Positions 1 through 64,000 of a DNA stretch of 64,000 nt are shown one piece after another. The notes beneath the pieces were generated by a model that saw only the letters and a list, made by a program, of their open reading frames with translations, did not search any database and had not been told where the DNA came from. This DNA comes from Bacteroidaceae bacterium HV4-6-C5C. GTDB taxonomy: Bacteria > Bacteroidota > Bacteroidia > Bacteroidales > Bacteroidaceae. Made by a program: the position numbers and the translations under genes. Positions within the stretch are counted from its first letter, which is position 1; each line of letters starts with the position of its first letter. The stretch spans positions 1 to 64,000 of the forward strand of contig VOIU01000015.1 in the NCBI GenBank assembly GCA_007896885.1. The letters are read 5' to 3'.

Positions 1-146
1 TTATCATGATCATATTCTTCAGAAAGAGTATTTTTCTCCTCAAAATAGATTTCAACCTTATCCGAAAGCTCATTGAAGCCAACCATCTCGAAGTAATCAA
101 ACATGCCATCAGGAAAGATAAAACGAAGGAAGTTATCGTAATTCAT
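1..146 (-). CDS. ISAon1-family transposase, N-terminal part (cut by window edge)
   Basis: The 48 visible codons begin MNYDNFLRFIFPDGMFDYFE and continue acidic, ending EEKNTLSEEYDHD. This matches my recollection of the short N-terminal domain of ISAon1-family transposases, which are common in Bacteroides. The gene runs off the left edge, so the catalytic DDE region is not seen. The element's presumed end lies upstream at 190-210, immediately beside the stop codon of the oxidoreductase gene. A second, degraded copy of the same family lies at 53338-53765 and carries a related end sequence, which supports the call. It could still be a fragment; intactness cannot be judged from this window. Confidence 0.6.
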   Translation of the reverse strand, partial: MNYDNFLRFIFPDGMFDYFEMVGFNELSDKVEIYFEEKNTLSEEYDHD

Positions 147-189
147 ATATTCTTTTTAATGCAAAGATAGAACTTTAACATCAATACCC

Positions 190-210
190 CTCAGGATTTC
201 AGTATGATCC
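190..210. repeat. Putative insertion-sequence terminal repeat
   Basis: The 21-base sequence CTCAGGATTTC...GTATGATCC lies just 5' of the transposase start and 1 bp from the stop codon of the next gene. The same sequence with two changes occurs at 53745-53765, and a third relative at 53707-53726, downstream of a transposase relic. At the left locus it is at the 5' side of the gene and at the right locus at the 3' side, in opposite orientation relative to transcription, as terminal inverted repeats should be. Confidence 0.55.
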
Positions 211-211
211 A

Positions 212-1537
212 TTATTCTTCTAATAGCTTCTTTGCATCAACAAACTGGGCAATTCCTTTTGCCACCTTTTTGGCATCGCGCATCGCCAGAACCACAGTCT
301 GTGGAGTGTGTACCACATCGCCACCGGCAAATACACCCTTTTTGGTAGTCATACCGTATGGACGCTCCTTGGTGATGACGTATCCTCTCTCGTTGACTTC
401 TATTCCGGTTGTTGTAGATACGATCCGGTTTGCCGGACGCGAACCTATGGCAACAAGTATTTTATCGAATGGTAGCTGGCACTCTCCTTCAGGAGTGTTC
501 ACTGTAAACGTAGTAAGTTTTCTGCGCTTTCCTGTAAACTTCACACCCGATGTCTGCCAAAGGAATTGTACTCCTTCGGTTACAGCTTCGTTATATTCTG
601 TTTTTAGTGCAGGCATTTCTTCGCACGTTCTGTGGTAGAGAATGCTGACCGACTTGGCTCCCATTCGGAGTGCCGTTCTTGCGGCGTCCATGGCTACATT
701 ACCTGCACCGATAACTCCTACGACGTCGCCCTTTTTTATTGGAACCTCTTCATTACCCAAGCTACCTGATTGACAAAGGTTGACCATGCGCAGAAAATAG
801 GATGCCTGTATAATCCCGTTGAGCTCTTTTCCCGGCAGATTAAGTTGATTGGCAACTGCTGTTCCCGATCCGATAAATACGGCGTCAAAGTCCTGACTGA
901 ACATATCGTCAATATTGGTTTGTTCCCCTACTATACAGTTGGTGATATAAGTCACACCCAATCCTTCGATTTTGCGTATCTCGCGACGGACAATCTCTTT
1001 CGGAAGGCGGTATTCGGGTATGCCGTACATCAGTACGCCTCCCGGTTCATTCTCGCTTTCGAATATTGTGACGTTGAATCCTTCCCGGGCCAAGTCTCCG
1101 GCAACGGTCAGGCCGGCAGGTCCTGAGCCGATAATGGCGACCTTTCCCCTTGTTTTTAATGCAACCTTTTCTTTGATAAGTCCCATGTCTCCGTCAAAGT
1201 CAGCAATAAATCGCTCCAATTTGCCGATATGTATAGGGTTCCCCTTATGGTTTAAGATACAATGTCCTTCACACTGCTTCTCGTGTGGGCATACACGTCC
1301 GCAAATGGCTGGAAGATTACTTTTCTCGTTGATTAAATCCAGAGCAGCTCCCATGTTACCCATGGATAATTGATGGATGAATCCGGGGATATTATTTTCG
1401 ATCGGGCAACCTTTTATGCACGATGGATTTTTACAGTTTAAGCATCTTTTGGCTTCGATAATCGCTTCTTTTGTAGAATAGCTCTCATCTATTTCTTCAA
1501 ACTTTAGTTCTTTTATTTCACTACTGCAATCAGTCAT
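212..1537 (-). CDS. gltA: Glutamate synthase small-subunit-like NADPH oxidoreductase
   Basis: This 441-residue flavoprotein resembles the homotetrameric GltA/GltD/NfnB-type subunit, which moves electrons from NAD(P)H through FAD to iron-sulfur centres. Two cysteine clusters (C32, C35, C40, C44 and C79, C83, C89, C93) bind [4Fe-4S]. Residues 137-142 (GSGPAG) form the FAD Rossmann motif and 274-284 (GVIGAGNVAMD) the NAD(P) motif. The C-terminal GGDVVHTPQTVVLAMRDA completes the FAD site. The usual partner (a ferredoxin-NADP reductase-like NfnA subunit or a large GltB subunit) is not adjacent, so the redox partner and exact reaction are unknown. The gene ends 1 bp from a putative IS end. A TACTTTTG -7 motif lies 30 bp upstream of the start. 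Confidence 0.85.
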   Translation of the reverse strand: MTDCSSEIKELKFEEIDESYSTKEAIIEAKRCLNCKNPSCIKGCPIENNIPGFIHQLSMGNMGAALDLINEKSNLPAICGRVCPHEKQCEGHCILNHKGNPIHIGKLERFIADFDGDMGLIKEKVALKTRGKVAIIGSGPAGLTVAGDLAREGFNVTIFESENEPGGVLMYGIPEYRLPKEIVRREIRKIEGLGVTYITNCIVGEQTNIDDMFSQDFDAVFIGSGTAVANQLNLPGKELNGIIQASYFLRMVNLCQSGSLGNEEVPIKKGDVVGVIGAGNVAMDAARTALRMGAKSVSILYHRTCEEMPALKTEYNEAVTEGVQFLWQTSGVKFTGKRRKLTTFTVNTPEGECQLPFDKILVAIGSRPANRIVSTTTGIEVNERGYVITKERPYGMTTKKGVFAGGDVVHTPQTVVLAMRDAKKVAKGIAQFVDAKKLLEE

Positions 1538-1566
1538 AATTTCCTTATTTTGCTATTTAGACTTTG

Positions 1567-1574
1567 CAAAAGTA
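1567..1574 (-). promoter_or_regulatory. Predicted -7 promoter element for gltA-like gene
   Basis: The minus strand reads TACTTTTG, matching the Bacteroides TAnnTTTG element, about 30 bp before the start codon. No convincing -33 element at 19-21 bp spacing was seen. Confidence 0.4.
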
Positions 1575-1664
1575 TGTATTTAATTGCAATGTACATATTG
1601 CAAAATGAATTATTTGTTTGTTCTTTGCAGGATTTAAATATTTTGTATTCCCAATAGAAAGGCT

Positions 1665-1688
1665 ATTTGAGTGCTTTTTCACTCAAAT
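1665..1688 (-). terminator. Hairpin downstream of the HU-like gene
   Basis: ATTTGAGTG and CACTCAAAT form a perfect 9-bp stem with a 6-base loop between the HU-like gene and the oxidoreductase gene. There is no strong T-run after it on the minus strand, so termination is likely but unproven. Confidence 0.4.
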
Positions 1689-1741
1689 TATATTTATTCA
1701 TTTCTTATGCTTTTTATTTTTGTATAGTTTATAATTATCTA

Positions 1742-2344
1742 CTAATCAATTGCTTTCCTGAAGTATAGTTGATTTCCCCTTCCTTCACGCCGGATGATAC
1801 CCTGATCGACGAATTCTTTTAAGTCTTTTAATGCAACATCTTTCAATCTTCCTGTCAGTTTACTGTAAGTTACCCTATTGATAAATCCATTTTTATCGAG
1901 ATAACCCAATAGTAACTGCTTACGCTTTTCTTCATCTAAATCTTCGGACTGGGGAAGTCGGATATCTTTATGTCGTTCCAGCCGGCCTATTGTTCCGTTC
2001 TTAAACTTTTTCGATGCACTGAATTGCACCCCGTTGAAATGAATGTGTGCTTTTCGTGGATTATTAGGATCTGTGATGGGAGTTGATTTTAGTTTAGCGG
2101 AGAATACTCCGAAATCCCCTAATTCCACGCGATATCCTTCACTTACATGTTTACTGACCAGATGAAGCAAATCGCATAGAATACCTTCTGCCTCACCTGT
2201 ATTGAATGTGGAATATTCGCTTAATTCCCTTAAAAGCTGTTCTGTTGTAATTTTACCCGAGCTGATAAGCTTTGGGTAATAAACTTCTCCTTCGTCCTCT
2301 TTGCTTGTTAGTGCAGGGCGTTTCTTTAAATCATAAAGTGCCAT
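1742..2344 (-). CDS. HU-related DNA-binding protein with C-terminal extension
   Basis: This 200-residue protein has an HU/IHF-like core at about residues 20-125, with the family-like stretches SGKITTEQLLRELSE and RVELGDFGVFSAKLKS. The core is of the longer HU-related type found in Bacteroidetes, usually about 150 residues. The extra 75 residues (about 125-200) are charged and read like a small winged-helix or similar DNA-binding module (SKLTGRLKDVALKDLKEFVD). The role is presumably nucleoid binding or gene regulation; no specific target can be deduced. It stands alone. Its upstream gap holds a four-unit 22-bp repeat array about 115 bp from the start. Confidence 0.75.
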   Translation of the reverse strand: MALYDLKKRPALTSKEDEGEVYYPKLISSGKITTEQLLRELSEYSTFNTGEAEGILCDLLHLVSKHVSEGYRVELGDFGVFSAKLKSTPITDPNNPRKAHIHFNGVQFSASKKFKNGTIGRLERHKDIRLPQSEDLDEEKRKQLLLGYLDKNGFINRVTYSKLTGRLKDVALKDLKEFVDQGIIRREGRGNQLYFRKAID

Positions 2345-2459
2345 GTTTTTACCTCTCCTTCATTCATTATAGTTGTTTTAATATGTTATTGGTTCTTTTG
2401 TTGCTTGCTACCTCTTTCATATATAGAGTTGTGTTGATTCTCGTGCAGAGTTTTTGTTG

Positions 2460-2547
2460 TCGTTTTGTAAGACGATTATTGTCGCTTTGCAAGGCGATAA
2501 ATAGCGTTCTGCATGCCGACAATGATCGGGTTGTAAGGCGACGATGC
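2460..2547. repeat. Four-unit 22-bp-period palindromic array (array A)
   Basis: Four units start at 2460, 2482, 2504 and 2526, exactly 22 bp apart. The core is TCGYTTTGYAAGGCGA (2482 unit: TCGCTTTGCAAGGCGA), a near-perfect palindrome, followed by about 6 AT-rich bases. The third unit is the most diverged. A fifth degenerate unit may precede at 2438. The rest of the 703-bp gap between the HU-like gene and kduI shows nothing else except the kduI promoter motif. Function unknown. Confidence 0.75.
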
Positions 2548-2975
2548 TTAATAACCTTAAATATAGTGATTTTTAGCTATATAATACCTTGTTGTAAGAG
2601 CTGTTTTATTCATTAAATTCCTGTCTTTATGATTCTATTTATAGCTAATAAAGAAAGTAGCTTGAAGAGCTGGAATATATCATAATAAAAGCTCATTAGT
2701 CTGACAAAATACATAATATTTTCTGAAAATAGATGGAATGGAAAGTATTGTTATTATCTTTAGCTTTTGTGTTCTGGTAGTTGGTAATGAATGAATTATA
2801 ATCCTGCAGCTGATGTAGGATAACTTTATTCACGTATATTTAGACTGATGATTTGTACCATTACTCTTTCTCGTTCTTTTTATAAATAGTGTTAAACCTT
2901 TTGCAATATTTCGTGTTTAAGCGATACTAAACGATAAATGAAATGAAAAAGTAAGGTATTGACATTTTCTTTTGC

Positions 2976-2983
2976 TACATTTG
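2976..2983 (+). promoter_or_regulatory. Predicted -7 promoter element for kduI
   Basis: TACATTTG matches TAnnTTTG and lies 65 bp before the kduI start codon. No clear -33 element is visible at the expected spacing. Confidence 0.4.
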
Positions 2984-3047
2984 CATCGTGTGCGCAAACG
3001 GAGCGTGCTAAAATTATTGATCAATCAACTTATAAACTTTATAAATT

Positions 3048-3890
3048 ATGAAAACGAACTACGAAATACGTTATGCTGCGCATCCCGAAGATGCAAAAAG
3101 CTACGATACTAAGCGTATCCGTCACGATTTTCTCATTGAGAAAGTCTTTTCTGCTAATGAAGTGAATATGGTATATTCCATGTACGACCGTATGATAGTA
3201 GGTGGCGCAATGCCGGTAGGCGAGGGGCTGAAGCTCGAAGCTATTGATCCGCTTAAGGCTCCATTCTTTCTTACCCGTCGTGAGTTGGGTATTTTTAATG
3301 TAGGCGGCGCAGGTGTGGTTAAAGCAGGCGATGCTGTCTTTGAACTTGATTATAAAGAAGCTTTATACTTGGGTTCGGGCGACCGTGAAGTGACATTCGA
3401 AAGTAAAGACGAAAAAAATCCTGCAAAGTTCTATTTCAATTCAACGACTGCTCATCGCAATTATCCTGATAAAAAAGTGACTAAAAGCGATGCTGTGGTA
3501 GCCGAAATGGGAACATTGGAAGGCTCAAATCATCGTAATATTAATAAAATGTTGGTGAGCCAGGTATTACCTACCTGCCAACTTCAAATGGGTATGACCG
3601 AACTTGCTCCGGGTAGCGTATGGAACACAATGCCCGCACACGTTCATAGTCGTCGTATGGAGGCTTACTTCTATTTTGAAGTGCCCGAAGAACATGCAGT
3701 ATGTCACTTCATGGGTGAGGTGGATGAGACCCGCCATATCTGGATGAAGGGTGATCAGGCGGTATTATCTCCCGAATGGTCTATTCACTCTGCTGCGGCT
3801 ACACACAACTATACTTTTATCTGGGGTATGGGTGGTGAAAACCTTGATTATGGCGATCAGGACTTCTCACTAATTACTGACTTGAAGTAA
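3048..3890 (+). CDS. kduI: 5-dehydro-4-deoxy-D-glucuronate isomerase
   Basis: KduI converts 5-keto-4-deoxyuronate, released by polysaccharide lyases acting on pectin or glycosaminoglycans, into 3-deoxy-D-glycero-2,5-hexodiulosonate in the cytoplasm. The 280-residue length is that of the family. The bicupin zinc site is intact: H198 and H200 in MPAHVHSRRMEAYFYF, E205, and H247. The gene is followed 121 bp downstream by kduD, the next enzyme of the pathway, and then by a DUF4861 lipoprotein, so the three probably form one uronate-use operon. No lyase or SusC/D pair is adjacent; the substrate must come from elsewhere in the genome. Confidence 0.95.
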   Translation: MKTNYEIRYAAHPEDAKSYDTKRIRHDFLIEKVFSANEVNMVYSMYDRMIVGGAMPVGEGLKLEAIDPLKAPFFLTRRELGIFNVGGAGVVKAGDAVFELDYKEALYLGSGDREVTFESKDEKNPAKFYFNSTTAHRNYPDKKVTKSDAVVAEMGTLEGSNHRNINKMLVSQVLPTCQLQMGMTELAPGSVWNTMPAHVHSRRMEAYFYFEVPEEHAVCHFMGEVDETRHIWMKGDQAVLSPEWSIHSAAATHNYTFIWGMGGENLDYGDQDFSLITDLK

Positions 3891-4011
3891 TTTCAGGCAG
3901 TTCTTTGCGGCTGAAGTGCATGAATAAGTGCTTTTTGCAAGCGTACAAAGGTGCTTCATGCCGCATAGGAGAAAATTAAAGATGTAATTTATCAACCTAA
4001 TTTATAGAAAC

Positions 4012-4806
4012 ATGGTAAACTTTTCATTAGAAGGCAAAGTGGCTCTTGTTACAGGAGCTTCTTATGGTATTGGCTTTGCTCTTGCAACAGCTTTTGCTCA
4101 AGCCGGCGCAAAAATTGTTTTCAACGATATTAAACAAGAACTGGTAGATAAAGGTTTGGCGGCTTATAAAGCTGAAGGAATTGAGGCTAAAGGTTATGTT
4201 TGTGATGTAACCAACGAAGAACAAGTGAATGCAATGGTTGCGCAGATCGAAAAAGAAGTTGGTGTAATCGATATCCTCGTAAATAATGCAGGTATCATTA
4301 AGCGCATTCCGATGTGTGAAATGTCTGCTGCCGAATTCCGTCAGGTAATTGATGTAGACTTAAATGCTCCGTTTATTGTATCGAAGGCTGTTATCCCTTC
4401 AATGATCAAGAAAGGACATGGCAAGATTATTAATATCTGCTCTATGATGAGTGAGTTGGGACGCGAGACTGTTTCTGCTTATGCTGCAGCTAAAGGTGGC
4501 TTGAAGATGTTAACTCGTAATATTGCTTCGGAATATGGCGAATACAACATTCAGTGTAATGGCATCGGCCCGGGTTATATTGCAACTCCTCAGACAGCTC
4601 CTCTTCGCGAGAAGCAACCGGATGGCTCACGTCACCCGTTTGATGCTTTCATCTTGGCTAAGACTCCTGCTGCACGCTGGGGCGAAGCAGAAGACTTGAT
4701 GGGCCCTGCCGTATTCCTTGCTTCGGATGCTTCAAACTTCGTAAATGGGCACGTACTGTACGTTGACGGTGGTATTTTGGCGTATATCGGTAAACAACCT
4801 AAGTAA
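4012..4806 (+). CDS. kduD: 2-dehydro-3-deoxy-D-gluconate 5-dehydrogenase (KduD-type SDR)
   Basis: This is a 264-residue classical short-chain dehydrogenase. It shows the cofactor motif TGASYGIG (14-21), the NNAG motif (91-94) and the catalytic triad S144, Y157 and K161 (YAAAK). Directly after kduI, it most likely reduces 3-deoxy-D-glycero-2,5-hexodiulosonate to 2-keto-3-deoxygluconate. Automated annotation often calls such proteins gluconate 5-dehydrogenase, and the two cannot be separated by motif alone; the kduI neighbour decides for KduD. Confidence 0.88.
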   Translation: MVNFSLEGKVALVTGASYGIGFALATAFAQAGAKIVFNDIKQELVDKGLAAYKAEGIEAKGYVCDVTNEEQVNAMVAQIEKEVGVIDILVNNAGIIKRIPMCEMSAAEFRQVIDVDLNAPFIVSKAVIPSMIKKGHGKIINICSMMSELGRETVSAYAAAKGGLKMLTRNIASEYGEYNIQCNGIGPGYIATPQTAPLREKQPDGSRHPFDAFILAKTPAARWGEAEDLMGPAVFLASDASNFVNGHVLYVDGGILAYIGKQPK

Positions 4807-4898
4807 TAAGCAAACTATACTAAGGGGGATAGCTGTACGGAATGTTCTTCCTAAAAGCTATCCCTCTTTATTTAAACGTCCAATTTAGAATTTAAAGT

Positions 4899-6149
4899 AT
4901 GAAGAGTTTATTTTTTTTATGGGCAACACTTATCTCTTGCTTTGCGTGTAGCAGTAACAGGCAGTCGCTTAATGTGATCGTCACAAATCCTTTGGCTGTG
5001 GCACGGGCAAACGAAATGATTGAAGTTTCGGCAAGTGATGTGTTCAGCAAGTTAAAGTTGGCTGATACTGCTCAGATTATTGTACTTGATGAAAAGGGTG
5101 AGCAAATCCCTTATCAGATTACTTATGATGAGAAAGTGATATTCCAAGCGAATGTTGCGGCTAAAGGCACAGCTACTTACACTATTCAGGCGGGCACTCC
5201 CAATGATTTTCCTGTAAAGGCTTGCGGAAAGTACTATCCTGAACGTGTGGATGATGTGGCATGGGAAAACGACTTGGTGGCTTTCCGTACCTATGGACCA
5301 GCGCTTCAAAAGACTGGCGAACGGGCTTTCGGCTATGATATCTGGACTAAGTATAACACGACTGAACCCGTAGTTGAGGACCGTTATGGAAATGAACTGA
5401 ATGCAGAAACAAAAGCAAAGATAGATGCATTGAAGAAGACTGATGCCAAAGCTGCTGATGCTTTGTATAAATCGGTTTCATACCATGTCGATCACGGTAA
5501 CGGGTTGGATTGCTATAAAGTAGGACCTACGCTTGGTGGTGGTACAGCTGCATTGATGGTGAACGACACAATTGTATATCCTTATTGCTATAAGACCCAG
5601 GAAATCCTGGACAATGGACCTCTGCGATTTACCGTAAAACTGGTCTATAACCCACTTAAGGTGAAAGGCAATGCAAATGTTGTTGAGACTCGTATTCTTA
5701 GCTTGGATGCAGGATCTCATTTAAATAAGACCGTTGTTTCGTACTCTAGTCTGAAAGAATCGTTCCCCATCGCTGTGGGAATTGTCTTGCACGAACCAAA
5801 CGGGGTGGTGGTTGCTAATGCAACCGGTGGTTATATTACTTATGTTGATCCGACTGACCCGCTTGATAAAACAGTCAACTATGGCAAAATCTTTGTAGGA
5901 GCTGCTTTCCCGGCATCAGTGAAAGAGGCTAAAAGCGTGCTGTTCTCGGATAAAGAGAAAAAAGAATTGCGCGGTGGAGCTGACGGTCATGTCTTGGCTA
6001 TCAGTAGCTATGAGCCGGGTGCCGAATTTGTGTATTATTGGGGGGCTGCATGGAGCAAAGCCGATATAAAGACTTCCGAAAGTTGGAATAAGTATATGGC
6101 AGACTATGCAAAAAAAGTGCGTAACCCGTTGAAGGTTGCACTGAAGTAG
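4899..6149 (+). CDS. DUF4861 family lipoprotein
   Basis: This is a 416-residue exported protein. The signal peptide ends in a lipobox (LISC at C14, or CFAC at C17), so it is probably anchored in a membrane. The body fits the Bacteroidetes family DUF4861, which often sits beside kduI/kduD and pectin or uronate genes; I am recalling this association, not testing it. It has a beta-rich, carbohydrate-enzyme-like composition with conserved aromatics (FGYDIWTKYN, YYWGAAWSKAD). A role in processing uronate-containing sugars is an inference from the operon; no catalytic residues can be assigned. Confidence 0.75.
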   Translation: MKSLFFLWATLISCFACSSNRQSLNVIVTNPLAVARANEMIEVSASDVFSKLKLADTAQIIVLDEKGEQIPYQITYDEKVIFQANVAAKGTATYTIQAGTPNDFPVKACGKYYPERVDDVAWENDLVAFRTYGPALQKTGERAFGYDIWTKYNTTEPVVEDRYGNELNAETKAKIDALKKTDAKAADALYKSVSYHVDHGNGLDCYKVGPTLGGGTAALMVNDTIVYPYCYKTQEILDNGPLRFTVKLVYNPLKVKGNANVVETRILSLDAGSHLNKTVVSYSSLKESFPIAVGIVLHEPNGVVVANATGGYITYVDPTDPLDKTVNYGKIFVGAAFPASVKEAKSVLFSDKEKKELRGGADGHVLAISSYEPGAEFVYYWGAAWSKADIKTSESWNKYMADYAKKVRNPLKVALK

Positions 6150-6341
6150 TCCGATCTGGTGTTAATATACAGAGGATGTGTCAAAAGTCTAAGTTCCTTT
6201 ATTTTGTCCTTGCTACAACTATAGTGGGAGTGTATGATATTTTTAAAACGGGACCTTTGAAGCACATTTTTATTCCTGATATCTCAGGGCGCTTGATATG
6301 CCTTTAACGAAGCAGATTTAGCTTTGAAATGATTGAAAAAG

Positions 6342-6375
6342 AAGAGGCTGTCTCATAACGGACAAGCCTCTTTCT
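6342..6375. terminator. Terminator hairpin after the uronate operon
   Basis: AAGAGGCT-GTC and GAC-AAGCCTCTT pair with one bulge around an 8-base loop and are followed by TTTCTTTTT on the plus strand. It lies in the 422-bp gap between the DUF4861 gene and the convergent deacetylase gene. The rest of that gap holds a second small hairpin at about 6516-6543 (GCAGGC/GCCTGC) and no gene. Confidence 0.65.
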
Positions 6376-6571
6376 TTTTGATTCTTTGTGGGGTGATACT
6401 GTGATTATATTAAGCGAAAGAATTGAAATATACTTGTTTTAGACGATAATTGCTTTCAAAATTACTGAGATAATTTGCTTTGGGGCATCTTCTTTAATAT
6501 CTGTCTCCAGTTTTACCACCGTGCAGGCTTATTGGTGCCTGCGGAACTAAATGCTAAGACGAAAGCATCTC

Positions 6572-7186
6572 TTACAGTAGTTTAAATTCATACCCCTCTT
6601 CTTTCAGAAAATCAATAGCGCGTGGTAAGGCGTATTGGAGATTTCCATTGTCCCATGATTTCAAGGAGTCATGGAAGGTAATGATTGAGCCGTTCCGTGC
6701 ATAGCGCATAACATTTGCCAGCACTTGAGGGCCACGCAGTTTTTTGCTATAGTCGCGCGTCACGAGATCCCACATGACTATCTTATAATACCTGCGAAGC
6801 GTCATATATTGCAGCCATCTCATGTGACCATGGGGAGGACGGAATAAGTTTGTTTTTATCAGTCCGTTTGCTTTGTCTGTATTTGCCAAATAATCATCGG
6901 AACCGAACTCAAAACCACGTATATGGTTGAAAGTATGATTTCCAATGCGATGTCCATGGTCGATGACCATTTGAAAGACATCGGGGTGCTTGCGTACATT
7001 GTCACCTACCATGAAGAAGGTAGCTTTGATGTTGTGTTTATCAAGCAAATCTAGTACCCATGGGGTTACTTCGGGAATTGGGCCGTCATCAAAAGTCAGA
7101 TAAATGGCTTTAACATTCGGATCCATTCTCCAAATCGCTGCTGGATACAATTTACGGACAAACTCCGGAGGTTGTTCTATAAACAT
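6572..7186 (-). CDS. Polysaccharide deacetylase (CE4/NodB-like)
   Basis: This 204-residue enzyme carries all main CE4 motifs: TFDDGP (31-36, catalytic and metal Asp), HTFNH (84-88, metal histidines), RPPHG (116-120) and ITFHD (169-173, catalytic His172). It presumably removes acetyl groups from N-acetylated sugars of peptidoglycan or an exopolysaccharide. No signal peptide or membrane anchor is visible, so either it acts inside the cell or export is by another route; some Bacteroidetes homologues also lack a clear signal. It is transcribed alone, downstream of the DUF2723 gene and separated from it by an inverted repeat. Confidence 0.88.
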   Translation of the reverse strand: MFIEQPPEFVRKLYPAAIWRMDPNVKAIYLTFDDGPIPEVTPWVLDLLDKHNIKATFFMVGDNVRKHPDVFQMVIDHGHRIGNHTFNHIRGFEFGSDDYLANTDKANGLIKTNLFRPPHGHMRWLQYMTLRRYYKIVMWDLVTRDYSKKLRGPQVLANVMRYARNGSIITFHDSLKSWDNGNLQYALPRAIDFLKEEGYEFKLL

Positions 7187-7242
7187 TGTGTTCAGAGTTT
7201 TATGCTTAATGATAAAGAGGAGTTGGCAAGAGTCTTTTTATC

Positions 7243-7325
7243 GCAGATTACTCAGATTATCACAGATTAATTATGTTGGTTATCATAATTTTAAGAATAT
7301 CTGCGTAAATCTGAGTAATCTATGG
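7243..7325. repeat. Imperfect long inverted repeat
   Basis: GCAGATTACTCAGATTATC (from 7243) and its inverted partner TCTGCGTAAATCTGAGTAATC (to about 7320) pair imperfectly over roughly 30 bp, with the inner arms TTATG/CATAA. It fills the gap between the DUF2723 gene and the deacetylase gene and may act as a terminator or be a dispersed hairpin element. Confidence 0.55.
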
Positions 7326-7360
7326 TGTCCTTAGACACAACCTCTTTCATTAAATCGTTT

Positions 7361-10300
7361 TCACTTTTTCAAGCGTCCAAGATATAAATTGTATGATTGC
7401 TCAACTTTAGGTTCGAAGGTCTTGACGAGCGGAGAGTTATATTTCTTCATCAATTTCACTTCTTCGTTGAGTAATGCCCAATGGTATTCAAACTCACGGG
7501 TTGAAACGGAGAAACGGCTGTCGTCCAGTTTCAGATACCATGTGATATATTCTACCGCTTTATTAGCCATTGCTTTAATGATTTCGTCACCTTGAGCTTG
7601 TTTACCCAACTGATAATATGCTTCCGCCATTTGCGTAGCGCCGTTTTGCCAATCGTAAGGTACGTTATAATCCGGAATCATCTTTTCTGCATAGTTCAGC
7701 GCAGCAAGAGCCTTATCTTTTTTGCCTTCCTGTATGAGTTGCGCTACAAGCTGTGCAAAAACACGGCGGTGAGAGTAACACATGCGCATTGCATTCTCGT
7801 CGATATAAAGTCCCGGTTTATTAATATTTCCGAATTTGAACTTATGCATCACGTTATCGTACATCTTTTCGCTATCCAGTTTGACTCCGGTTTTGCTAGT
7901 ATCGAAAGGAGTGAAGCGATAAGCTAGGCCCTCTTGTATAAAGTGGTTATCCATATTTAGGTGGTTTTCGGTTCCCACACTGATAGCCATATAAAGCGGA
8001 CGTTCCCAATTTGATTCGGCCAACATTTCGAGCATCATCAATTCACTCTTATACAGTGCCCGTTTGCCCTTCAATGAGATGGTCATATAGTCAGGAATAG
8101 AATCACCCGGAATCATCATTCCACTGCGGCGTACAGCCTCTTTATCAACCTTCATCACGATACTGTCCGTAGGAATAACTTTTAAGTCTTCACGTTTGCC
8201 ACGTACCCAGTATTTTAGGATGTTCTTCAATTCGTAAGGGTTCTCTCCAAACTGTTTCTGAAGATCTACCAATGTCTCTCTATGTCCGTCGAGAGCTTTT
8301 TGTTTTGCTTCGGCATAAAGTCCGTCGATGCTCTTTTTGTAGTCTGCGCGGATAGGTACATATTCGTTTGTTCCTTCTACATACTCCATTCTGTTCCAAG
8401 TGATAGGTAAAGATGGTGAGTTGTATGCCGGACGTTTCATCTGGTCAATATACCAGTCTGTCTGCAGATAACTTAAGTTGCAAGTACGTGTATCCGTACG
8501 GAAGCTCTCAGTTTCCTGATTATACCACAACGGGAAAGTATCATTATCTCCATTGGTGAAGATGACAGGATTTCCCTTTTCGGGTAACGTCATCAAATAG
8601 TTCTGCCCGAAGTCCCGGCAGAGATAACGGTTGCTACGGTCGTGATCGTCCCAAGTCTGGCTTGCCATCTGTATGGGTACTAGCAGACAGGCTACTGAAG
8701 CAATAATAGCAGCCGGAAGTTCCTTCGTTTTAGTATATCGTTCCAATAGCTTAACAAGTCCGGCAACTCCCATACCAATCCAAATGGCAAAGGCATAGAA
8801 TGAGCCGGCATAAGCATAATCTCGTTCGCGAGGTTGTGCCGGAGTCTGGTTCAGATAGAGTACAATTGCGATTCCGGTCATGAAGAACAGGAAGAACACC
8901 ACCCAGAACTGTTGGATGCCTCTTTGTCCACGATATGCCTGCCATAATAGTCCGATGAGGCCTAACAAAAGCGGTAAGCAGTAGAATACATTATGTCCTT
9001 TGTTTGCTTTCAATTCGTGAGGCAACTGGCTTTGATCTCCTATCAGCCAACTATCAACCGCAGATATACCTGTGATCCAGTTTCCGTGCTCTATCTCACC
9101 GCTTCCCTGCAAGTCATTCTGCCGTCCTGCAAAGTTCCACATGAAGTATCGCCAATACATCCAATTGAGCTGGTATGAGAAGAAGAATTTGATGTTTTCC
9201 CATTGGGTAGGCATATTCACCATTACTGTTTCACCACATTGATCATACGGCACATCATAGCCTTTAATGGTCATCCACTCCTTATACAGTTCGGCATGCT
9301 GGCTACTGTACATACGTGGGAACAGCATATTTTGTGCATACTCATAGTCTACTCGCCCGGGGATTTCAATATAGCTATCTTTTTCATCAGCTTTAGCTTT
9401 TTCCTTACGGATAAACTTTGTATCACTTGTAGCTACTCTAGGCTCGCAATAGCCATCTTTTACATCAAGAGCAACTTTCGATGAGAAAGCAGGTCCATAG
9501 AATAAAGGTCTCGTACCATATTGCTCACGACCCAAATATTCTCCCAGTGTGAAGATATCTTCCGGAGAGTTCTGATCCATCGGAGTATTTGCTGTGGAAC
9601 GAATGACAATGATGGCATACGAAGAATATCCGATGACAATCATCATGGTACACAGTAATGAGGTATTTAATGTACGGGCTGAGATGCGATATTTCTGTTT
9701 TACTTTCTCTTGGACCTTCGGGCTGAGGTATAATAGCAGTGCAAGTATTACTACTACACCGATAGCAATTGAACTCCCCCCGTGCCCATAGAATGGGATG
9801 CCCAATAAAGCGACTGTCAGTACAAAAGAAAGAGACATCCGGTTGCGACTTTTCTCGGTAAAGCTTTCGTATACCCCCCAAATGATGGCGGCAGCTAGGA
9901 CAATGATATAAACTATTACTCCACTATTGAATGACATACCCAACGTGTTTACGAAGAAGAGTTCAAACCAGCCTCCTACTTTCACAATGCCGGGAACAAT
10001 ACCATACAGTACGGCTGCAACAAGTATTATTGAAGCAAGTAGTGCTAACAATGAGCCCTTTACGTTTGCATTGGGAACTTTCTTATAATAATATACCAGA
10101 ACAATAGCCGGCAAACAAAGTAAATTCAGTAAGTGAACGCCGATACTCAATCCGGTAAGGTAGGCAATTAAAATTAACCAGCGATCGGAGTGAGGTTGGT
10201 CTGCCACATCTTCCCACTTCAGGATAAGCCAGAAAACAACGGCTGTAAACAGTGAGGAAAACGCATATACTTCGCCTTCAACCGCACTAAACCAAAAGGT

Positions 10301-10705
10301 ATCACTGAATGTGTAAGCCAAAGCACCCACTAACCCACTACCCATGACAGTGATTAGCTGTCCTTTGGTAATGTTTTTTTCATCGGTAATAACAAGTTTC
10401 CGCACCAAGTGGGTGATACTCCAAAAAAGGAATAATATACAGGCACCACTCATTAGTGCGCTCATATAATTCACCATTTTAGCTACTGTGGTTGCATCCG
10501 ATGCGAACTGAGAAAACAGATTGGCAATCAGCATGAAGAAAGGTGCCCCGGGGGGATGTCCTACTTCCAACTTATAACCGGTGGTAATAAACTCCGGGCA
10601 ATCCCAAAAACTGGCAGTCGGTTCAATCGTCATGCAGTAAACTGTCGCGGCAATAAGAAATGTAATCCAACCAATCAGGTTGTTTACGGTTTTGTACTGT
10701 TTCAT
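7361..10705 (-). CDS. DUF2723 membrane protein, GT-C glycosyltransferase-like
   Basis: This is a 1114-residue protein with about 12 or more membrane segments in the first 350 residues and around 590-700, followed by a large soluble C-terminal part. The N-terminal signature TASFWDCPEFITTGYKLEVG and HPPGAPFFMLIANLF is that of DUF2723, a family related to protein O-mannosyltransferases (the TMEM260-type GT-C fold) with acidic residues in the first extracytoplasmic loop. The soluble part near residues 990-1060 looks TPR-like (EGKKDKALAALNYAEKMIPD). The likely role is transfer of a lipid-linked sugar to exported proteins; this is inference from the family. It is a single gene with its own -7 motif at 10761-10768. 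Confidence 0.82.
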   Translation of the reverse strand: MKQYKTVNNLIGWITFLIAATVYCMTIEPTASFWDCPEFITTGYKLEVGHPPGAPFFMLIANLFSQFASDATTVAKMVNYMSALMSGACILFLFWSITHLVRKLVITDEKNITKGQLITVMGSGLVGALAYTFSDTFWFSAVEGEVYAFSSLFTAVVFWLILKWEDVADQPHSDRWLILIAYLTGLSIGVHLLNLLCLPAIVLVYYYKKVPNANVKGSLLALLASIILVAAVLYGIVPGIVKVGGWFELFFVNTLGMSFNSGVIVYIIVLAAAIIWGVYESFTEKSRNRMSLSFVLTVALLGIPFYGHGGSSIAIGVVVILALLLYLSPKVQEKVKQKYRISARTLNTSLLCTMMIVIGYSSYAIIVIRSTANTPMDQNSPEDIFTLGEYLGREQYGTRPLFYGPAFSSKVALDVKDGYCEPRVATSDTKFIRKEKAKADEKDSYIEIPGRVDYEYAQNMLFPRMYSSQHAELYKEWMTIKGYDVPYDQCGETVMVNMPTQWENIKFFFSYQLNWMYWRYFMWNFAGRQNDLQGSGEIEHGNWITGISAVDSWLIGDQSQLPHELKANKGHNVFYCLPLLLGLIGLLWQAYRGQRGIQQFWVVFFLFFMTGIAIVLYLNQTPAQPRERDYAYAGSFYAFAIWIGMGVAGLVKLLERYTKTKELPAAIIASVACLLVPIQMASQTWDDHDRSNRYLCRDFGQNYLMTLPEKGNPVIFTNGDNDTFPLWYNQETESFRTDTRTCNLSYLQTDWYIDQMKRPAYNSPSLPITWNRMEYVEGTNEYVPIRADYKKSIDGLYAEAKQKALDGHRETLVDLQKQFGENPYELKNILKYWVRGKREDLKVIPTDSIVMKVDKEAVRRSGMMIPGDSIPDYMTISLKGKRALYKSELMMLEMLAESNWERPLYMAISVGTENHLNMDNHFIQEGLAYRFTPFDTSKTGVKLDSEKMYDNVMHKFKFGNINKPGLYIDENAMRMCYSHRRVFAQLVAQLIQEGKKDKALAALNYAEKMIPDYNVPYDWQNGATQMAEAYYQLGKQAQGDEIIKAMANKAVEYITWYLKLDDSRFSVSTREFEYHWALLNEEVKLMKKYNSPLVKTFEPKVEQSYNLYLGRLKK

Positions 10706-10760
10706 TCAGATATAGTTCGTTTTAGTACTTGATTCGATTGTTTTCTGATACGTATGGGCG

Positions 10761-10768
10761 CAAAGATA
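10761..10768 (-). promoter_or_regulatory. Predicted -7 promoter element for the DUF2723 gene
   Basis: The minus strand reads TATCTTTG (TAnnTTTG consensus), 55 bp before the DUF2723 start codon. Confidence 0.4.
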
Positions 10769-10866
10769 ATGAATTCACTTTTAAATATATGGAAGTAAGG
10801 ACTATTTATTAGGATAGCTTAAGGGATGGTGACTTTTTAAAAGTATAATTATCTTTTTACAAAGGA

Positions 10867-11649
10867 TTAATGGTGATGCTCACCAAGAATGCGATGAGGT
10901 AATGACCCGTGTCCCAATAACTCAATGGGACATTGGAAGTTGCGCTCAAGCCATTGGGCTGAGATACCCGTATCAGGATGATAGTCCAATGTTTCGTTGA
11001 CACATGCTATTGATTTCACTTGTTGTAGCACAGTGCCTATGTCGTGACTGACAAGAATAATGGCGCAATCTTGATTGATTTCCGCCAACAGTTTGTAAAG
11101 GTGAGCTTCGAAGCGCTTGTCGATATATGTGCTAGGCTCATCCAGTACAAGGACTTCGGGATTGGATATAATGGCACGCCCTAATAAGGCACGTTGCAAT
11201 TGCCCTCCACTTAGTGTTCCTATAGCCCGCTTTTCGAGTCCATCTAGTCCCATACGCATGACGACTTGCTTGGCCGTTTCCCTGTCGTTTGGAGTGAAGC
11301 GTGCGGTTAATGATTTCTGTGAGCTTAAACCTGATAGCACAACTTCTTCTACAGTGATGGGGAATTTCTTATCCAGACTGTTGTATTGCGGTAGATATCC
11401 CATAGGGACTTTGTTTACACGGGTGGAGCGTTCTCCGCTGTGTCGTGAATGATAATATATTGAACCTTTTGAAGGTTTTAGTAATCCAAGTATACACTTT
11501 ATCAAGGTTGTTTTTCCACCCCCATTAGGTCCGATTATACCCAAAAAATCATGCTCGCAAACATTTAGATTGACATCATGTAAGACAGTTCGCCCATCAT
11601 ATGCCGCACTTAATCCTTTTATTTCAATTAGTGGATTATCCATTTTCAT
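10867..11649 (-). CDS. Metal (zinc/manganese) ABC transporter ATPase
   Basis: This 260-residue ATPase has Walker A GPNGGGKTT (40-48), the Q-loop PQYN, the ABC signature LSGGQ (146-150), Walker B VLVLDEP (166-172) and the switch His202. It belongs to the ZnuC/MntB type. The C-terminus is histidine-rich (GEHHH at the end), as is common in zinc transporters. It starts 5 bp after the binding-protein gene and is surely co-transcribed with it. The third component, the membrane permease, is absent on both sides. Confidence 0.87.
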   Translation of the reverse strand: MKMDNPLIEIKGLSAAYDGRTVLHDVNLNVCEHDFLGIIGPNGGGKTTLIKCILGLLKPSKGSIYYHSRHSGERSTRVNKVPMGYLPQYNSLDKKFPITVEEVVLSGLSSQKSLTARFTPNDRETAKQVVMRMGLDGLEKRAIGTLSGGQLQRALLGRAIISNPEVLVLDEPSTYIDKRFEAHLYKLLAEINQDCAIILVSHDIGTVLQQVKSIACVNETLDYHPDTGISAQWLERNFQCPIELLGHGSLPHRILGEHHH

Positions 11650-11654
11650 CCGAA

Positions 11655-12572
11655 TTAGAGTTTCGTATTATTGATGGGATTCCTAAGTTCTTTTCCAATA
11701 CTCAGCATCTCTCTTTCCCAATCATAAGAAAGCGGATTCATCGGAACAACTTTCGCACCGGTTTGTCGGGAAATAATATCTGCATTCCTCCGGTCGAATT
11801 CGGGCTGGACAAAGATTACACGTACTTTTTCTTTCTTACATAATTGGATCAGTTCTTTGAGGTGAGCCGGCGAAGGCTCTTTGCCCCCGGATTCTATTGC
11901 TATCTGATGTAATCCGTAATCGCGGGCAAAGTATGATAGTGCAGGGTGATAAATCATAAAGGAACGATCGGCACCCGGTGTAGAAAGCATTTGGCACAAT
12001 ACACTATCTGTCTGCTTGATCTGGTCGGATAGTTTTTTATAACGCTCCAGATAATATTCTTCATTATTTTTGTCGATGGTACACAACGCATTTAATATGT
12101 TCACCGCCATAATTTGCGCATTATAAGTGGAGCTCCAGATATGCGGTTCCACGCCTAAGTGGGTGTGGCTGTCACCGCCCGAATCATTCCCGTGTAGATG
12201 AGGATGGGAGCTATCATATATAAGTTCCACTCCTTTAGAAGTATCGAAGAATTGCAGATGTGGTGCATTATCAGTCAACTTATCCATCCATGTTTGTTCA
12301 AACCCGATGTATCCGATACGGAAAAAGGCTTTACTTTTTGTTAGGTCTATCAATTGCTGGGGAGTCGGATCGTAGGTCTCAGGACTTACTCCTTTAGGAA
12401 CCATGCTGACGACTTTGAATTTATTTCCCGCAATAGCCTCGGTGAAGTAGCGCAACGGCTCTATAGTTACTGTTATAATGGGTCTTTTACTAACCTTGTG
12501 GTGAGTCGTGTTTTTATTATTACAGCTTGTCGCAAAAATTGCAATGAAAAGAAGTAAGTATAGTTGTTTCAT
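11655..12572 (-). CDS. Metal ABC transporter substrate-binding lipoprotein (ZnuA-like)
   Basis: This 305-residue protein has a lipobox ATSC with C17. The mature part belongs to cluster A-I solute-binding proteins. A histidine-rich loop (SSHPHLHGNDSGGDSHTH, about residues 137-154) and GVEPHIWSS with a metal-ligand His point to zinc. Further ligands are likely in FMIYHPALSYFARDYG and the later Asp/Glu region. It captures metal outside the inner membrane for the ATPase encoded 5 bp downstream. Together with the ATPase it makes two thirds of an importer. Confidence 0.87.
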   Translation of the reverse strand: MKQLYLLLFIAIFATSCNNKNTTHHKVSKRPIITVTIEPLRYFTEAIAGNKFKVVSMVPKGVSPETYDPTPQQLIDLTKSKAFFRIGYIGFEQTWMDKLTDNAPHLQFFDTSKGVELIYDSSHPHLHGNDSGGDSHTHLGVEPHIWSSTYNAQIMAVNILNALCTIDKNNEEYYLERYKKLSDQIKQTDSVLCQMLSTPGADRSFMIYHPALSYFARDYGLHQIAIESGGKEPSPAHLKELIQLCKKEKVRVIFVQPEFDRRNADIISRQTGAKVVPMNPLSYDWEREMLSIGKELRNPINNTKL

Positions 12573-12627
12573 AAATGCACGGTATTTACTGATTCTTATT
12601 AAAAAAACGAAAAAGAGGATGTTCTGT

Positions 12628-13290
12628 TCAAATCTTTATAGCCCGAAGTATTTCTCTTTTTCCTCCGGGAGGTCCTGGTAAACGCTCTGTTTTGAACCCT
12701 ATATCTTGCAGCATACGGCGAATCACCCCTTTTGCGCAATAGGTGGTCAGGATGCCCTCTGTTTCCATATTTATATAAATAGAGCGTAATAGTTCTTCAC
12801 TCCACATTTCTGGTTGCTTTTCAGGCGCAAAGGCGTCGAAGTAGACTACATCAAACTTTGAAGAGAAAGCGACAGTTTCAACTCCAAACAGTTGATTGGC
12901 ATCCGCCTGTATTTTCTTTAATGAAAAGTATGTCGTGATATCCGTTTCGACATCCCATGGTGCATTATGTATTTCCTTAAAAAGCTGATTATTACTATAA
13001 TTTAACGGACTGATTTCGCCCCATGCTAGAGGATACAATTCAATGCCTGTATATTTCACTTTTCTACTTTGCTGTTCTGCATACTCCAATGACAAAAGAG
13101 CATTTAGTCCTGTTCCAAAGCCTATTTCTAAAACATTAGGACATGAAGACCGGGATGCTTTTAACCCCATGTTTACAAATATATGTTCCGACTCGGTGCG
13201 AGCTCCTTTAACCGAATGATAATGCTCGTTCAGTTCGGGAACAAATAATGTCGGACTGCCATCTTTTGTTTGCTCTACGACCCTCTTCAT
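12628..13290 (-). CDS. mnmD: tRNA 5-methylaminomethyl-2-thiouridine methyltransferase, MnmD-type
   Basis: This stand-alone SAM-dependent methyltransferase (220 residues) is equivalent to the N-terminal MnmC2 half of E. coli MnmC, which makes the last methylation of mnm5s2U34 in tRNA anticodons. It has the SAM motif VLEIGFGTGLNALLSLEYA and the family-typical DAFAPEKQPEMWSEELL. The C-terminus PGPPGGKREILRA matches the family. There is no FAD-dependent MnmC1 half, as usual for Bacteroidetes. Its start codon overlaps the stop of the upstream DedA-like gene by 4 bp, so the two are translationally coupled. Confidence 0.85.
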   Translation of the reverse strand: MKRVVEQTKDGSPTLFVPELNEHYHSVKGARTESEHIFVNMGLKASRSSCPNVLEIGFGTGLNALLSLEYAEQQSRKVKYTGIELYPLAWGEISPLNYSNNQLFKEIHNAPWDVETDITTYFSLKKIQADANQLFGVETVAFSSKFDVVYFDAFAPEKQPEMWSEELLRSIYINMETEGILTTYCAKGVIRRMLQDIGFKTERLPGPPGGKREILRAIKI

Positions 13291-13745
13291 AGCAAGCCCC
13301 TTATTGTCAGAATTACAACAGCATATCTTAAGGCCTTACCCAAAAGCATACTAACCGATACGATCCAAATATTACTTCGCATAAACCCTAATGCTACGGA
13401 TAGAACATCTCCGATAAAAGGCAGAAAAGAGAAAAAAGCCATAAAAGCACCCTTCCCGTTTAAGTAATTTTGCATCTTCAGTATTTTCTCCGGTTTCATA
13501 TGAAAATATCGTTCCAACCAGTCCATTCGGCCCATACGGCCTACCCCATAACAGGTAAGGCTTCCCAACAGATTGCCGGTTGATGCGGCTATCAGGCAAA
13601 TCCATGGGTTCAGCCCTGTAGCCGGAATGACCAATGCTCCCAATACAACTTCCGAACTGAAGGGTACTAGACTTCCTGCTAATAATGCAGATATAAATAA
13701 TCCCAGGTATCCCCAGTGAATTAAGAATTGAATAAAAGCATCCAT
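13287..13745 (-). CDS. DedA/YqaA-like small membrane protein (VTT domain)
   Basis: This 152-residue integral membrane protein has about four hydrophobic segments. It shows the VTT/DedA pattern: early E in SSEVVLGALV, then GNLLGSLTCYGVGRMG and later FFSFLPFIGDVLSVALGF. The YqaA subgroup of this family is short like this one. DedA proteins act in lipid scrambling or envelope homeostasis; the substrate here is unknown. It overlaps its upstream neighbour by 25 bp and its downstream neighbour (mnmD) by 4 bp, so it is in a tight operon. Confidence 0.8.
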   Translation of the reverse strand: MDAFIQFLIHWGYLGLFISALLAGSLVPFSSEVVLGALVIPATGLNPWICLIAASTGNLLGSLTCYGVGRMGRMDWLERYFHMKPEKILKMQNYLNGKGAFMAFFSFLPFIGDVLSVALGFMRSNIWIVSVSMLLGKALRYAVVILTIRGLL

Positions 13746-14734
13746 ATATTGAATCCGAATAATCCTGCCAGGCAGGCAATGGCAAATATAAAAAATAAAT
13801 TCGAAGTCTTACTGCTTGTCAATACAAATAGATGCCCCGTAAGAATGCTGACTCCGATCAATAGTAAAGGCAGTACCTGAATACTTTGAATGGGCTGTAA
13901 GATGATATATATAAAAAAACAAAAATTCAGGAAAATAAGAAAATGAAGATAGACACGTGTTTGTATTCTGTCTTCATATCCCGCCATAATACAATGAACT
14001 GAGCTGATGGTATATATTAAAAAGAGATACCCCAATGTTGCAAAAGTCCAGGTGGGGACGTCTTTTATATAGTCTATGGGATAGAAAGTGACTAACTCTT
14101 GAAATGGTGCATAAAACAACTGCATGTCGCTATAAAAATAAGCATGTCCAAACAAAAACCAATATGGTAAGGTATAACCAATAACTGATGCAAAAAAGCT
14201 TTTCAATGAAAGCGACTGTAGATTGTAAGCTCCTATCCAAAAAATGGGGATGAAGAATGTCAGTTGTGGGAAAAATAAACTGCCTGTTCCTATGAAAAAG
14301 AACGTATAGAACAACACTCCTGACGAATGAATTTGCTGATAACTTTTGAATAGAAAGTAAAATGCCACGATTAAAAATGCAGAGGCAATATTTCCCGCAT
14401 AAAGCTTGTGGATAAACGGACATATTGCTACCAATATGAAATAGACGGATGTCTGTACCGATGCACGCATTCGGATAAAGCCGAACAGATTATTGAGTGC
14501 TATCAGTGAATATCCTGCTACTGCATAAAGCAGCAGACTTAATAAGCTTTCGATCCATTGAGGAAGATTCCACAGCCCCGAATTATATCCGGTAGGAAAT
14601 AATGATTGTCCTGCTTTAAGATTGGGAAACATAATGCTCCCTGCAATCCAACATCCGATGGATAATAGTATAACGACAGGCAAGGTGATTCTTCCTGTCG
14701 TTATTTGGGCTTGTAGTCTTTTATTGCTTCGCAT
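13721..14734 (-). CDS. Polytopic membrane protein, DUF6427-like
   Basis: This 337-residue protein is almost wholly hydrophobic with about nine predicted membrane segments. It resembles the uncharacterised Bacteroidetes membrane proteins collected as DUF6427, a tentative assignment from memory. No catalytic motif was recognised. It starts 14 bp after purD and overlaps the DedA-like gene, so expression is probably coupled to both; a role in envelope biogenesis is only a guess. Confidence 0.6.
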   Translation of the reverse strand: MRSNKRLQAQITTGRITLPVVILLSIGCWIAGSIMFPNLKAGQSLFPTGYNSGLWNLPQWIESLLSLLLYAVAGYSLIALNNLFGFIRMRASVQTSVYFILVAICPFIHKLYAGNIASAFLIVAFYFLFKSYQQIHSSGVLFYTFFFIGTGSLFFPQLTFFIPIFWIGAYNLQSLSLKSFFASVIGYTLPYWFLFGHAYFYSDMQLFYAPFQELVTFYPIDYIKDVPTWTFATLGYLFLIYTISSVHCIMAGYEDRIQTRVYLHFLIFLNFCFFIYIILQPIQSIQVLPLLLIGVSILTGHLFVLTSSKTSNLFFIFAIACLAGLFGFNIWMLLFNS

Positions 14735-14748
14735 TATTTTCGAGGGAT

Positions 14749-16023
14749 TTAAAGATCAAATCCGATATCGTGACGAAAATACTTCTTTTCAAAATCTATC
14801 AATTCCGCTACTTTGTAGCTTTTTGCCAATGCTTCTTCTTTTGTATCTCCGTAAGAGCAGACGGCAATGACTCTTCCTCCGTTGGTCACAATTTTTCTGT
14901 TTTTTTCGGCGGTTCCGGCATGAAACAAGATACTATCTGTTTGATTAGCCTTTTCGAAGCCTTTTATCGGGTGACCTTTTTCGTAGGCTTCGGGATAACC
15001 TCCGCTGACTAACATTACACAAGCTGCCGTTCGGCTATCTATCTCTAATAATTTCTTGTCGAGGTTTACATCGCGGACTCCTTCGAAAAGATCAACGAGG
15101 TCGCTCTTTACTCTCAGCATGACGCTTTCTGTTTCCGGGTCACCCATGCGGACATTGTATTCAATGACCATTGGTTCACCTTTGACGTTGATCAGTCCTA
15201 AGAAGATAAATCCCTTATAAACGATATTCTCTTTTTGAAGGCCCTTTATTGTGGGTTCAATAATGCGAACACGTACTTTCTCCATAAAGTCTTCGTTGGC
15301 AAAAGGAACGGGCGTAACACTTCCCATACCACCGGTGTTGAGGCCTTGGTCTCCTTCACCGATCCGTTTATAATCTTTTGCAACAGGCAGTACTTTATAG
15401 TTTTTGCTGTCGGATAATACAAAGACAGAACACTCTATTCCGCTTAAGAATTCCTCGATAACAACAGTTGCACTTGCTTCACCAAACATTCCGCCAAGCA
15501 TTTCCTTAAGTTCCTTTTGGGCTTCTTCCAAAGTCGGAAGAATAAGTACGCCTTTCCCGGCACAAAGTCCGTCCGCTTTTAATACGTATGGAGCTTCCAA
15601 ACTTTCCAAGAAGGATAAACCTTCCTCTATGTTTTCCGACGTAACACTCTTATAGCGGGCAGTAGGGATATTATGACGTTGCATGAATTCTTTGGCGAAT
15701 TCTTTACTTCCTTCCAATTGGGCCCCTTTAGCACTCGGACCGATAACTGCAATATGACAGGTATCCGGATCGTTAGTGAATCTATCGTATATGCCTTCAA
15801 CTAATGGATCTTCAGGGCCCACAACGATCATATCCACATTGTTTCTCAAAACGAACTCTTTAATAGCGGGGAAATCGGTGGCTTTAATAGCGATGTTCTC
15901 ACCAATGGATTCTGTTCCTGCATTACCCGGTGCTATATATAAATGTTCTACTTTGGGACTTTGTGCTATTTTCCATCCTAAAGCGTGTTCACGCCCTCCT
16001 GAACCTAATAAAAGAATATTCAT
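14749..16023 (-). CDS. purD: Phosphoribosylamine-glycine ligase
   Basis: PurD (GAR synthetase) joins glycine to phosphoribosylamine with ATP, the second step of purine synthesis. The 424-residue length is normal. The N-terminus [18 protein letters not shown] is the family signature. The ATP-grasp region is complete: [14 protein letters not shown], the [12 protein letters not shown] strand, and the PROSITE-like block at [10 protein letters not shown]. The C-terminal B-like domain is present. It starts 24 bp downstream of the peptidase gene and reads into the membrane protein genes. Confidence 0.95.
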
Positions 16024-16047
16024 GGCTATGTTTGTATTTATTTGTTT

Positions 16048-18318
16048 TTAGAGATTGTCTTCGAAATATCTTGTAATCTTTTCGTGAAGGTGAACGCGGT
16101 CTTTACCTGCAACGTTATGCTTATGTGTCGGATAAATGAACAAATCCGGATATGTGTGCGCATCAATGCAAGCTTTCATAAACGAAAGAGTATGTTGAGG
16201 TACACAAGTGTCATCCTGATCGTCGTGGATAATGAGTAGATGTCCTTTAAGATTTCCGGCAAGATTCTTTAGATTGCACTCCTTGTAACCTTCCGGATTG
16301 CTTTGCGGAGTGTCCATATAACGCTCTCCATACATTACCTCGTAATAGCTCCAGTCTATTACCGGGCCTCCTGCCACGCCTACTTTAAAGATTTCGGGAT
16401 AGCGTAGAACCAATGCGGTAGTCATGTGTCCGCCAAAGCTCCATCCATGCACGCCGATACGATTACCATCAATGTATGGTAAGCTCTTTAAGAATTCTAT
16501 ACCTTTTACCTGATCTTTGCCTTCTTCTATGCCTAGATGACGGAAAGTAACATTTTCAAAGCTAAGGCCCCTGTTCTCACTTCCACGATTGTCGAGTGAA
16601 AACATGATGTAACCTTTGTTTGCCATGTAAACATCCCAGCCCCGTGCTCCATTTTGCCAGCCTCCTGTTACGACTTGTGCATGAGGTCCACCATAAACAT
16701 AGACAATTACGGGATACTTTTTATTCGGGTCAAAATCCGCCGGCTTGGTGATACGATAATAAAGATCGGTTACCCCGTCCGCTGCTTTTATTGTGCCGGT
16801 CTCGAAAGTCGGCATTACGTATCCCTGATATGGGTCTTTGGCTTGTAGTAGAGTAGTTTCTTTTACTTCTCCTTTTGTATCACAAATGCTAATAACTCGT
16901 GGAATGGTGGGTGAAGAATACCTGTCAATAAGATATTTGCCGCTTCCTGATAAGTCTGCTGTATGTGTCGCATCTCTTTTACCAATCAGATGGCGTTTGC
17001 CTGTCTTTATATCTACTCCGAATATGTTGCTTTGCAAAGGAGTAACTTCGGTACTGTTGATAATAACCTCACGTGAGGAAAGATTAAATCCCAAAATGTT
17101 TTGTACCAGCCAATTGCCCGAAGTCAATGCTTTCAGAGCAACACGAGCCGTTAGCTTCCCACCTTCCGGTGAAAGCTTCTCAACTCCTGCGGGAGATAAT
17201 TGTTCTTTAGTATTTGCGGCAAGATCACATAAGTAAAGATGGTTGTAACCGCTCCATTGGCTTTGATAAATGAATTTGCTTTTATCCCATGGCAAGAAAA
17301 TAATAGAATGCTGCGGTTCTACATATTTTGGATGTGTCTCTTCAATCAACACTCTCATCTGACTACCGGTTTCGGCATTGTATTGACAAAGCTTAGCATG
17401 ATTTTGGTCGCGATTCAATTCTATAAGATAAAGGCTTTTGCCATCAGGTGCCCAACTTATATTGGTGAAGTAACGGTCGGTGGGGTCACCGGCTTGCAAG
17501 AAGACAGTCTTTTTAGTTTCCGGATTATAAATGCCGACAGTCACTTTATGGCTGGTCATCCCTGCCATTGGGTAACGAACGTTATTGACTTTTCCTATAC
17601 GGGCGGTAATATCAACTAAAGGATATTGGGCAACCATACTCTCATCCATTCGGTAAAAAGCGAGTAAATTACCATCAGGACTCCAGAATGTTCCTTTTTG
17701 AATGCCGAATTCATTGCGGTGCACGCTTTGTCCGCAGACAATTCCTTCAGGCTCATTCGTAACTTGAGTTGTTATTCCATCTCCTGTGACAACCAAAAGG
17801 TTATTGTTTATTGTATAGGCAAGATTGCGGCTTTTGCTATTCCAGTCCTCATTTGCAGCTTCCTTTGTACGCTCCTGTTTCCAAATGATGCTCTTCTTAG
17901 CCCAGTTTATAAGAACTCTGTTTTTGCCTGTATTGACCAGCATTAAAGTAGGATATTCAGCCTTAGAAAGAGCCTTACCTGCTTTTTCATCAAAAGAATT
18001 TAAGAATACAGCACTGTAGAGGCTACTTATTTTCCCAAGTTGTTCTTTTCCCAATAAGCTGTTGACTTCTTCCAAAGAGATCACAGAGAAATGCTTTCCA
18101 TTCATCCATGTACCTTCTACCTTATCTATTCCAAGTTCCAGATATGCAAAGTCTCCGTACCATTGATACCACTTGTTTTCTGCGTATCGGTATGTGGCTC
18201 CTCCCGGAATTAAATCTTCGAGTGTAGGTTTCTTTAATTCTTGCGCCATGACAGTTGATGTAAAGAGCATGGGTAATGTAAGCAGCGCCGCACCCATACA
18301 ATTCTTAAATTTTTTCAT
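16048..18318 (-). CDS. S9 family peptidase, dipeptidyl-peptidase IV-like
   Basis: This 756-residue secreted serine peptidase has a signal peptide (1-25, cleavage after MAQ or MA). Its DPP-IV N-terminal beta-propeller spans about 100-500 and its alpha/beta hydrolase domain 510-756. The nucleophile is S627 in GWSFGG, the acid D702 or D703 (DDQDD) and the base H734 in THKHNV. The YGGPHAQ oxyanion region is intact. Proteins of this type cut Xaa-Pro di- or tripeptides from peptides in the periplasm; it could be DPP-IV or prolyl tripeptidyl peptidase, and the sequence does not settle which. It is encoded 24 bp upstream of purD. Confidence 0.9.
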   Translation of the reverse strand: MKKFKNCMGAALLTLPMLFTSTVMAQELKKPTLEDLIPGGATYRYAENKWYQWYGDFAYLELGIDKVEGTWMNGKHFSVISLEEVNSLLGKEQLGKISSLYSAVFLNSFDEKAGKALSKAEYPTLMLVNTGKNRVLINWAKKSIIWKQERTKEAANEDWNSKSRNLAYTINNNLLVVTGDGITTQVTNEPEGIVCGQSVHRNEFGIQKGTFWSPDGNLLAFYRMDESMVAQYPLVDITARIGKVNNVRYPMAGMTSHKVTVGIYNPETKKTVFLQAGDPTDRYFTNISWAPDGKSLYLIELNRDQNHAKLCQYNAETGSQMRVLIEETHPKYVEPQHSIIFLPWDKSKFIYQSQWSGYNHLYLCDLAANTKEQLSPAGVEKLSPEGGKLTARVALKALTSGNWLVQNILGFNLSSREVIINSTEVTPLQSNIFGVDIKTGKRHLIGKRDATHTADLSGSGKYLIDRYSSPTIPRVISICDTKGEVKETTLLQAKDPYQGYVMPTFETGTIKAADGVTDLYYRITKPADFDPNKKYPVIVYVYGGPHAQVVTGGWQNGARGWDVYMANKGYIMFSLDNRGSENRGLSFENVTFRHLGIEEGKDQVKGIEFLKSLPYIDGNRIGVHGWSFGGHMTTALVLRYPEIFKVGVAGGPVIDWSYYEVMYGERYMDTPQSNPEGYKECNLKNLAGNLKGHLLIIHDDQDDTCVPQHTLSFMKACIDAHTYPDLFIYPTHKHNVAGKDRVHLHEKITRYFEDNL

Positions 18319-18384
18319 TGTAGTGAAAGTTAATATCCTTGTTTATAAAGTTTATCTCTCTCAGAATATGCTTTATCCCGAAAA

Positions 18385-19764
18385 TTAATCATTGTCGGGT
18401 TTATGGAAAGATTGAAAATGTCTTCTCCTTGGTTCTCTATCCCCAGGCTTTTTCTCTTCATGATCACTTTTCCGGTGTTGATCTCTTCTCTCTCCTCTGT
18501 CCGAAAAGCTTTCTTTTCTTGAGAATTCTTTACGGGGAGCTCTGCTTCTATTTCCTCCTCTACTGAATCTTGATTCGGTTTTCACCTCTCTATTATCATC
18601 CGGAGCATCTTCTTTGTTTTGTTTGAATTCCTTGTACTTTCCTTCAAAAATCTCATATTTGCGGAATTCACAATCCAACGCTCCATTGAATAATGGAATT
18701 TTCTCGGTGGGCTTTAACCCAATCTGATCAAAACATTCTTCCCGATAAGAGAGGATCCACGCTGTATTTCCCGCAAAAGCATGTTTTAACCGTTCGCCGA
18801 TCATTTGATATAATCCTAAAAGATCATTGGTTGATATGCGCTCTCCATAGGGAGGATTCATTATGATAAACGATTTTTCAGCAGGTTGTTGGAATGCTTG
18901 GAATGGCTGTATTTTAAGTATAACATCTTTTGATACGCCTGCTGCCTTTACATTATGGGTTGCGATATCGTGAGCTTTAGGGCTGTTGTCGTAACCGTAA
19001 ATATGGTGTTTAAATTCCCGTTCCTGACTGTCGTCATTATATACGGTGTCAAACAGATCCCGATCAAAGTCATTCCATTTTTCAAATGCAAATTCTTTCC
19101 GGAATACACCCGGAGCAATATTCTTAGCAATGAGAGCCGCCTCAATAGGTATTGTGCCCGAGCCACACATCGGATCAATCAAGTCACATTCGCCATGCCA
19201 GCCTGTTAATAAAATCATACCGGCGGCAAGCACTTCGTTCAGAGGAGCTTCAACGGCCTCCTGGCGATACCCGCGGCGGTGGAGAGATTCTCCAGAAGAA
19301 TCAAGAGATAGCGTGCACTCAGTCTGTGCAATGTGGATATTCAGCAGGACATCCGGGTTGTTAATGCGTACAGATGGGCGTTTTCCCGTTTTCTCTCTAA
19401 AATAGTCGACAATAGCATCTTTAACCTTGTATGATACAAATTTGGAATGACGGAATTCTTCACTGAATACAACGGCATCAATAGCTATGGTTTGATCAAT
19501 CTTTAAGAAGTCTTCCCAGTGGATTGATTTTATTTCATCATAAACTTCGTCGGCATTCTTGGCTGAGAATTTTTTGATTGGCTTTAATATGCGTATAGCT
19601 GTTCGCAGACAGAAATTTGCTTTATACATCATTTCCTTATCACCGGTAAAGGCCACCATTCGTCTTCCTATCTGGATGTCGGATGCTCCTAGTGTTGTTA
19701 GCTCTTGTGCTAAAACTTCTTCAAGACCTTGAAAGGTCTTTGCTATCATTTCAAACGATTTCAT
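18385..19764 (-). CDS. THUMP-domain class I RNA methyltransferase (RlmL-like)
   Basis: This 459-residue protein has an N-terminal ferredoxin-like plus THUMP region (to about 165). A Rossmann methyltransferase domain follows, with DPMCGSGTIPIEAAL (about 198-212) and the N6-adenine/N2-guanine signature IIMNPPYGERIS. It corresponds to the RlmL half of E. coli YcbY, which methylates N2 of G2445 in 23S rRNA. Residues from about 380 on form a long, low-complexity tail rich in Arg, Glu, Ser and Asp (for example RSRAPRKEFSRKESFSDRGE), probably disordered and RNA-binding. Such tails vary between species. Confidence 0.87.
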   Translation of the reverse strand: MKSFEMIAKTFQGLEEVLAQELTTLGASDIQIGRRMVAFTGDKEMMYKANFCLRTAIRILKPIKKFSAKNADEVYDEIKSIHWEDFLKIDQTIAIDAVVFSEEFRHSKFVSYKVKDAIVDYFREKTGKRPSVRINNPDVLLNIHIAQTECTLSLDSSGESLHRRGYRQEAVEAPLNEVLAAGMILLTGWHGECDLIDPMCGSGTIPIEAALIAKNIAPGVFRKEFAFEKWNDFDRDLFDTVYNDDSQEREFKHHIYGYDNSPKAHDIATHNVKAAGVSKDVILKIQPFQAFQQPAEKSFIIMNPPYGERISTNDLLGLYQMIGERLKHAFAGNTAWILSYREECFDQIGLKPTEKIPLFNGALDCEFRKYEIFEGKYKEFKQNKEDAPDDNREVKTESRFSRGGNRSRAPRKEFSRKESFSDRGERRDQHRKSDHEEKKPGDREPRRRHFQSFHKPDND

Positions 19765-19816
19765 CTATATTATTTAAAATTCCTGTCTGCGGAATTATTC
19801 CGCTATAAATATCTTA

Positions 19817-20716
19817 TTATTTCTTTGCTTTAGTCTGTACAATTCTGGCTTTAGCCGGTACATCTTCCGTTACCCAAATATTACCTCCTACTGTGGCATC
19901 TTCCCCGATGGTAATTCGTCCTAGTATTGTGGCATTAGAATATATTATGACATTGTCTTCGAGTATAGGGTGCCTTGCGTTGCCTTTAATCGGCCTACCG
20001 CATTCATCAAGCGGAAAACTTTTTGCACCCAGGGTCACACCTTGATATAGCTTTACATTATTGCCTATAATGCAAGTCTCGCCAATAACAACTCCCGTGC
20101 CATGGTCTATAGTAAAGAAATTGCCTATCACTGCTCCCGGATGTATGTCTATTCCGGTTTCACTATGAGCCATCTCAGTAATGATACGGGGTATGAGAGG
20201 AACGCCCAGCATAAGTAATTCGTGAGCTATTCTATAATTCGTAATGGCCCGGATTGCCGGATAACAAAATATTACTTCACCGAAGCTTTTTGCTGCCGGG
20301 TCACCATTATATGCAGCTTCAACATCCGTCGCGAGCACCTCTCTCATGTGAGGCAACTTGCTGATAAAATCCGCGGCCAACCTGGCGGCTTCTTCACGCT
20401 GGTCTTCAGTGCAATAGCTACATTCATCATCGGTGCCAAAGCACAATCCTGCCAATATTTGTTCGGTCAGTAAATCAAATAAATGTTCTATATTTACACC
20501 GATGTGATAAGTAATAGTTCGGCTGTTGACGGTTGAGTTCCCGTAATATCCCGGAAACAGAATTGCTCTCGACAATTCTATAATATCCTGTAATGCTTTG
20601 GCCGAAGGTAGCGGATTACCGTCTATATGCTGATGATACAATCTTTTATACGATTCATCTTCAGATAATTCTTTGATGGCCTTAGTCAGAATGTGAGTAA
20701 AGTTCAATGGGCTCAT
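19817..20716 (-). CDS. cysE: Serine O-acetyltransferase
   Basis: CysE/EpsC makes O-acetylserine from serine and acetyl-CoA. This 299-residue protein has a helical N-terminal half and a left-handed beta-helix of hexapeptide repeats in the C-terminal half. The active-site stretch IDHGTGVVIGETCIIGNNVKL (substrate His and Asp) is intact, as is GVTLGAKS. It is longer than E. coli CysE at the N-terminus, as is usual in Bacteroides. It is divergent from cysK, the next enzyme, and shares a 230-bp promoter region with it. Confidence 0.93.
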   Translation of the reverse strand: MSPLNFTHILTKAIKELSEDESYKRLYHQHIDGNPLPSAKALQDIIELSRAILFPGYYGNSTVNSRTITYHIGVNIEHLFDLLTEQILAGLCFGTDDECSYCTEDQREEAARLAADFISKLPHMREVLATDVEAAYNGDPAAKSFGEVIFCYPAIRAITNYRIAHELLMLGVPLIPRIITEMAHSETGIDIHPGAVIGNFFTIDHGTGVVIGETCIIGNNVKLYQGVTLGAKSFPLDECGRPIKGNARHPILEDNVIIYSNATILGRITIGEDATVGGNIWVTEDVPAKARIVQTKAKK

Positions 20717-20746
20717 TAGTGATCTCCTTTATATATAAGGTGGCTA

Positions 20747-20905
20747 CAAAGGTAGTTATTCTTAAGTAAAATTGCCGGCTGTAAACACATTTATATGCAT
20801 AAAGTGTACAATAATAATAGATTATCTTCTGAAAAATCACCATTTTATAGTATAAAAATCCCATAAACGTGGTATTTTTCTTCCATATCAGAATATCTAT
20901 CTTTG
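20747..20905. promoter_or_regulatory. Divergent -7 promoter elements of cysE and cysK
   Basis: On the minus strand TACCTTTG (20747-20754) lies 31 bp before the cysE start. On the plus strand TATCTTTG (20898-20905) lies 41 bp before the cysK start. Both match TAnnTTTG. No operator or riboswitch-like fold was recognised in between. Confidence 0.45.
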
Positions 20906-20946
20906 CAGTATAATAATTCGATTTAAATATTAAAACTCAATATGTT

Positions 20947-21894
20947 ATGGGAAAAGTTGTAAAACGTCTTACTGAATTAGTGGGAAACACTCCTTTGCTG
21001 GAAGTCGCTAATTATAACGCAAATAAAGATTTGAAAGCCACCCTTATTGTTAAACTTGAGTATTTCAATCCGGCAGGCAGCGTTAAAGATCGTATTGCTT
21101 TGGCAATGATTGAAGATGCGGAACAATCCGGAAAACTGAAACCAGGTGCTACTATAATTGAGCCTACCAGTGGAAATACCGGTATAGGCTTGGCTTTTGT
21201 TGCCGCTGCTAAAGGATATAAATTGGTATTGACTATGCCGGATACCATGAGTGTGGAGCGACGTAACTTATTGAAAGCTCTTGGCGCGCAACTCGTGCTG
21301 ACTCCCGGTTCAGCAGGAATGAAAGGTGCTATAGCGCGTGCAGAAGAATTGAATGCTTCTACTCCCGGCTCCATTATTTTACAGCAATTTGGTAATCCGG
21401 CAAACCCAGCTATTCATGAGAAAACTACCGGAGAAGAAGTTTGGCGTGATACCGACGGGAAAGTCGATATTTTTGTAGCCGGAGTTGGTACAGGCGGAAC
21501 TGTAAGTGGTGTTGGCGCTGCACTGAAAAAGCATAACCCATCGGTTAAGATCGTAGCTGTTGAACCATCCGATTCTCCTGTCCTCTCAGGTGGAGTTCCG
21601 GGTCCCCATAAGATCCAAGGTATTGGAGCAGGCTTCGTGCCAAAGAATTTTAAGATAGAAGTTGTGGATAAAATATTGCAGGTTTCTAATGATGATGCCA
21701 TCCGGACGAGCCGTGAATTGGCACAGTTGGAAGGTCTGCTCGTTGGTATCTCTTCGGGAGCTGCGTTGAGCGCAGCCACACAGTTGGCTAAGTTGCCCGA
21801 AAATGAAGGAAAGACGATTGTCGTTCTTCTACCGGATACCGGTGAACGTTACCTTTCCACTTTGCTATACGCATTTGAAGAATATCCGCTATAA
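20947..21894 (+). CDS. cysK: Cysteine synthase A
   Basis: O-acetylserine sulfhydrylase, a PLP enzyme that replaces acetate with sulfide to give cysteine. The 315-residue length is typical. The PLP lysine is K47 in [10 protein letters not shown], and the phosphate/substrate loop is TSGNTG (74-79). The glycine-rich PLP-binding [10 protein letters not shown] and the C-terminal ISSGAA are present. It is divergent from cysE, its substrate supplier, so the two are probably jointly controlled. A strong terminator follows. Confidence 0.95.
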
Positions 21895-21930
21895 GAAATA
21901 ATCATTGCCAGGGTTATTGCCTTTAATAAA

Positions 21931-21975
21931 CCCTCTCTAGCTCGACGATAATGAAAAGCTAGAGAGGGTTTTATT
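21931..21975 (+). terminator. Rho-independent terminator of cysK
   Basis: CCCTCTCTAGCT and AGCTAGAGAGGG form a perfect 12-bp stem around a 14-base loop, followed by TTTTATTT. It lies 37 bp after the cysK stop codon. Confidence 0.85.
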
Positions 21976-22023
21976 TGTGCGGTAAGCGCATCGTATAGCT
22001 ATGCTGCTTTTTATAGCTAATTT

Positions 22024-22503
22024 TTAGAAACCGCAAAGCGACTTACTTTCTTCTGCTAGCTTCTTACTCATAATGGTGTCTTTTGGAACATATTTTCCTT
22101 CTTTGTATAATTCACTTAATAACCCAAGCGCACCACAATCCTTTAGCTCTGCTCCCTTTTTTAAGTATTCTATCGCCATCTTTCTTGTTTTTTCATCCAT
22201 TGTCCTTCCATAAGATTCGGAGCTTGTCTCTAAGTAGCTATATACATCAAAATAGGCCGGGGCATAATTATACCTGTTTGCCATAAAGATGGCATAAACC
22301 AGTTTTTCTTCATGATGTCCACTTGCTATATTAGCGTATCTCAATTCATCGTAAGCTGCCGTATCCCCTTTAAGTACCAATAGCCTTAATTCCTCAATGG
22401 AGCGGGAGTTGTTCATCGTTATGACTTCAACCTGCTTTTGTTTACAGGAAAATAAGGATACAATCAGAATAGATCCCATAAAATACATCAGTATGTGCTT
22501 CAT
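22024..22503 (-). CDS. Sel1-like lipoprotein, candidate Rhs immunity protein
   Basis: This 159-residue protein has a signal peptide with lipobox LFSC (C20). The C-terminal half reads like Sel1/TPR repeats (AIEYLKKGAELKDCGALGLL, then SELYKEGKYVPKDT). It starts 21 bp after the Rhs protein whose C-terminus is caspase-like, in the position immunity genes take in Rhs and other polymorphic toxin loci. Lipidation would place it in the periplasm or outer membrane. Immunity is inferred from position only. Confidence 0.6.
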   Translation of the reverse strand: MKHILMYFMGSILIVSLFSCKQKQVEVITMNNSRSIEELRLLVLKGDTAAYDELRYANIASGHHEEKLVYAIFMANRYNYAPAYFDVYSYLETSSESYGRTMDEKTRKMAIEYLKKGAELKDCGALGLLSELYKEGKYVPKDTIMSKKLAEESKSLCGF

Positions 22504-22524
22504 AATTCGGTTATATTTTTTTTG

Positions 22525-23628
22525 TTACTCAAACCATCGCCTTATGGCATTATACATTTCTTCCATTGACGTCATGATGCCCATTTTTTCATTGGGGAGT
22601 TGGCTTCCTTCAAAGCTGCCTACTTTTTTTCCATTATAGAACTTGCTCCATGTGCCTTCCTTATCCTTAATCGTTTTCTCCGCTTCACCGTTTTTTACTA
22701 TTTTAGTAGAAAAAGTTCCAATTTCTTTATTGGTGTTACTGTCAACCGATACATTTTCCGTTGGAGCTATTACTATAGTGTTTTTTAACGCTTTGGATAT
22801 TTTACCCGCAATAGGAAGCATATTATCGGAGGTTTCCTTACCGGTTTCACAAGAATCTAGAATTACGACTGTTTTTGCATCTTCACTCCTGCTTTTCCAT
22901 GTCTTGCTATTTTCATTCAGAAAAGTCTTAAACTTACTTCCTGTATTTATTGGTACGTCTTTTCCTTTATTGTTATCATATGCAAGAATAGTCGTATTGT
23001 TTCCATGTGCCCACACATGAATAGCCCCGTCATCTGTGTAATTGTTGGCCGCTTTTATTAATGTGGCATTCTTACGGTCATTAGGGTCGAGTACAATAAC
23101 CTTTTCTTTTCCGTCCGGATCAATAAACTTTATCGGGTTGTTGTCTACATAGGTATAAGGGCTTACTTCTGGATATTTTTCCGCTGTCTGGTCAATTGTC
23201 ATAAATCGTCCTAATGCTGCATCGTAATGCCTTGGCCTTGCTCCATAGTCATACCAATTCAGACCTTTCTTGCTATCGAACTCCTTACCGTTGTATTTAT
23301 AAGGCTGAACATTATTCGTATTTGCAAATACACCCCCGAACGGATAGTAATTGTTCGTCTCTTCCGGAGTACCATTCTTGTCTACAACCACGCGGTTATT
23401 CTCTTGATGATCCTGCAAATAATAGTGATACTGGTTGTCATTTAAAGAAACATATCCCGCTTCGGTAGCTAATTGCGTAGCTGTATCGTTTTCATAGATC
23501 ATATTTCCACAATAATCCGTTTTAGTGACGGTGCCGTTGATGGTATGCGTAGTGCGTAGTTTCGTTCCGTCGGCACTATATAGGTAAACAATTGTGCTAC
23601 CGTCATCAAAGGTTATCTGGCTTGGCAA
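22525..23628 (-). CDS. Rhs core fragment with C-terminal caspase-like toxin domain
   Basis: Residues 1-170 are the end of an Rhs/YD-repeat shell: YPFGGVFANTNNVQPYKYNG, KGLNWYDYGAR, ALGRFMTIDQ, and the hallmark boundary SPYTYVDNNPIKFIDPDGKE. After the boundary comes a variable domain of about 195 residues. It has AIHVWAHGNN and, about 70 residues later, TVVILDSCETGKE. A His-Gly followed by a hydrophobic strand ending Asp-Ser-Cys is the dyad pattern of clan CD (caspase-like) cysteine peptidases; this assignment is my inference. The reading frame stays open upstream to 23751, where TAG interrupts it (TAC in the sister copy). The protein is therefore an N-terminally truncated orphan without the full Rhs shell; a non-ATG start (TTG) is assumed here. 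Confidence 0.65.
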   Translation of the reverse strand: MPSQITFDDGSTIVYLYSADGTKLRTTHTINGTVTKTDYCGNMIYENDTATQLATEAGYVSLNDNQYHYYLQDHQENNRVVVDKNGTPEETNNYYPFGGVFANTNNVQPYKYNGKEFDSKKGLNWYDYGARPRHYDAALGRFMTIDQTAEKYPEVSPYTYVDNNPIKFIDPDGKEKVIVLDPNDRKNATLIKAANNYTDDGAIHVWAHGNNTTILAYDNNKGKDVPINTGSKFKTFLNENSKTWKSRSEDAKTVVILDSCETGKETSDNMLPIAGKISKALKNTIVIAPTENVSVDSNTNKEIGTFSTKIVKNGEAEKTIKDKEGTWSKFYNGKKVGSFEGSQLPNEKMGIMTSMEEMYNAIRRWFE

Positions 23629-24040
23629 ATTTAAAAAATTATACTGAATATCAGTAATGTTTTTGTTTAAATCTTTGGTTAAATTACCGTTTGCGTCATA
23701 AGCATACTCTGTTGTTGTATTCGTACCGTTCTTGAACTCGAAACCACTGTTCTAGGCGGAGGCCGTTGCAGCATCATTTACTGCCCTCAATTGATTTCCG
23801 TAACACTCATTGTCAGGTTGTTAACTAATCCGTAAGTAGTTGCTCTCGGTGAAAGAGTTTAAATTAGTAGAAATCGAACGGCCTTCGCCGTAAGTAACGC
23901 TTCTTATTTTGAAACGGGAGGCTTCATTACGTTTGTTGTATTTAGTGCGGGAAAAAATACCCTGGAATGTAAGATTCATCATCTCATGTCGGAGTACTAA
24001 GTGAAATCTATCTTTTTTCAAAATGGTCAACCGATATCAG
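23629..24040 (-). pseudogene. Degraded Rhs upstream segment (copy 1)
   Basis: Translation continues upstream of the Rhs fragment as YGNQLRAVNDAATASA, then a TAG stop (23752-23754), then FEFKNGTN and further YD-like residues (EYAYDANGNLTKDL). Farther up the frame is lost. A block of about 210 bp (23821-24030) is shared with the sister copy at 26066-26270 with small differences. This is decay of an Rhs core, not a separate gene. Confidence 0.6.
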
Positions 24041-24108
24041 GGTAAAACACCATGCTGACCAAGAAGAAGTTTAAAGACTTCTTCAATAAGAATGTAACTA
24101 TGCTATAA

Positions 24109-24142
24109 AACATAAACACCCGGCAGTCCGGGTGTTTATGTT
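24109..24142. terminator. Terminator between the two Rhs cassettes
   Basis: AACATAAACACCCGG and CCGGGTGTTTATGTT form a perfect 15-bp stem with a 4-base loop. On the minus strand it is followed by TTTATAG. It lies 20 bp after the DUF4738 lipoprotein gene, ending the upstream cassette. Confidence 0.75.
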
Positions 24143-24162
24143 CTGCTTTATTTAATATCATA

Positions 24163-24735
24163 TTACATATCACTTTCTTTTTCGATCACTTCGTTTATTT
24201 TGATATGACCATTGTCTGATACAATCCATTCAAACCAATAGCATATATCTGTGTCTGGAACACAGAAATTAATGGAAAATTTAATTCCCGTTGTTGTAAC
24301 ATCTGTAATCTTAAAATTGGATATACAATATTTAGATATTTCATTCTTGGGTATAAATGATCTAAAATCATCCCGTTGTATTTTCCTGTTTAAAATAATG
24401 TCTTTGCCGTCTTTGTTTATGGTTAATATTACATCCTGACTGGCATAGTATATAGTATCCTTTCCTTTCTCATCTGTAATTGGATATGTGTTAACAATTT
24501 GTCCATTATCTTGCATTTTATATAAAATACGATAACTACCAACAATAGAATCTACGCTGAGAGATTCAAAATGTATAACCTTATGCTTTCTTTCCACTTG
24601 GGTTGGTTTGACAGAAAGATCTACGCCAATTGAGTCTCTTACTTTTTCATCATTAATTTTATTTTTTGTCCCATTGCAGGATGATAATAAATATCCTACC
24701 ATGAACATCAATGTAAGTAAATATTTTCTATTCAT
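24163..24735 (-). CDS. DUF4738-like lipoprotein, candidate immunity protein
   Basis: This 190-residue protein has a signal peptide with lipobox LSSC (C20). The region KDIILNRKIQRDDFRSFIPK and ISKYCISNFKI fits my memory of the Bacteroides family DUF4738. It begins 5 bp after the end of the M23 toxin frame, so the two were one transcription unit. By position it is a candidate immunity protein against the M23 peptidase; a lipoprotein in the periplasm would sit where a peptidoglycan hydrolase acts. Its own frame is intact although the toxin frame is disrupted. Confidence 0.6.
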   Translation of the reverse strand: MNRKYLLTLMFMVGYLLSSCNGTKNKINDEKVRDSIGVDLSVKPTQVERKHKVIHFESLSVDSIVGSYRILYKMQDNGQIVNTYPITDEKGKDTIYYASQDVILTINKDGKDIILNRKIQRDDFRSFIPKNEISKYCISNFKITDVTTTGIKFSINFCVPDTDICYWFEWIVSDNGHIKINEVIEKESDM

Positions 24736-24740
24736 ATCTT

Positions 24741-25384
24741 TTAGTTTTGAATTGGTTTTATTTCGGGTATTTTTATTTCTGAAACAGGAATTTGAGGCAG
24801 TGGTCTTTGGGTTGCTTCAGGACTCTGTCCAACGACAGTGACTTCCGGCAAGGTTCCACCACTATACTCTGGTTCTTGAGTAGGAGTTCTAGAATCTATT
24901 ATTTGTTGTGGGTCAACCAAGTGATTTGCTCCGTTTGCAGGATTTATCTTAGTGCCATCTACTGACACTTCATAATGCAAATGTGCTGTGTAGTCACTTT
25001 GACCATTTGCGCCAGACCTGTCCATAGTTCCTATTTGTTGGCCTTCTTTTATTTCAGTACCTACTTTAAGACCAGGACTTGTAGCATCTAAATGTATGTA
25101 TGAAGTCGAAACAGTACCATCTGTAGAAGTTATCTTTATCCTGTTGCCACTACCATCCCCATCACCAGCATGTCCTACTCTTGTAACAGTTCCATTGTGG
25201 GTTGCAACAATTGGCGCGCCCTGATCTGTATTGCCACCTCCTGTATGATTAACATCGACTCCTTGATGTAACCTCCCATGAAGTCTTGCTGCATGCCAGT
25301 TATTCTCATGGCGATGTCCATTTCCATTATAAGTTTTATTTACGGGCCATTCTCTTCTTCCATCAGGGTCTATCAGGGTCTATC
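24741..25384 (-). pseudogene. M23 metallopeptidase toxin domain of an Rhs protein, out of frame
   Basis: In the -1/+1 neighbouring frame of the Rhs core the sequence reads IDPDGRREWPVNKTYNG and on through an M23 (lysostaphin/LytM) domain. It has HxxxD as LHQGVDV, a central GAPIVATHNGTVTRVGHAG, and HxH as AHLHYEV. A Pro/Glu-rich tail follows. M23 enzymes cut peptidoglycan cross-links. An exact 10-bp tandem duplication at 25362-25381 separates it from the Rhs core. Removing one copy gives a single continuous Rhs-M23 protein with the normal DPDG boundary. Without that, no ATG-started product includes the HxxxD motif, so the toxin is probably silent. The lipoprotein gene follows 5 bp later. Confidence 0.7.
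25362..25381. repeat. 10-bp tandem duplication that causes a frameshift
   Basis: ATCAGGGTCT occurs twice in direct succession (25362-25371 and 25372-25381), within the codons for the IDPDG Rhs boundary on the minus strand. Ten is not a multiple of three, so the extra copy produces DPDRP-stop in place of DPDGRRE. Confidence 0.9.
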
Positions 25385-25881
25385 TTGTTTACTGGATTGT
25401 CAGAGCAATAGATATATGGAGAAACCCAAGGCTTTTTCTTGCAGAGTGGATCTACAGTAATAAATCTTCCTAAAGCTGCGTCATAATCCCTTGCCCCGTA
25501 GTCATACCAATTCAAGTCTTTCTTGCTGTCGAACTCTTTAGTATTATACTTGTAAGGCTGAATATTACCTGTACTTGCAAATACTCCTCCAAATGGATAG
25601 TAATTGTTCGTATCTTCCAGTGTGCCACTTTGATCAACAACCACGCGGTTATTTCCCTGATGATCCTGCAAATAATAGTGATATTGGTTGTCACTTAAAG
25701 AAACATATCCGGCTTCGGTTAGCAGGCGTTTGGCTGTGCCATTTTCATAGATCACATTGTCGCAATAGTCCGTTGTGGTAACAGTACCGTTTATAGTATG
25801 CGTAGTGCGGATTTTTGTTCCGTCGGCACTATACAAATAAACAATTGTACTTCCGTCACCGAAGGTTATCTTGCTTGGCAA
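25363..25881 (-). CDS. Rhs core fragment (copy 2), truncated by frameshift
   Basis: This 172-residue frame ends at the 10-bp duplication. It contains the Rhs core signatures SDNQYHYYLQDHQGNNRVVV, YYPFGGVFASTG, WYDYGARDYDAALGRFITVD and SPYIYCSDNPVNKIDPD. It is about 80% identical in appearance to the fragment at 22525-23628 up to the DPD boundary and unrelated beyond it. This is the pattern of orphan Rhs C-terminal cassettes, where a short piece of shell precedes each alternative toxin. It begins within a longer open stretch extending to about 26070 (YGNQLTVVNDAATASVYNG). A non-ATG start (TTG) is assumed. Confidence 0.65.
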   Translation of the reverse strand: MPSKITFGDGSTIVYLYSADGTKIRTTHTINGTVTTTDYCDNVIYENGTAKRLLTEAGYVSLSDNQYHYYLQDHQGNNRVVVDQSGTLEDTNNYYPFGGVFASTGNIQPYKYNTKEFDSKKDLNWYDYGARDYDAALGRFITVDPLCKKKPWVSPYIYCSDNPVNKIDPDRP

Positions 25882-26270
25882 ATTTAAATAATTATACTGA
25901 ACATTAGTGATGTTTTTGTTTAAATATTTGGTTAAATTGCCGTTTGCGTCATAAGCATACTCTGTTTTTGTATTCGTACCTTTCTTGAACTCGAAACTTC
26001 CGTTGTAGACGGAGGCCGTTGCAGCATCATTTACTACTGTTAATTGATTTCCGTAATACTCATTGTCAGGTTATTAGCTAATTCGTAAGTGGTTGCTCTC
26101 GGTGAAAGAGTTTAAATTAGTAGAAATCGAATGACCTTCGCCGTAAGTAACGCTCTTTATTTTGAAACGGGAGGCTTCATTATATTTGTTGTATTTTGTG
26201 CGGGAAAAATACCCTGGTATGTAAGATTCATCATCTCATGCCGGAGTACTAAGTGAAACCTATCTTTTTC
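25882..26270 (-). pseudogene. Degraded Rhs upstream segment (copy 2)
   Basis: In frame with the Rhs fragment, the sequence upstream reads YGNQLTVVNDAATASVYNG and EYAYDANGNLTKYLNKN up to about 26070, then a 1-bp loss breaks the frame (AGT-ATTACGG where YD-core sequence would need a TAT TAC). The segment 26066-26270 repeats 23821-24040. The rest of the Rhs shell is missing to the right. The following 390 bp up to the PNPOx gene holds only the 29-bp inverted repeat. Confidence 0.55.
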
Positions 26271-26428
26271 TTGTAAAATAGTTATTCATTAAAGCTTCAT
26301 CAATATTTTGCCTTATTGATTTCGAATAGCATGATTTATTGATATTTTATGTTTATAAATAGACCTGCGTACTTATTTTTATAGAACTGTTTTGAAAATA
26401 ATATAGAGACAGTCGTACATGGAATATA

Positions 26429-26491
26429 AATCAGTCGTTACTTGAATGGCATTCACTCGTACAGTGAATGCCATTCAAGTAACGACTGATT
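26429..26491. repeat. Perfect 29-bp inverted repeat with 5-base loop
   Basis: Positions 26429-26457 and 26463-26491 are perfectly complementary (inner stem ATGGCATTCACT / AGTGAATGCCAT) around CGTAC. It lies between the PNPOx gene and the Rhs relics. No T-run follows on either strand, so it is not a standard terminator. It could be a cruciform, a remnant of a mobile element end or a strong RNA hairpin. Confidence 0.9.
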
Positions 26492-26663
26492 ATACACCTC
26501 TTATAAGGCTTGTTTGGATAGGGGTAGAAGTTGACTTGTAATTTTTATAGATAGTGTCTTTTGTCGTTGAAAAGATTATTACATGACCTGAGCTGTATGA
26601 CTCATGTTATTCAAGTTGAACAATATTTTTTAAATTTTTTTGATGCAGGCAGGGGTGCGCTGC

Positions 26664-27140
26664 TCAGACTTCACTGGCACGCAGGCCAAAAGAGATACAG
26701 CTCATTTTATCTACTTTGACTTCCCATATTTTCACGTTGCGCACCGAAGCTTCGGCATATCCGCATTTATTTTCCGTATAGTGGCGCATGAAGATATCCA
26801 ATATCTGTCGTTTCTCATCTATATCTTCAATGAAACGGACTTTTCCACGACACATCACGCTGCGTGATTTCATGCTGTAGCTGCAAGCTATTTGTTTGCT
26901 TTGGTAAACGAGCTCGTGCCCTTCACAAAAGGTGATACACACGTTGGGATTTCTTTCAAGCATCGCAATCTTACTTCCTTCGGGGCCCGAATGCAGGTAG
27001 ATAGTGCCTTCATGGTAGGCAAAGTTCATGGGTATGACATACGGATTGCCCTGCAGATCGGTTATACCTACAGAGCAAAAGGTGCATTTGCGAATAATTT
27101 CTTCGATTTGAGCCGGGTCGGTTATAGCTAGTTTCTTCAT
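26664..27140 (-). CDS. Pyridoxamine 5'-phosphate oxidase-family flavoprotein
   Basis: This protein of about 158 residues has the FMN split-barrel fold of the PNPOx/Nim group: TFCSVGITDLQGNPYVIPMN, then YHEGTIYLHSGPEGSKIAML and VCITFCEGH. Nim proteins of this family reduce nitroimidazoles, but the similarity is at family level and does not support a drug-resistance call. I chose the ATG at 27140 (MKKLAITD). A GTG at 27161 in the same frame would add seven residues (VKRKRI...) and is only 12 bp from the RNase R stop. It is likely co-transcribed with rnr. Confidence 0.78.
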   Translation of the reverse strand: MKKLAITDPAQIEEIIRKCTFCSVGITDLQGNPYVIPMNFAYHEGTIYLHSGPEGSKIAMLERNPNVCITFCEGHELVYQSKQIACSYSMKSRSVMCRGKVRFIEDIDEKRQILDIFMRHYTENKCGYAEASVRNVKIWEVKVDKMSCISFGLRASEV

Positions 27141-27173
27141 AATTCTTTTTCTTTTCACCACTCTGTAGTGAAC

Positions 27174-29321
27174 TCATTCCATCAGTGCAAAATCCAATTG
27201 TTTCTTTTCTAAATTAGCGCGGGCTACCTTCACCGTAATGGTGTCTCCCAAACTGTAAACTCTGTTTTTACGTCTTCCTCTAAGGCAATAGTTCTTCTCA
27301 TCAAATTCGTAATAATCATCATCCAGATCGCGAATCGGTATCATACCTTCACATTTGTTCTCGTTGAGCTCTACGTACAGTCCCCATTCTGTGACTCCTG
27401 AAATGACTCCATCGTATATCTGACCCAAGCGCTCCGACATAAACTCTACTTGTTTATATTTTATTGAAGCACGTTCGGCATTAGCAGCTATTTGTTCCAT
27501 TCCGCTCGAATGGTCGCATAGCGCCTCATATTTCTTTTCAGAAACACTCCGACCGTTTTCATCCAGGTATTTTGTGAGCAACCGGTGTACCATCATATCC
27601 GGATATCGACGGATGGGAGAAGTAAAATGGGTATAATAATCGAATGCCAAACCATAATGCCCGATATTGTGAGTGGAATATCTTGCTTTTTGCATGGCTC
27701 GTATAGATACCGTTTCAATGAGATTCTCTTCTTTTTTACCCTGGATATCATCGAGTAGATGATTGATGGATTTCGACACTTCCGTCTTTGTACCACTCGT
27801 ACGCAGTTTGTAACCAAAACGTGCGATAAATTGTGATAAATTGTCGAGCTTCTCAGGGTCGGGAAGATCGTGTATACGGTAGGGGAATACTTTCGCTTTC
27901 TTGTTCTTGCCTACTTTGCCTATTCTTTCGGCTACAGTGCGGTTGGCAAGCAACATAAACTCCTCTACAAGTTTGTTGGCATCCTTGGAGACTTTGAAAT
28001 AGACACTGATAGGTTTACCCTTTTCATCGATCTCGAATTTTACCTCGTAGCGGTCGAAATTGATGGCGCCGGATGCAAAGCGTTTCTGGCGTAATATTTT
28101 TGCAAGATTGTCCAGCATCAGGACTTCGTCTTTAAAGTCACCGCTTTTGGTTTCGATAATTTGCTGGGCTTCTTCGTAAGTAAAACGACGATCCGATTTA
28201 ATCACCGTATGTGTTATACGTGAGCTTCTCACTTCGCCTTTATCTGTCATATCAAAAATTACCGAATAAGCCAGTTTCTCTTCGTTGGGACGAAGCGAAC
28301 AAATAAAGTTGCAGAGTCTTTCGGGTAGCATTGGAATGGTGCGGTCGACCAGATAAATGGAAGTCGCCCGTTTTTCCGCTTCCCTGTCGATAATGCTATC
28401 TTCTTTCACGTAGTGAGAGACATCGGCGATATGTACGCCCACTTCCCATAAGCCATTCTCCAACTGCTTAATAGAGAGTGCGTCATCAAAGTCCTTGGCA
28501 TCTTTCGGGTCGATGGTGAATGTAACGGTTTTTCTGAAGTCTTCACGTTTGGCAATCTCGTTTTCCGAAATCTCGGCGGGTATTTTGTCGGCCGCACTTT
28601 CCACAGCCGAAGGGTAGACATAAGGGAGACCGAACTCAGCTAGGATAGCGTGCATCTCGGTGGTGTTGTCCCCCGCTTTTCCCAAAACGTCAATTACTTG
28701 TCCGATCGGGTTCTTTGCTTTATCGGGCCACTCCACAACTTTCACTACTGCTTTATCACCTGTTTTACCTCCTTTTAACTTCTCCTTCGGGATGAAGATA
28801 TCGTTGGCTAAAGTTCTGTTTTCGGTAACCAGGAATGCGTACGATTTAGCTACCTCAAGCGTTCCTACAAATGTATCGTTGGCGCGTTCCAGAATCTCAA
28901 TCACCTCTCCTTCGGCTTCGCGCCCCCGGCGCTTTGCATAAAAGGAAATGCGAACCTTATCGTTGTTCATGGCATGGGCGGAGTTGCGTTCGGCTATGAA
29001 AATAGCGTCACCACCTCCATCGGGGAGGAAAGAGTTTTTTCCATTGCTTTTACGTTGGAAGGTCCCGGTCATCTCAACGCCATGGCTGTTTAACTTATAA
29101 TTGTATTTTTCAATTTCAGAGATATAATCATCCAAAACCAGTTCACTTAAAATATCTCTGCATAGCATTTTAAGAGGATGAGTCGAAAGACGCAGTTGTT
29201 CGAAAATATATTTGAGGGAAAGTACTTTGTTCGGGTTTGAATGGAAAAAATCCAGAACAGCAGCGCTGAGTTGTCTTTTGTTCATTCGCTTACCGGCTTT
29301 CTTCTCTTTCTTTTTTGCCAT
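27174..29321 (-). CDS. rnr: Ribonuclease R
   Basis: This is a 715-residue 3'-5' exoribonuclease that degrades structured RNA. Its order is: basic N-terminus, winged-helix/cold-shock OB domains (to about 240), RNB catalytic domain with TIDPKDAKDFDDALSIK (metal-binding aspartates) and RRYPDMMVHR, then an S1 domain (about 635-715, RLGQIYDGVISGVTEWGLYV). It lacks the long basic C-terminal tail of E. coli RNase R. It is upstream of the PNPOx gene by 12 bp (or 33 bp with the ATG start). Confidence 0.95.
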   Translation of the reverse strand: MAKKKEKKAGKRMNKRQLSAAVLDFFHSNPNKVLSLKYIFEQLRLSTHPLKMLCRDILSELVLDDYISEIEKYNYKLNSHGVEMTGTFQRKSNGKNSFLPDGGGDAIFIAERNSAHAMNNDKVRISFYAKRRGREAEGEVIEILERANDTFVGTLEVAKSYAFLVTENRTLANDIFIPKEKLKGGKTGDKAVVKVVEWPDKAKNPIGQVIDVLGKAGDNTTEMHAILAEFGLPYVYPSAVESAADKIPAEISENEIAKREDFRKTVTFTIDPKDAKDFDDALSIKQLENGLWEVGVHIADVSHYVKEDSIIDREAEKRATSIYLVDRTIPMLPERLCNFICSLRPNEEKLAYSVIFDMTDKGEVRSSRITHTVIKSDRRFTYEEAQQIIETKSGDFKDEVLMLDNLAKILRQKRFASGAINFDRYEVKFEIDEKGKPISVYFKVSKDANKLVEEFMLLANRTVAERIGKVGKNKKAKVFPYRIHDLPDPEKLDNLSQFIARFGYKLRTSGTKTEVSKSINHLLDDIQGKKEENLIETVSIRAMQKARYSTHNIGHYGLAFDYYTHFTSPIRRYPDMMVHRLLTKYLDENGRSVSEKKYEALCDHSSGMEQIAANAERASIKYKQVEFMSERLGQIYDGVISGVTEWGLYVELNENKCEGMIPIRDLDDDYYEFDEKNYCLRGRRKNRVYSLGDTITVKVARANLEKKQLDFALME

Positions 29322-29457
29322 AATTTTTGTTTTTTTATTTGTATATCGTAACTACAAAGTAAACAAATATTCGTTTATGCTAGTTCAAATAGCTCTTAAA
29401 AACTTTGTTTATCCTCTGAATTGTCGATTAAAAGACTTTAAACCGTATATTTATATC

Positions 29458-29465
29458 TATATTTG
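29458..29465 (+). promoter_or_regulatory. Predicted -7 promoter element for the epimerase operon
   Basis: TATATTTG matches TAnnTTTG, 88 bp before the GTG start of the epimerase gene. No -33 element was recognised. Confidence 0.35.
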
Positions 29466-29552
29466 CGAACAAATTATCAGTGTTTCGTTAAAAGTGGCAG
29501 GGATATACAAAGATGAATACCGTCGGTCTGTGTCATTTAAAATTTCGTAAGC

Positions 29553-30560
29553 GTGGACAATATATTAATAACAGGAGCTAGTGGATTTATCGGAAGCTTT
29601 ATCGTGGAAGGAGCTTTGGAACGCGGCTTTAAAGTGTGGGCGGGTGTTCGTCCGACGAGCAGCCGTAAGTATCTCAAGGATCCGCGAATTCAGTTTATCG
29701 AATTGAATGCAGGAAATGCTGAAGAACTGAAAGCCGGGTTGGCACAACATGTAAAGGAATTTGGTAAATTTGATTATGTGGTGCATTGTGCCGGTGCAAC
29801 AAAATGTGCTCATAAAGATGATTTTGAACGGATAAACTATTCCCATACAAAGAACATTGCAGATAGCCTTATAGCCTTGGACGTTATTCCCAAACAGTTT
29901 ATTTTCATTAGTTCTTTGAGTGTTTTCGGCCCTATTCAGGAGGAGGCTTTTGTGCCGATTAGTGAAGAAGACACTCCCCGGCCTAATACGGCATACGGAT
30001 GCAGTAAGCTTAAGGCAGAGCGTTATCTGCAAGGACTGGGAAATTTCCCTTATGTCATTTATCGCCCCACCGGTGTATACGGCCCTCGTGAGAAAGACTA
30101 TTTTTTGATGGTGAAGGCCATTCAGAAACATACAGATTTTGCTGTGGGCTTTAGCAGACAAGATTTGACCTTTATTTATGTAAAAGATCTTGTTCAAGCT
30201 ATATTTCTGGGCATTGATAAACAAATATCGCAGCGTTGTTATTTTTTGGCGGATGGAAAAGTCTACCGGAGCCGTTCTTTTTCCGATTTAATCAGAAAAG
30301 AATTGGGGAATCCATTTGTTATTCGTCTGACATGTCCATTAATTATATTGAAAGTTGTATCTTTGCTGGCTGAATTTTTGGCGCTATGCAGGAAGAAGTC
30401 CAGTACGCTAAATTCGGATAAATATAAAATAATGAAACAACGTAACTGGCAATGCGATATTATTCCTGCAGTGAAAGATTTGGGATTTTCTCCTGAATAT
30501 GATTTGGAAAAAGGAGTAAAAGAAACTATTGCTTGGTATAGAAACGAGGGATGGCTTTAA
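29553..30560 (+). CDS. NAD-dependent epimerase/dehydratase-like extended SDR
   Basis: This 335-residue extended SDR starts at a GTG. It has the cofactor motif TGASGFIG (7-14) and the catalytic Y148/K152 (YGCSKLKAE), with S120/S121 in FISSLSVFG. The family covers sugar-nucleotide epimerases, dehydratases and some lipid or steroid reductases; the substrate is not evident. Its last 10 bp overlap the PAP2 gene, so the pair is translationally coupled. A membrane phosphatase as partner suggests lipid or lipid-linked sugar chemistry. Confidence 0.82.
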   Translation: MDNILITGASGFIGSFIVEGALERGFKVWAGVRPTSSRKYLKDPRIQFIELNAGNAEELKAGLAQHVKEFGKFDYVVHCAGATKCAHKDDFERINYSHTKNIADSLIALDVIPKQFIFISSLSVFGPIQEEAFVPISEEDTPRPNTAYGCSKLKAERYLQGLGNFPYVIYRPTGVYGPREKDYFLMVKAIQKHTDFAVGFSRQDLTFIYVKDLVQAIFLGIDKQISQRCYFLADGKVYRSRSFSDLIRKELGNPFVIRLTCPLIILKVVSLLAEFLALCRKKSSTLNSDKYKIMKQRNWQCDIIPAVKDLGFSPEYDLEKGVKETIAWYRNEGWL

Positions 30561-31516
30561 ATTTATTTAAAAGGGTAGAGATCCAGAAAGGGTTGTTTGC
30601 CGTAGAGAAGATCACACTGATATATACTTTGTTGACTTCTATATTGATTCTGTTTCTTTTTCAGAAAATGGATCATCCTTTGCGAATGCTCTTGGAGCGG
30701 GGAATGATTGTCGGGGTGACTTTCTTATTGATGTATCTGTACCGCTTGGCTCCTTGCAAATTCTCCACTTTCATTCGTATTGCCATACAAATGTCTTTAT
30801 TATCTTATTGGTATCCTGATACTTTTGAATTCAATCGTATATTCCCCAATCTCGATCATATTTTTGCGTCGGCCGAAGAGTGGCTGTTTGGAGGTCAACC
30901 GGCTGTATGGTTTTGCTTGCGCTTCCCTCACATGTGGGTGAGTGAACCTTTTAATATGGGATATTTCTTCTATTATCCGATGATCCTTATTGTTGTGGTA
31001 TTTTATTTCATACGCTGTTTCGATCATTTTGAAGAAATCTCTTTTGTTTTGGTGACTTCATTCTTTATTTATTACCTCGTTTATATATTCGTGCCTGTTG
31101 CCGGGCCACAATTCTACTTCCCTGCCATAGGAAGTGAAAATGTAGCTAAAGGCATTTTTCCTGCGATTGGCGATTATTTTAATCACCATCAGGAATTGTT
31201 GCCGGGACCCGGTTATGACCACGGCTTTTTCTTCAATCTGGTGGAGGGCTCGCAACGAATAGGTGAACGTCCTACTGCCGCTTTCCCCAGCTCACATGTC
31301 GGCATTTCTACCATATTAATGCTGATAGCATGGCGCGGTAATAAGAAGTTGTTCTCTTGTCTCATCCCATTTTATCTCTTGTTGTGTGGAGCAACCGTTT
31401 ATATCCAGGCTCATTATGTAATAGATGCTATAGCCGGTTTCGTTTCCGCCTTTGCTATTTATTTCTCGGTGTCATGGATGTTTAAACGATGGTTTGCTGT
31501 GCCGATGTTTAAATGA
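30551..31516 (+). CDS. PAP2-superfamily membrane phosphatase/transferase
   Basis: This 321-residue protein has about six membrane segments. PAP2 motif 2 is PSSH (246-249) and motif 3 includes H288 with D292 (AHYVIDAIAG), the catalytic His pair. The spacing and length look more like the Aur1/IPC-synthase-like branch of PAP2 than the short undecaprenyl-pyrophosphate phosphatases, which would fit Bacteroides sphingolipid head-group chemistry, but that is inference. It overlaps the upstream epimerase gene by 10 bp. Confidence 0.8.
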   Translation: MALNLFKRVEIQKGLFAVEKITLIYTLLTSILILFLFQKMDHPLRMLLERGMIVGVTFLLMYLYRLAPCKFSTFIRIAIQMSLLSYWYPDTFEFNRIFPNLDHIFASAEEWLFGGQPAVWFCLRFPHMWVSEPFNMGYFFYYPMILIVVVFYFIRCFDHFEEISFVLVTSFFIYYLVYIFVPVAGPQFYFPAIGSENVAKGIFPAIGDYFNHHQELLPGPGYDHGFFFNLVEGSQRIGERPTAAFPSSHVGISTILMLIAWRGNKKLFSCLIPFYLLLCGATVYIQAHYVIDAIAGFVSAFAIYFSVSWMFKRWFAVPMFK

Positions 31517-31593
31517 TTTTCTTTTAGTACTCTTTTTCTTTTTATGTTGAGGTTTTATACCTGTTTTCATCCGAAAATGGGTATGCAATAGTA

Positions 31594-31623
31594 TTGCTTT
31601 CTCAATTAATTCTTCTACATTTG
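31594..31623 (+). promoter_or_regulatory. Bacteroides-type promoter of the DUF6377 regulator
   Basis: TTG (31594-31596) and TACATTTG (31616-31623) are separated by 19 bp, matching the -33/-7 layout of Bacteroides promoters. The start codon is 41 bp downstream. Confidence 0.55.
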
Positions 31624-31664
31624 CAAAACTGCTTATTGTAAGAAGAACCTTTATCTGTACCCTG

Positions 31665-33278
31665 ATGAGAAAAGAACTTGTTATTATATTTCTGCTAATT
31701 GCCGGTTGCCTCAATAGCTCTGCATCTTCCTTGCCTTTGGATAAAATGCTTGCTCAACTGGATGATTTTCTGGAGCATAAAGATCAGTATGTGGAGCAGA
31801 AAGAAAAGAAAATAGCCGAATGGCGGCAGCAATTGGGGGAGGTTGTATCCAATGAACGGCGCTATGAAGCTTGCATACATCTTTTTAATGAGTATAAATC
31901 CTATAAATATGATTCGGCGTACGTCTATGCAAACAAATGCCTCTCTTTAGCCCAAAGCCTTGACAACAGAGGTTATGTAGCGGAAGCTAAAGGAGGCATT
32001 GTATTTTGTCTGCTATCGTCAGGTCTGTTTAAGGAAGCTTTTGATGTGATCAGTAAGATTGATATTACGGATGTGCCATTATCGGTTCAGGTCTCATATT
32101 ATTCGCTTTATAGCAGGCTTTATTACGACATTGCAGATTATAATCATGAAGCACCTTTCCAGAATGAGTATGTACAAAAAGGGAGTGTCTATACCGATTC
32201 ACTCTTGGTTTTACTGCCTAAGCAATCGCTGAAGTGGTGGTATGCCATAGGGCAGAAGCAAATGAAGGAAAGGCATTATGACGCTTCTATTCATTCGTTC
32301 TCAACGCTACTGCAAAGAACAGATGTGGATATGCACATGGAAGCTATAATCTCTTCCAGTATGGGGTGGATGTACTATGAGCGCGGTGATATGGATCGTG
32401 CCATGACTTTTTTAATACGGGCTGCAATAAGTGATATCCGCTCTGCGACCAAGGAGACCACGGCGCTTCGCGTTTTGGCGGGACTGCTTTATGAACATGG
32501 AGATATTAACCGCGCCAATAATTATATAAGATTGGCGCTTGAAGATGCTAACTTCTATAATGCACGTCATCGTAAGATTGAAGTTGGCTCTATATTACCC
32601 ATCATTGAGCAGGATCGTTTTAATATTGTGCAGAAGCAAAGAAACGTATTGATCGGTTTTGTCTCTTTAGTCTCTTTATTATTCATTCTGCTGTTGATTG
32701 CCACACTGGTCATCTACAAACAAGTGAAGAAGCTTCGTTCCGCCCGCCGCATCATTGAAGAACGTAACTTGCAGCTACAGCAGACCAATGATCTTTTGTC
32801 CGAAGCGAATAATATTAAAGATGAGTATATCGGCTATTCCTTTTACCTTAATTCGGAATATATCGACAAGATGGAGAGCGTCTACAAGATGATCGGTCGG
32901 AAAATAGCAGCCAGACAGTATGACGATCTACGCATATCTTTCAAAGAGAGTGATTTGAATAAGGAGCGTGATAACATGTATGCTTCTTTCGATGAGACTT
33001 TCTTGAAACTATTCCCAGGTTTTATATCTTCCTATAATAAGCTGTTTCCTGTTGAGGAGCGTTTGAAAGGCGATCATGAAAGGTCGTTAACTCCCGAAAT
33101 GCGTATTTTTGCATTGATACGTCTCGGCATTTGCGAGACCGAGCGCATCGCGAAGTTCTTAAATTATTCGGTGCATACCATAAACACTTACAAAACGCGG
33201 GTGAAAAATAAGTCGCTAGTTTCCAACGAGCAGTTCGAAGCAAAAATAATGGAGATCGCTTCAGTGATGTCAAAATAG
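31665..33278 (+). CDS. DUF6377-type membrane-spanning transcriptional regulator with TPRs
   Basis: This 537-residue protein has a signal peptide (SASS cleavage region), TPR-like repeats outside the membrane (about 60-310), one membrane segment (about 325-347), a coiled coil (350-390) and a cytoplasmic C-terminal LuxR-like HTH (ALIRLGICETERIAKFLNYS, then VHTINTYKTRVKNKS). This is the layout of DUF6377 regulators placed beside SusC/SusD loci, which sense glycan in the periplasm and act on DNA directly. It is encoded just upstream of the polysaccharide locus at 33.5-43.2 kb and is the probable regulator. Confidence 0.8.
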   Translation: MRKELVIIFLLIAGCLNSSASSLPLDKMLAQLDDFLEHKDQYVEQKEKKIAEWRQQLGEVVSNERRYEACIHLFNEYKSYKYDSAYVYANKCLSLAQSLDNRGYVAEAKGGIVFCLLSSGLFKEAFDVISKIDITDVPLSVQVSYYSLYSRLYYDIADYNHEAPFQNEYVQKGSVYTDSLLVLLPKQSLKWWYAIGQKQMKERHYDASIHSFSTLLQRTDVDMHMEAIISSSMGWMYYERGDMDRAMTFLIRAAISDIRSATKETTALRVLAGLLYEHGDINRANNYIRLALEDANFYNARHRKIEVGSILPIIEQDRFNIVQKQRNVLIGFVSLVSLLFILLLIATLVIYKQVKKLRSARRIIEERNLQLQQTNDLLSEANNIKDEYIGYSFYLNSEYIDKMESVYKMIGRKIAARQYDDLRISFKESDLNKERDNMYASFDETFLKLFPGFISSYNKLFPVEERLKGDHERSLTPEMRIFALIRLGICETERIAKFLNYSVHTINTYKTRVKNKSLVSNEQFEAKIMEIASVMSK

Positions 33279-33361
33279 CTTGGTTTTGTCATTAAAAAAG
33301 TCAAAGTATCTACTCCAATAATCGAATAACTCTAATATTTCCATTATATTTATTTTCATCT

Positions 33362-33394
33362 ATACACTATTTAATCATTTGATATTTAGTGTAT
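33362..33394. promoter_or_regulatory. Candidate operator upstream of the polysaccharide locus
   Basis: ATACACTA and TAGTGTAT form an exact 8-bp inverted repeat separated by 17 bp, 160 bp before the first gene of the locus and just upstream of the -7 motifs. It may be the DUF6377 regulator's binding site; this is speculative. Confidence 0.3.
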
Positions 33395-33423
33395 TAAATG
33401 GGCGTGTCCTCTTTTTTATATAA

Positions 33424-33471
33424 TACATTTGCTATTTATCTTTCTATCGTGTTCCTTCCTACTTAACTTTG
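33424..33471 (+). promoter_or_regulatory. Two -7 motifs before the polysaccharide locus
   Basis: TACATTTG (33424-33431) and TAACTTTG (33464-33471) both match TAnnTTTG and lie 125 and 85 bp before the first gene. One or both probably start the operon. Confidence 0.45.
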
Positions 33472-33555
33472 TCATGTTAATCGGGAATAAAGATTTCCGA
33501 GTTCATACATTGATATAAAAGTTAACCTTTTTATTTATTAAAAAAACAGTAATCT

Positions 33556-34077
33556 ATGAAAGCATTACAATCTTCATGTGCTTTATTGCTGCTGTCGTTG
33601 ATCATCTTTACAGGTTTTACGGCATGTAATGATACCGATGATGGTTCTTACGTACCTCCTATTACTTTAGGAGAGAAAATTCAAGGAAAATGGGTCTTGA
33701 AATCGCTTAAACAAGTGGATGAAATTGCGGGGCAGGCATTGGACCTTACCGGACAGTTTGAATTCACTTCGTTTACAATTGATCTTAAAGCTGATGCAGC
33801 GAATAACCCCACTACTTTCAGCGTTGAGGGAAATGCACCGGCTATTCTTCCGGCAAGTGGTTCGTGGGGAATGGGTTATCCTTTTACCAATTCAGACGGG
33901 ACTGCAAGTAAAATCATCCTTTATTCGGATGCGGCTCAATCGAAGAAAGTTGCAGAGCTAACTGTGACCGCTCTTCCGGGGTCAAGTAAGGTTTTGGAGT
34001 TCAAGCTTACCCGGAAAGTCAAAGGTCAAGCCTTTGTATCGTATGTATATAACTTAGTACCAGTTGTCGTAGAATAA
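33556..34077 (+). CDS. DUF5004 (lipocalin-like) lipoprotein of the polysaccharide locus
   Basis: This 173-residue lipoprotein has lipobox FTAC (C24). The mature part starts with a GEKIQGKWVLKSLKQVDEI segment typical of lipocalin-like DUF5004 proteins. It is the first gene of the locus and probably a small surface or periplasmic accessory protein. Its exact job is unknown. The next gene starts 17 bp downstream. Confidence 0.65.
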   Translation: MKALQSSCALLLLSLIIFTGFTACNDTDDGSYVPPITLGEKIQGKWVLKSLKQVDEIAGQALDLTGQFEFTSFTIDLKADAANNPTTFSVEGNAPAILPASGSWGMGYPFTNSDGTASKIILYSDAAQSKKVAELTVTALPGSSKVLEFKLTRKVKGQAFVSYVYNLVPVVVE

Positions 34078-34093
34078 GAAAGGAGAACAATCC

Positions 34094-35242
34094 ATGAAAA
34101 AGACTTTATTTATAATTTTTACATTGATCACTGTTTTACTACCTGCCAAATCGTGGGCAGATGGATCTGTGGAGTTGGGTGCTCCTGCTAAATGCTGGAC
34201 CTTTCCTCGAATCTATACGATGGACGAGCCTGTAACTTGGTATTTTGATATGACCGATGCCGGTTTTGATGAAGGTGTGGATCTATATATGTGGACTTGG
34301 TCGCCCAGTGAACCGGATGCCGGTAATTGGGAAAACTCTTCCGATTTTGCTAAATTGGAATACGTAGGCGATAATGTGTATAAGACTACTATTGTGCCAT
34401 TGGATTATTATCGCAGGGCGAACCCTAACCTTACGGTTGCCGATATTGAAGGGAGTGCCGGTTTCTGGATGCGATTGAAAACAAAGAACGGTGCATATCA
34501 GAGTGCTGTGTTCTCTATGACGTGGAGTGTTTCCGAATTAAAAGACTTTAAAGAGAGCGGTGAGGCTGCCACAGCTTATCCCGCGAAATTTGCCATGAAC
34601 GAACCGCTTAGTATTCTATTTAATATTGAGAACCTTACATTTAACGGAAAGAAAGGCGGCCTGCTTGACGTCAATTTTGAATCATTGCATTTTCACAGTG
34701 GATTGGATAACTGGTCAGTGCTGCAAGAAGCTCAAATGTGGTTACCCGAGATCGTGAATAAAACGAAATTGAAACATATCGGAGGCAACTTTTATAAAAT
34801 GGATTTAATCCCGGCAGAATATTATGGAGTGGCTAATGATTATCAAGCCGACAATCTGGCTTATTTGATTACAACGCATAATCCCGATTGGGCGGGTACT
34901 ACTCCTGATGCATTGCTTAAAGCAGCGGCGGCAATAGCTTATCCCGATCCGGCGTTCTCTTATTTTCCTCAAAAGGTTTGTGCACTGGATATCCTTACTC
35001 TGATACGGCAGTGGAATGAGAAGACATCCGGTACCTTGAAATACACTATAACTGCAGGTAGTAAGACCATAACAGGTGAGATGGATGGAAACAGAGATAA
35101 GCGTCAGGCTTATATCAACTTGCTTAAGGAGTTGGAAGGGCAATCCGGACTAACTAAAATCAGTTTGAAGATACAAAATAAAGACGGAAATACAGTGGTC
35201 TCTACAGATATTCCGCTCATTCCTCTATCGGACGTTGAATAA
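34094..35242 (+). CDS. Secreted two-domain protein in the SusE/F position
   Basis: This 382-residue protein has a signal peptide (cleavage near SWA, residue 22) and no lipobox. It is made of two similar beta-rich domains of about 130 residues: the first with PRIYTMDEPVTWYFDMTDA and the second with PAKFAMNEPLSILFNIEN, each continuing to a matching NVYKTTIVPLDYYRRANP / NFYKMDLIPAEYYGVAN block. SusE/F-like glycan binding is suggested by its place before SusC, but it is not a lipoprotein and I do not recognise the family with confidence (DUF4961 is possible). Confidence 0.55.
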   Translation: MKKTLFIIFTLITVLLPAKSWADGSVELGAPAKCWTFPRIYTMDEPVTWYFDMTDAGFDEGVDLYMWTWSPSEPDAGNWENSSDFAKLEYVGDNVYKTTIVPLDYYRRANPNLTVADIEGSAGFWMRLKTKNGAYQSAVFSMTWSVSELKDFKESGEAATAYPAKFAMNEPLSILFNIENLTFNGKKGGLLDVNFESLHFHSGLDNWSVLQEAQMWLPEIVNKTKLKHIGGNFYKMDLIPAEYYGVANDYQADNLAYLITTHNPDWAGTTPDALLKAAAAIAYPDPAFSYFPQKVCALDILTLIRQWNEKTSGTLKYTITAGSKTITGEMDGNRDKRQAYINLLKELEGQSGLTKISLKIQNKDGNTVVSTDIPLIPLSDVE

Positions 35243-35263
35243 TGAACTAATCTATCCAAAGAA

Positions 35264-38197
35264 ATGAAAAACAGAACTGTATATATTATTTGCTCTTTTC
35301 TCATGGTGTTCATGATGACAGGGCTGAGCCAAAGTGTAATGGCGCAAAGCATTAAAGTCGCAGGAAAAGTTATTGATAAGAATCAGGAGCCATTGATTGG
35401 GGCTACTGTACGCATTGTCGGAACTCAAGGCGGTACGATAACAGGCATTGATGGGGGATTTAATGTTGAATGCCCTAGAAATAGTACGCTCGAAATCTCT
35501 TTTATCGGATATATAACCCAAAGAGTTGCTGCTTCTGCAAACATGAAAGTGGAGTTGCAGGAAGATGCGATTGCTTTGCAAGAGACAGTGGTGGTCAGTG
35601 TAGGGTATGGCACGATGCGTAAATCGGACTTGACAGGTGCGATCACTTCTGTTAGTGCAAAAGATATGAAGCAAGGCATTATTACCAGTGCGGAGCAGTT
35701 GCTACAAGGAAAAGTCGCTGGTCTGTCGGTGGTACAGAGCTCGGGTGCTCCCGAAGCAGGAGCTTCCATCCGTTTGCGTGGAGGTACTTCACTCTCTGCA
35801 AGCAATGGCCCTTTGGTTGTGGTGGATGGTATTCCCGGAGTTGACTTTAATTCTGTACAACCTTCTGAAATTGTATCGATTGATGTCTTGAAAGATGCTT
35901 CGGCTGCAGCAATCTATGGTTCCAGAGGTGCCAATGGAGTAATCATTGTCACTACAAACCGTGCGTCCGGTTCGGCTGAGCAGAAGAGCATCCAGTATAA
36001 TGGCTATGTGGCTATAGGGCAGGTTGCCAAACACATGGATTTACTTTCTGCCGATCAGTGGAGAGCTTACGTGCGGGATAATAATGTTGCGCAAGCTATA
36101 GACTATGGGGCAGATACCGATTGGCAAAAGGAGTTGGAACGTACTGCAATTTCACACTCCCACAATATCGCAATCAGCAACACGAAGAAAGATAATGGTT
36201 ATCGCGCTTCGGTGACCTATCAAAATACACAGGGGGTTATTGAACGCAACAATATGAATCGCTTGGCGGGTAGTCTTTCCGGCTTTCAAACCGGTTGGAA
36301 TGGACGCTTGAGAATTGATGTAGGTATTAACGCTAATTTCGACAGCTGGCATCCTATTGACACTCGTATTTTTGAGCGTATGACTAACTTGAATCCTACT
36401 TTCCCGGTTCGTGACCTGAATGGCAATTTTGCACAGATTGGTGGAACAAATACCGAAAATCCTGTGGAGATCAATACAAACCGTACCGATGATCAGAAGC
36501 GTCACCGATTCTTAGGTTATGGCAAGGTTGAGTTGGAATTGATAAAGGGGTTGAAAGCCGTAGCTAACGGTTCTTATGAATATCAATCCAGTGAAAGTGG
36601 TTTATACAAGCCTACTTATGCTGTAATGGAAGGTAAATCGGAAAAAGGTTGGGCCCAGCGTACTCATGCTGAATATACCAATAAGCAAATCGAAACTTAT
36701 TTGAACTATGATTTGAAGCTGGCCGGCATTCATCAATTCAACGCCATGGCGGGTTATTCTTATCTGGACAATATATATGAGGGCTTTGGCTCTACCCGCA
36801 GTGGATTTGATACAGATGCTTTCTTATATAATAATCTGGCGGCAGGATCTGATTTCCGTGCAGGAGATGTTTATTCATACAAAGGAGAGGCCCGCTTGGT
36901 TTCTTTCTTTGGGCGTGTCAATTATAATCTCATCGGAAGATATATGTTGACCGCCACTGTAAGGCAAGACGGCTCTTCACGCTTCGGCGATAATCACAAA
37001 TGGGGTACATTCCCTTCCGTATCTCTGGCATGGCGCATCTCGGATGAACCTTTTATGCAAAACGCCTCTTCTTGGCTGGATAATTTGAAGCTACGCGCAG
37101 GATATGGAATAACGGGTAATCAATCGGGTATTGGTGAATATAAATCGTTGGCGGTACTGAGTGCGGACGGCGCTTCTTATTATGATGCTGCTTCGGGGAC
37201 TTGGAAGAAATCGTATGTACAAGCCCAGAATGTGAATCCGGATTTGAAGTGGGAGTCAACAGCTCAGTTCAATGTAGGACTTGACTTCAGTATTTTTAAG
37301 CGTATAAACGGTACTCTTGAATTCTATCATAAAAAGACCAGTGACTTGCTTTGGACTTATCCGGTTCCTCAACCTCCATATTTGGTCGGAACCATGTTGG
37401 CTAATGTCGGCGACTTGGTGAATAAAGGGTTGGAATTGAGTTTAAGTGCCAATATCATCAGACAGAAAGAACTGACACTTGATGCGAACGTGACTGTTGC
37501 CTATAATCATCAGGAAATCACCAAACTATCCAATGATGCTTATCAAGCGGTTGGTTTACAGGCCGGTTCACTTCATGGACTACGGGGTATGTCGGGGATG
37601 TATTCCCAGATTATAAAGGAAGGATATCCCGCAGGTGCTTTCTATGGACCTAAATGTTATGGCATTGATGAGGACGGAAAATACATAATCAATCGTGATG
37701 AGGATGGAAATCCTATTAATGAATACTTAGGTAGTGCACAGCCCAAATTTAATCTCGGTGTGGGAATGAACCTTACTTATAAAGCTTTTGACTTCAGCTT
37801 TGCCGGATATGGCATGTTTGGGCAAAAAATATTGAATGCTACCCGCATGGCTATGTTCGATCCTACCCGCCTGCCGGCGCAGAATGTTCCGGATGATTTC
37901 CTTAAGAGTGGCATTAAAGCCGATCCGCTTTTCTCGAGCTACTTTGTTGAAGACGGTTCTTTCTTCCGGTTGCAGTCTGTGACATTGGGTTATACGGTTC
38001 CGGGAATAAAGAAAGCCGGACTTGAGAAGATACGTTTTTATCTGACGGGAGAGAACTTGTTCACATTAACCGGATACAGCGGCATTGACCCTGAAGTAAG
38101 CATTCCTGATAATGTGTTGGATGGTCCGGGTATCGATCGCTTTAATAGTTATCCGCGTCCGCGTACATTCTCTTTGGGTGTGAACATCTCCTTTTAA
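35264..38197 (+). CDS. SusC-like TonB-dependent transporter
   Basis: This 977-residue outer-membrane protein has a signal peptide (1-27) and a carboxypeptidase-regulatory-like domain (about 30-100: KVAGKVIDKNQEPLIGATVR). The plug domain begins at SVGYGTMRKSDLTGAIT, with GLSVVQSSGAPEAGASIRLR as the SusC signature. A 22-strand-type barrel follows, ending in an aromatic (VNISF). It imports oligosaccharides bound by the adjacent SusD-like lid, 22 bp downstream. Upstream is the two-domain protein by 21 bp. Confidence 0.95.
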   Translation: MKNRTVYIICSFLMVFMMTGLSQSVMAQSIKVAGKVIDKNQEPLIGATVRIVGTQGGTITGIDGGFNVECPRNSTLEISFIGYITQRVAASANMKVELQEDAIALQETVVVSVGYGTMRKSDLTGAITSVSAKDMKQGIITSAEQLLQGKVAGLSVVQSSGAPEAGASIRLRGGTSLSASNGPLVVVDGIPGVDFNSVQPSEIVSIDVLKDASAAAIYGSRGANGVIIVTTNRASGSAEQKSIQYNGYVAIGQVAKHMDLLSADQWRAYVRDNNVAQAIDYGADTDWQKELERTAISHSHNIAISNTKKDNGYRASVTYQNTQGVIERNNMNRLAGSLSGFQTGWNGRLRIDVGINANFDSWHPIDTRIFERMTNLNPTFPVRDLNGNFAQIGGTNTENPVEINTNRTDDQKRHRFLGYGKVELELIKGLKAVANGSYEYQSSESGLYKPTYAVMEGKSEKGWAQRTHAEYTNKQIETYLNYDLKLAGIHQFNAMAGYSYLDNIYEGFGSTRSGFDTDAFLYNNLAAGSDFRAGDVYSYKGEARLVSFFGRVNYNLIGRYMLTATVRQDGSSRFGDNHKWGTFPSVSLAWRISDEPFMQNASSWLDNLKLRAGYGITGNQSGIGEYKSLAVLSADGASYYDAASGTWKKSYVQAQNVNPDLKWESTAQFNVGLDFSIFKRINGTLEFYHKKTSDLLWTYPVPQPPYLVGTMLANVGDLVNKGLELSLSANIIRQKELTLDANVTVAYNHQEITKLSNDAYQAVGLQAGSLHGLRGMSGMYSQIIKEGYPAGAFYGPKCYGIDEDGKYIINRDEDGNPINEYLGSAQPKFNLGVGMNLTYKAFDFSFAGYGMFGQKILNATRMAMFDPTRLPAQNVPDDFLKSGIKADPLFSSYFVEDGSFFRLQSVTLGYTVPGIKKAGLEKIRFYLTGENLFTLTGYSGIDPEVSIPDNVLDGPGIDRFNSYPRPRTFSLGVNISF

Positions 38198-38218
38198 TTA
38201 ACTAGAAAAACGATTATC

Positions 38219-39742
38219 ATGAATAAAAAACTTATATCAGCAGCATTACTTGTCTCGTCGCTTATTTTTAATGCATGTACCGATTTGAATGAGACGCTAT
38301 ATGATAAGGTTTCCATGGACGACTATGGAAAAACTTCAAATGAAGTTCAAACTATTGTTGCCGGTGCCTATGCCACATTAAGAGGATACGGTTCGGCTAC
38401 TCCCGAAGGGAATGGGGTTAACTGTTATCCGACTTGTGAATATGTTTTCTTTTTAAATGAGTGTGCTTCCGATGAGGCTTGTATTCCTACGCGGGGTACC
38501 GACTGGTATGATGGAGGTCGCTATCAACAAATGCAATATCACACTTGGGATGCTCAGAATCAAATGATATTGAGTGCATGGAGATACTCATTTATCGGAA
38601 TATCTAAGATTAATGCAATCATTTATCAAGTGGATAAGTCAGCTTTGACCGATGCGGCAAAAAGCAATGTTAAAGCTGAATTGCGCGGATTGCGTGCGTA
38701 TTATTATTATTTATTGCTCGATCAATTTGGTGCTGTGCCCATCACGACCGATTTCGCCGCATCCGGACTTCCTAAAAAGTCTACACGGCAGGAAGTATTT
38801 GCTTTCGTAGAGAAAGAGCTAACAGAGATCATGGACTTGTTGCCTTCGGGCGTACAATACGCCAGATTTACCCAAAATGTAGCGAATACTTTGTTGGCAC
38901 GTCTATACCTAAATGCTGAAGTCTACACCGGAACACCTCGTTGGCAGGACTGCTTGAATGCCTGTGAAAAGGTGACGGGTTATTCACTCACTACTAATTA
39001 TTTTGAGAGTTTCAAGATTGAAAATCAGACGTCTCCTGAAATCATCTTTGCTATTCCTTATGATCATAAGCAAGGAACGGTAGGAAACTATTTGGCGTCC
39101 ATGACTTACCACTATAATCAGAAAAAGGCGTTTACAGCTGATGAATCTTATCCTTGGTGTGGTAACGGTATCTGTGCACAACCCGGGCTTTATTCTTCAT
39201 TCGAAGCAACAGACGTACGTCGTAATTCGCTGATGATCGGTCAGCAAAAAAGTGCCAAGGATGGTTCGGATATCCTGATGGACAATGGAGAACCATTGAA
39301 CTACACCGAAGAAATTGTAAACTATGCAAAGGCAAAGCAGAATGAAGGAGCCCGTTTGAATAAATATGCATGGAGTCCGACTGATATCTGGGAACGTGAT
39401 AATGATTGGGTAGTCATGCGTTACGCAGAGGTATTGATGATGAAAGCGGAAGCCAATTATCGATTGGGTTATACCGTAACGGCTCTTCCTTTTGTGAACC
39501 AATTGCGCACTCGTGCCGGGCTATCCGAATTGGCGAGCGTAACGGAAGATAATCTTGATTTGGAATGGCGCCATGAATTTGTTTTCGAAGGATTACGCCG
39601 GACAACTAATATTCGTTTTGGCACATTTTTTAAACCTTGGTGGAACAAGGGCGATACGCCTAAATACAGAGGTGTATACCCCATCCCTCAAGAAGAGTTA
39701 GCCAAGAATCCTGGTTTGGAACAGAACCCGGATTATAATTGA
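38219..39742 (+). CDS. SusD-like glycan-binding lipoprotein (RagB/SusD)
   Basis: This 507-residue lipoprotein has lipobox FNAC (C20). The N-terminal SusD-like domain has LRGLRAYYYYLLLDQFGAVP, and the C-terminal RagB part has the family pattern EVLMMKAEANYRLG and EWRHEFVFEGLRRTTNIRFG. It forms the lid of the SusC transporter and binds glycan. The 198-bp gap to the next gene may hold a separate promoter or a terminator; no strong motif was seen. Confidence 0.95.
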   Translation: MNKKLISAALLVSSLIFNACTDLNETLYDKVSMDDYGKTSNEVQTIVAGAYATLRGYGSATPEGNGVNCYPTCEYVFFLNECASDEACIPTRGTDWYDGGRYQQMQYHTWDAQNQMILSAWRYSFIGISKINAIIYQVDKSALTDAAKSNVKAELRGLRAYYYYLLLDQFGAVPITTDFAASGLPKKSTRQEVFAFVEKELTEIMDLLPSGVQYARFTQNVANTLLARLYLNAEVYTGTPRWQDCLNACEKVTGYSLTTNYFESFKIENQTSPEIIFAIPYDHKQGTVGNYLASMTYHYNQKKAFTADESYPWCGNGICAQPGLYSSFEATDVRRNSLMIGQQKSAKDGSDILMDNGEPLNYTEEIVNYAKAKQNEGARLNKYAWSPTDIWERDNDWVVMRYAEVLMMKAEANYRLGYTVTALPFVNQLRTRAGLSELASVTEDNLDLEWRHEFVFEGLRRTTNIRFGTFFKPWWNKGDTPKYRGVYPIPQEELAKNPGLEQNPDYN

Positions 39743-39939
39743 GATAGGAATGTCTGAGTGGTTTAGCTGTTCTTAAACGAAATATTGCGAAGAGAATGTA
39801 ATTGAATTCCTATATATATCTGAGCGTATCAGCCGTTTTTGAACTCTCTGGGTTAATGGAGTTGTGGAAAGGTGAAAAAGAGTGCTAAGACGCTTAGATA
39901 TCCTAAAATAGGATTGGAATAGTTCATAAATAATAAAAT

Positions 39940-41163
39940 ATGAAGCGAATACTTTATATCTGTTACTTTTCTGCAGGCCTCCTTCTATTGGGGGCTTGCA
40001 GTAGTAAAAATAGTGGGAGCGATGGTGGAAAAGTTCTTCCCGGTGCATTGTCGCCAGTGCCCGTGGCGAAAAGCAATACAATGAAGGTCTATGCACACTA
40101 TATGCCTTGGTTTGAAACTCCCGAGAGCTCGGGACAGTGGGGACAGCATTGGACTATGAGTAACTGTGATCCGAAGAAAGTGGATGCCAGCGGAAAGCGT
40201 CAGATCGCCTCCCATTATTATCCTCAAATAGGGCCATACGCTTCGAGTGATGCTACGGTGTTGAATTATCATGCTCTTCTTATGAAATATTCCGGTATTG
40301 ACGGAGTTATGATAGACTGGTACGGTACTCAGGACAAGTACGACTATGCCGCCAATAAACGTAATACGGAAGAACTTGTAAAAGCGATAGAGAGGGCAGG
40401 ACTTGATTTTGCTATTGTTTATGAGGATGCTACTTTGGATGGATTGAATGATGCCGGAAAAGTGGTGCAGGCAAAGGCGGATATGAAGTATCTGGAAACT
40501 AATTTCTTTAGCAAAAAGAATTATATAAAAATTGATGGAAAGCCTCTTTTCATGATTTTCGGCCCCCAACAAGTCATCTCTCCCGCATCTTGGACTGACA
40601 TTTTCAGTACGTTGACTGTCAAACCGACCTTTATTGTGCTGAATGGTTTCTCGAGTAAGGCAAATGATACAAAGGTGAAAAACTCGGAAGGTGAGTTTCT
40701 ATGGGTGAACCCTAATCCTGATTATACAAGCGCCGCAAGCTTTAGCTGTTACATAGGGGGAGCCATGCCCGGCTTTTTCGACTACTATAAAGAGGGCGGC
40801 TGGGGGGATGGTTATCCAACCTATGATGCGGAGAACGGAGCTTTGTTTAGCAGGCAATTGAATGCGGCAAAGACTGCTGCTTTAAAGTATTTGCAGATAA
40901 GTACGTGGAATGATTTCGGAGAAGGTACCACCATTGAACCGACGTTGGAGTATGGCAATCGCTATTTGAAAATCTTGCAGCAGTTCACGGGTGTCTCTTA
41001 TCAGGAAAATGTGCTAAAGGAGATTTCTCGCTGGTACACCTTGAAGAAGCAGTATGCCAATGATAAAGGAAAGGCTTCGGAGTATCTGACCCAGGCTTTT
41101 TATTATTTCGTTTCTCTACAGCCCGATAAGGCAAAACAATTAATGGATGAGTTAATAGACTAA
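39940..41163 (+). CDS. GH71/99-like endo-acting glycoside hydrolase lipoprotein
   Basis: This 407-residue lipoprotein has lipobox LGAC (C20). The barrel start KVYAHYMPWFETPESSGQWG with a nearby IASHYYPQIGPYASSD matches the GH71/GH99-like group, and GVMIDWYG and STWNDFGEGTTIEP are probable active-site loops with carboxylates. GH71 enzymes cut alpha-1,3-glucan and GH99 enzymes cut alpha-mannan, so the substrate class is alpha-linked but not settled. It is 17 bp upstream of the GH97 gene. Confidence 0.72.
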   Translation: MKRILYICYFSAGLLLLGACSSKNSGSDGGKVLPGALSPVPVAKSNTMKVYAHYMPWFETPESSGQWGQHWTMSNCDPKKVDASGKRQIASHYYPQIGPYASSDATVLNYHALLMKYSGIDGVMIDWYGTQDKYDYAANKRNTEELVKAIERAGLDFAIVYEDATLDGLNDAGKVVQAKADMKYLETNFFSKKNYIKIDGKPLFMIFGPQQVISPASWTDIFSTLTVKPTFIVLNGFSSKANDTKVKNSEGEFLWVNPNPDYTSAASFSCYIGGAMPGFFDYYKEGGWGDGYPTYDAENGALFSRQLNAAKTAALKYLQISTWNDFGEGTTIEPTLEYGNRYLKILQQFTGVSYQENVLKEISRWYTLKKQYANDKGKASEYLTQAFYYFVSLQPDKAKQLMDELID

Positions 41164-41179
41164 TTTAGATTAAGTACTT

Positions 41180-43192
41180 ATGAAATTGAATAGAATAAAG
41201 CTTTTATTCTGCGTATGCTTTAGCCTCTTTCTTGCTTCGTGTGGGGTAGGCGAGCGTATCCATACGGTGAAGTCCCCCGATGGGAAAATCGATTTAATAG
41301 CCGGTGTGGATGAAGGCAGACCTTATTATGAAGTGAAGCGGGGAGAGGAAGCTGTTATTGCTAAATCTCACCTCGGCTTTCAATTGAAAGATGGTGATTT
41401 TAGCAATAACTTCAAAATAAAAGCGGTAAGGCAGGCATCACACGATGAAACATGGCAGCAGCCTTGGGGAGAAGATATAGAAGTACGTAATAACTACAAT
41501 GAGCTGACATTATTGGTGGAAGAGCAAAGCGATCTTCATCGCGAGCTCTCACTCGTCTTCCGGGTTTTTAATGATGGAGTAGGCTTCCGTTATGTTTTTC
41601 CGAAACAGAGGAATCTGAAAGACTTCGTTATAATGGATGAGAAAACGGAATTTGCTTTGCCATGGGATGCTCAAGTATGGTCTATCCCAACGAATGGCAC
41701 CAAATATTTTGAAGCGTTGTATAAAGCTTCTCCGGTTAGCCATAAAGATACCGTATCAACCCCAATCACGATGATGGCGAATGATAGCCTTTATCTCACT
41801 TTGCATGAAGCGAATCTTACCGATTATGCCGGATTGAATCTTGCTTTGGAAAAAGGGACGAAGACCACATTGCAAGCTGCATTGACTCCTTGGTCGACCG
41901 GTGAGAAAGTTTTTGCATCCGCTCCTTTTGCTTCGCCTTGGCGCACTATAATCATTGGGCATAAACCGGGTGATCTGATGCTTTCACGCTTGATGTTAAA
42001 CTTGAATGAACCTTCTAAGATAAAAGATACTTCGTGGATAGAGCCCGGACGCTATGTTGGTATTTGGTGGGGTATGCACATGGAGAAATATACCTGGTCG
42101 CAAGGACCTAAACATGGAGCCACTACTGCAAATACAATGCGTTATATTGATTTCGCGGCAAAGCATGGCTTTAGTGGCGTGCTCGTAGAAGGTTGGAACT
42201 GGGGATGGGATGGCGACTGGACTACACATGGTGATCAATTTAGCTTTACCCGCTCTTATCCGGACTTTGATCTGAAACGTGTTTCGGAATATGCCCGCTC
42301 GAAAGGAGTCAGATTGATTGGACATCATGAAACGGGAGGAGCGGCACTCAACTACGAGGCACAACTTGATAGTGCGTATGCACTTTACCGTTCGGTAGGG
42401 GTTAATGTCGTTAAGACCGGTTATGTGAATCCTTTATTGGATAATAAAGAACAACATAACAGCCAATATGGTGTGAGACATTATCGAAAAGTAATTGAGA
42501 CTGCAGCACGATATGGCATTATGATTGACAATCATGAGCCATCTATGCCAACCGGTTTGCAAAGGACTTATCCTAACCTGATGACTCAAGAAGGGGTGCG
42601 CGGGCAGGAATACGATGCATGGTCTACTGACGGAGGCAATCCGCCCGATCATACTTGTATTATACCTTTCACCAGAGGACTGGCCGGGCCAATGGACTTT
42701 ACTCCCGGTACATTTAAATTCGTGAATACAGTGCATCCGGGGACCAGAGTGCAGACTACTCTTGCCAAGCAGTTGGCTCTGAATGTGGTGCTTTTCAGCC
42801 CTTTGCAGATGGCCTCGGATATGATAGAGAACTATGAGAACCAACCGGCCTTTTCTTTCATCACTTCTTGCCCTACAACATGGGCTAAGACAGTTGTTCC
42901 CGATGCAAAGATAGGTGAATATGTAGTTGTTGCCCGCAAAGATCGTCGTAGTGATAATTGGTTTATCGGATGCATCACTAATGAGAAGGAACGGACTATA
43001 ACCCTTTCACTGGGTTTCCTTGACGATGACGCTTCTTACAAAGCTACATTATATTGTGATGGAGAAGGGGCTGATTACCTTTCAAATCCTTATGCGGTGA
43101 ACATTAGTGAACGTGAAGTCAATGCCAAAACGGTGCTCCAACTGAAATTAAAGAGAGGTGGTGGGGCAGCTATCCGAATAGAAAAGATATAG
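41180..43192 (+). CDS. GH97 alpha-glucosidase, inverting SusB type
   Basis: This 670-residue lipoprotein (C21, lipobox LASC) has a GH97 N-terminal beta-sandwich, a central barrel and a C-terminal domain. The inverting catalytic residues recalled for SusB (Glu439, Glu508, Glu532) map here at a constant offset of 55: E384 (HHETGG), E453 (NHEPS) and E477 (RGQEYD). The retaining branch instead has an Asp nucleophile where this protein reads VKTGYV (411-416). This supports an alpha-glucosidase rather than an alpha-galactosidase. It would act on oligosaccharides in the periplasm or at the surface. It is the last gene of the locus. Confidence 0.88.
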   Translation: MKLNRIKLLFCVCFSLFLASCGVGERIHTVKSPDGKIDLIAGVDEGRPYYEVKRGEEAVIAKSHLGFQLKDGDFSNNFKIKAVRQASHDETWQQPWGEDIEVRNNYNELTLLVEEQSDLHRELSLVFRVFNDGVGFRYVFPKQRNLKDFVIMDEKTEFALPWDAQVWSIPTNGTKYFEALYKASPVSHKDTVSTPITMMANDSLYLTLHEANLTDYAGLNLALEKGTKTTLQAALTPWSTGEKVFASAPFASPWRTIIIGHKPGDLMLSRLMLNLNEPSKIKDTSWIEPGRYVGIWWGMHMEKYTWSQGPKHGATTANTMRYIDFAAKHGFSGVLVEGWNWGWDGDWTTHGDQFSFTRSYPDFDLKRVSEYARSKGVRLIGHHETGGAALNYEAQLDSAYALYRSVGVNVVKTGYVNPLLDNKEQHNSQYGVRHYRKVIETAARYGIMIDNHEPSMPTGLQRTYPNLMTQEGVRGQEYDAWSTDGGNPPDHTCIIPFTRGLAGPMDFTPGTFKFVNTVHPGTRVQTTLAKQLALNVVLFSPLQMASDMIENYENQPAFSFITSCPTTWAKTVVPDAKIGEYVVVARKDRRSDNWFIGCITNEKERTITLSLGFLDDDASYKATLYCDGEGADYLSNPYAVNISEREVNAKTVLQLKLKRGGGAAIRIEKI

Positions 43193-43385
43193 TGACACGT
43201 CGCTCAATAAATGATTGAAGCGGTCTTCCCGCTCTTTCATTTGAGGGAGGAGAAAGTGATATCTTTATCGCTTTGATGTACGAATACGGTAAAAAGAGGA
43301 TGCATATTCCTTACTCAAAAGAATTGAGATCGTGGTTTTTATACTGGTTTTTTAGGTTATTAGAATAATATATGGTTGTGACAAG

Positions 43386-43411
43386 GGGGAGGCATTCGGC
43401 CTCTCCTTTTT
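43386..43411 (+). terminator. Terminator hairpin after the polysaccharide locus
   Basis: GGGGAGGC and GCCTCTCC pair (8 bp, one G-U) around a 5-base loop, followed by TTTTTG. It lies in the gap between GH97 and convergent dprA and could serve both. Confidence 0.6.
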
Positions 43412-43475
43412 GTTTCAAGAAAGTTGAAGGGGGCTGCCGGATATAGCTAGGAGTAAGCCGGAGAGCTTGCCGTGT

Positions 43476-44591
43476 TTATAGGAGTTTGTAAATACCTCCC
43501 GCCAGTGCTTTTATTATACCTTTCATTTCCAACTCAAAAAGGAGTACACTCATTTTATTCACCGGTATGTTAGCTTCAACAACAAGGCTATTGATGTGCA
43601 TATCACCTTGTGCATTGAGAATATATACAATTCTTTTTTCCTCTTCGGTCAGTTCAGGAAACAATTCGCGCTGTACTTCCGCCTGCTGTGTAGAAGTGCT
43701 TTCTTCTTTCCATCCCATGGTATTGACAAAGTCTTCGGCCGATTCGATTAAGGCTGCTTTATTCTCCTTTATCAGTCCATTACAGCCGCTGGAGGAGACA
43801 TCATGAATTCGTCCCGGAACAGCGAAGCAATCGCGATGATAGCCGTTTGCTAGATCTGCTGTAATCAGTGACCCTCCTTTTTCTCCCGATTCTACCACAA
43901 TAGTGGCATCGCTCATCCCCGCTACAATACGGTTCCTACTCACGAAATTATAGCGATCGGGATTTGTTCCGGAAGGAAATTCCGTGAGGAGACCACCTTG
44001 CTGTAGCATATCAATTGCCGTTTTGCGGTGTACAGATGGGTAAATGCGATCTAGTCCGTGGGCTAGTACCCCTACCGTGGAAAGGTTATTAGCCAATGCA
44101 GCCCGATGGGAATGGATATCTATTCCGTAGGCTAGTCCGCTGACAATAAGGATATTGGGGCAAAGAGCCTGTATATCGTGTAGGAAGTCATTACAGAACT
44201 GCTTTCCATACTCTGTAGACCGTCGTGTTCCCACCATGCAAATCACTTTCATGCGGTTCAAGTCAGCATTGCCTTTAAAAAAGAGTGTGAGGGGCGCATC
44301 TTCGCACTCGCGAAGTCGCGAGGGGTACTGACTGTCTTTCAATGTGAGGCAGGTGATCTTGTTCTTTTCGACAAACTCCATCTCACGTTCAGCCTGTGCA
44401 ATTGCTTCGGGGCAGTCTAATGCTTCTACTATTGAAGGGTTTAGTCCCGGTATAAGGGTTGGTAGTTCTTTTCGGGAGCGGAATATTTCTGTTGCGTTTC
44501 CAATAGAATCAATTAAACGTTTGGCTCCTATGTGCCCGATTCCCGGAATCTGAGTCAAAGCAATGCTGAATAAACATTCGTCTTCATTCAT
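43476..44591 (-). CDS. dprA: DNA-processing protein DprA
   Basis: DprA loads RecA on incoming single-stranded DNA during natural transformation and protects it. This 371-residue protein has the N-terminal SAM/HhH-like part (GIGHIGAKRLIDSIG), the Rossmann core with MVGTRRSTEYGK and VSGLAYGIDIHSHRAAL, GLDRIYPSVH and a C-terminal DprA winged helix (about 310-371). It ends a small operon with the thioesterase and U32 peptidase genes, an arrangement I recall from other Bacteroides. Confidence 0.93.
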   Translation of the reverse strand: MNEDECLFSIALTQIPGIGHIGAKRLIDSIGNATEIFRSRKELPTLIPGLNPSIVEALDCPEAIAQAEREMEFVEKNKITCLTLKDSQYPSRLRECEDAPLTLFFKGNADLNRMKVICMVGTRRSTEYGKQFCNDFLHDIQALCPNILIVSGLAYGIDIHSHRAALANNLSTVGVLAHGLDRIYPSVHRKTAIDMLQQGGLLTEFPSGTNPDRYNFVSRNRIVAGMSDATIVVESGEKGGSLITADLANGYHRDCFAVPGRIHDVSSSGCNGLIKENKAALIESAEDFVNTMGWKEESTSTQQAEVQRELFPELTEEEKRIVYILNAQGDMHINSLVVEANIPVNKMSVLLFELEMKGIIKALAGGIYKLL

Positions 44592-44744
44592 TTCAGGTTA
44601 ACTTTATTTCTCATCAAAACTTCTCACTACAAAGTATACGGAGTTTTTTGTATCTTTCGTTACTTGGTGTACAGCTGTATTGTGCTTTTCTCACCTCAGG
44701 TCAAACAAGATTAACATTTGTACACTCTAATTGACTTGATCGCC

Positions 44745-45170
44745 TTAAGGCTTCTCCGAAAGGTAAGGTGCAAATATTTTCTGAAAGAGTTTACCATCGG
44801 TTAATTTACCATGCTCAAGGCATACCGTGTCAACTGTCGCTTTGATAACAACTTTGTTATCGCTCTTTCTGAAGATGTCCTGATAGAATACATATTTAAT
44901 TCCTTCTTTCTTTAGATAGAGCTTTGATATAAACTCGTCACCACTTTTTAAAGGTGTTTTAAATGCCATGTTAATGCGTGCTACCACAGGATCAATTCCT
45001 TGATTGTGTAGCTCGGAGAAGCTGGCACCGGTTGCGGAAAGGAATTCGTGGCGGGTGTGCTCCAAATAGTGCTGATAGTTGGCATTGTTGACAATACCTT
45101 GCAAGTCGCACTCATAGTCGCGGACTTTCATTTCCAACTGATAAATGTATTTTTCTTCTTTCTGTTCCAT
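44745..45170 (-). CDS. Acyl-CoA thioesterase (4HBT hotdog, YbgC-like)
   Basis: This hotdog-fold protein is about 141 residues from the ATG at 45170 (MEQKEEKYIYQ). An in-frame upstream ATG at 45206 would add 12 residues that do not fit the family. The catalytic motif is DYECDLQGIVNNANYQHYLE with D22 and the N-N-x-x-Y segment. Substrate is an acyl-CoA or acyl-ACP, unspecified. It lies between the U32 peptidase gene and dprA. The 274-bp gap upstream holds no recognisable feature. Confidence 0.82.
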   Translation of the reverse strand: MEQKEEKYIYQLEMKVRDYECDLQGIVNNANYQHYLEHTRHEFLSATGASFSELHNQGIDPVVARINMAFKTPLKSGDEFISKLYLKKEGIKYVFYQDIFRKSDNKVVIKATVDTVCLEHGKLTDGKLFQKIFAPYLSEKP

Positions 45171-45444
45171 AATATAATATATGCAAGGAAGGTCGCTTGT
45201 ATTCAATCTTTGACTACACGTTTGTCTCCTTTAGCTATATCGTTCATTTCTGTGAAATCACGAGAATGACCATCTATATTGATATCTTACGTTTTGCACG
45301 ATTGATTCTAAGATACGACTCATTGTCACGAGCATAACTTAATACGACTTGAAGCTCTCGGACAAATATAGTTCTACCTGCTCTTCCCGGTCGTTTTCAA
45401 TATACTGTAAATAGCATCAAAAGAGATTTTGTACTGTCTCCTAT

Positions 45445-46719
45445 TTAGTTATTCAGCCCTTTAAACTTCTTCAGCTCTTCGGTAGAAACCAACTTGTAGA
45501 GCTTGTCGCTGGGACGGATCTTATCGCATTTCATCGAGAAATGTACTCCTTTTTTTACGGTTTGTACAGGTTGGAGTTCAACACGGGCTTCATCCAAAGT
45601 CATAAAAACTGCTCCCGTTGTGGGACCGGTAATTAGTAGTTTGTCGCCTACATTGATTTCGGCAGCTTCTACCAGAAACTCGGCTACTCCAAGATTTGAA
45701 AAGTATTTTATACCTTTTCCCACATATATTTTGCGCTCTGTTGCGGCCGAACCATAGTTCTTTGTCCACTCTCCCAAGCGTTGTCCCAAATAATAACCAT
45801 CCCAAAAGCCGCGATTGAAAACTGTTTTTAACCGCGCATCCCATGCCTCAATCTTCTCATCGGTAAAGGAGTCGTTCATGTAAGCCTGAATAGCTTCTTT
45901 ATAACATTCCACAACCGTGCGTACATATTCGGGACCACGAGCGCGACCTTCTATTTTGAAGACTCTGACTCCCGCATCCAACATCTTATTCATGAAATGG
46001 ATGGTCTTCAAATCCTTTGGCGACATGATATATTGATTGTCCACTTCCAATTCCACATCCGTCTCTTTATCACGCACGGTATAGGCGCGGCGACAGATTT
46101 GCATGCATGCCCCACGGTTGGCAGAGTGATTCATTTCGTGTAATGACAGGTAACATTTACCCGATACGGCCATACACAATGCTCCGTGGCAAAACATTTC
46201 AATGCGCACTTGTTTGCCCGAAGGTCCGCAAATATTTTCTTCGCAGATGTGGCGGTATATTTCAGCTACCTGTTCCAAGTTCAACTCGCGAGCCAGTACC
46301 ACTACGTCGGCGAATTGAGCGTAAAAACGTAATGCCTCTACATTGGAGATGTTCAATTGCGTAGAAAGGTGTACTTCCTGTCCTATCTGACGGGCATAAC
46401 TCATTACGGCTACATCGGCGGCAATCACGGCGGATATGCCGGCTTCTTTCGCTGCATCAACGATGGTGCGCATCAATGCCACATCATTATCATAAATAAT
46501 GGTGTTTACGGTGAGGTAACTTTTCATCCCGTGTTCATCACAGGTCTGGGCTATCTCGCGCAGGTCGTCTACCGTAAAGGTATTGGCTGACCGTGCTCGC
46601 ATATTCAAATTTTCTATACCGAAATAGATAGAGTCGGCTCCTGCCTGTATGGCTGCGGCGAGCGATTCGCGTGAACCGACCGGAGCCATTATTTCAAGTT
46701 CTTTTATAGTTGGATTCAT
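45445..46719 (-). CDS. U32-family peptidase-like tRNA hydroxylation protein
   Basis: This 424-residue protein is of the U32 type: ELEIMAPVGSRESLAAAIQAGADSIYFG at the start, CHGALCMAVSGKCYLS (iron-sulfur or metal-linked cysteines) near residue 175 and GACMQICRR near 205. Members related to E. coli TrhP (YegQ) act in 5-hydroxylation of U34 in tRNA, not in proteolysis, so the old peptidase name may mislead. It is divergent from dusB, another tRNA-modifying gene, sharing a 157-bp promoter region. Confidence 0.85.
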   Translation of the reverse strand: MNPTIKELEIMAPVGSRESLAAAIQAGADSIYFGIENLNMRARSANTFTVDDLREIAQTCDEHGMKSYLTVNTIIYDNDVALMRTIVDAAKEAGISAVIAADVAVMSYARQIGQEVHLSTQLNISNVEALRFYAQFADVVVLARELNLEQVAEIYRHICEENICGPSGKQVRIEMFCHGALCMAVSGKCYLSLHEMNHSANRGACMQICRRAYTVRDKETDVELEVDNQYIMSPKDLKTIHFMNKMLDAGVRVFKIEGRARGPEYVRTVVECYKEAIQAYMNDSFTDEKIEAWDARLKTVFNRGFWDGYYLGQRLGEWTKNYGSAATERKIYVGKGIKYFSNLGVAEFLVEAAEINVGDKLLITGPTTGAVFMTLDEARVELQPVQTVKKGVHFSMKCDKIRPSDKLYKLVSTEELKKFKGLNN

Positions 46720-46805
46720 TTCTTGTTCCGTAGGAATGGTTGATTTATCTGTCCCATAACGCTTGTTATGCGCTTTTTGTTGAGGCTTTAACTTGTAATG
46801 GGGTA

Positions 46806-46833
46806 CAAAGGTACGCTTTTTTCCGTATTTTTG
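46806..46833. promoter_or_regulatory. Divergent -7 elements of the U32 gene and dusB
   Basis: On the minus strand TACCTTTG (46806-46813) lies 87 bp before the U32 start. On the plus strand TATTTTTG (46826-46833) lies 43 bp before the dusB start. The -7 elements are only 12 bp apart, so polymerases on the two promoters would exclude each other. Confidence 0.45.
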
Positions 46834-46876
46834 CAGCCAAATCGCCTTTTATTGAGTAAGATATAGATTGTAAAAT

Positions 46877-47866
46877 ATGAAAATTGGAAATATAGATTTA
46901 GGCAAATATCCTGTGTTTTTGGCACCTATGGAAGATGTGACCGACCCTGCTTTCAGACTGATGTGTAAGCGGTTTGGGGCGGATATGGTATATACGGAAT
47001 TTGTGTCGAGTGATGCCTTGATCCGTTCAGTGAATAAGACCACTCAAAAGCTGACAATATGTGATGAAGAACGTCCCGTTGCAATACAGATTTATGGGCG
47101 GGATGTGGAAACAATGCGTGAGGCTGCCCGCATTGTAGAAGAAGCACAACCGGATATTCTTGATATAAACTTTGGCTGTCCGGTGAAACGGGTAGCGGGC
47201 AAAGGTGCAGGTGCAGGGATGCTTCAAAATATCCCCTTGATGCTTGAAATCACACGTGAAGTGGTAAAAGCGGTCAATATCCCCGTCACGGTGAAGACCC
47301 GTTTAGGCTGGGATGCCGACCATAAGATAATTGTGGAGTTGGCCGAACAATTACAGGATTGCGGCATTGCAGCACTCACCATACATGGGCGTACCCGTGC
47401 CCAGATGTATACGGGGCAAGCTGACTGGACTCTTATAAGGGAAGTAAAGGAAAATCCACGCATGCATATACCCATCATAGGAAATGGTGATATAACTACT
47501 GCTGAAGCGGCAAAAGAGGGTTTTGAACATTACGGTGTGGATGCGGTGATGATAGGTCGCGGAAGTATCGGGCGCCCTTGGATATTTCGTGAAGTGAAGC
47601 ATTATTTGAATACCGGCGAACTGCTTCTTCCTGAATCTCCCGAATGGTATTTGGATGTATTAAGACAGGAAGTGAAAGAAAGTGTGGAACGGCTTGACGA
47701 ACGTCGGGGACTCATTCATGTAAGGCGACATATTGCTGCAACACCACTTTTCAAGGGTATCCCGAATTTCCGAGATACGCGTATCGCCATGCTTCGTACC
47801 GAATCGGTGGATGAACTTTTCCGTCTCTTTGACGGCATCAACTTTACCGGAGCTGACGAGCTCTGA
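46877..47866 (+). CDS. dusB: tRNA dihydrouridine synthase
   Basis: This 329-residue FMN enzyme reduces uridines in the tRNA D-loop with NADPH. It has the N-terminal FMN loop LAPMEDVTDPAFR, the catalytic Cys in DINFGCPVKRVAGKGAGAGML, LTIHGRTRAQMY and the phosphate-binding IGNGDITT and DAVMIGRGSIGRPW. The Bacteroides enzyme is of the DusB type. It ends 38 bp before a 22-bp repeat array. Confidence 0.93.
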   Translation: MKIGNIDLGKYPVFLAPMEDVTDPAFRLMCKRFGADMVYTEFVSSDALIRSVNKTTQKLTICDEERPVAIQIYGRDVETMREAARIVEEAQPDILDINFGCPVKRVAGKGAGAGMLQNIPLMLEITREVVKAVNIPVTVKTRLGWDADHKIIVELAEQLQDCGIAALTIHGRTRAQMYTGQADWTLIREVKENPRMHIPIIGNGDITTAEAAKEGFEHYGVDAVMIGRGSIGRPWIFREVKHYLNTGELLLPESPEWYLDVLRQEVKESVERLDERRGLIHVRRHIAATPLFKGIPNFRDTRIAMLRTESVDELFRLFDGINFTGADEL

Positions 47867-47903
47867 TCAGTACAATCCCGGAACTACGTATTTTTAAATT
47901 ATC

Positions 47904-47991
47904 AGATCTATATATCCAGCGCCTTGCATCTATATATGCAATGTGCTGGATATATAGATCCCTCGCGTTGGATATATAGATGCAATGTTCA
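47904..47991. repeat. Four-unit 22-bp-period palindromic array (array B)
   Basis: Units start at 47904, 47926, 47948 and 47970, exactly 22 bp apart. Units 1 and 2 carry ATCTATATAT and units 3 and 4 carry the reverse complement ATATATAGAT. Each is a near-palindrome, such as GGATATATAGATCC. The array fills the gap between the convergent dusB and the PG_1098-type gene. Same architecture as array A but unrelated sequence. Confidence 0.75.
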
Positions 47992-48022
47992 GGATGTACA
48001 AGTAAAGAATTTCCTTTCCGCG

Positions 48023-48120
48023 ACGGATAATGACTTTCCGCAATCTTTAGCACTTCTTGCAGGCTGAAAGATATGATCTGCAATTATTAGCACTTCTTGC
48101 AACGGATCATGACTTTCCGC
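48023..48120. repeat. Duplicated pieces of the 3' end of the methyltransferase gene
   Basis: GATNATGACTTTCCGC occurs at 48026-48041 and 48105-48120, and TTAGCACTTCTTGCA at 48047-48061 and 48087-48101. The order of the two blocks is swapped between copies. One copy is the gene's last codons; the other is intergenic, so this is a local duplication with rearrangement. Confidence 0.6.
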
Positions 48121-49412
48121 TCATCAGCGAGGGTGGTTGCAAATAGGTAGATATCTCCTCCGTCCTTCACGTTTAGTTTTTTACCCAATTCGGCTGTTGT
48201 ACTCGGGAAATTACGAATACTTAAATTCGCTTTTTTTATTCCTCCAAGTAATCCGGAGAGCTCTTTCTTATTCGGCGAAGAGACTCCGCTTATATGAAAT
48301 CGTCGACCGGGAAATCCGTCAATAGGCTTGTTGGAAACGTAAAGATGGCTGTTGGAATGCAATTTCTTGAGTTGAAATGCCATTGCGATGCTTCTAAAAG
48401 CTCCGGCTTTTAGAATGGATGCGTTTGGCTCATACAAATAGCCATCCGGTTTTGCGGTGTACTCGCAGATGGCGTTTGACTCCTGTTCACGGGTAAAAGA
48501 AAAATTCTTGTCAGTATTTGCTGTCTGACCCAAGTCGTCAGCAGGGATGTGGCAGATTATGCTTTTAGCCTTTGTGGTCCGATTCGTGCAATGAAGAGAG
48601 GCGTAGCTGGGAGGTTCAGAAACCCCTGTTCTTTTTGTTGACAGATTCACGCAATGTACAACTACTTGTTCTGCTGGGAGTGGGTTATGCCCCAAAATAA
48701 GAAGTAGTTCCTTGCATTCGTTGCCCACAGAAATTACATAAGCGGCTTCCACTCCTTTCAACTCGTTTATCGCTTGTGAGAGGTCGAGCATTGGTGAAAG
48801 CTTGACCATGACATGTTCAGCCTTTTCAAGTAATAAAGACTCCAACTCTACCACATTAGGCTCACAGTCAGCAATAGCAAATACTTTACCTCCTTGTTTA
48901 TCGCGCCGCGCCGGATCAATAAATATCCAGTTGACGGGCGGCATTTCTCTTAAATAACGACACCCGTCCTCATGAATGACTTGTATCTTGTCCAGTCCCA
49001 GTAAGGGGAAGTTATATGCAGCTATTTCGCAAAGCTCCTGCTGGCGCTCTACGTAAGTTACGCGTTGGAACAATGGTGCGAGAAAAGCACAGTCTATTCC
49101 GAATCCACCCGTCAGATCGGTGAGAGATTCATCTCCATTCTCTGATATAATGCTCTCAATAATGCCTGCTTTGAATCTTGCGGTATTCTCCGAAGAACAT
49201 TGTTCTAAAGAGAGATGGACGGGATATACAATATCCTCTATCTTACTCCATGATGGGATCTTTTCTACAGCCTTTCTCCATCCTGCTATTTGTGTCAGTG
49301 CTACGGGCATGTTCACCCCCTTGTATCTTTGCGATTGTAAAGCAAGGCTACGCACATCCTCGTTATAGTGAGAACGGATGAACTGTCTGGTGATTTCGTC
49401 AATGATTACCAT
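48087..49412 (-). CDS. PG_1098-type class I methyltransferase with THUMP-like domain
   Basis: This 441-residue protein has a helical N-terminal region and a Rossmann methyltransferase (about 85-240) with LTDLTGGFGIDCAFLA as the SAM loop, VTYVERQQ as motif II and FIDPARRD as a catalytic motif IV. A C-terminal THUMP-like/ferredoxin-fold region ends in KKANLSIRNFPST. Targets are probably RNA, but none is known to me. Its last codons are duplicated downstream. Start at ATG 49412. Confidence 0.8.
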   Translation of the reverse strand: MVIIDEITRQFIRSHYNEDVRSLALQSQRYKGVNMPVALTQIAGWRKAVEKIPSWSKIEDIVYPVHLSLEQCSSENTARFKAGIIESIISENGDESLTDLTGGFGIDCAFLAPLFQRVTYVERQQELCEIAAYNFPLLGLDKIQVIHEDGCRYLREMPPVNWIFIDPARRDKQGGKVFAIADCEPNVVELESLLLEKAEHVMVKLSPMLDLSQAINELKGVEAAYVISVGNECKELLLILGHNPLPAEQVVVHCVNLSTKRTGVSEPPSYASLHCTNRTTKAKSIICHIPADDLGQTANTDKNFSFTREQESNAICEYTAKPDGYLYEPNASILKAGAFRSIAMAFQLKKLHSNSHLYVSNKPIDGFPGRRFHISGVSSPNKKELSGLLGGIKKANLSIRNFPSTTAELGKKLNVKDGGDIYLFATTLADERKVMIRCKKC

Positions 49413-49448
49413 ATTGTCGATTTAGTATCTAAAATCTATTGCTTTCAG

Positions 49449-50105
49449 TTAAGGTATGATTTTATATCTCCTCTTTGCCTCTTGGCGGCTGCACCAGTTG
49501 AAATGCCACCATTCGCTATGAAGAGCACGAAATCCCGCCGAACGCATGACGCGTCTCAATAGAAGTCTGTTTTCCCGTTCTTGCTTCGTAATCTTCCCCC
49601 TTTGCACTAGACTCCTTTCGTTTGTAATATGCGCTTCTATTCCAAGATGATCAACTTTTGTCCCCATTGGGAGAGGCTTCCCATTTTTATCCAAAATACT
49701 GATGTCAACCGCAAGTCCATAATTATGGAGTCCGCCTCCATGGGCAGGGTTTGATACGTATATATCCTTAGACGTACCACGCACTACGTTCCACATTTCC
49801 TGTTGTACGCTCATCGGTCGTGCTGCATCATACACAATCAATCGGTATCCGGGGTGCAGCCTTCTCAACTCACGTTGTGCTTTTATCAGTCCTCTCATGG
49901 CATTCGGATGCAGGTATGCTTCTTTCAGACTTTTATATAGGACGTGACCGGTGAAATTATCGGGGCGTGCATACATTAGTTCCACCCGAATGCTACTATC
50001 GGCCGTTTGTATGTTTATCATGCCATATCTCTCCATATTATAATCTTGAGCTATCAATGGCATGCTATATAATAATATCCAAATGATATAGAGGATACTT
50101 TTCAT
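49449..50105 (-). CDS. M15 family D-Ala-D-Ala dipeptidase (VanX/DdpX-like)
   Basis: This exported protein of about 218 residues starts at ATG 50105 (MKSILYIIWILLYSMPLIAQ, a signal peptide). The frame is open further up but the signal peptide and promoter decide the start. The VanX zinc site is present: GLHNYGLAVDI (HxxxxxxD) and SEWWHFNW (ExxWH), and the YDAARPMSVQ substrate loop matches. It cuts D-Ala-D-Ala, most likely in recycling peptidoglycan; no vancomycin resistance cassette (VanH, VanA or VanS) is nearby, so resistance is not implied. The promoter is unusually clear. Confidence 0.87.
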   Translation of the reverse strand: MKSILYIIWILLYSMPLIAQDYNMERYGMINIQTADSSIRVELMYARPDNFTGHVLYKSLKEAYLHPNAMRGLIKAQRELRRLHPGYRLIVYDAARPMSVQQEMWNVVRGTSKDIYVSNPAHGGGLHNYGLAVDISILDKNGKPLPMGTKVDHLGIEAHITNERSLVQRGKITKQERENRLLLRRVMRSAGFRALHSEWWHFNWCSRQEAKRRYKIIP

Positions 50106-50131
50106 GATTTTATGAGATAATACTTCGTTGG

Positions 50132-50164
50132 CAAAGGTAGGCAATTCTGTTGCTTTATACAAAA
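50132..50164 (-). promoter_or_regulatory. Promoter of the M15 dipeptidase
   Basis: On the minus strand TTTTG (50160-50164) and TACCTTTG (50132-50139) are 20 bp apart, a full Bacteroides -33/-7 match, 27 bp before the start codon. The rest of the 480-bp gap to the next gene is AT-rich and shows no gene. Confidence 0.6.
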
Positions 50165-50643
50165 TACTCTTTTGTGAGTACTACAGCCAATAATAAATAT
50201 ATATGTTTAATGACCAATACATCAACAACATGTTTTATAAAGCAAAAAGGTATACAATCATATTTATTATTTTCTTTTCTTTCATTTCTGTTAGAGAAAT
50301 TCCAGTTCTTCAAATCGAATCTTATAATATATTCCTATTTTTTTGATGAATAGTTTTTGTTGCGATCTCAAATATATCAATACAGCTTAACTGTATATCT
50401 AATATGGCACATGTCTTATTGTTAAATAAATGGAAAAGAGTAATGAAATAACCAAACAAAATGATATTTTCTCTTTAATATAAAGGTTTTTTATATCTTT
50501 ACAATTGAGCGTTTTTCAATTTTACTTGCAGTGCTCTCAAAAATTCAAAATATCCCTATAGACTAGCTTAAAGGGGTGGATATGACTAATATAGTCTAAT
50601 GTAAAAGCGGACTTGTAATAATATTATACTTAATAATTTAGAA

Positions 50644-53010
50644 ATGAAGAAATTTATTATTGCGACATTTATCGCATTACTTAGCATAACGACTGTCTGG
50701 GCACAGAAAATTGTGGTGTGGGATAATCCTACCACAGAGTATGGAACCAACTATGGAGATGGCTTTTTTAATATTGTCTTAGACCTAACTAAGGTTGAAA
50801 TGAAAGAAGCTGAGACTGTTGTTTATATGACTATCCAACAACGTTCAGACTATCCTAATATTAGATTCAAGTTTGCAGGTGACACTTACCTCTGTATAGG
50901 TAACAAACACTATCCAGTGTGTTCTGCTGATGGCATAGAACTCAACAAGTTTACTCAGACGAATAAGGACGGACGACTTGATGTTGTATTTCACTTCAAG
51001 CCACTTCCTCAGGGCACCAAGTCTTTTGATTTCATAGAGGGTGATGGGCAAGGTGCTTTTCAGATTAAAGGGATTAAGTCTATAGAGAATCGTTGGAATC
51101 AACTCTTCCCTTCTTATTGGCGTGATGAAGAGACTGGCAATTGGGAGATTGCTCTTCTTGAGGATTGTGCAATCTACCAGTGCAAGTTTTGGAGTTATAA
51201 GCGATGTGAGGTGAAAGATAAGACCGGTGAGGCGGATATAGTGATGTGCAATGGTGATGATGAATTACATATAAAGGTTGGCAAGAATAAGAAAGGCAAG
51301 CGAACTATACATATCGGAAAGCAGAAAGTGACGTACTCAATGATTACAAGCCGTTTCATGCCAGACTATCCTGTTAAAGATACTCGCACAGACTTTGTCA
51401 ACAATGGATATAAGGTTGATACAGTTACTGTTGTGGGATGGATAAAGGATATGCCAGAACATTACAAGCATGAGAAGACTTTTAGCTTCACCTGCGAAAA
51501 TATTTTCACATGCGAACAAGGCACAGTTTCTGCTGACTTGGATGAGAAAGGCCGCTTTACAGCCAAGATTCCAGTTATTAACAGCACAGGGTTCTTCTGC
51601 GATTGGTCACGTTGCTTCGTTCGAACCATATTTGAACCTGGGAAGACATACTTTATGCTCTATGATTTCAAGGAGGGACGTCGCTACTTCATGGGTGATG
51701 ATACACGTCTGCAGAACGAACTCTTCAAGTATCCGCTCGAATGGAAGTCTATTCAAATGAAAGATGGTGAAGAGTTTAACAAATACATTGCATCGGTTGA
51801 TAGTTTGCTCAAAGCACAGTATGCCTACATTGACGAACTGTGTGAGTCACATCCTTTGCTTTCCACTCGTTTCAATAAATATAGAAAAGGTAACACCCTT
51901 TGTCAACAAGCTCGAGACTTCGGTCAGGCATGCCTCAGAAGCAAAGATTATCAGTTTTTCGACATTGCCCGCAAGTACGCTTACGGCACTTTTTATACAA
52001 AGCTTGAAGAACCGCTCACGCTCCATCGCGACATAACCGGTTTCCTTAGAGACTATATTTCCGATGCTATGAGAAACAGTAGTTCTTTTTTCTCATGGAA
52101 AATAGCAGAACACCTCGCAGAAATTGCATCTAACGATGAGGAACTGGCAATGCTCACTCGCTGGTCGGCACTAACTGATGAAGCAATAGAGAAAATCAAA
52201 TCAGCCTCTACAATGGAAGAGAAGGAAAGGATCTCAAATGAGCTAAACACCAACAATGCTGATTTAAAAGCGAAGATTGAAGAAATACTAAATGGTCAAA
52301 AAGTTAGGAAACTAATAGGTGGAGAAGCACTCATCTCAGCAATGAATACTCGTCTTCATCTGCTTGATTCACTAAATTCAGCTCCCATCATTAAGGATAT
52401 CGAACTCTGTCGCATGGTTTATGAGGAAATAAACCGTACGTGCAGTTCACTGAATTCAGAAGTAATTGACACTCTCAAAGCATTGGTAAGCAATCCTATT
52501 GGCATTGAGATGGTTGAGAAGAGAAACAATAACTATATCGCCATTGAGAATCGTAAATTTGACAAATTAGTTCTCAAATCGTACGAAAATCTCAAGGATT
52601 TCACAGAGGGCGAAGCTCTGTTAAAGAAAATCCTTGAACCATTCAGGGGAAAGTTCGTACTACTCGATGTATGGGGCACTTGGTGCGGACCTTGCAAGGA
52701 TGCACTTAGCCACTCATCAGAGCTGTATGCACGTCTCTCAAAGTATGATATCACGTACCTTTATCTTGCCAATCGCAGTCCTATGGAGTCATGGGAGAAC
52801 ATTATTAAAGAGTATAACTTGACTGGCAACAACGTTGCTCATTACAACCTTCCTGCCCAACAGCAGTCAGCAATTGAGAGGGAACTCAAAGTTCATTCTT
52901 ACCCAACGTATAAGCTCTTCAACCGTGAAGGCAATTTACTCGACCTAAAGGTTGATGCCCGTAACATTGACAACCTTGAAGACTTGCTAAAGCGTTTGTC
53001 AAATCAGTAA
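50644..53010 (+). CDS. Large secreted protein with C-terminal thioredoxin/TlpA domain
   Basis: This 788-residue protein has a signal peptide (1-20, cleavage VWA-Q). The first 620 residues have no motif I recognise; they include beta-rich parts and a helical, charged stretch (about 400-640). The C-terminal 130 residues are thioredoxin-like, with CGPC (681-684) in VWGTWCGPCK and the cis-Pro in HSYPTY. Such TlpA/ResA-like proteins act in periplasmic disulfide reduction or respiration assembly. Its codon choice (many CTC, AAG and ACA) looks unlike that of neighbouring genes, and it is bounded by an IS relic, so it may have been acquired; this is an eyeball impression. Confidence 0.7.
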   Translation: MKKFIIATFIALLSITTVWAQKIVVWDNPTTEYGTNYGDGFFNIVLDLTKVEMKEAETVVYMTIQQRSDYPNIRFKFAGDTYLCIGNKHYPVCSADGIELNKFTQTNKDGRLDVVFHFKPLPQGTKSFDFIEGDGQGAFQIKGIKSIENRWNQLFPSYWRDEETGNWEIALLEDCAIYQCKFWSYKRCEVKDKTGEADIVMCNGDDELHIKVGKNKKGKRTIHIGKQKVTYSMITSRFMPDYPVKDTRTDFVNNGYKVDTVTVVGWIKDMPEHYKHEKTFSFTCENIFTCEQGTVSADLDEKGRFTAKIPVINSTGFFCDWSRCFVRTIFEPGKTYFMLYDFKEGRRYFMGDDTRLQNELFKYPLEWKSIQMKDGEEFNKYIASVDSLLKAQYAYIDELCESHPLLSTRFNKYRKGNTLCQQARDFGQACLRSKDYQFFDIARKYAYGTFYTKLEEPLTLHRDITGFLRDYISDAMRNSSSFFSWKIAEHLAEIASNDEELAMLTRWSALTDEAIEKIKSASTMEEKERISNELNTNNADLKAKIEEILNGQKVRKLIGGEALISAMNTRLHLLDSLNSAPIIKDIELCRMVYEEINRTCSSLNSEVIDTLKALVSNPIGIEMVEKRNNNYIAIENRKFDKLVLKSYENLKDFTEGEALLKKILEPFRGKFVLLDVWGTWCGPCKDALSHSSELYARLSKYDITYLYLANRSPMESWENIIKEYNLTGNNVAHYNLPAQQQSAIERELKVHSYPTYKLFNREGNLLDLKVDARNIDNLEDLLKRLSNQ

Positions 53011-53249
53011 TGATAGTATATCATGCAATTGACACCCCACTCTTGGGATGAATACATATTTTGAGTTTATCACAGAGACAGAGCTTATTTCGTATGGGAC
53101 TCTTGATAAAAAGAAGATTTTTTGCTCAAAACAATCTCACAAACGAACCTATAATATTATAGAATCTCTATCTATGTAAATGCGCTATCATGAGTCGCTC
53201 CGAAACTCTGAGAGATTCATAACTCCTCTTTAAGAGGTTACATTGCCGA

Positions 53250-53337
53250 ACCGTAGCCCTTTGGTTCCCATACCGAAGCACTACGGTTCGCATAGCAAAG
53301 CCCTACGGTTTGAAAACCAAAGGGCTGCGGTTCCTCT
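53250..53337. repeat. Four-unit 22-bp-period palindromic array (array C)
   Basis: Units start at 53250, 53272, 53294 and 53316, exactly 22 bp apart, with cores ACCGTAGCCCTTTGGTT, ACCGAAGCACTACGGTT, AGCAAAGCCCTACGGTT and ACCAAAGGGCTGCGGTT. Unit 4 is nearly the reverse complement of unit 1. The array lies between the thioredoxin-fold gene and an IS relic. Same period and copy number as arrays A and B. Confidence 0.75.
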
Positions 53338-53554
53338 ATGCATAAAGAAAAGTATGGAAGCTATAATACAACTTTAGATTTAAGCTACGACATGAATAAT
53401 TTTTTCAGAAGATATTCATTGGATGATGCATTCTCAAAATCCAAAGACTTCACTATTGAAGCTTTAAATACTAAGATAAACATCTTTAGAGCATGTTTCA
53501 GGGGAGTAGTAAAGAGAGTTCTTCCTGTTTAAATTAGCCAAGATATATGCATGA
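53338..53554 (+). pseudogene. ISAon1-type transposase relic, C-terminal end with frameshift
   Basis: The frame reads GSYNTTLDLSYDMNNFF, then IEALNTKINIFRACFRGV, which resembles the SAESFNAKIKAFR...FRGV end of ISAon1-family transposases. It then goes out of frame: reading one base ahead gives FFLFKLAKIYA and a stop (53552-53554), the known C-terminal pattern. One base has been gained, and the 5' part of the gene is missing. The IS end at 53707-53765 lies 150 bp further on. Confidence 0.6.
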
Positions 53555-53706
53555 AGGAAGTAAGAAATGTTAGCCGCATCCTTGGTTTTCAAGATGAATT
53601 GCTTTTAATACAAAGATTAAGCTATTCAGAGACAACACAGAGGAGTTAGAGATGTGTCCTTCTTCTTATTCAGATTATCTAAAATTCATGCTTAAAATCG
53701 TAATCC

Positions 53707-53765
53707 CTCAGAGTTTGGTATGATCCTGAGAAATATCACAGTTTCTCAGGATTTCGGTACGATCC
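53707..53765. repeat. Two copies of the putative IS end
   Basis: CTCAGAGTTTGGTATGATCC (53707-53726) and a second copy (53745-53765, CTCAGGATTTCGG...) both resemble the sequence at 190-210. The 5' part of the second copy pairs with bases just after the first (TGAGAAA/TTTCTCA), making a hairpin. They mark the right end of the IS relic. Confidence 0.5.
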
Positions 53766-53793
53766 CTCCTTAGTGCCATCATTTTTAATATTC

Positions 53794-53846
53794 CCACAAA
53801 TAGAAAGGGTTGTAAAACATTCTTTTACAACCCTTTCTATTTGTGG
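53794..53846. terminator. 24-bp perfect inverted repeat, terminator of the tRNA
   Basis: Positions 53794-53817 and 53823-53846 are perfectly complementary (ACAACCCTTTCTATTTG in one arm) around CATTC. The right arm includes the last three bases of the tRNA gene. On the minus strand the hairpin is followed by AATATTAAAAATG, so it may terminate the tRNA. Confidence 0.7.
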
Positions 53847-53917
53847 ACCAGCCTGGGCTTGAACCAGGGACCTCCAGATTATGAGTCTGTTGCTCTAACC
53901 AACTGAGCTACAAGTCC
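53844..53917 (-). tRNA. tRNA-Met (anticodon CAT)
   Basis: The minus strand folds as a 74-nt tRNA: acceptor GGACTTG with CTGGTCC (one U-U mismatch), D arm GCTCAGTTGGTTAGAGC, anticodon loop CTCATAA, variable loop, T arm CTGGTTCAAGCCCAG, discriminator A. CCA is not encoded. The anticodon CAT fits elongator Met; a lysidine-modified Ile tRNA cannot be ruled out, and initiator tRNA is unlikely because the first acceptor pair is G-C. Confidence 0.93.
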
Positions 53918-54007
53918 GGCATATCCTTTTTTAGGATAGCGGGTGCAAAATTAGCATATTTTGCTGAAATATCCAAGCTTTCGGGCAAATATCATCTTGA
54001 TTTTATT

Positions 54008-54322
54008 TCAAAACTTATAGGTGCGCTTTGGATTCTTTGGGAACCATCCTTTTTTTACCCGGTCAACTTGCTCAAAGAGTTCTTTGATCGTCCAAAAAGA
54101 AGAGAAAGCAAAGACGCCTAGCAGTGAAGAAATTAAAATATCTTCTATTAGGAATGATGCAATGACTCCAATAATTCCCAATAATAGAAATACCCACCAG
54201 AATTTTGTTCCCCAATAATATTCGGCTTTAACCACAACGGGATGAAAAAGACCTATTATCAGAAATGTACATATTCCGATGACTAAACCAGATAGGTGGT
54301 ATTCGTTTAGGAAGTCCATCAT
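54008..54322 (-). CDS. DUF4491 small membrane protein
   Basis: This 104-residue protein has three hydrophobic segments and fits DUF4491 (SGLVIGICTFLIIGLFHPVV, then WWVFLLLGIIGVIASFL). Function is unknown. It overlaps the Lrp-type gene by 4 bp (ATGA), so it is translated from the same mRNA. Confidence 0.75.
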   Translation of the reverse strand: MMDFLNEYHLSGLVIGICTFLIIGLFHPVVVKAEYYWGTKFWWVFLLLGIIGVIASFLIEDILISSLLGVFAFSSFWTIKELFEQVDRVKKGWFPKNPKRTYKF

Positions 54323-54795
54323 TTACTTGGTTTGTTTTCTGGACAAATGGGAATTTCTTTTTTGATACTTTGTTCTAATGAAATCAAAGTTTCGGTGGCT
54401 GTTACGCCCGGGATTTCCTGCATCTTGTTATTAAGCAGATCCATTAAATGCTCATTATCACGAGCATATACTTTGGTTAACATTGTGTAAGGACCTGTTG
54501 TGAAATGACACTCAACAATCTCAGGTATTTTTTCTAATTCGGCAACTACAGTCTTATACATAGAGCCTTTTTCCAGCTTAATTCCAACGTATGTACAAGT
54601 TCTGTATCCAAGAGATTTAGGATTTACATGATAACCCGAGCCGATAATAACTCCAAGGTCAATCAAACGCTGAACCCTTTGGTGAATAGCAGCACGCGAT
54701 ACTCCGCATTCTGCTGCAACATCTTTAAAAGGTATACGGGCGTTCAGAGAAATGATCTCCAGAATTCGCCGATCAAGATTGTCTATCTTTTCCAT
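54319..54795 (-). CDS. Lrp/AsnC-family transcriptional regulator
   Basis: This 158-residue protein has an N-terminal HTH (NARIPFKDVAAECGVSRAAI, then HQRVQRLIDLGVI) and a C-terminal RAM ligand domain (EIVECHFTTGPYTMLTKVYA). Lrp-type proteins sense amino acids and control metabolism genes. The downstream partner is the DUF4491 membrane protein. It has a possible -7 motif at 54835-54842. Confidence 0.9.
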   Translation of the reverse strand: MEKIDNLDRRILEIISLNARIPFKDVAAECGVSRAAIHQRVQRLIDLGVIIGSGYHVNPKSLGYRTCTYVGIKLEKGSMYKTVVAELEKIPEIVECHFTTGPYTMLTKVYARDNEHLMDLLNNKMQEIPGVTATETLISLEQSIKKEIPICPENKPSK

Positions 54796-54834
54796 AATAT
54801 ATAAATGTAAAATCTTGTTGTATCAAAAAGTAAG

Positions 54835-54842
54835 CAAATATA
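54835..54842 (-). promoter_or_regulatory. Predicted -7 promoter element of the Lrp-type gene
   Basis: The minus strand reads TATATTTG, 40 bp before the start codon. Confidence 0.4.
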
Positions 54843-54892
54843 GGACTTTATTTTAATTCTTCTATATAAAAGGGAGAAAAATTAGTGCAAAC

Positions 54893-54946
54893 GTAAAAAA
54901 ACGGAAGAAACAGATATATTCAGTATATCCGGTTTCTTCCGTTTAA
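54893..54946. terminator. Strong terminator after the FKBP genes
   Basis: AAACGGAAGAAAC and GTTTCTTCCGTTT form a 13-bp stem with inner pairing GATATA/TATATC, and the minus strand continues into TTTTTT. It ends transcription from the FKBP pair. Confidence 0.85.
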
Positions 54947-54986
54947 AACTTTATGATATAGGGAAGTAAAAACTTTCCGCTATATT

Positions 54987-55856
54987 TTACTTCTCAATGC
55001 TTAGTAATTCTATTTCAAAGATAAGAGTAGAGAATGGTTTGATTTGACCACCAGTTTCTCTTGAACCGTATGCCAATTCGTAAGGTACGTAAAGTTCCCA
55101 CTTAGAACCTACAGGCATCAATTTTAAAGCTTCTGTCCATCCTTTGATTACTTGATTAACACGGAATGTTGCCGGTTCTTTACGTTTGTAAGAACTGTCA
55201 AATTCAGTTCCGTCGATAAGTGTACCTTTATAGTTTACTTTTACTTTGCAAGTATCAGCAGGAATAGCGCCTGTACCTTTAGTGATAACTTTATATTGCA
55301 AGCCGCTAGGAGTAGTTACGACTCCTGCTTTTGTCTTGTTTTCTGCAAGGAATTTTTCTCCGGCTGTTTTATTAGCTCCGTATTTCTTCTCAACAGATTT
55401 ATCTCTGATGGTTTCCATACCGGTACGCATGTATTCAGCAGCTTGTTCTTTTGTCATAGCTCCGCCTTTGCCAAGAACTCCGGCAACGAAACCTGCCAAT
55501 ATGTTATCACGACTTAATGTTTGAGTAGAATCTTCGCCGAAAACCTGGCTGTTGAAACCTTTCACCCACTGAGTACTAACCATTTGTCCTATTTGAAGAC
55601 CAGCTAAATAAGCTGCGTCTTTTTTGCTGGTCTTAGATGCTCCTTCGTTGAAACCTTTCACGAATTCGGCCATATAAGCTGTATCTACATTGAGTTGTTG
55701 AGTAAGATACTGTTTCAAGCCTTCAGTACGTGCCATACCGATAGCGTAAGAAAGTGAATCCACATCGGTTTTCAGATTTGCTTTAGGGCTCTGCGCAGTA
55801 CAGGAAGCTAAACCTGCAGCTACAGCAATTACCATGAGAAATGTTACTTTTTTCAT
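54987..55856 (-). CDS. FKBP-type peptidyl-prolyl isomerase, lipoprotein (Mip-like)
   Basis: This 289-residue protein has lipobox LASC (C19). Its N-terminal helical part is of the FkpA/Mip type (DSLSYAIGMARTEGLKQYL). The C-terminal FKBP domain (about 195-289) has the active-site stretches VNYKGTLIDGTEFDSSYKR, VIKGWTEALKLMPVGSKWEL, YVPYELAYGSRE and FEIELL. It assists folding in the periplasm. A second FKBP gene lies 17 bp upstream. Confidence 0.92.
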   Translation of the reverse strand: MKKVTFLMVIAVAAGLASCTAQSPKANLKTDVDSLSYAIGMARTEGLKQYLTQQLNVDTAYMAEFVKGFNEGASKTSKKDAAYLAGLQIGQMVSTQWVKGFNSQVFGEDSTQTLSRDNILAGFVAGVLGKGGAMTKEQAAEYMRTGMETIRDKSVEKKYGANKTAGEKFLAENKTKAGVVTTPSGLQYKVITKGTGAIPADTCKVKVNYKGTLIDGTEFDSSYKRKEPATFRVNQVIKGWTEALKLMPVGSKWELYVPYELAYGSRETGGQIKPFSTLIFEIELLSIEK

Positions 55857-55873
55857 TTTGCTTTAATTATTTA

Positions 55874-56494
55874 TTAGTTTTTTGAAGATAAGATTTCGAT
55901 TAGTTCCACTTCGAAAATAAGTGTGCTGTGCGGAGGTATCATTTCACCTGCTCCTTGTGCACCGTATGCCAAATCAGATGGAATATATAGTTTCCATTTT
56001 GCTCCTTCAGGCATTAACTGCAAGGCTTCCACCCATCCGGGGATAACTTGATTTACTCCGAATACGGCGGGTTGTCCACGTTTTACAGAGCTATCAAATA
56101 GCGTTCCGTCAATTAGAGTTCCCTCATAATGACATCTAACTTGATCGGTAGCTTTTGCGTGTTCGCTATTTTTTCCTTCATTAATGACTTCGTATTGCAA
56201 TCCACTTGCTAAAGTAATAACTTCCGGACGTTTTTTATTTTCTTCCAAAAAGTTCTTTCCTACTTCTATATTGGCTGCATTCATTTTTTCCTCTAACTCG
56301 GAGAAATATTTGTTAACGATTTCGCGTGCTTCAGCGTGTGATATAGCTGTCTGATTTCCTTCCAATACATCTTTTATTGCTTGTGCAAAATCATTCACGA
56401 CAATGCCATTGGCACCCATACTTAACAAATTTTGCCCGATTCCGAGCCCAATGGCATAACTGAATTTATCCATACTAATTCTTGATTGATACAA
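55874..56494 (-). CDS. FKBP-type peptidyl-prolyl isomerase without signal peptide
   Basis: This 206-residue protein has a helical N-terminal half (MDKFSYAIGLGIGQNLLSM) and an FKBP domain (VRCHYEGTLIDGTLFDSSVK, then VIPGWVEALQLMPEGAKWKL). It lacks a signal peptide, in contrast to its downstream paralogue, so it would act in the cytoplasm. The pair looks like an old tandem duplication with different locations. It starts with its own promoter upstream, near 56532. Confidence 0.9.
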   Translation of the reverse strand: MYQSRISMDKFSYAIGLGIGQNLLSMGANGIVVNDFAQAIKDVLEGNQTAISHAEAREIVNKYFSELEEKMNAANIEVGKNFLEENKKRPEVITLASGLQYEVINEGKNSEHAKATDQVRCHYEGTLIDGTLFDSSVKRGQPAVFGVNQVIPGWVEALQLMPEGAKWKLYIPSDLAYGAQGAGEMIPPHSTLIFEVELIEILSSKN

Positions 56495-56531
56495 AAGTGA
56501 TTTTTCTCTTAAAATGTAAATTTACAAGTGG

Positions 56532-56621
56532 CAAAAGTACATGTTTTATTTGAATGATCTTTCTTTTTGGATTTAAAATTTCTTATTTATCTGTTCGACC
56601 GATTATTCTTCTGTATATTTG
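56532..56621. promoter_or_regulatory. Divergent -7 elements of the FKBP pair and the sirtuin
   Basis: On the minus strand TACTTTTG (56532-56539) lies 38 bp before the FKBP start. On the plus strand TATATTTG (56614-56621) lies 29 bp before the sirtuin start. Confidence 0.4.
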
Positions 56622-56649
56622 CTATATAATATATTAATAGAAAGGGGTT

Positions 56650-57354
56650 TTGATGAAGAACTTGGTTGTTTTATCAGGTGCCGGTATGAGTGCCGAAAGT
56701 GGCATCAGTACATTCAGAGGTGGCGGTGGTTTGTGGGATAAATATCCGGTTGAGCAAGTCGCTACGCCGGAGGGCTACGCTAAAGATCCGGAACTTGTTA
56801 TTAATTTCTATAATGAACGCCGCAAACAGCTGCTTGAGGTTGTCCCTAATGGGGGACATTTGGGGATTGCTGATTTGGAGAAGGATTTCAATGTAACGGT
56901 AATTACTCAAAACATCGATAATCTGCATGAGCGGGCCGGGAGTAAGCATGTGATTCATTTGCATGGTGAACTGACCAAGGTTTGCTCAAGTCGTAATCCC
57001 AATGATTACAGATATATTAAAGAGTTGAGTCCGGAAGAATATCAAGTACGGCTGGGGGATAAAGCTGGCGATGGCTCCCAACTCCGTCCGTTTATCGTCT
57101 GGTTTGGAGAATCTGTCCCAATGATTGAAACAGCGATTGAGTATGTGGAATCTGCCGATATATTTGTTATTATAGGTACATCTATGAACGTATATCCCGC
57201 TGCGGGACTTCTGAATTATGCTCCTCAAGATACTGAAATTTATTTGATAGATCCGAACCCGGTAGATATACACTCGTATAGAAAAGTCTCTGTTATTCAA
57301 AAAGGAGCCTCCGAAGGAGTGGAAGAGTTAAGTGCTTTGTTAAATACTGATTGA
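56650..57354 (+). CDS. SIR2-family NAD-dependent protein deacylase
   Basis: This 234-residue sirtuin removes acyl groups from lysines using NAD. It has GAGMSAESGISTFRG, the catalytic His in QNIDNLHERAGSKHVIHLHG and the NAD-binding GTSMNVYPAAGL. In the zinc-binding module only one Cys is visible (KVCSSRN) instead of four, so zinc is probably not bound. The NFYNERR segment has the Y-x-x-R pair typical of desuccinylase/demalonylase (SIRT5-like) members. Confidence 0.9.
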   Translation: MMKNLVVLSGAGMSAESGISTFRGGGGLWDKYPVEQVATPEGYAKDPELVINFYNERRKQLLEVVPNGGHLGIADLEKDFNVTVITQNIDNLHERAGSKHVIHLHGELTKVCSSRNPNDYRYIKELSPEEYQVRLGDKAGDGSQLRPFIVWFGESVPMIETAIEYVESADIFVIIGTSMNVYPAAGLLNYAPQDTEIYLIDPNPVDIHSYRKVSVIQKGASEGVEELSALLNTD

Positions 57355-57365
57355 AGACCTGCTTG

Positions 57366-57402
57366 TAACTCTTCTTCTTCAAAACTTTAAGAAGAAGAGT
57401 TA
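57366..57402. terminator. Hairpin after the sirtuin gene
   Basis: TAACTCTTCTTCTT and AAGAAGAAGAGTTA form a perfect 14-bp stem around 9 bases, 11 bp after the stop codon. No long T-run follows, so it may act in both directions for the convergent gene pair. Confidence 0.55.
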
Positions 57403-57509
57403 TAAGGTAAGCGGAACAAGATCTGCATCTTGTATAAATAAACGTAGTATGCGCAATGCCGGTATCGTTATTATCCAATGCGAATCTTCATTTGTTGGCC
57501 TTTGACTTT

Positions 57510-58076
57510 TTATTCATAATGCCCACTAAAATGATATACCAGTTGCTTAAAATCTTCGTATTTCTCACCATTCAGCCATAATTCAGTGGGAGATACATTA
57601 AACATCATAAAGTTTTGTCCAATTTCGGCATCTCCACCAAAGTTCTGTGCAAAAACAATTCTAACAGTTGGTGGTGCACCATATCCACCCGGAACGATTA
57701 CATCTTTAGGACGTAATCCAAAATTTATTGTGCTTTCATCCATTTGAGAAAAATCATATCCGGCGGTTACCGTCACTTCACTTATTTCACGTAAAAGCCG
57801 AGCGGTACTTTCGTCTTTAATAACGTCTGCCATAGGTCGTAATGACATTGTAAATGACAAGGAATCACGAGAAACTACAACCGCATTGCCTAACTCTGTA
57901 ATATTGTCACCGTGATAATATACTACTTTCACGGTGCCGTGATAAGTACCTTTCATGTCGAAAAGCGCCTGTTGAATTTGAGAGGATGAAAATTTAGGTT
58001 CGTCGTCGTTGCAACTTGTAAAACTGAACAAGTAAAGAGATAGCAAAAATACTCCTAATAGACTTTTTGTTTTCAT
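57510..58076 (-). CDS. DUF4840-like lipoprotein
   Basis: This 188-residue protein has lipobox FTSC (C22). The mature part (SSSQIQQALFDMKGTYHGTV, then VVYYHGD) fits the Bacteroides lipoprotein family DUF4840 from memory. It has no catalytic motif and no informative neighbour. The 561-bp gap after its start holds array D and otherwise shows nothing recognisable. Confidence 0.65.
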   Translation of the reverse strand: MKTKSLLGVFLLSLYLFSFTSCNDDEPKFSSSQIQQALFDMKGTYHGTVKVVYYHGDNITELGNAVVVSRDSLSFTMSLRPMADVIKDESTARLLREISEVTVTAGYDFSQMDESTINFGLRPKDVIVPGGYGAPPTVRIVFAQNFGGDAEIGQNFMMFNVSPTELWLNGEKYEDFKQLVYHFSGHYE

Positions 58077-58456
58077 ATTATTTTAAAATTATAATATTGT
58101 GCTAACATACATCTTTGTGCCTGTCTTTTCTTTATTGCACACTTGCAAAAATAAACAAAGTACGGTTTATATCCTAATCCCTACATTTTTTTGTAGATCA
58201 ATGATTTTTGTCTTTAACCTCTGCTTTTTTTATTACAAACAAGCATTTATTCTGTTTTAGCTATTGCATTGCTGTCAATTTATCTGTTCCCTCACTCCTT
58301 TATAAATAATCTAATGAAAAGATAATTATATTATTTTTTGTTGTTGATCCTTTTCTTCAATAAAACTTTTATAGTAAGGGCAACTTAGCTATTCTTTGCT
58401 TCCCTTTTTTTTGACTAGAGAGAACAGCCTTTACTTGTAGAAAAGCGTTCAAATTG

Positions 58457-58544
58457 GAGATAGGAAAGCATGCTGATCGAGATAGAGAGCCAATGTGACA
58501 GAGATATAGGATCATTGGTAATAGAGAACTGGTATTTGGAGATA
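58457..58544. repeat. Four-unit 22-bp-period array (array D, weaker)
   Basis: GAGATA recurs at 58457, 58479 and 58501, exactly 22 bp apart, with a fourth, diverged unit at about 58523 (AGAGAACTGG). Inverted relations occur between units (CCAATG/CATTGG and GGTAAT/ATTACC). The units are less alike than in arrays A-C. It lies between the DUF4840 gene and a glycosyltransferase gene. Confidence 0.5.
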
Positions 58545-58637
58545 TTACCTGCTGCAAATCTAAATATAAAGCATTGAAAATAAGGAATAAGAAGAGACTT
58601 CTTAGAAATGTGGCGAGATAAAGCAGAACGCGAAGAG

Positions 58638-59387
58638 CTATTTTTTCACCAAAAGTCGGAAGACAAACCAAGCATGGTGTATAGCCGTATTCAACAACCC
58701 GTAATGCTTTGCCATAATACGGAAACGCTCCCGGAGTGAAGCATTGCGGTTTTGGGTAGTCATGCCTTCGTCTAAATAGTTTATGGTAACAAGGCGGGCA
58801 TTGTGCAGGGAGTGCGATTTCTTCATCATGCGAATGCACCAGTCAAAATCAGCAGAAAAACGGTATTGAAGATCATAGGGTTCCGCTAACGAACGCTTCA
58901 TCCAAAATGCCTGATGACAAACCAGCATACCTTGTTTGAAACTTTTCCAGGTCAGCACTTCGGGAGTGGCAAGACGGCGCATGCGCAGGAAATGCCCTTT
59001 TGCATCCACTAAAGCCGTTTCTCCATATATCACATCCGGCAATTCTTTGGCTTGCAAAGAATGAACAACTTGTTGCAACGTATCGTCCTCGTGAAAGCTA
59101 TCGCCGGCATTCAAAAAACAAAGATAATCCCCAGTGGCCAGAGCCAGACCTTTATTCATCGCATCGTACAATCCCCGGTCGGGTTCACTCACCACGTGGG
59201 TGATATGCTCATTAAATCTCTTGGCAATCCCGAGTGTGTCATCCGTGGAAGCACCATCTATAATGATATACTCCAAATGATGATAGGTTTGTGATATTAC
59301 GCTTTGTATTGTGTCTTCCAATACCGACGCAGCATTGTAAGTCACGGTAATCACGGTAAATCTTGGGATGAGACGATTATTATGCAT
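58638..59387 (-). CDS. Glycosyltransferase family 2
   Basis: This GT-A fold enzyme of 249 residues starts at ATG 59387 (MHNNRLIPRF), which overlaps the upstream GT4 gene by 8 bp; an earlier ATG at 59417 would overlap by 38 bp. It has the nucleotide-binding TVITVTYNAASVLEDTIQSV and IIDGASTDDT, and the DxD-like DRGLYDAMNKGLALATGDYL, NAGDSFHE. It adds a sugar to a surface glycan; the donor is unknown. It is paired with the GT4 gene. Confidence 0.88.
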   Translation of the reverse strand: MHNNRLIPRFTVITVTYNAASVLEDTIQSVISQTYHHLEYIIIDGASTDDTLGIAKRFNEHITHVVSEPDRGLYDAMNKGLALATGDYLCFLNAGDSFHEDDTLQQVVHSLQAKELPDVIYGETALVDAKGHFLRMRRLATPEVLTWKSFKQGMLVCHQAFWMKRSLAEPYDLQYRFSADFDWCIRMMKKSHSLHNARLVTINYLDEGMTTQNRNASLRERFRIMAKHYGLLNTAIHHAWFVFRLLVKK

Positions 59388-60645
59388 TTCTTCCACTGAC
59401 TTTATTGTAAATCTCAATATATTTTTTGGCGATGATACCTTCCGAATAATTAGAAACGGCTTTTCGCATGGCCTGTTCGGACAAGCTGGAATACCCGGAG
59501 TCAGTTAACACCCAATGTATGCCGTTTGCCAGGTCTTCAGCGGATTTATATTCTGCTACGTATCCGTTGTGGAGATGATCTATCATTTCCGGTATTCCAC
59601 CGACATTGAATCCTACACAAGGCGTACCGCATGCCATTGCCTCCATAATTGTATTCGGCAAGTTCTCCTCTAAAGAAGGGGTTACATATAGATCGACAGC
59701 ATTGTAAATATCGACCATCTGATGTTCATTGCTTACATAATCAAGTGGATACACCTTCAGAGGTAGCAACTCCTCAAGCTCTTCGGAGCGCTTTCCGAAG
59801 ACCACTACTCCTAACTGAGCAGATAATTCGGGATATTTCTTCACCAAGAGATTACATGCTTCCACAAGATAATCAATACCTTTCCTTTTATCCGTGATTT
59901 TGACAGAACCGAATAGAATTAACTTTATACTCTGAGGGAGCATGCATGCTTCTCTGGCTTCTTTCTTGTCTCTGGGCTTAAATAGGTTGGTGTTGATCGG
60001 GTTTGGAATGCTTGTGATTGAGTGACCTGTCAACAATGCACTCTTTTCAGCTTGTCCTTTCAACCACTGGCTACAGGTTATAAAGCTTATATGCCTTCCT
60101 TTATAGATATTTTGCTTCTTGCGGAATATTCTAGTTGAGAGATCTTTTTTGCTTCCTCCTTTATAGATATACGGGCAATGGTGACAACCCTGTTGATAAT
60201 GTGTACATTCCCTTGCATGGTGGCAGATGCCTGTACAAGGCCACATATCGTGCATAGTCCATACTACGGGCTTACCCGAGGCCAATATTTTTTCAATATT
60301 GTTTAGTGAAAGCATACCCTGATTAATCCAGTGCAAATGAATGATGTCAGCTTGTTGAAATTCGGGCATTGAGGTTATGTCGGTGCCGGTGTTTGCAATG
60401 TCGACAGCGAACAGGTTATTTTTCTTAAAGTGATTTGCTTTCCAAATAATAATCCGTTCCCAAATAAATTTCCAGACCATCATCCAACTCCGGTTTAATG
60501 AGACTACACTGATTTGATCGGTTTGCTTGTCACGTACCAACAGTTTAGCCTTAATCCCATTGTTTTTTAGTGATTCCATCAGTCGGCTCGCTGCGATGGC
60601 AGCTCCTCCGACACGTTCGGATGTATTGATCAGTAATACTCTCAT
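59380..60645 (-). CDS. Glycosyltransferase family 4
   Basis: This 421-residue GT-B enzyme has an N-terminal acceptor domain (SERVGGAAIAASRLMESLKN). Its C-terminal nucleotide-sugar domain carries VVFGKRS, VDLYVTPSLEENLPNTIMEA (the E-x7-E motif) and ACGTPCVGFNVGGIPEMI. A cysteine-rich stretch at about 147-166 (CTGICHHARECTHYQQGCHH, then CPYI) is unusual for GT4 and resembles a metal site. It transfers a hexose-like sugar to a surface polysaccharide. The -7 motif is at 60663. Confidence 0.88.
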   Translation of the reverse strand: MRVLLINTSERVGGAAIAASRLMESLKNNGIKAKLLVRDKQTDQISVVSLNRSWMMVWKFIWERIIIWKANHFKKNNLFAVDIANTGTDITSMPEFQQADIIHLHWINQGMLSLNNIEKILASGKPVVWTMHDMWPCTGICHHARECTHYQQGCHHCPYIYKGGSKKDLSTRIFRKKQNIYKGRHISFITCSQWLKGQAEKSALLTGHSITSIPNPINTNLFKPRDKKEAREACMLPQSIKLILFGSVKITDKRKGIDYLVEACNLLVKKYPELSAQLGVVVFGKRSEELEELLPLKVYPLDYVSNEHQMVDIYNAVDLYVTPSLEENLPNTIMEAMACGTPCVGFNVGGIPEMIDHLHNGYVAEYKSAEDLANGIHWVLTDSGYSSLSEQAMRKAVSNYSEGIIAKKYIEIYNKVSGRNA

Positions 60646-60662
60646 TTGTCTAATTGTTTTGG

Positions 60663-60742
60663 CAAAAGTAAGTCTTTTCTGTTTTTCTATCCATAAAATC
60701 GTTAATTTTTTATTTTCTCCGGGTTAAACTTTATTATCTTTG
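60663..60742. promoter_or_regulatory. Divergent -7 elements of the two glycan operons
   Basis: On the minus strand TACTTTTG (60663-60670) lies 18 bp before the GT4 start. On the plus strand TATCTTTG (60735-60742) lies 31 bp before the next gene. Confidence 0.45.
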
Positions 60743-60772
60743 CCGTGAATACTTATCAAACCTAGGACAACG

Positions 60773-61624
60773 ATGGGAGAAAAAGGACTGAAATACTTTG
60801 GCTTATTATGGCAGAGCTTTCTGAGTATTGTAAAGATATTGCTACAATCAAAGTGGAAGGTGGAACTGCCAAACTCATTCAGCAATTCGGATGAGCTACT
60901 TATATTAGCCAATGGCCCTTCGTTAAACCGTACGGTGGAAGATCATACTGAATTTGTGCACCAAAAGACTTTGCTTGCGGTAAATTTCTGCGTGACTTCG
61001 CCAATGTTCGAGCAGTTACGTCCTGAATTATACTTGATAGCTGATCCCCTCTTTTGGATTGTTCCCGAGAAAAGAGTTCAGTTGTTTCAGACTTTGGCCG
61101 AAAAAACGGCATGGAATTTATGCCTCTTTGTCCCTGCCCGAGCGTTGAAGAATAAAGAGTGGCAGCCGTTAATATCTTCCAATCCGCACATCAAGTTGTG
61201 CATTTACAATACTACTCCTATTGAAGGTTTTCAACCGTTCTGTAACTGGATATTCAGCAAGGGCTTGGGTGTTCCCCGTCCTCACAACGTATTGATACCT
61301 TCCATTACTATGGGATTGAGATTACCTTTTAAAAAGATATATCTGGCAGGGGCTGACCATTCCTGGTTACCGGAAATAACCGTTACCGATGAGAATGTGG
61401 TGTTAATGCATCAGAAACATTTTTATGATCAGAATAAATCCCAAGCAGCTACCGTCACTCAGGAAAATTTGCATAGCGCACGCTTGTACACCATATTGTA
61501 TCACATGTACGTAGCCTTCAAATCTTATTTCGTATTGGAGGCATACGCTCAAAAACAGGGAAAGGAAGTTATCAACGTAACTCCAGGTTCCTATATAGAT
61601 GCTTTTAAACGAATGAAGTTATGA
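60773..61624 (+). CDS. NGPSL-motif protein, candidate sialyltransferase-like or DUF115-type
   Basis: This 283-residue protein has LLILANGPSLNRT (about 44-56), the NGPSL motif shared by DUF115 proteins and Cst-type sialyltransferases of GT42, then LRPELYLIADPLFW and a C-terminal MGLRLPFKKIYLAGADHSWL. It overlaps the CMP-sugar synthetase-like gene by 4 bp and precedes the NeuB-like gene, so a role in transferring a nonulosonic acid is likely from context. The assignment by motif alone is weak and other DUF115 roles are possible. It lacks a signal peptide. Confidence 0.55.
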   Translation: MGEKGLKYFGLLWQSFLSIVKILLQSKWKVELPNSFSNSDELLILANGPSLNRTVEDHTEFVHQKTLLAVNFCVTSPMFEQLRPELYLIADPLFWIVPEKRVQLFQTLAEKTAWNLCLFVPARALKNKEWQPLISSNPHIKLCIYNTTPIEGFQPFCNWIFSKGLGVPRPHNVLIPSITMGLRLPFKKIYLAGADHSWLPEITVTDENVVLMHQKHFYDQNKSQAATVTQENLHSARLYTILYHMYVAFKSYFVLEAYAQKQGKEVINVTPGSYIDAFKRMKL

Positions 61625-62373
61625 AAGACGGAATAATTATTCAGGCCCGTACCGGCTCAACCCGGTTGCATAATAAGATACTATTGCCTTTTTATGGAGA
61701 GCAACGTATTATTGATATTCTGATCGGCAATATAAAGAAGGCATGTCCCGATAAAATTATAGTTTTGGCTACGACGAATCGTTCGCAAGATGATGTGTTG
61801 GCCGATATTGCCCGCCAAGCCGGAATCTTGTGTTTCCGTGGGGATGAAGACAATGTCCTTAGCCGTTTTATACGTGCGGCCGAAGTCTTTGGCATTGATC
61901 GATTCATCAGGGTTTGCTCGGACAATCCGTTTTTACAGGCAGACTCGTTCAAATTATTTTTTACCGAACATGATATTTGCCCGGCTGATTATATTGCCTA
62001 CGGGTTTGCAGATGGTCGCCCTACTATTAAATCACATTTGGGACTGTTTGCCGAATTCACAACAGTGAATGCACTTCGTCGGGTGGCTTGCTTTACGCAG
62101 GAAAAACTTTACATAGAGCATGTTACAATATATCTTTATACTCATCCCGAAAAGTTTAGCATCCGTTTGTTGCCTTTGCCAAACGACCTTGAAGGTCGTT
62201 ATGATCTTCGTTTTACGCTCGATACCATTGAAGACTTCACTTTGTTGCAAACACTTTATGCTACCTACCGTGAGAAGACGGATGGCAGCATTGAAGCGCT
62301 GTTGAAACTGGTTGAGTCTAATCCGGAATATCGCGTGAAGATGCTTGAAAACATTGCTCATAACGAGAAGTAA
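61621..62373 (+). CDS. SpsF/NeuA-like cytidylyltransferase
   Basis: This 250-residue protein resembles CMP-sugar synthetases: GIIIQARTGSTRLHNKILLP at the start (nucleotide loop), LATTNRSQDDVLADIA, FRGDEDNVLSRFI and RVCSDNPFLQADSF (the metal-binding DNP). It is of the SpsF subgroup rather than classic NeuA. With the NeuB-type enzyme 26 bp downstream it should activate a nonulosonic or similar sugar with CTP. It overlaps the preceding gene by 4 bp. Confidence 0.85.
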   Translation: MKDGIIIQARTGSTRLHNKILLPFYGEQRIIDILIGNIKKACPDKIIVLATTNRSQDDVLADIARQAGILCFRGDEDNVLSRFIRAAEVFGIDRFIRVCSDNPFLQADSFKLFFTEHDICPADYIAYGFADGRPTIKSHLGLFAEFTTVNALRRVACFTQEKLYIEHVTIYLYTHPEKFSIRLLPLPNDLEGRYDLRFTLDTIEDFTLLQTLYATYREKTDGSIEALLKLVESNPEYRVKMLENIAHNEK

Positions 62374-62398
62374 ACCATTAAGAATAAATCATTAACGT

Positions 62399-63436
62399 AT
62401 GAGTACATATATAATTGGAGAGATAGGACAGAATCATAATGGTTCGGTTGACATAGCTAAATTGATCGTAGAATTGGTATCTCGTCCTGTTCGTGAAGAA
62501 GTTTTCGGTATTGAGCTTCGTCCGATGGATGCTGTAAAGTTGACTAAGCGCGACCTAAATGAAGAGCTTACGGACTCCCAAATGAACAGGCTGTATGACT
62601 CACCGCATTCTTTCGGACGTACATACGGCGAACATCGTGCTTTCCTCGAATTAAACGATGAGGAACACTTTGAAGTCTATAAATATGCCAAGTCGCTTGG
62701 CTTGGACTTTGTCGAAACTCTTTGTTCGTTGGGCTGCTTATCACTCTTGTCGCTGTTTACTCCCGACCGTTTAAAAGTGGCAAGTCGTGATCTTACGAAT
62801 CTTCCATTGCTGGAAGCCATGGCGGAAACAAAAATTCCCATCATTCTTTCCACTGGTATGGCCGGTAAAAAAGAACTGGACGATGCATTGGAAGTCATAA
62901 CGCGTCATCACCATAATATTTCTATTTTACATTGCGTTTCCCAATACCCCACCCAGCCAGATAATCTTAATTTAAAAACGATTCCTTATCTTAAGGAGCA
63001 TTATGGGCAATACACTATTGGTTTTTCCGATCATACCATTGGTATTGCGGCACCTGTTGTGGCAGTAGGTATGGGGGCTGAAATCATAGAGAAACATGTG
63101 ACTATAGATCGCCGGATGAAAGGGACCGATCAACAAGGTTCTCTCGGACCGGATGGCGTTAACCGTATGATTCGGGATATCCGTATTGCCGAACGGTGGT
63201 TGGGGAAAGAAGAATTGTATGTTGATCCTGCGGTAGCTTCCGCCAAGGTAAAGTTGGAACGTTCCATTGCTACCAAACGATTGCTGCATGTGGGTGACGT
63301 AATAGCGGAGGAAGATTTGCACCTGCTTAGTCCGGGTGATGGATTTAAATGGGCTGAGCGTTCAAAAGTCATCGGTCATAAAGTACTCAAAGAGATACCC
63401 CGGAATGAAATCGTTTATCAATCTTTTATTGAGTGA
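62399..63436 (+). CDS. NeuB/SpsE-type nonulosonic acid synthase
   Basis: This 345-residue enzyme condenses phosphoenolpyruvate with a hexosamine to give a nonulosonic acid (sialic, legionaminic or pseudaminic type). It has YIIGEIGQNHNGSVDIAKLI, the catalytic barrel with ILSTGMAGKKELDDAL and SILHCVSQYPTQPDNLN, TIGFSDHTIGIAAP and EKHVTIDRRMKGTDQQ. A C-terminal SAF/antifreeze-like domain (about 290-345, TKRLLHVGDVIAEEDLHLLS) follows. No NeuC- or PseB/LegB-type gene lies in the visible part, so the exact product cannot be named. Its stop overlaps the next start by 1 bp. Confidence 0.9.
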   Translation: MSTYIIGEIGQNHNGSVDIAKLIVELVSRPVREEVFGIELRPMDAVKLTKRDLNEELTDSQMNRLYDSPHSFGRTYGEHRAFLELNDEEHFEVYKYAKSLGLDFVETLCSLGCLSLLSLFTPDRLKVASRDLTNLPLLEAMAETKIPIILSTGMAGKKELDDALEVITRHHHNISILHCVSQYPTQPDNLNLKTIPYLKEHYGQYTIGFSDHTIGIAAPVVAVGMGAEIIEKHVTIDRRMKGTDQQGSLGPDGVNRMIRDIRIAERWLGKEELYVDPAVASAKVKLERSIATKRLLHVGDVIAEEDLHLLSPGDGFKWAERSKVIGHKVLKEIPRNEIVYQSFIE

Positions 63437-64000
63437 TGAAAATAACAGCGGTTGTCGTTTTGTATAATCCCGGTAATGATCTGGCTCAGAATATCGGAAC
63501 TTATATCCATCATGTGGATGAGTTGGTCTTATGGGATAATACTCCACAGGGAAGTCGCGAAAAGCTGGCTTTGTCCGGTGTTGCCGACTCCCATAAAATC
63601 TCTTATCTCGGATCGGGGAGTAATGAAGGAATAGGCTCGGCACTTAATGCGGCTATCTCTGTAGCTTCTGCTAATGGCTCCACCCATTTACTGACGATGG
63701 ATCAAGACAGTTCTTTCAGTAAGGATGACTTTGAATCATACCTAAAAGCAATACTTGATTTTGGAGCCGACAATGAAGTGATTTTCTCGACCAATTACTT
63801 TATAAAGTCCCAGCAGTCTACCTTATATCCGGTGGAAGATTCTGTCGATCGGGTATCTTCCTGTATGACTTCGGGTTCAATATACCCCTTGACTGTATTC
63901 GAGAAACTGGGTCGATTCAGAGAAGATTTGTTTGTATGGGGGATTGATTGTGAATTTTCGTGGCGTGCTTCGCGCAGAGGTATTCCTACAGTATGTTTTA
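63436..64000 (+). CDS. Glycosyltransferase family 2 (rhamnosyltransferase-like), cut by window edge
   Basis: The first 188 residues are present. They show a GT-A fold start (MKITAVVVLYNPGNDLAQNI), DELVLWDNTPQG, GSNEGIGSALNAAISV and the DQDSSF motif near residue 92, which is typical of rhamnosyltransferase-type GT2. The ATG overlaps the NeuB-type stop by 1 bp (TGATG). The gene belongs to the same operon and continues beyond the window. Confidence 0.87.
   Translation, partial: MKITAVVVLYNPGNDLAQNIGTYIHHVDELVLWDNTPQGSREKLALSGVADSHKISYLGSGSNEGIGSALNAAISVASANGSTHLLTMDQDSSFSKDDFESYLKAILDFGADNEVIFSTNYFIKSQQSTLYPVEDSVDRVSSCMTSGSIYPLTVFEKLGRFREDLFVWGIDCEFSWRASRRGIPTVCF

What the first reader, a model, noticed from the sequence alone, without database searches (positions are those of the whole stretch)
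24741..25881. M23 peptidase toxin domain split from its Rhs shell by an exact 10-bp duplication
ATCAGGGTCT is present twice in tandem at 25362-25381, right at the DPDG boundary codons. One copy less would fuse the Rhs core to an intact M23 domain (HxxxD and HxH motifs), with a lipoprotein gene 5 bp later. As it stands the toxin is out of frame. A tandem duplication in the boundary could be a fixed loss, or a reversible slip switching toxin production.
Basis: partly seen in the sequence, partly recalled or inferred. Interest (0 to 1): 0.65.

Follow-up and report, generated by a model that had tools for sequence, protein, structure and literature searches.

The report
Orphan Rhs toxin module, frame-shifted
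A Bacteroides chromosome carries a stranded fragment of an Rhs-type antibacterial toxin gene with its protector gene, and a 10-base tandem duplication that breaks the reading frame of the toxin; such stranded toxin and immunity fragments are already well known, and nothing found here shows that the duplication works as a switch.

Summary
ATCAGGGTCT stands in exact tandem at 25362-25381 (2.3 units, 25362-25384) on the DPDG codons. It puts an intact M23 (LytM-type) peptidase domain out of frame with the Rhs core. A DUF4738 lipoprotein gene starts 5 bp after the toxin stop. Eight related loci have the same joint, unduplicated and in frame, so this is a real lineage-specific mutation, probably a recent slip between two GAT triplets.

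The Rhs part is the last ~230 residues of a ~900-residue core. Its frame has no ATG, and further frame breaks upstream are shared with a second cassette (22024-24019). The 4.6-kb pair of cassettes sits between cysK and a PNPOx-like gene that are neighbours in two other Bacteroides genomes.

It is therefore an orphan rhs-CT/immunity module. The toxin would stay silent with or without the duplication, while the immunity gene keeps its own ATG. No relative or sister cassette examined shows the repeat, so a reversible switch is unsupported, though not excluded without reads. It is a known kind of element; the M23 toxin with DUF4738 lipoprotein is a well-supported predicted toxin-immunity pair.

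The parts
25362..25384 (.). 10-bp tandem duplication, 2.3 units, on the DPDG boundary codons
   Evidence: single copy in eight relatives
24741..25379 (-). M23 (LytM-type) peptidase toxin tip, open frame of 212 codons without a start codon before codon 119
   Evidence: Pfam PF01551 E=1.7e-17; conserved motifs; fold match; starts
25363..26070 (-). 3' end of an Rhs core, open frame of 235 codons without ATG, ending in TGA at the duplication
   Evidence: TIGR03696 Rhs_assc_core E=3.6e-18; matches residues 686-913 of a resident Rhs; no ATG
26071..26270 (-). Upstream remnant with stops in the core frame, same 5' edge as in the second cassette
24163..24735 (-). DUF4738 lipoprotein, predicted immunity gene for the M23 tip
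   Evidence: PF15889 E=3.5e-12; next to the M23 tip in all eight relatives
22525..24019 (-). Second orphan cassette: Rhs core end in frame with a different C-terminal tip
   Evidence: 79% aa identity of the cores; alignment; Rhs_assc_core
22024..22503 (-). Lipoprotein, predicted immunity gene of the second cassette
   Evidence: 71-76% identical genes follow related tips in cassettes on contigs C39 and C40

Best explanation
This is an orphan (displaced) rhs-CT/immunity module of a polymorphic toxin system, one of two such cassettes between cysK and a PNPOx-like gene in a Bacteroides genome. The module consists of the end of an Rhs core, an M23 peptidase toxin tip and a DUF4738 lipoprotein immunity gene. 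Shown: the core is truncated and has no ATG, the module runs from DPDG to the immunity stop codon, and the toxin frame is conserved in relatives. Inferred: the toxin is not made at this locus, the immunity protein may be made and guard the periplasm, and such modules act as toxin donors only after recombination onto a full rhs gene. The 10-bp tandem duplication most likely arose recently by slippage between two GAT triplets 10 bp apart and is an additional lesion in an already silent toxin fragment, not a switch.
For: Truncated core matching only residues 686-913 of a resident Rhs; no ATG in the core frame and none in the M23 frame before codon 119; 5' edge and frame breaks shared with a second cassette; DNA similarity to the nearest relative confined to the stretch from the boundary to just past the immunity stop; different Rhs backbones before the same tip in relatives; M23 tip and DUF4738 gene adjacent in all eight relatives; tip dN/dS 0.12-0.17; one copy and open frame at every relative's joint; cysK and the PNPOx-like gene adjacent in two other genomes. 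Orphan modules described in PMC3150448 and PMC3967940.
Against: The 235-codon core frame and the M23 frame both look conserved as coding sequence, which a long-dead fragment would not be; GTG/TTG codons exist in the core frame, so translation from a weak start is not excluded. No expression data. The short-read assembly could not be checked against reads.
Confidence: 0.86

Rival explanations
1. Reversible slip switch: the two-copy tandem expands and contracts, turning the toxin on and off in a population.
For: Exact tandem at a joint where one unit changes the frame; both frames otherwise open and conserved.
Against: No ATG and no Rhs shell, so neither state yields an obvious product; no such repeat at the joint of eight relatives or in the sister cassettes examined; only 2.3 units of 10 bp, unlike usual phase-variation tracts (general knowledge).
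Confidence: 0.04
2. Assembly or sequencing error: the true sequence has one copy.
For: All eight relatives have one copy; reads not available.
Against: A 23-bp tandem is well within the length that short reads resolve (general knowledge), and the two cassettes are too different near the joint to be confused (about 55% identity there).
Confidence: 0.05
3. The duplication is a joining scar left when the M23 module was recombined onto this core, so that core and tip were never in frame here.
For: It lies exactly at the module edge.
Against: The last 42 nt before it already resemble M23-linked joints (37/42 with L052, 22/42 with cassette 2), and the two copies are identical at synonymous sites too.
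Confidence: 0.08
4. Programmed +1 frameshifting at CCC-TGA in the second unit lets some ribosomes enter the M23 frame.
For: Sequence only: GAT AGA CCC TGA TGG, where a +1 step after CCC enters the M23 frame.
Against: No ATG in the core frame to begin translation; no relative has the duplication that creates it; no stimulatory element was tested for.
Confidence: 0.02

Closest known systems
Orphan rhs-CT/rhsI and cdiA-CT/cdiI modules (Poole et al. 2011, PMC3150448)
   Same: Core fragment of varying length without translation start, boundary motif (DPxG here), toxin tip and immunity gene; homology confined to the stretch from boundary motif to immunity gene; several modules together.
   Different: Here the two modules are not next to a main rhs gene, and the toxin frame carries an extra 10-bp duplication at the boundary.
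Orphan Rhs toxin of Salmonella Typhimurium LT2 (Koskiniemi et al. 2014, PMC3967940)
   Same: Fragmented rhs reading frame linked to an immunity gene, silent at its own place.
   Different: There recombination with the adjacent main rhs gene brings it into use; here the resident full-length cores are only 53-57% identical and the boundary frame is broken.
M23/LytM peptidoglycan peptidases (LytM, lysostaphin, ShyA, Csd)
   Same: HxxxD and HxH zinc motifs and fold.
   Different: Here a C-terminal tip of Rhs proteins with a dedicated lipoprotein partner. The term M23 does not occur in the held text of the 2012 polymorphic-toxin survey (PMC3482391); an M23 T6SS effector candidate is reported in Enterobacter (PMC10763514).

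Membership tests
Orphan rhs-CT/immunity module | Rhs core fragment lacking the N-terminal part and a translation start | tested here: met
   Only residues 686-913 of the core; no ATG
Orphan rhs-CT/immunity module | Boundary motif (DPxG) followed by a variable toxin domain and an immunity gene as one exchangeable unit | tested here: met
   Homology from the boundary to the immunity stop; different backbones in relatives; pair conserved
Orphan rhs-CT/immunity module | Toxin and immunity proteins active when expressed | not testable with these tools
   No experiment possible; purifying selection only
Orphan rhs-CT/immunity module | Lies downstream of a main rhs gene | tested here: not met
   Flanked by cysK and a PNPOx-like gene; full-length rhs genes are on other contigs. 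Reported arrays are usually, not always, next to the main gene, so this is not treated as defining.
M23 (LytM) peptidase | HxxxD and HxH zinc ligands and the M23 fold | tested here: met
   Invariant in nine homologues; Pfam; PDB fold matches
Phase-variable gene by tandem repeat slippage | Copy number varies between strains or relatives and both states give a meaningful product | tested here: inconclusive
   No repeat in eight relatives and no ATG for either state; variation within the species could not be tested

The most novel reading that the evidence does not exclude
The duplication is a real on/off element (by reversible slippage, or by +1 shifting at CCC-TGA) controlling an M23 toxin that is translated from this short core fragment by an unrecognised start.
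Probability: 0.03. Interest if true: 0.65.

Novelty: new member of a known kind. Interest (0 to 1): 0.2.

Why it matters
It adds a Bacteroides example of stranded toxin-immunity cassettes, with a clean module edge at DPDG and evidence that the tip sits behind different Rhs backbones. It also pairs an M23 peptidase tip with a DUF4738 lipoprotein as a predicted toxin-immunity family, which would give DUF4738 a testable role; no paper in the library searched mentions DUF4738. The duplication itself is an ordinary frame-breaking mutation.

Tried and rejected
Switch by repeat: no comparable repeats at the joints of relatives. Internal start for the M23 domain: the first in-frame start is codon 119, after the HxxxD motif. 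M23 tip loaded on a resident full-length rhs elsewhere in this genome: none found; the other M23 matches to it are at 42% identity or less. Mobile carriers: no relative of the tip in viral contigs by pattern search, none covering 80% of it in plasmids. Bacteroides-type promoter in the cassette region: no full match to the pattern tried. PADLOC: no hits. Relaxed selection on the toxin frame of this branch: not evident. One frame print was out of phase and was not used. The species was not identified; B. graminisolvens is in the same genus set.

Full report
Observation. The exact tandem ATCAGGGTCTATCAGGGTCT is at 25362-25381, once in the window. The perfect period-10 stretch runs to 25384, i.e. 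2.3 units. On the minus strand it reads GATAGACCCT GATAGACCCT GAT, so slippage between GAT triplets 10 bp apart is a simple origin (inference). Two-copy tandems of 8-10 bp are not rare in this window (six), so repeat length alone means little. Its place in the boundary codons and its absence from relatives are what count.

Frames. The Rhs core frame (26070-25363, minus) ends ...NPVNKIDPDRP* inside the duplication. The M23 frame (25379-24741) is open over 212 codons and matches Pfam M23 at 1.7e-17. The zinc motifs H38xxxD42 and H133xH135 are invariant in nine homologues. An AlphaFold model from those homologues has mean pLDDT 68.7, and the PDB matches listed are dominated by M23/LytM enzymes and LytM-like domains (LytM, Csd, ShyA, lysostaphin; best E 2.3e-7). 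I folded the M23 frame alone and did not build the joined protein.

Relatives. Searches of the genus (159 genomes), the GTDB species set and 393 genomes of the order gave eight close relatives of this tip: two copies in B. graminisolvens, one in a Paludibacter MAG, two in Bacteroidales MAGs, and three in further genus members at 53-60% identity. In all eight the joint has one copy and the Rhs core runs in frame through IDP[DN]G into the tip. dN/dS of the tip is 0.12-0.17 between the window and its five closest relatives. On the window branch N:S is 12:24, against 4:11 on the sister branch, so there is no clear decay. The frame break is therefore probably young.

Module edges. DNA similarity to the nearest relative (L050) starts at window 25375, inside the duplicated boundary, and ends 3 bp beyond the immunity stop. 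The Rhs backbones in front of the tip differ between loci. This is the signature of a toxin-immunity module that moves between Rhs genes. The last 42 nt before the joint resemble M23-linked joints (37/42 with L052; 22/42 with cassette 2), while the 120 nt further up resemble cassette 2 at least as well (86/127 against 81/122). So the module seems to have arrived with its own in-frame joint, and the duplication came afterwards (inference).

No shell. The core piece corresponds only to residues 686-913 of a 1113-residue resident Rhs frame. The open frame has no ATG. Upstream of it the frame holds stops, and the same 5' edge and frame breaks occur in a second cassette (24019-22024), about 90% identical there. 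That cassette has another tip and another lipoprotein, and related tip/immunity pairs recur in tandem cassettes on contigs C39 and C40 of the same genome. In two other Bacteroides genomes cysK and the PNPOx-like gene are direct neighbours (L083, L084), so the 4.6-kb pair of cassettes is an insertion in this lineage or a loss in the others. Long Rhs frames of the same core lineage exist in other Bacteroides (70-74% identity, 1007-1193 codons) but not in this genome, where the other cores are about 47-57% identical.

Mechanism. Poole et al. 2011 (PMC3150448) describe orphan CT/immunity modules that lack translation signals for the toxin, and show for one of them that the immunity protein is made. 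Koskiniemi et al. 2014 (PMC3967940) give evidence that recombination with the main rhs gene can bring an orphan toxin into use. The present locus fits that description. The extra point here is that the toxin frame at the boundary is broken too. A lipoprotein as partner suits a periplasmic target such as peptidoglycan (inference). The switch idea would need a start codon, a delivery part and a variable repeat; the first two are not found here, and the third is not seen in relatives and is untested within the species.

Verdict. Confirmed observation, ordinary explanation. The remaining modest interest is the M23-DUF4738 pair as a predicted toxin-immunity family.

Noticed in passing
window 26429-26491: A perfect 29-nt inverted repeat with a 5-nt loop, part of a motif family (around GTTACTTGAATGCCATTCA) found at several other places in this genome, some in tandem-like form.
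   Followed up: partly
L056 (G000:C40) 1-10694: Tandem array of startless Rhs core ends, each followed by a related tip and a 71-76% identical lipoprotein gene; the contig ends fall inside rhs repeats.
   Followed up: partly
L058 (B. graminisolvens) 4118-5697 and 16929-19788: Two copies of the M23/DUF4738 module 14 kb apart in an rhs cassette array; the immunity genes are 98% identical in DNA, the toxin tips 95%.
   Followed up: partly
window 27825-27844: Another exact 10-bp two-copy tandem (GATAAATTGT), inside the rnr reading frame, which stays open.
   Followed up: no
G037:C1:204148-229549: At least eleven rhs core copies of the same lineage within 25 kb in another Bacteroides genome.
   Followed up: no
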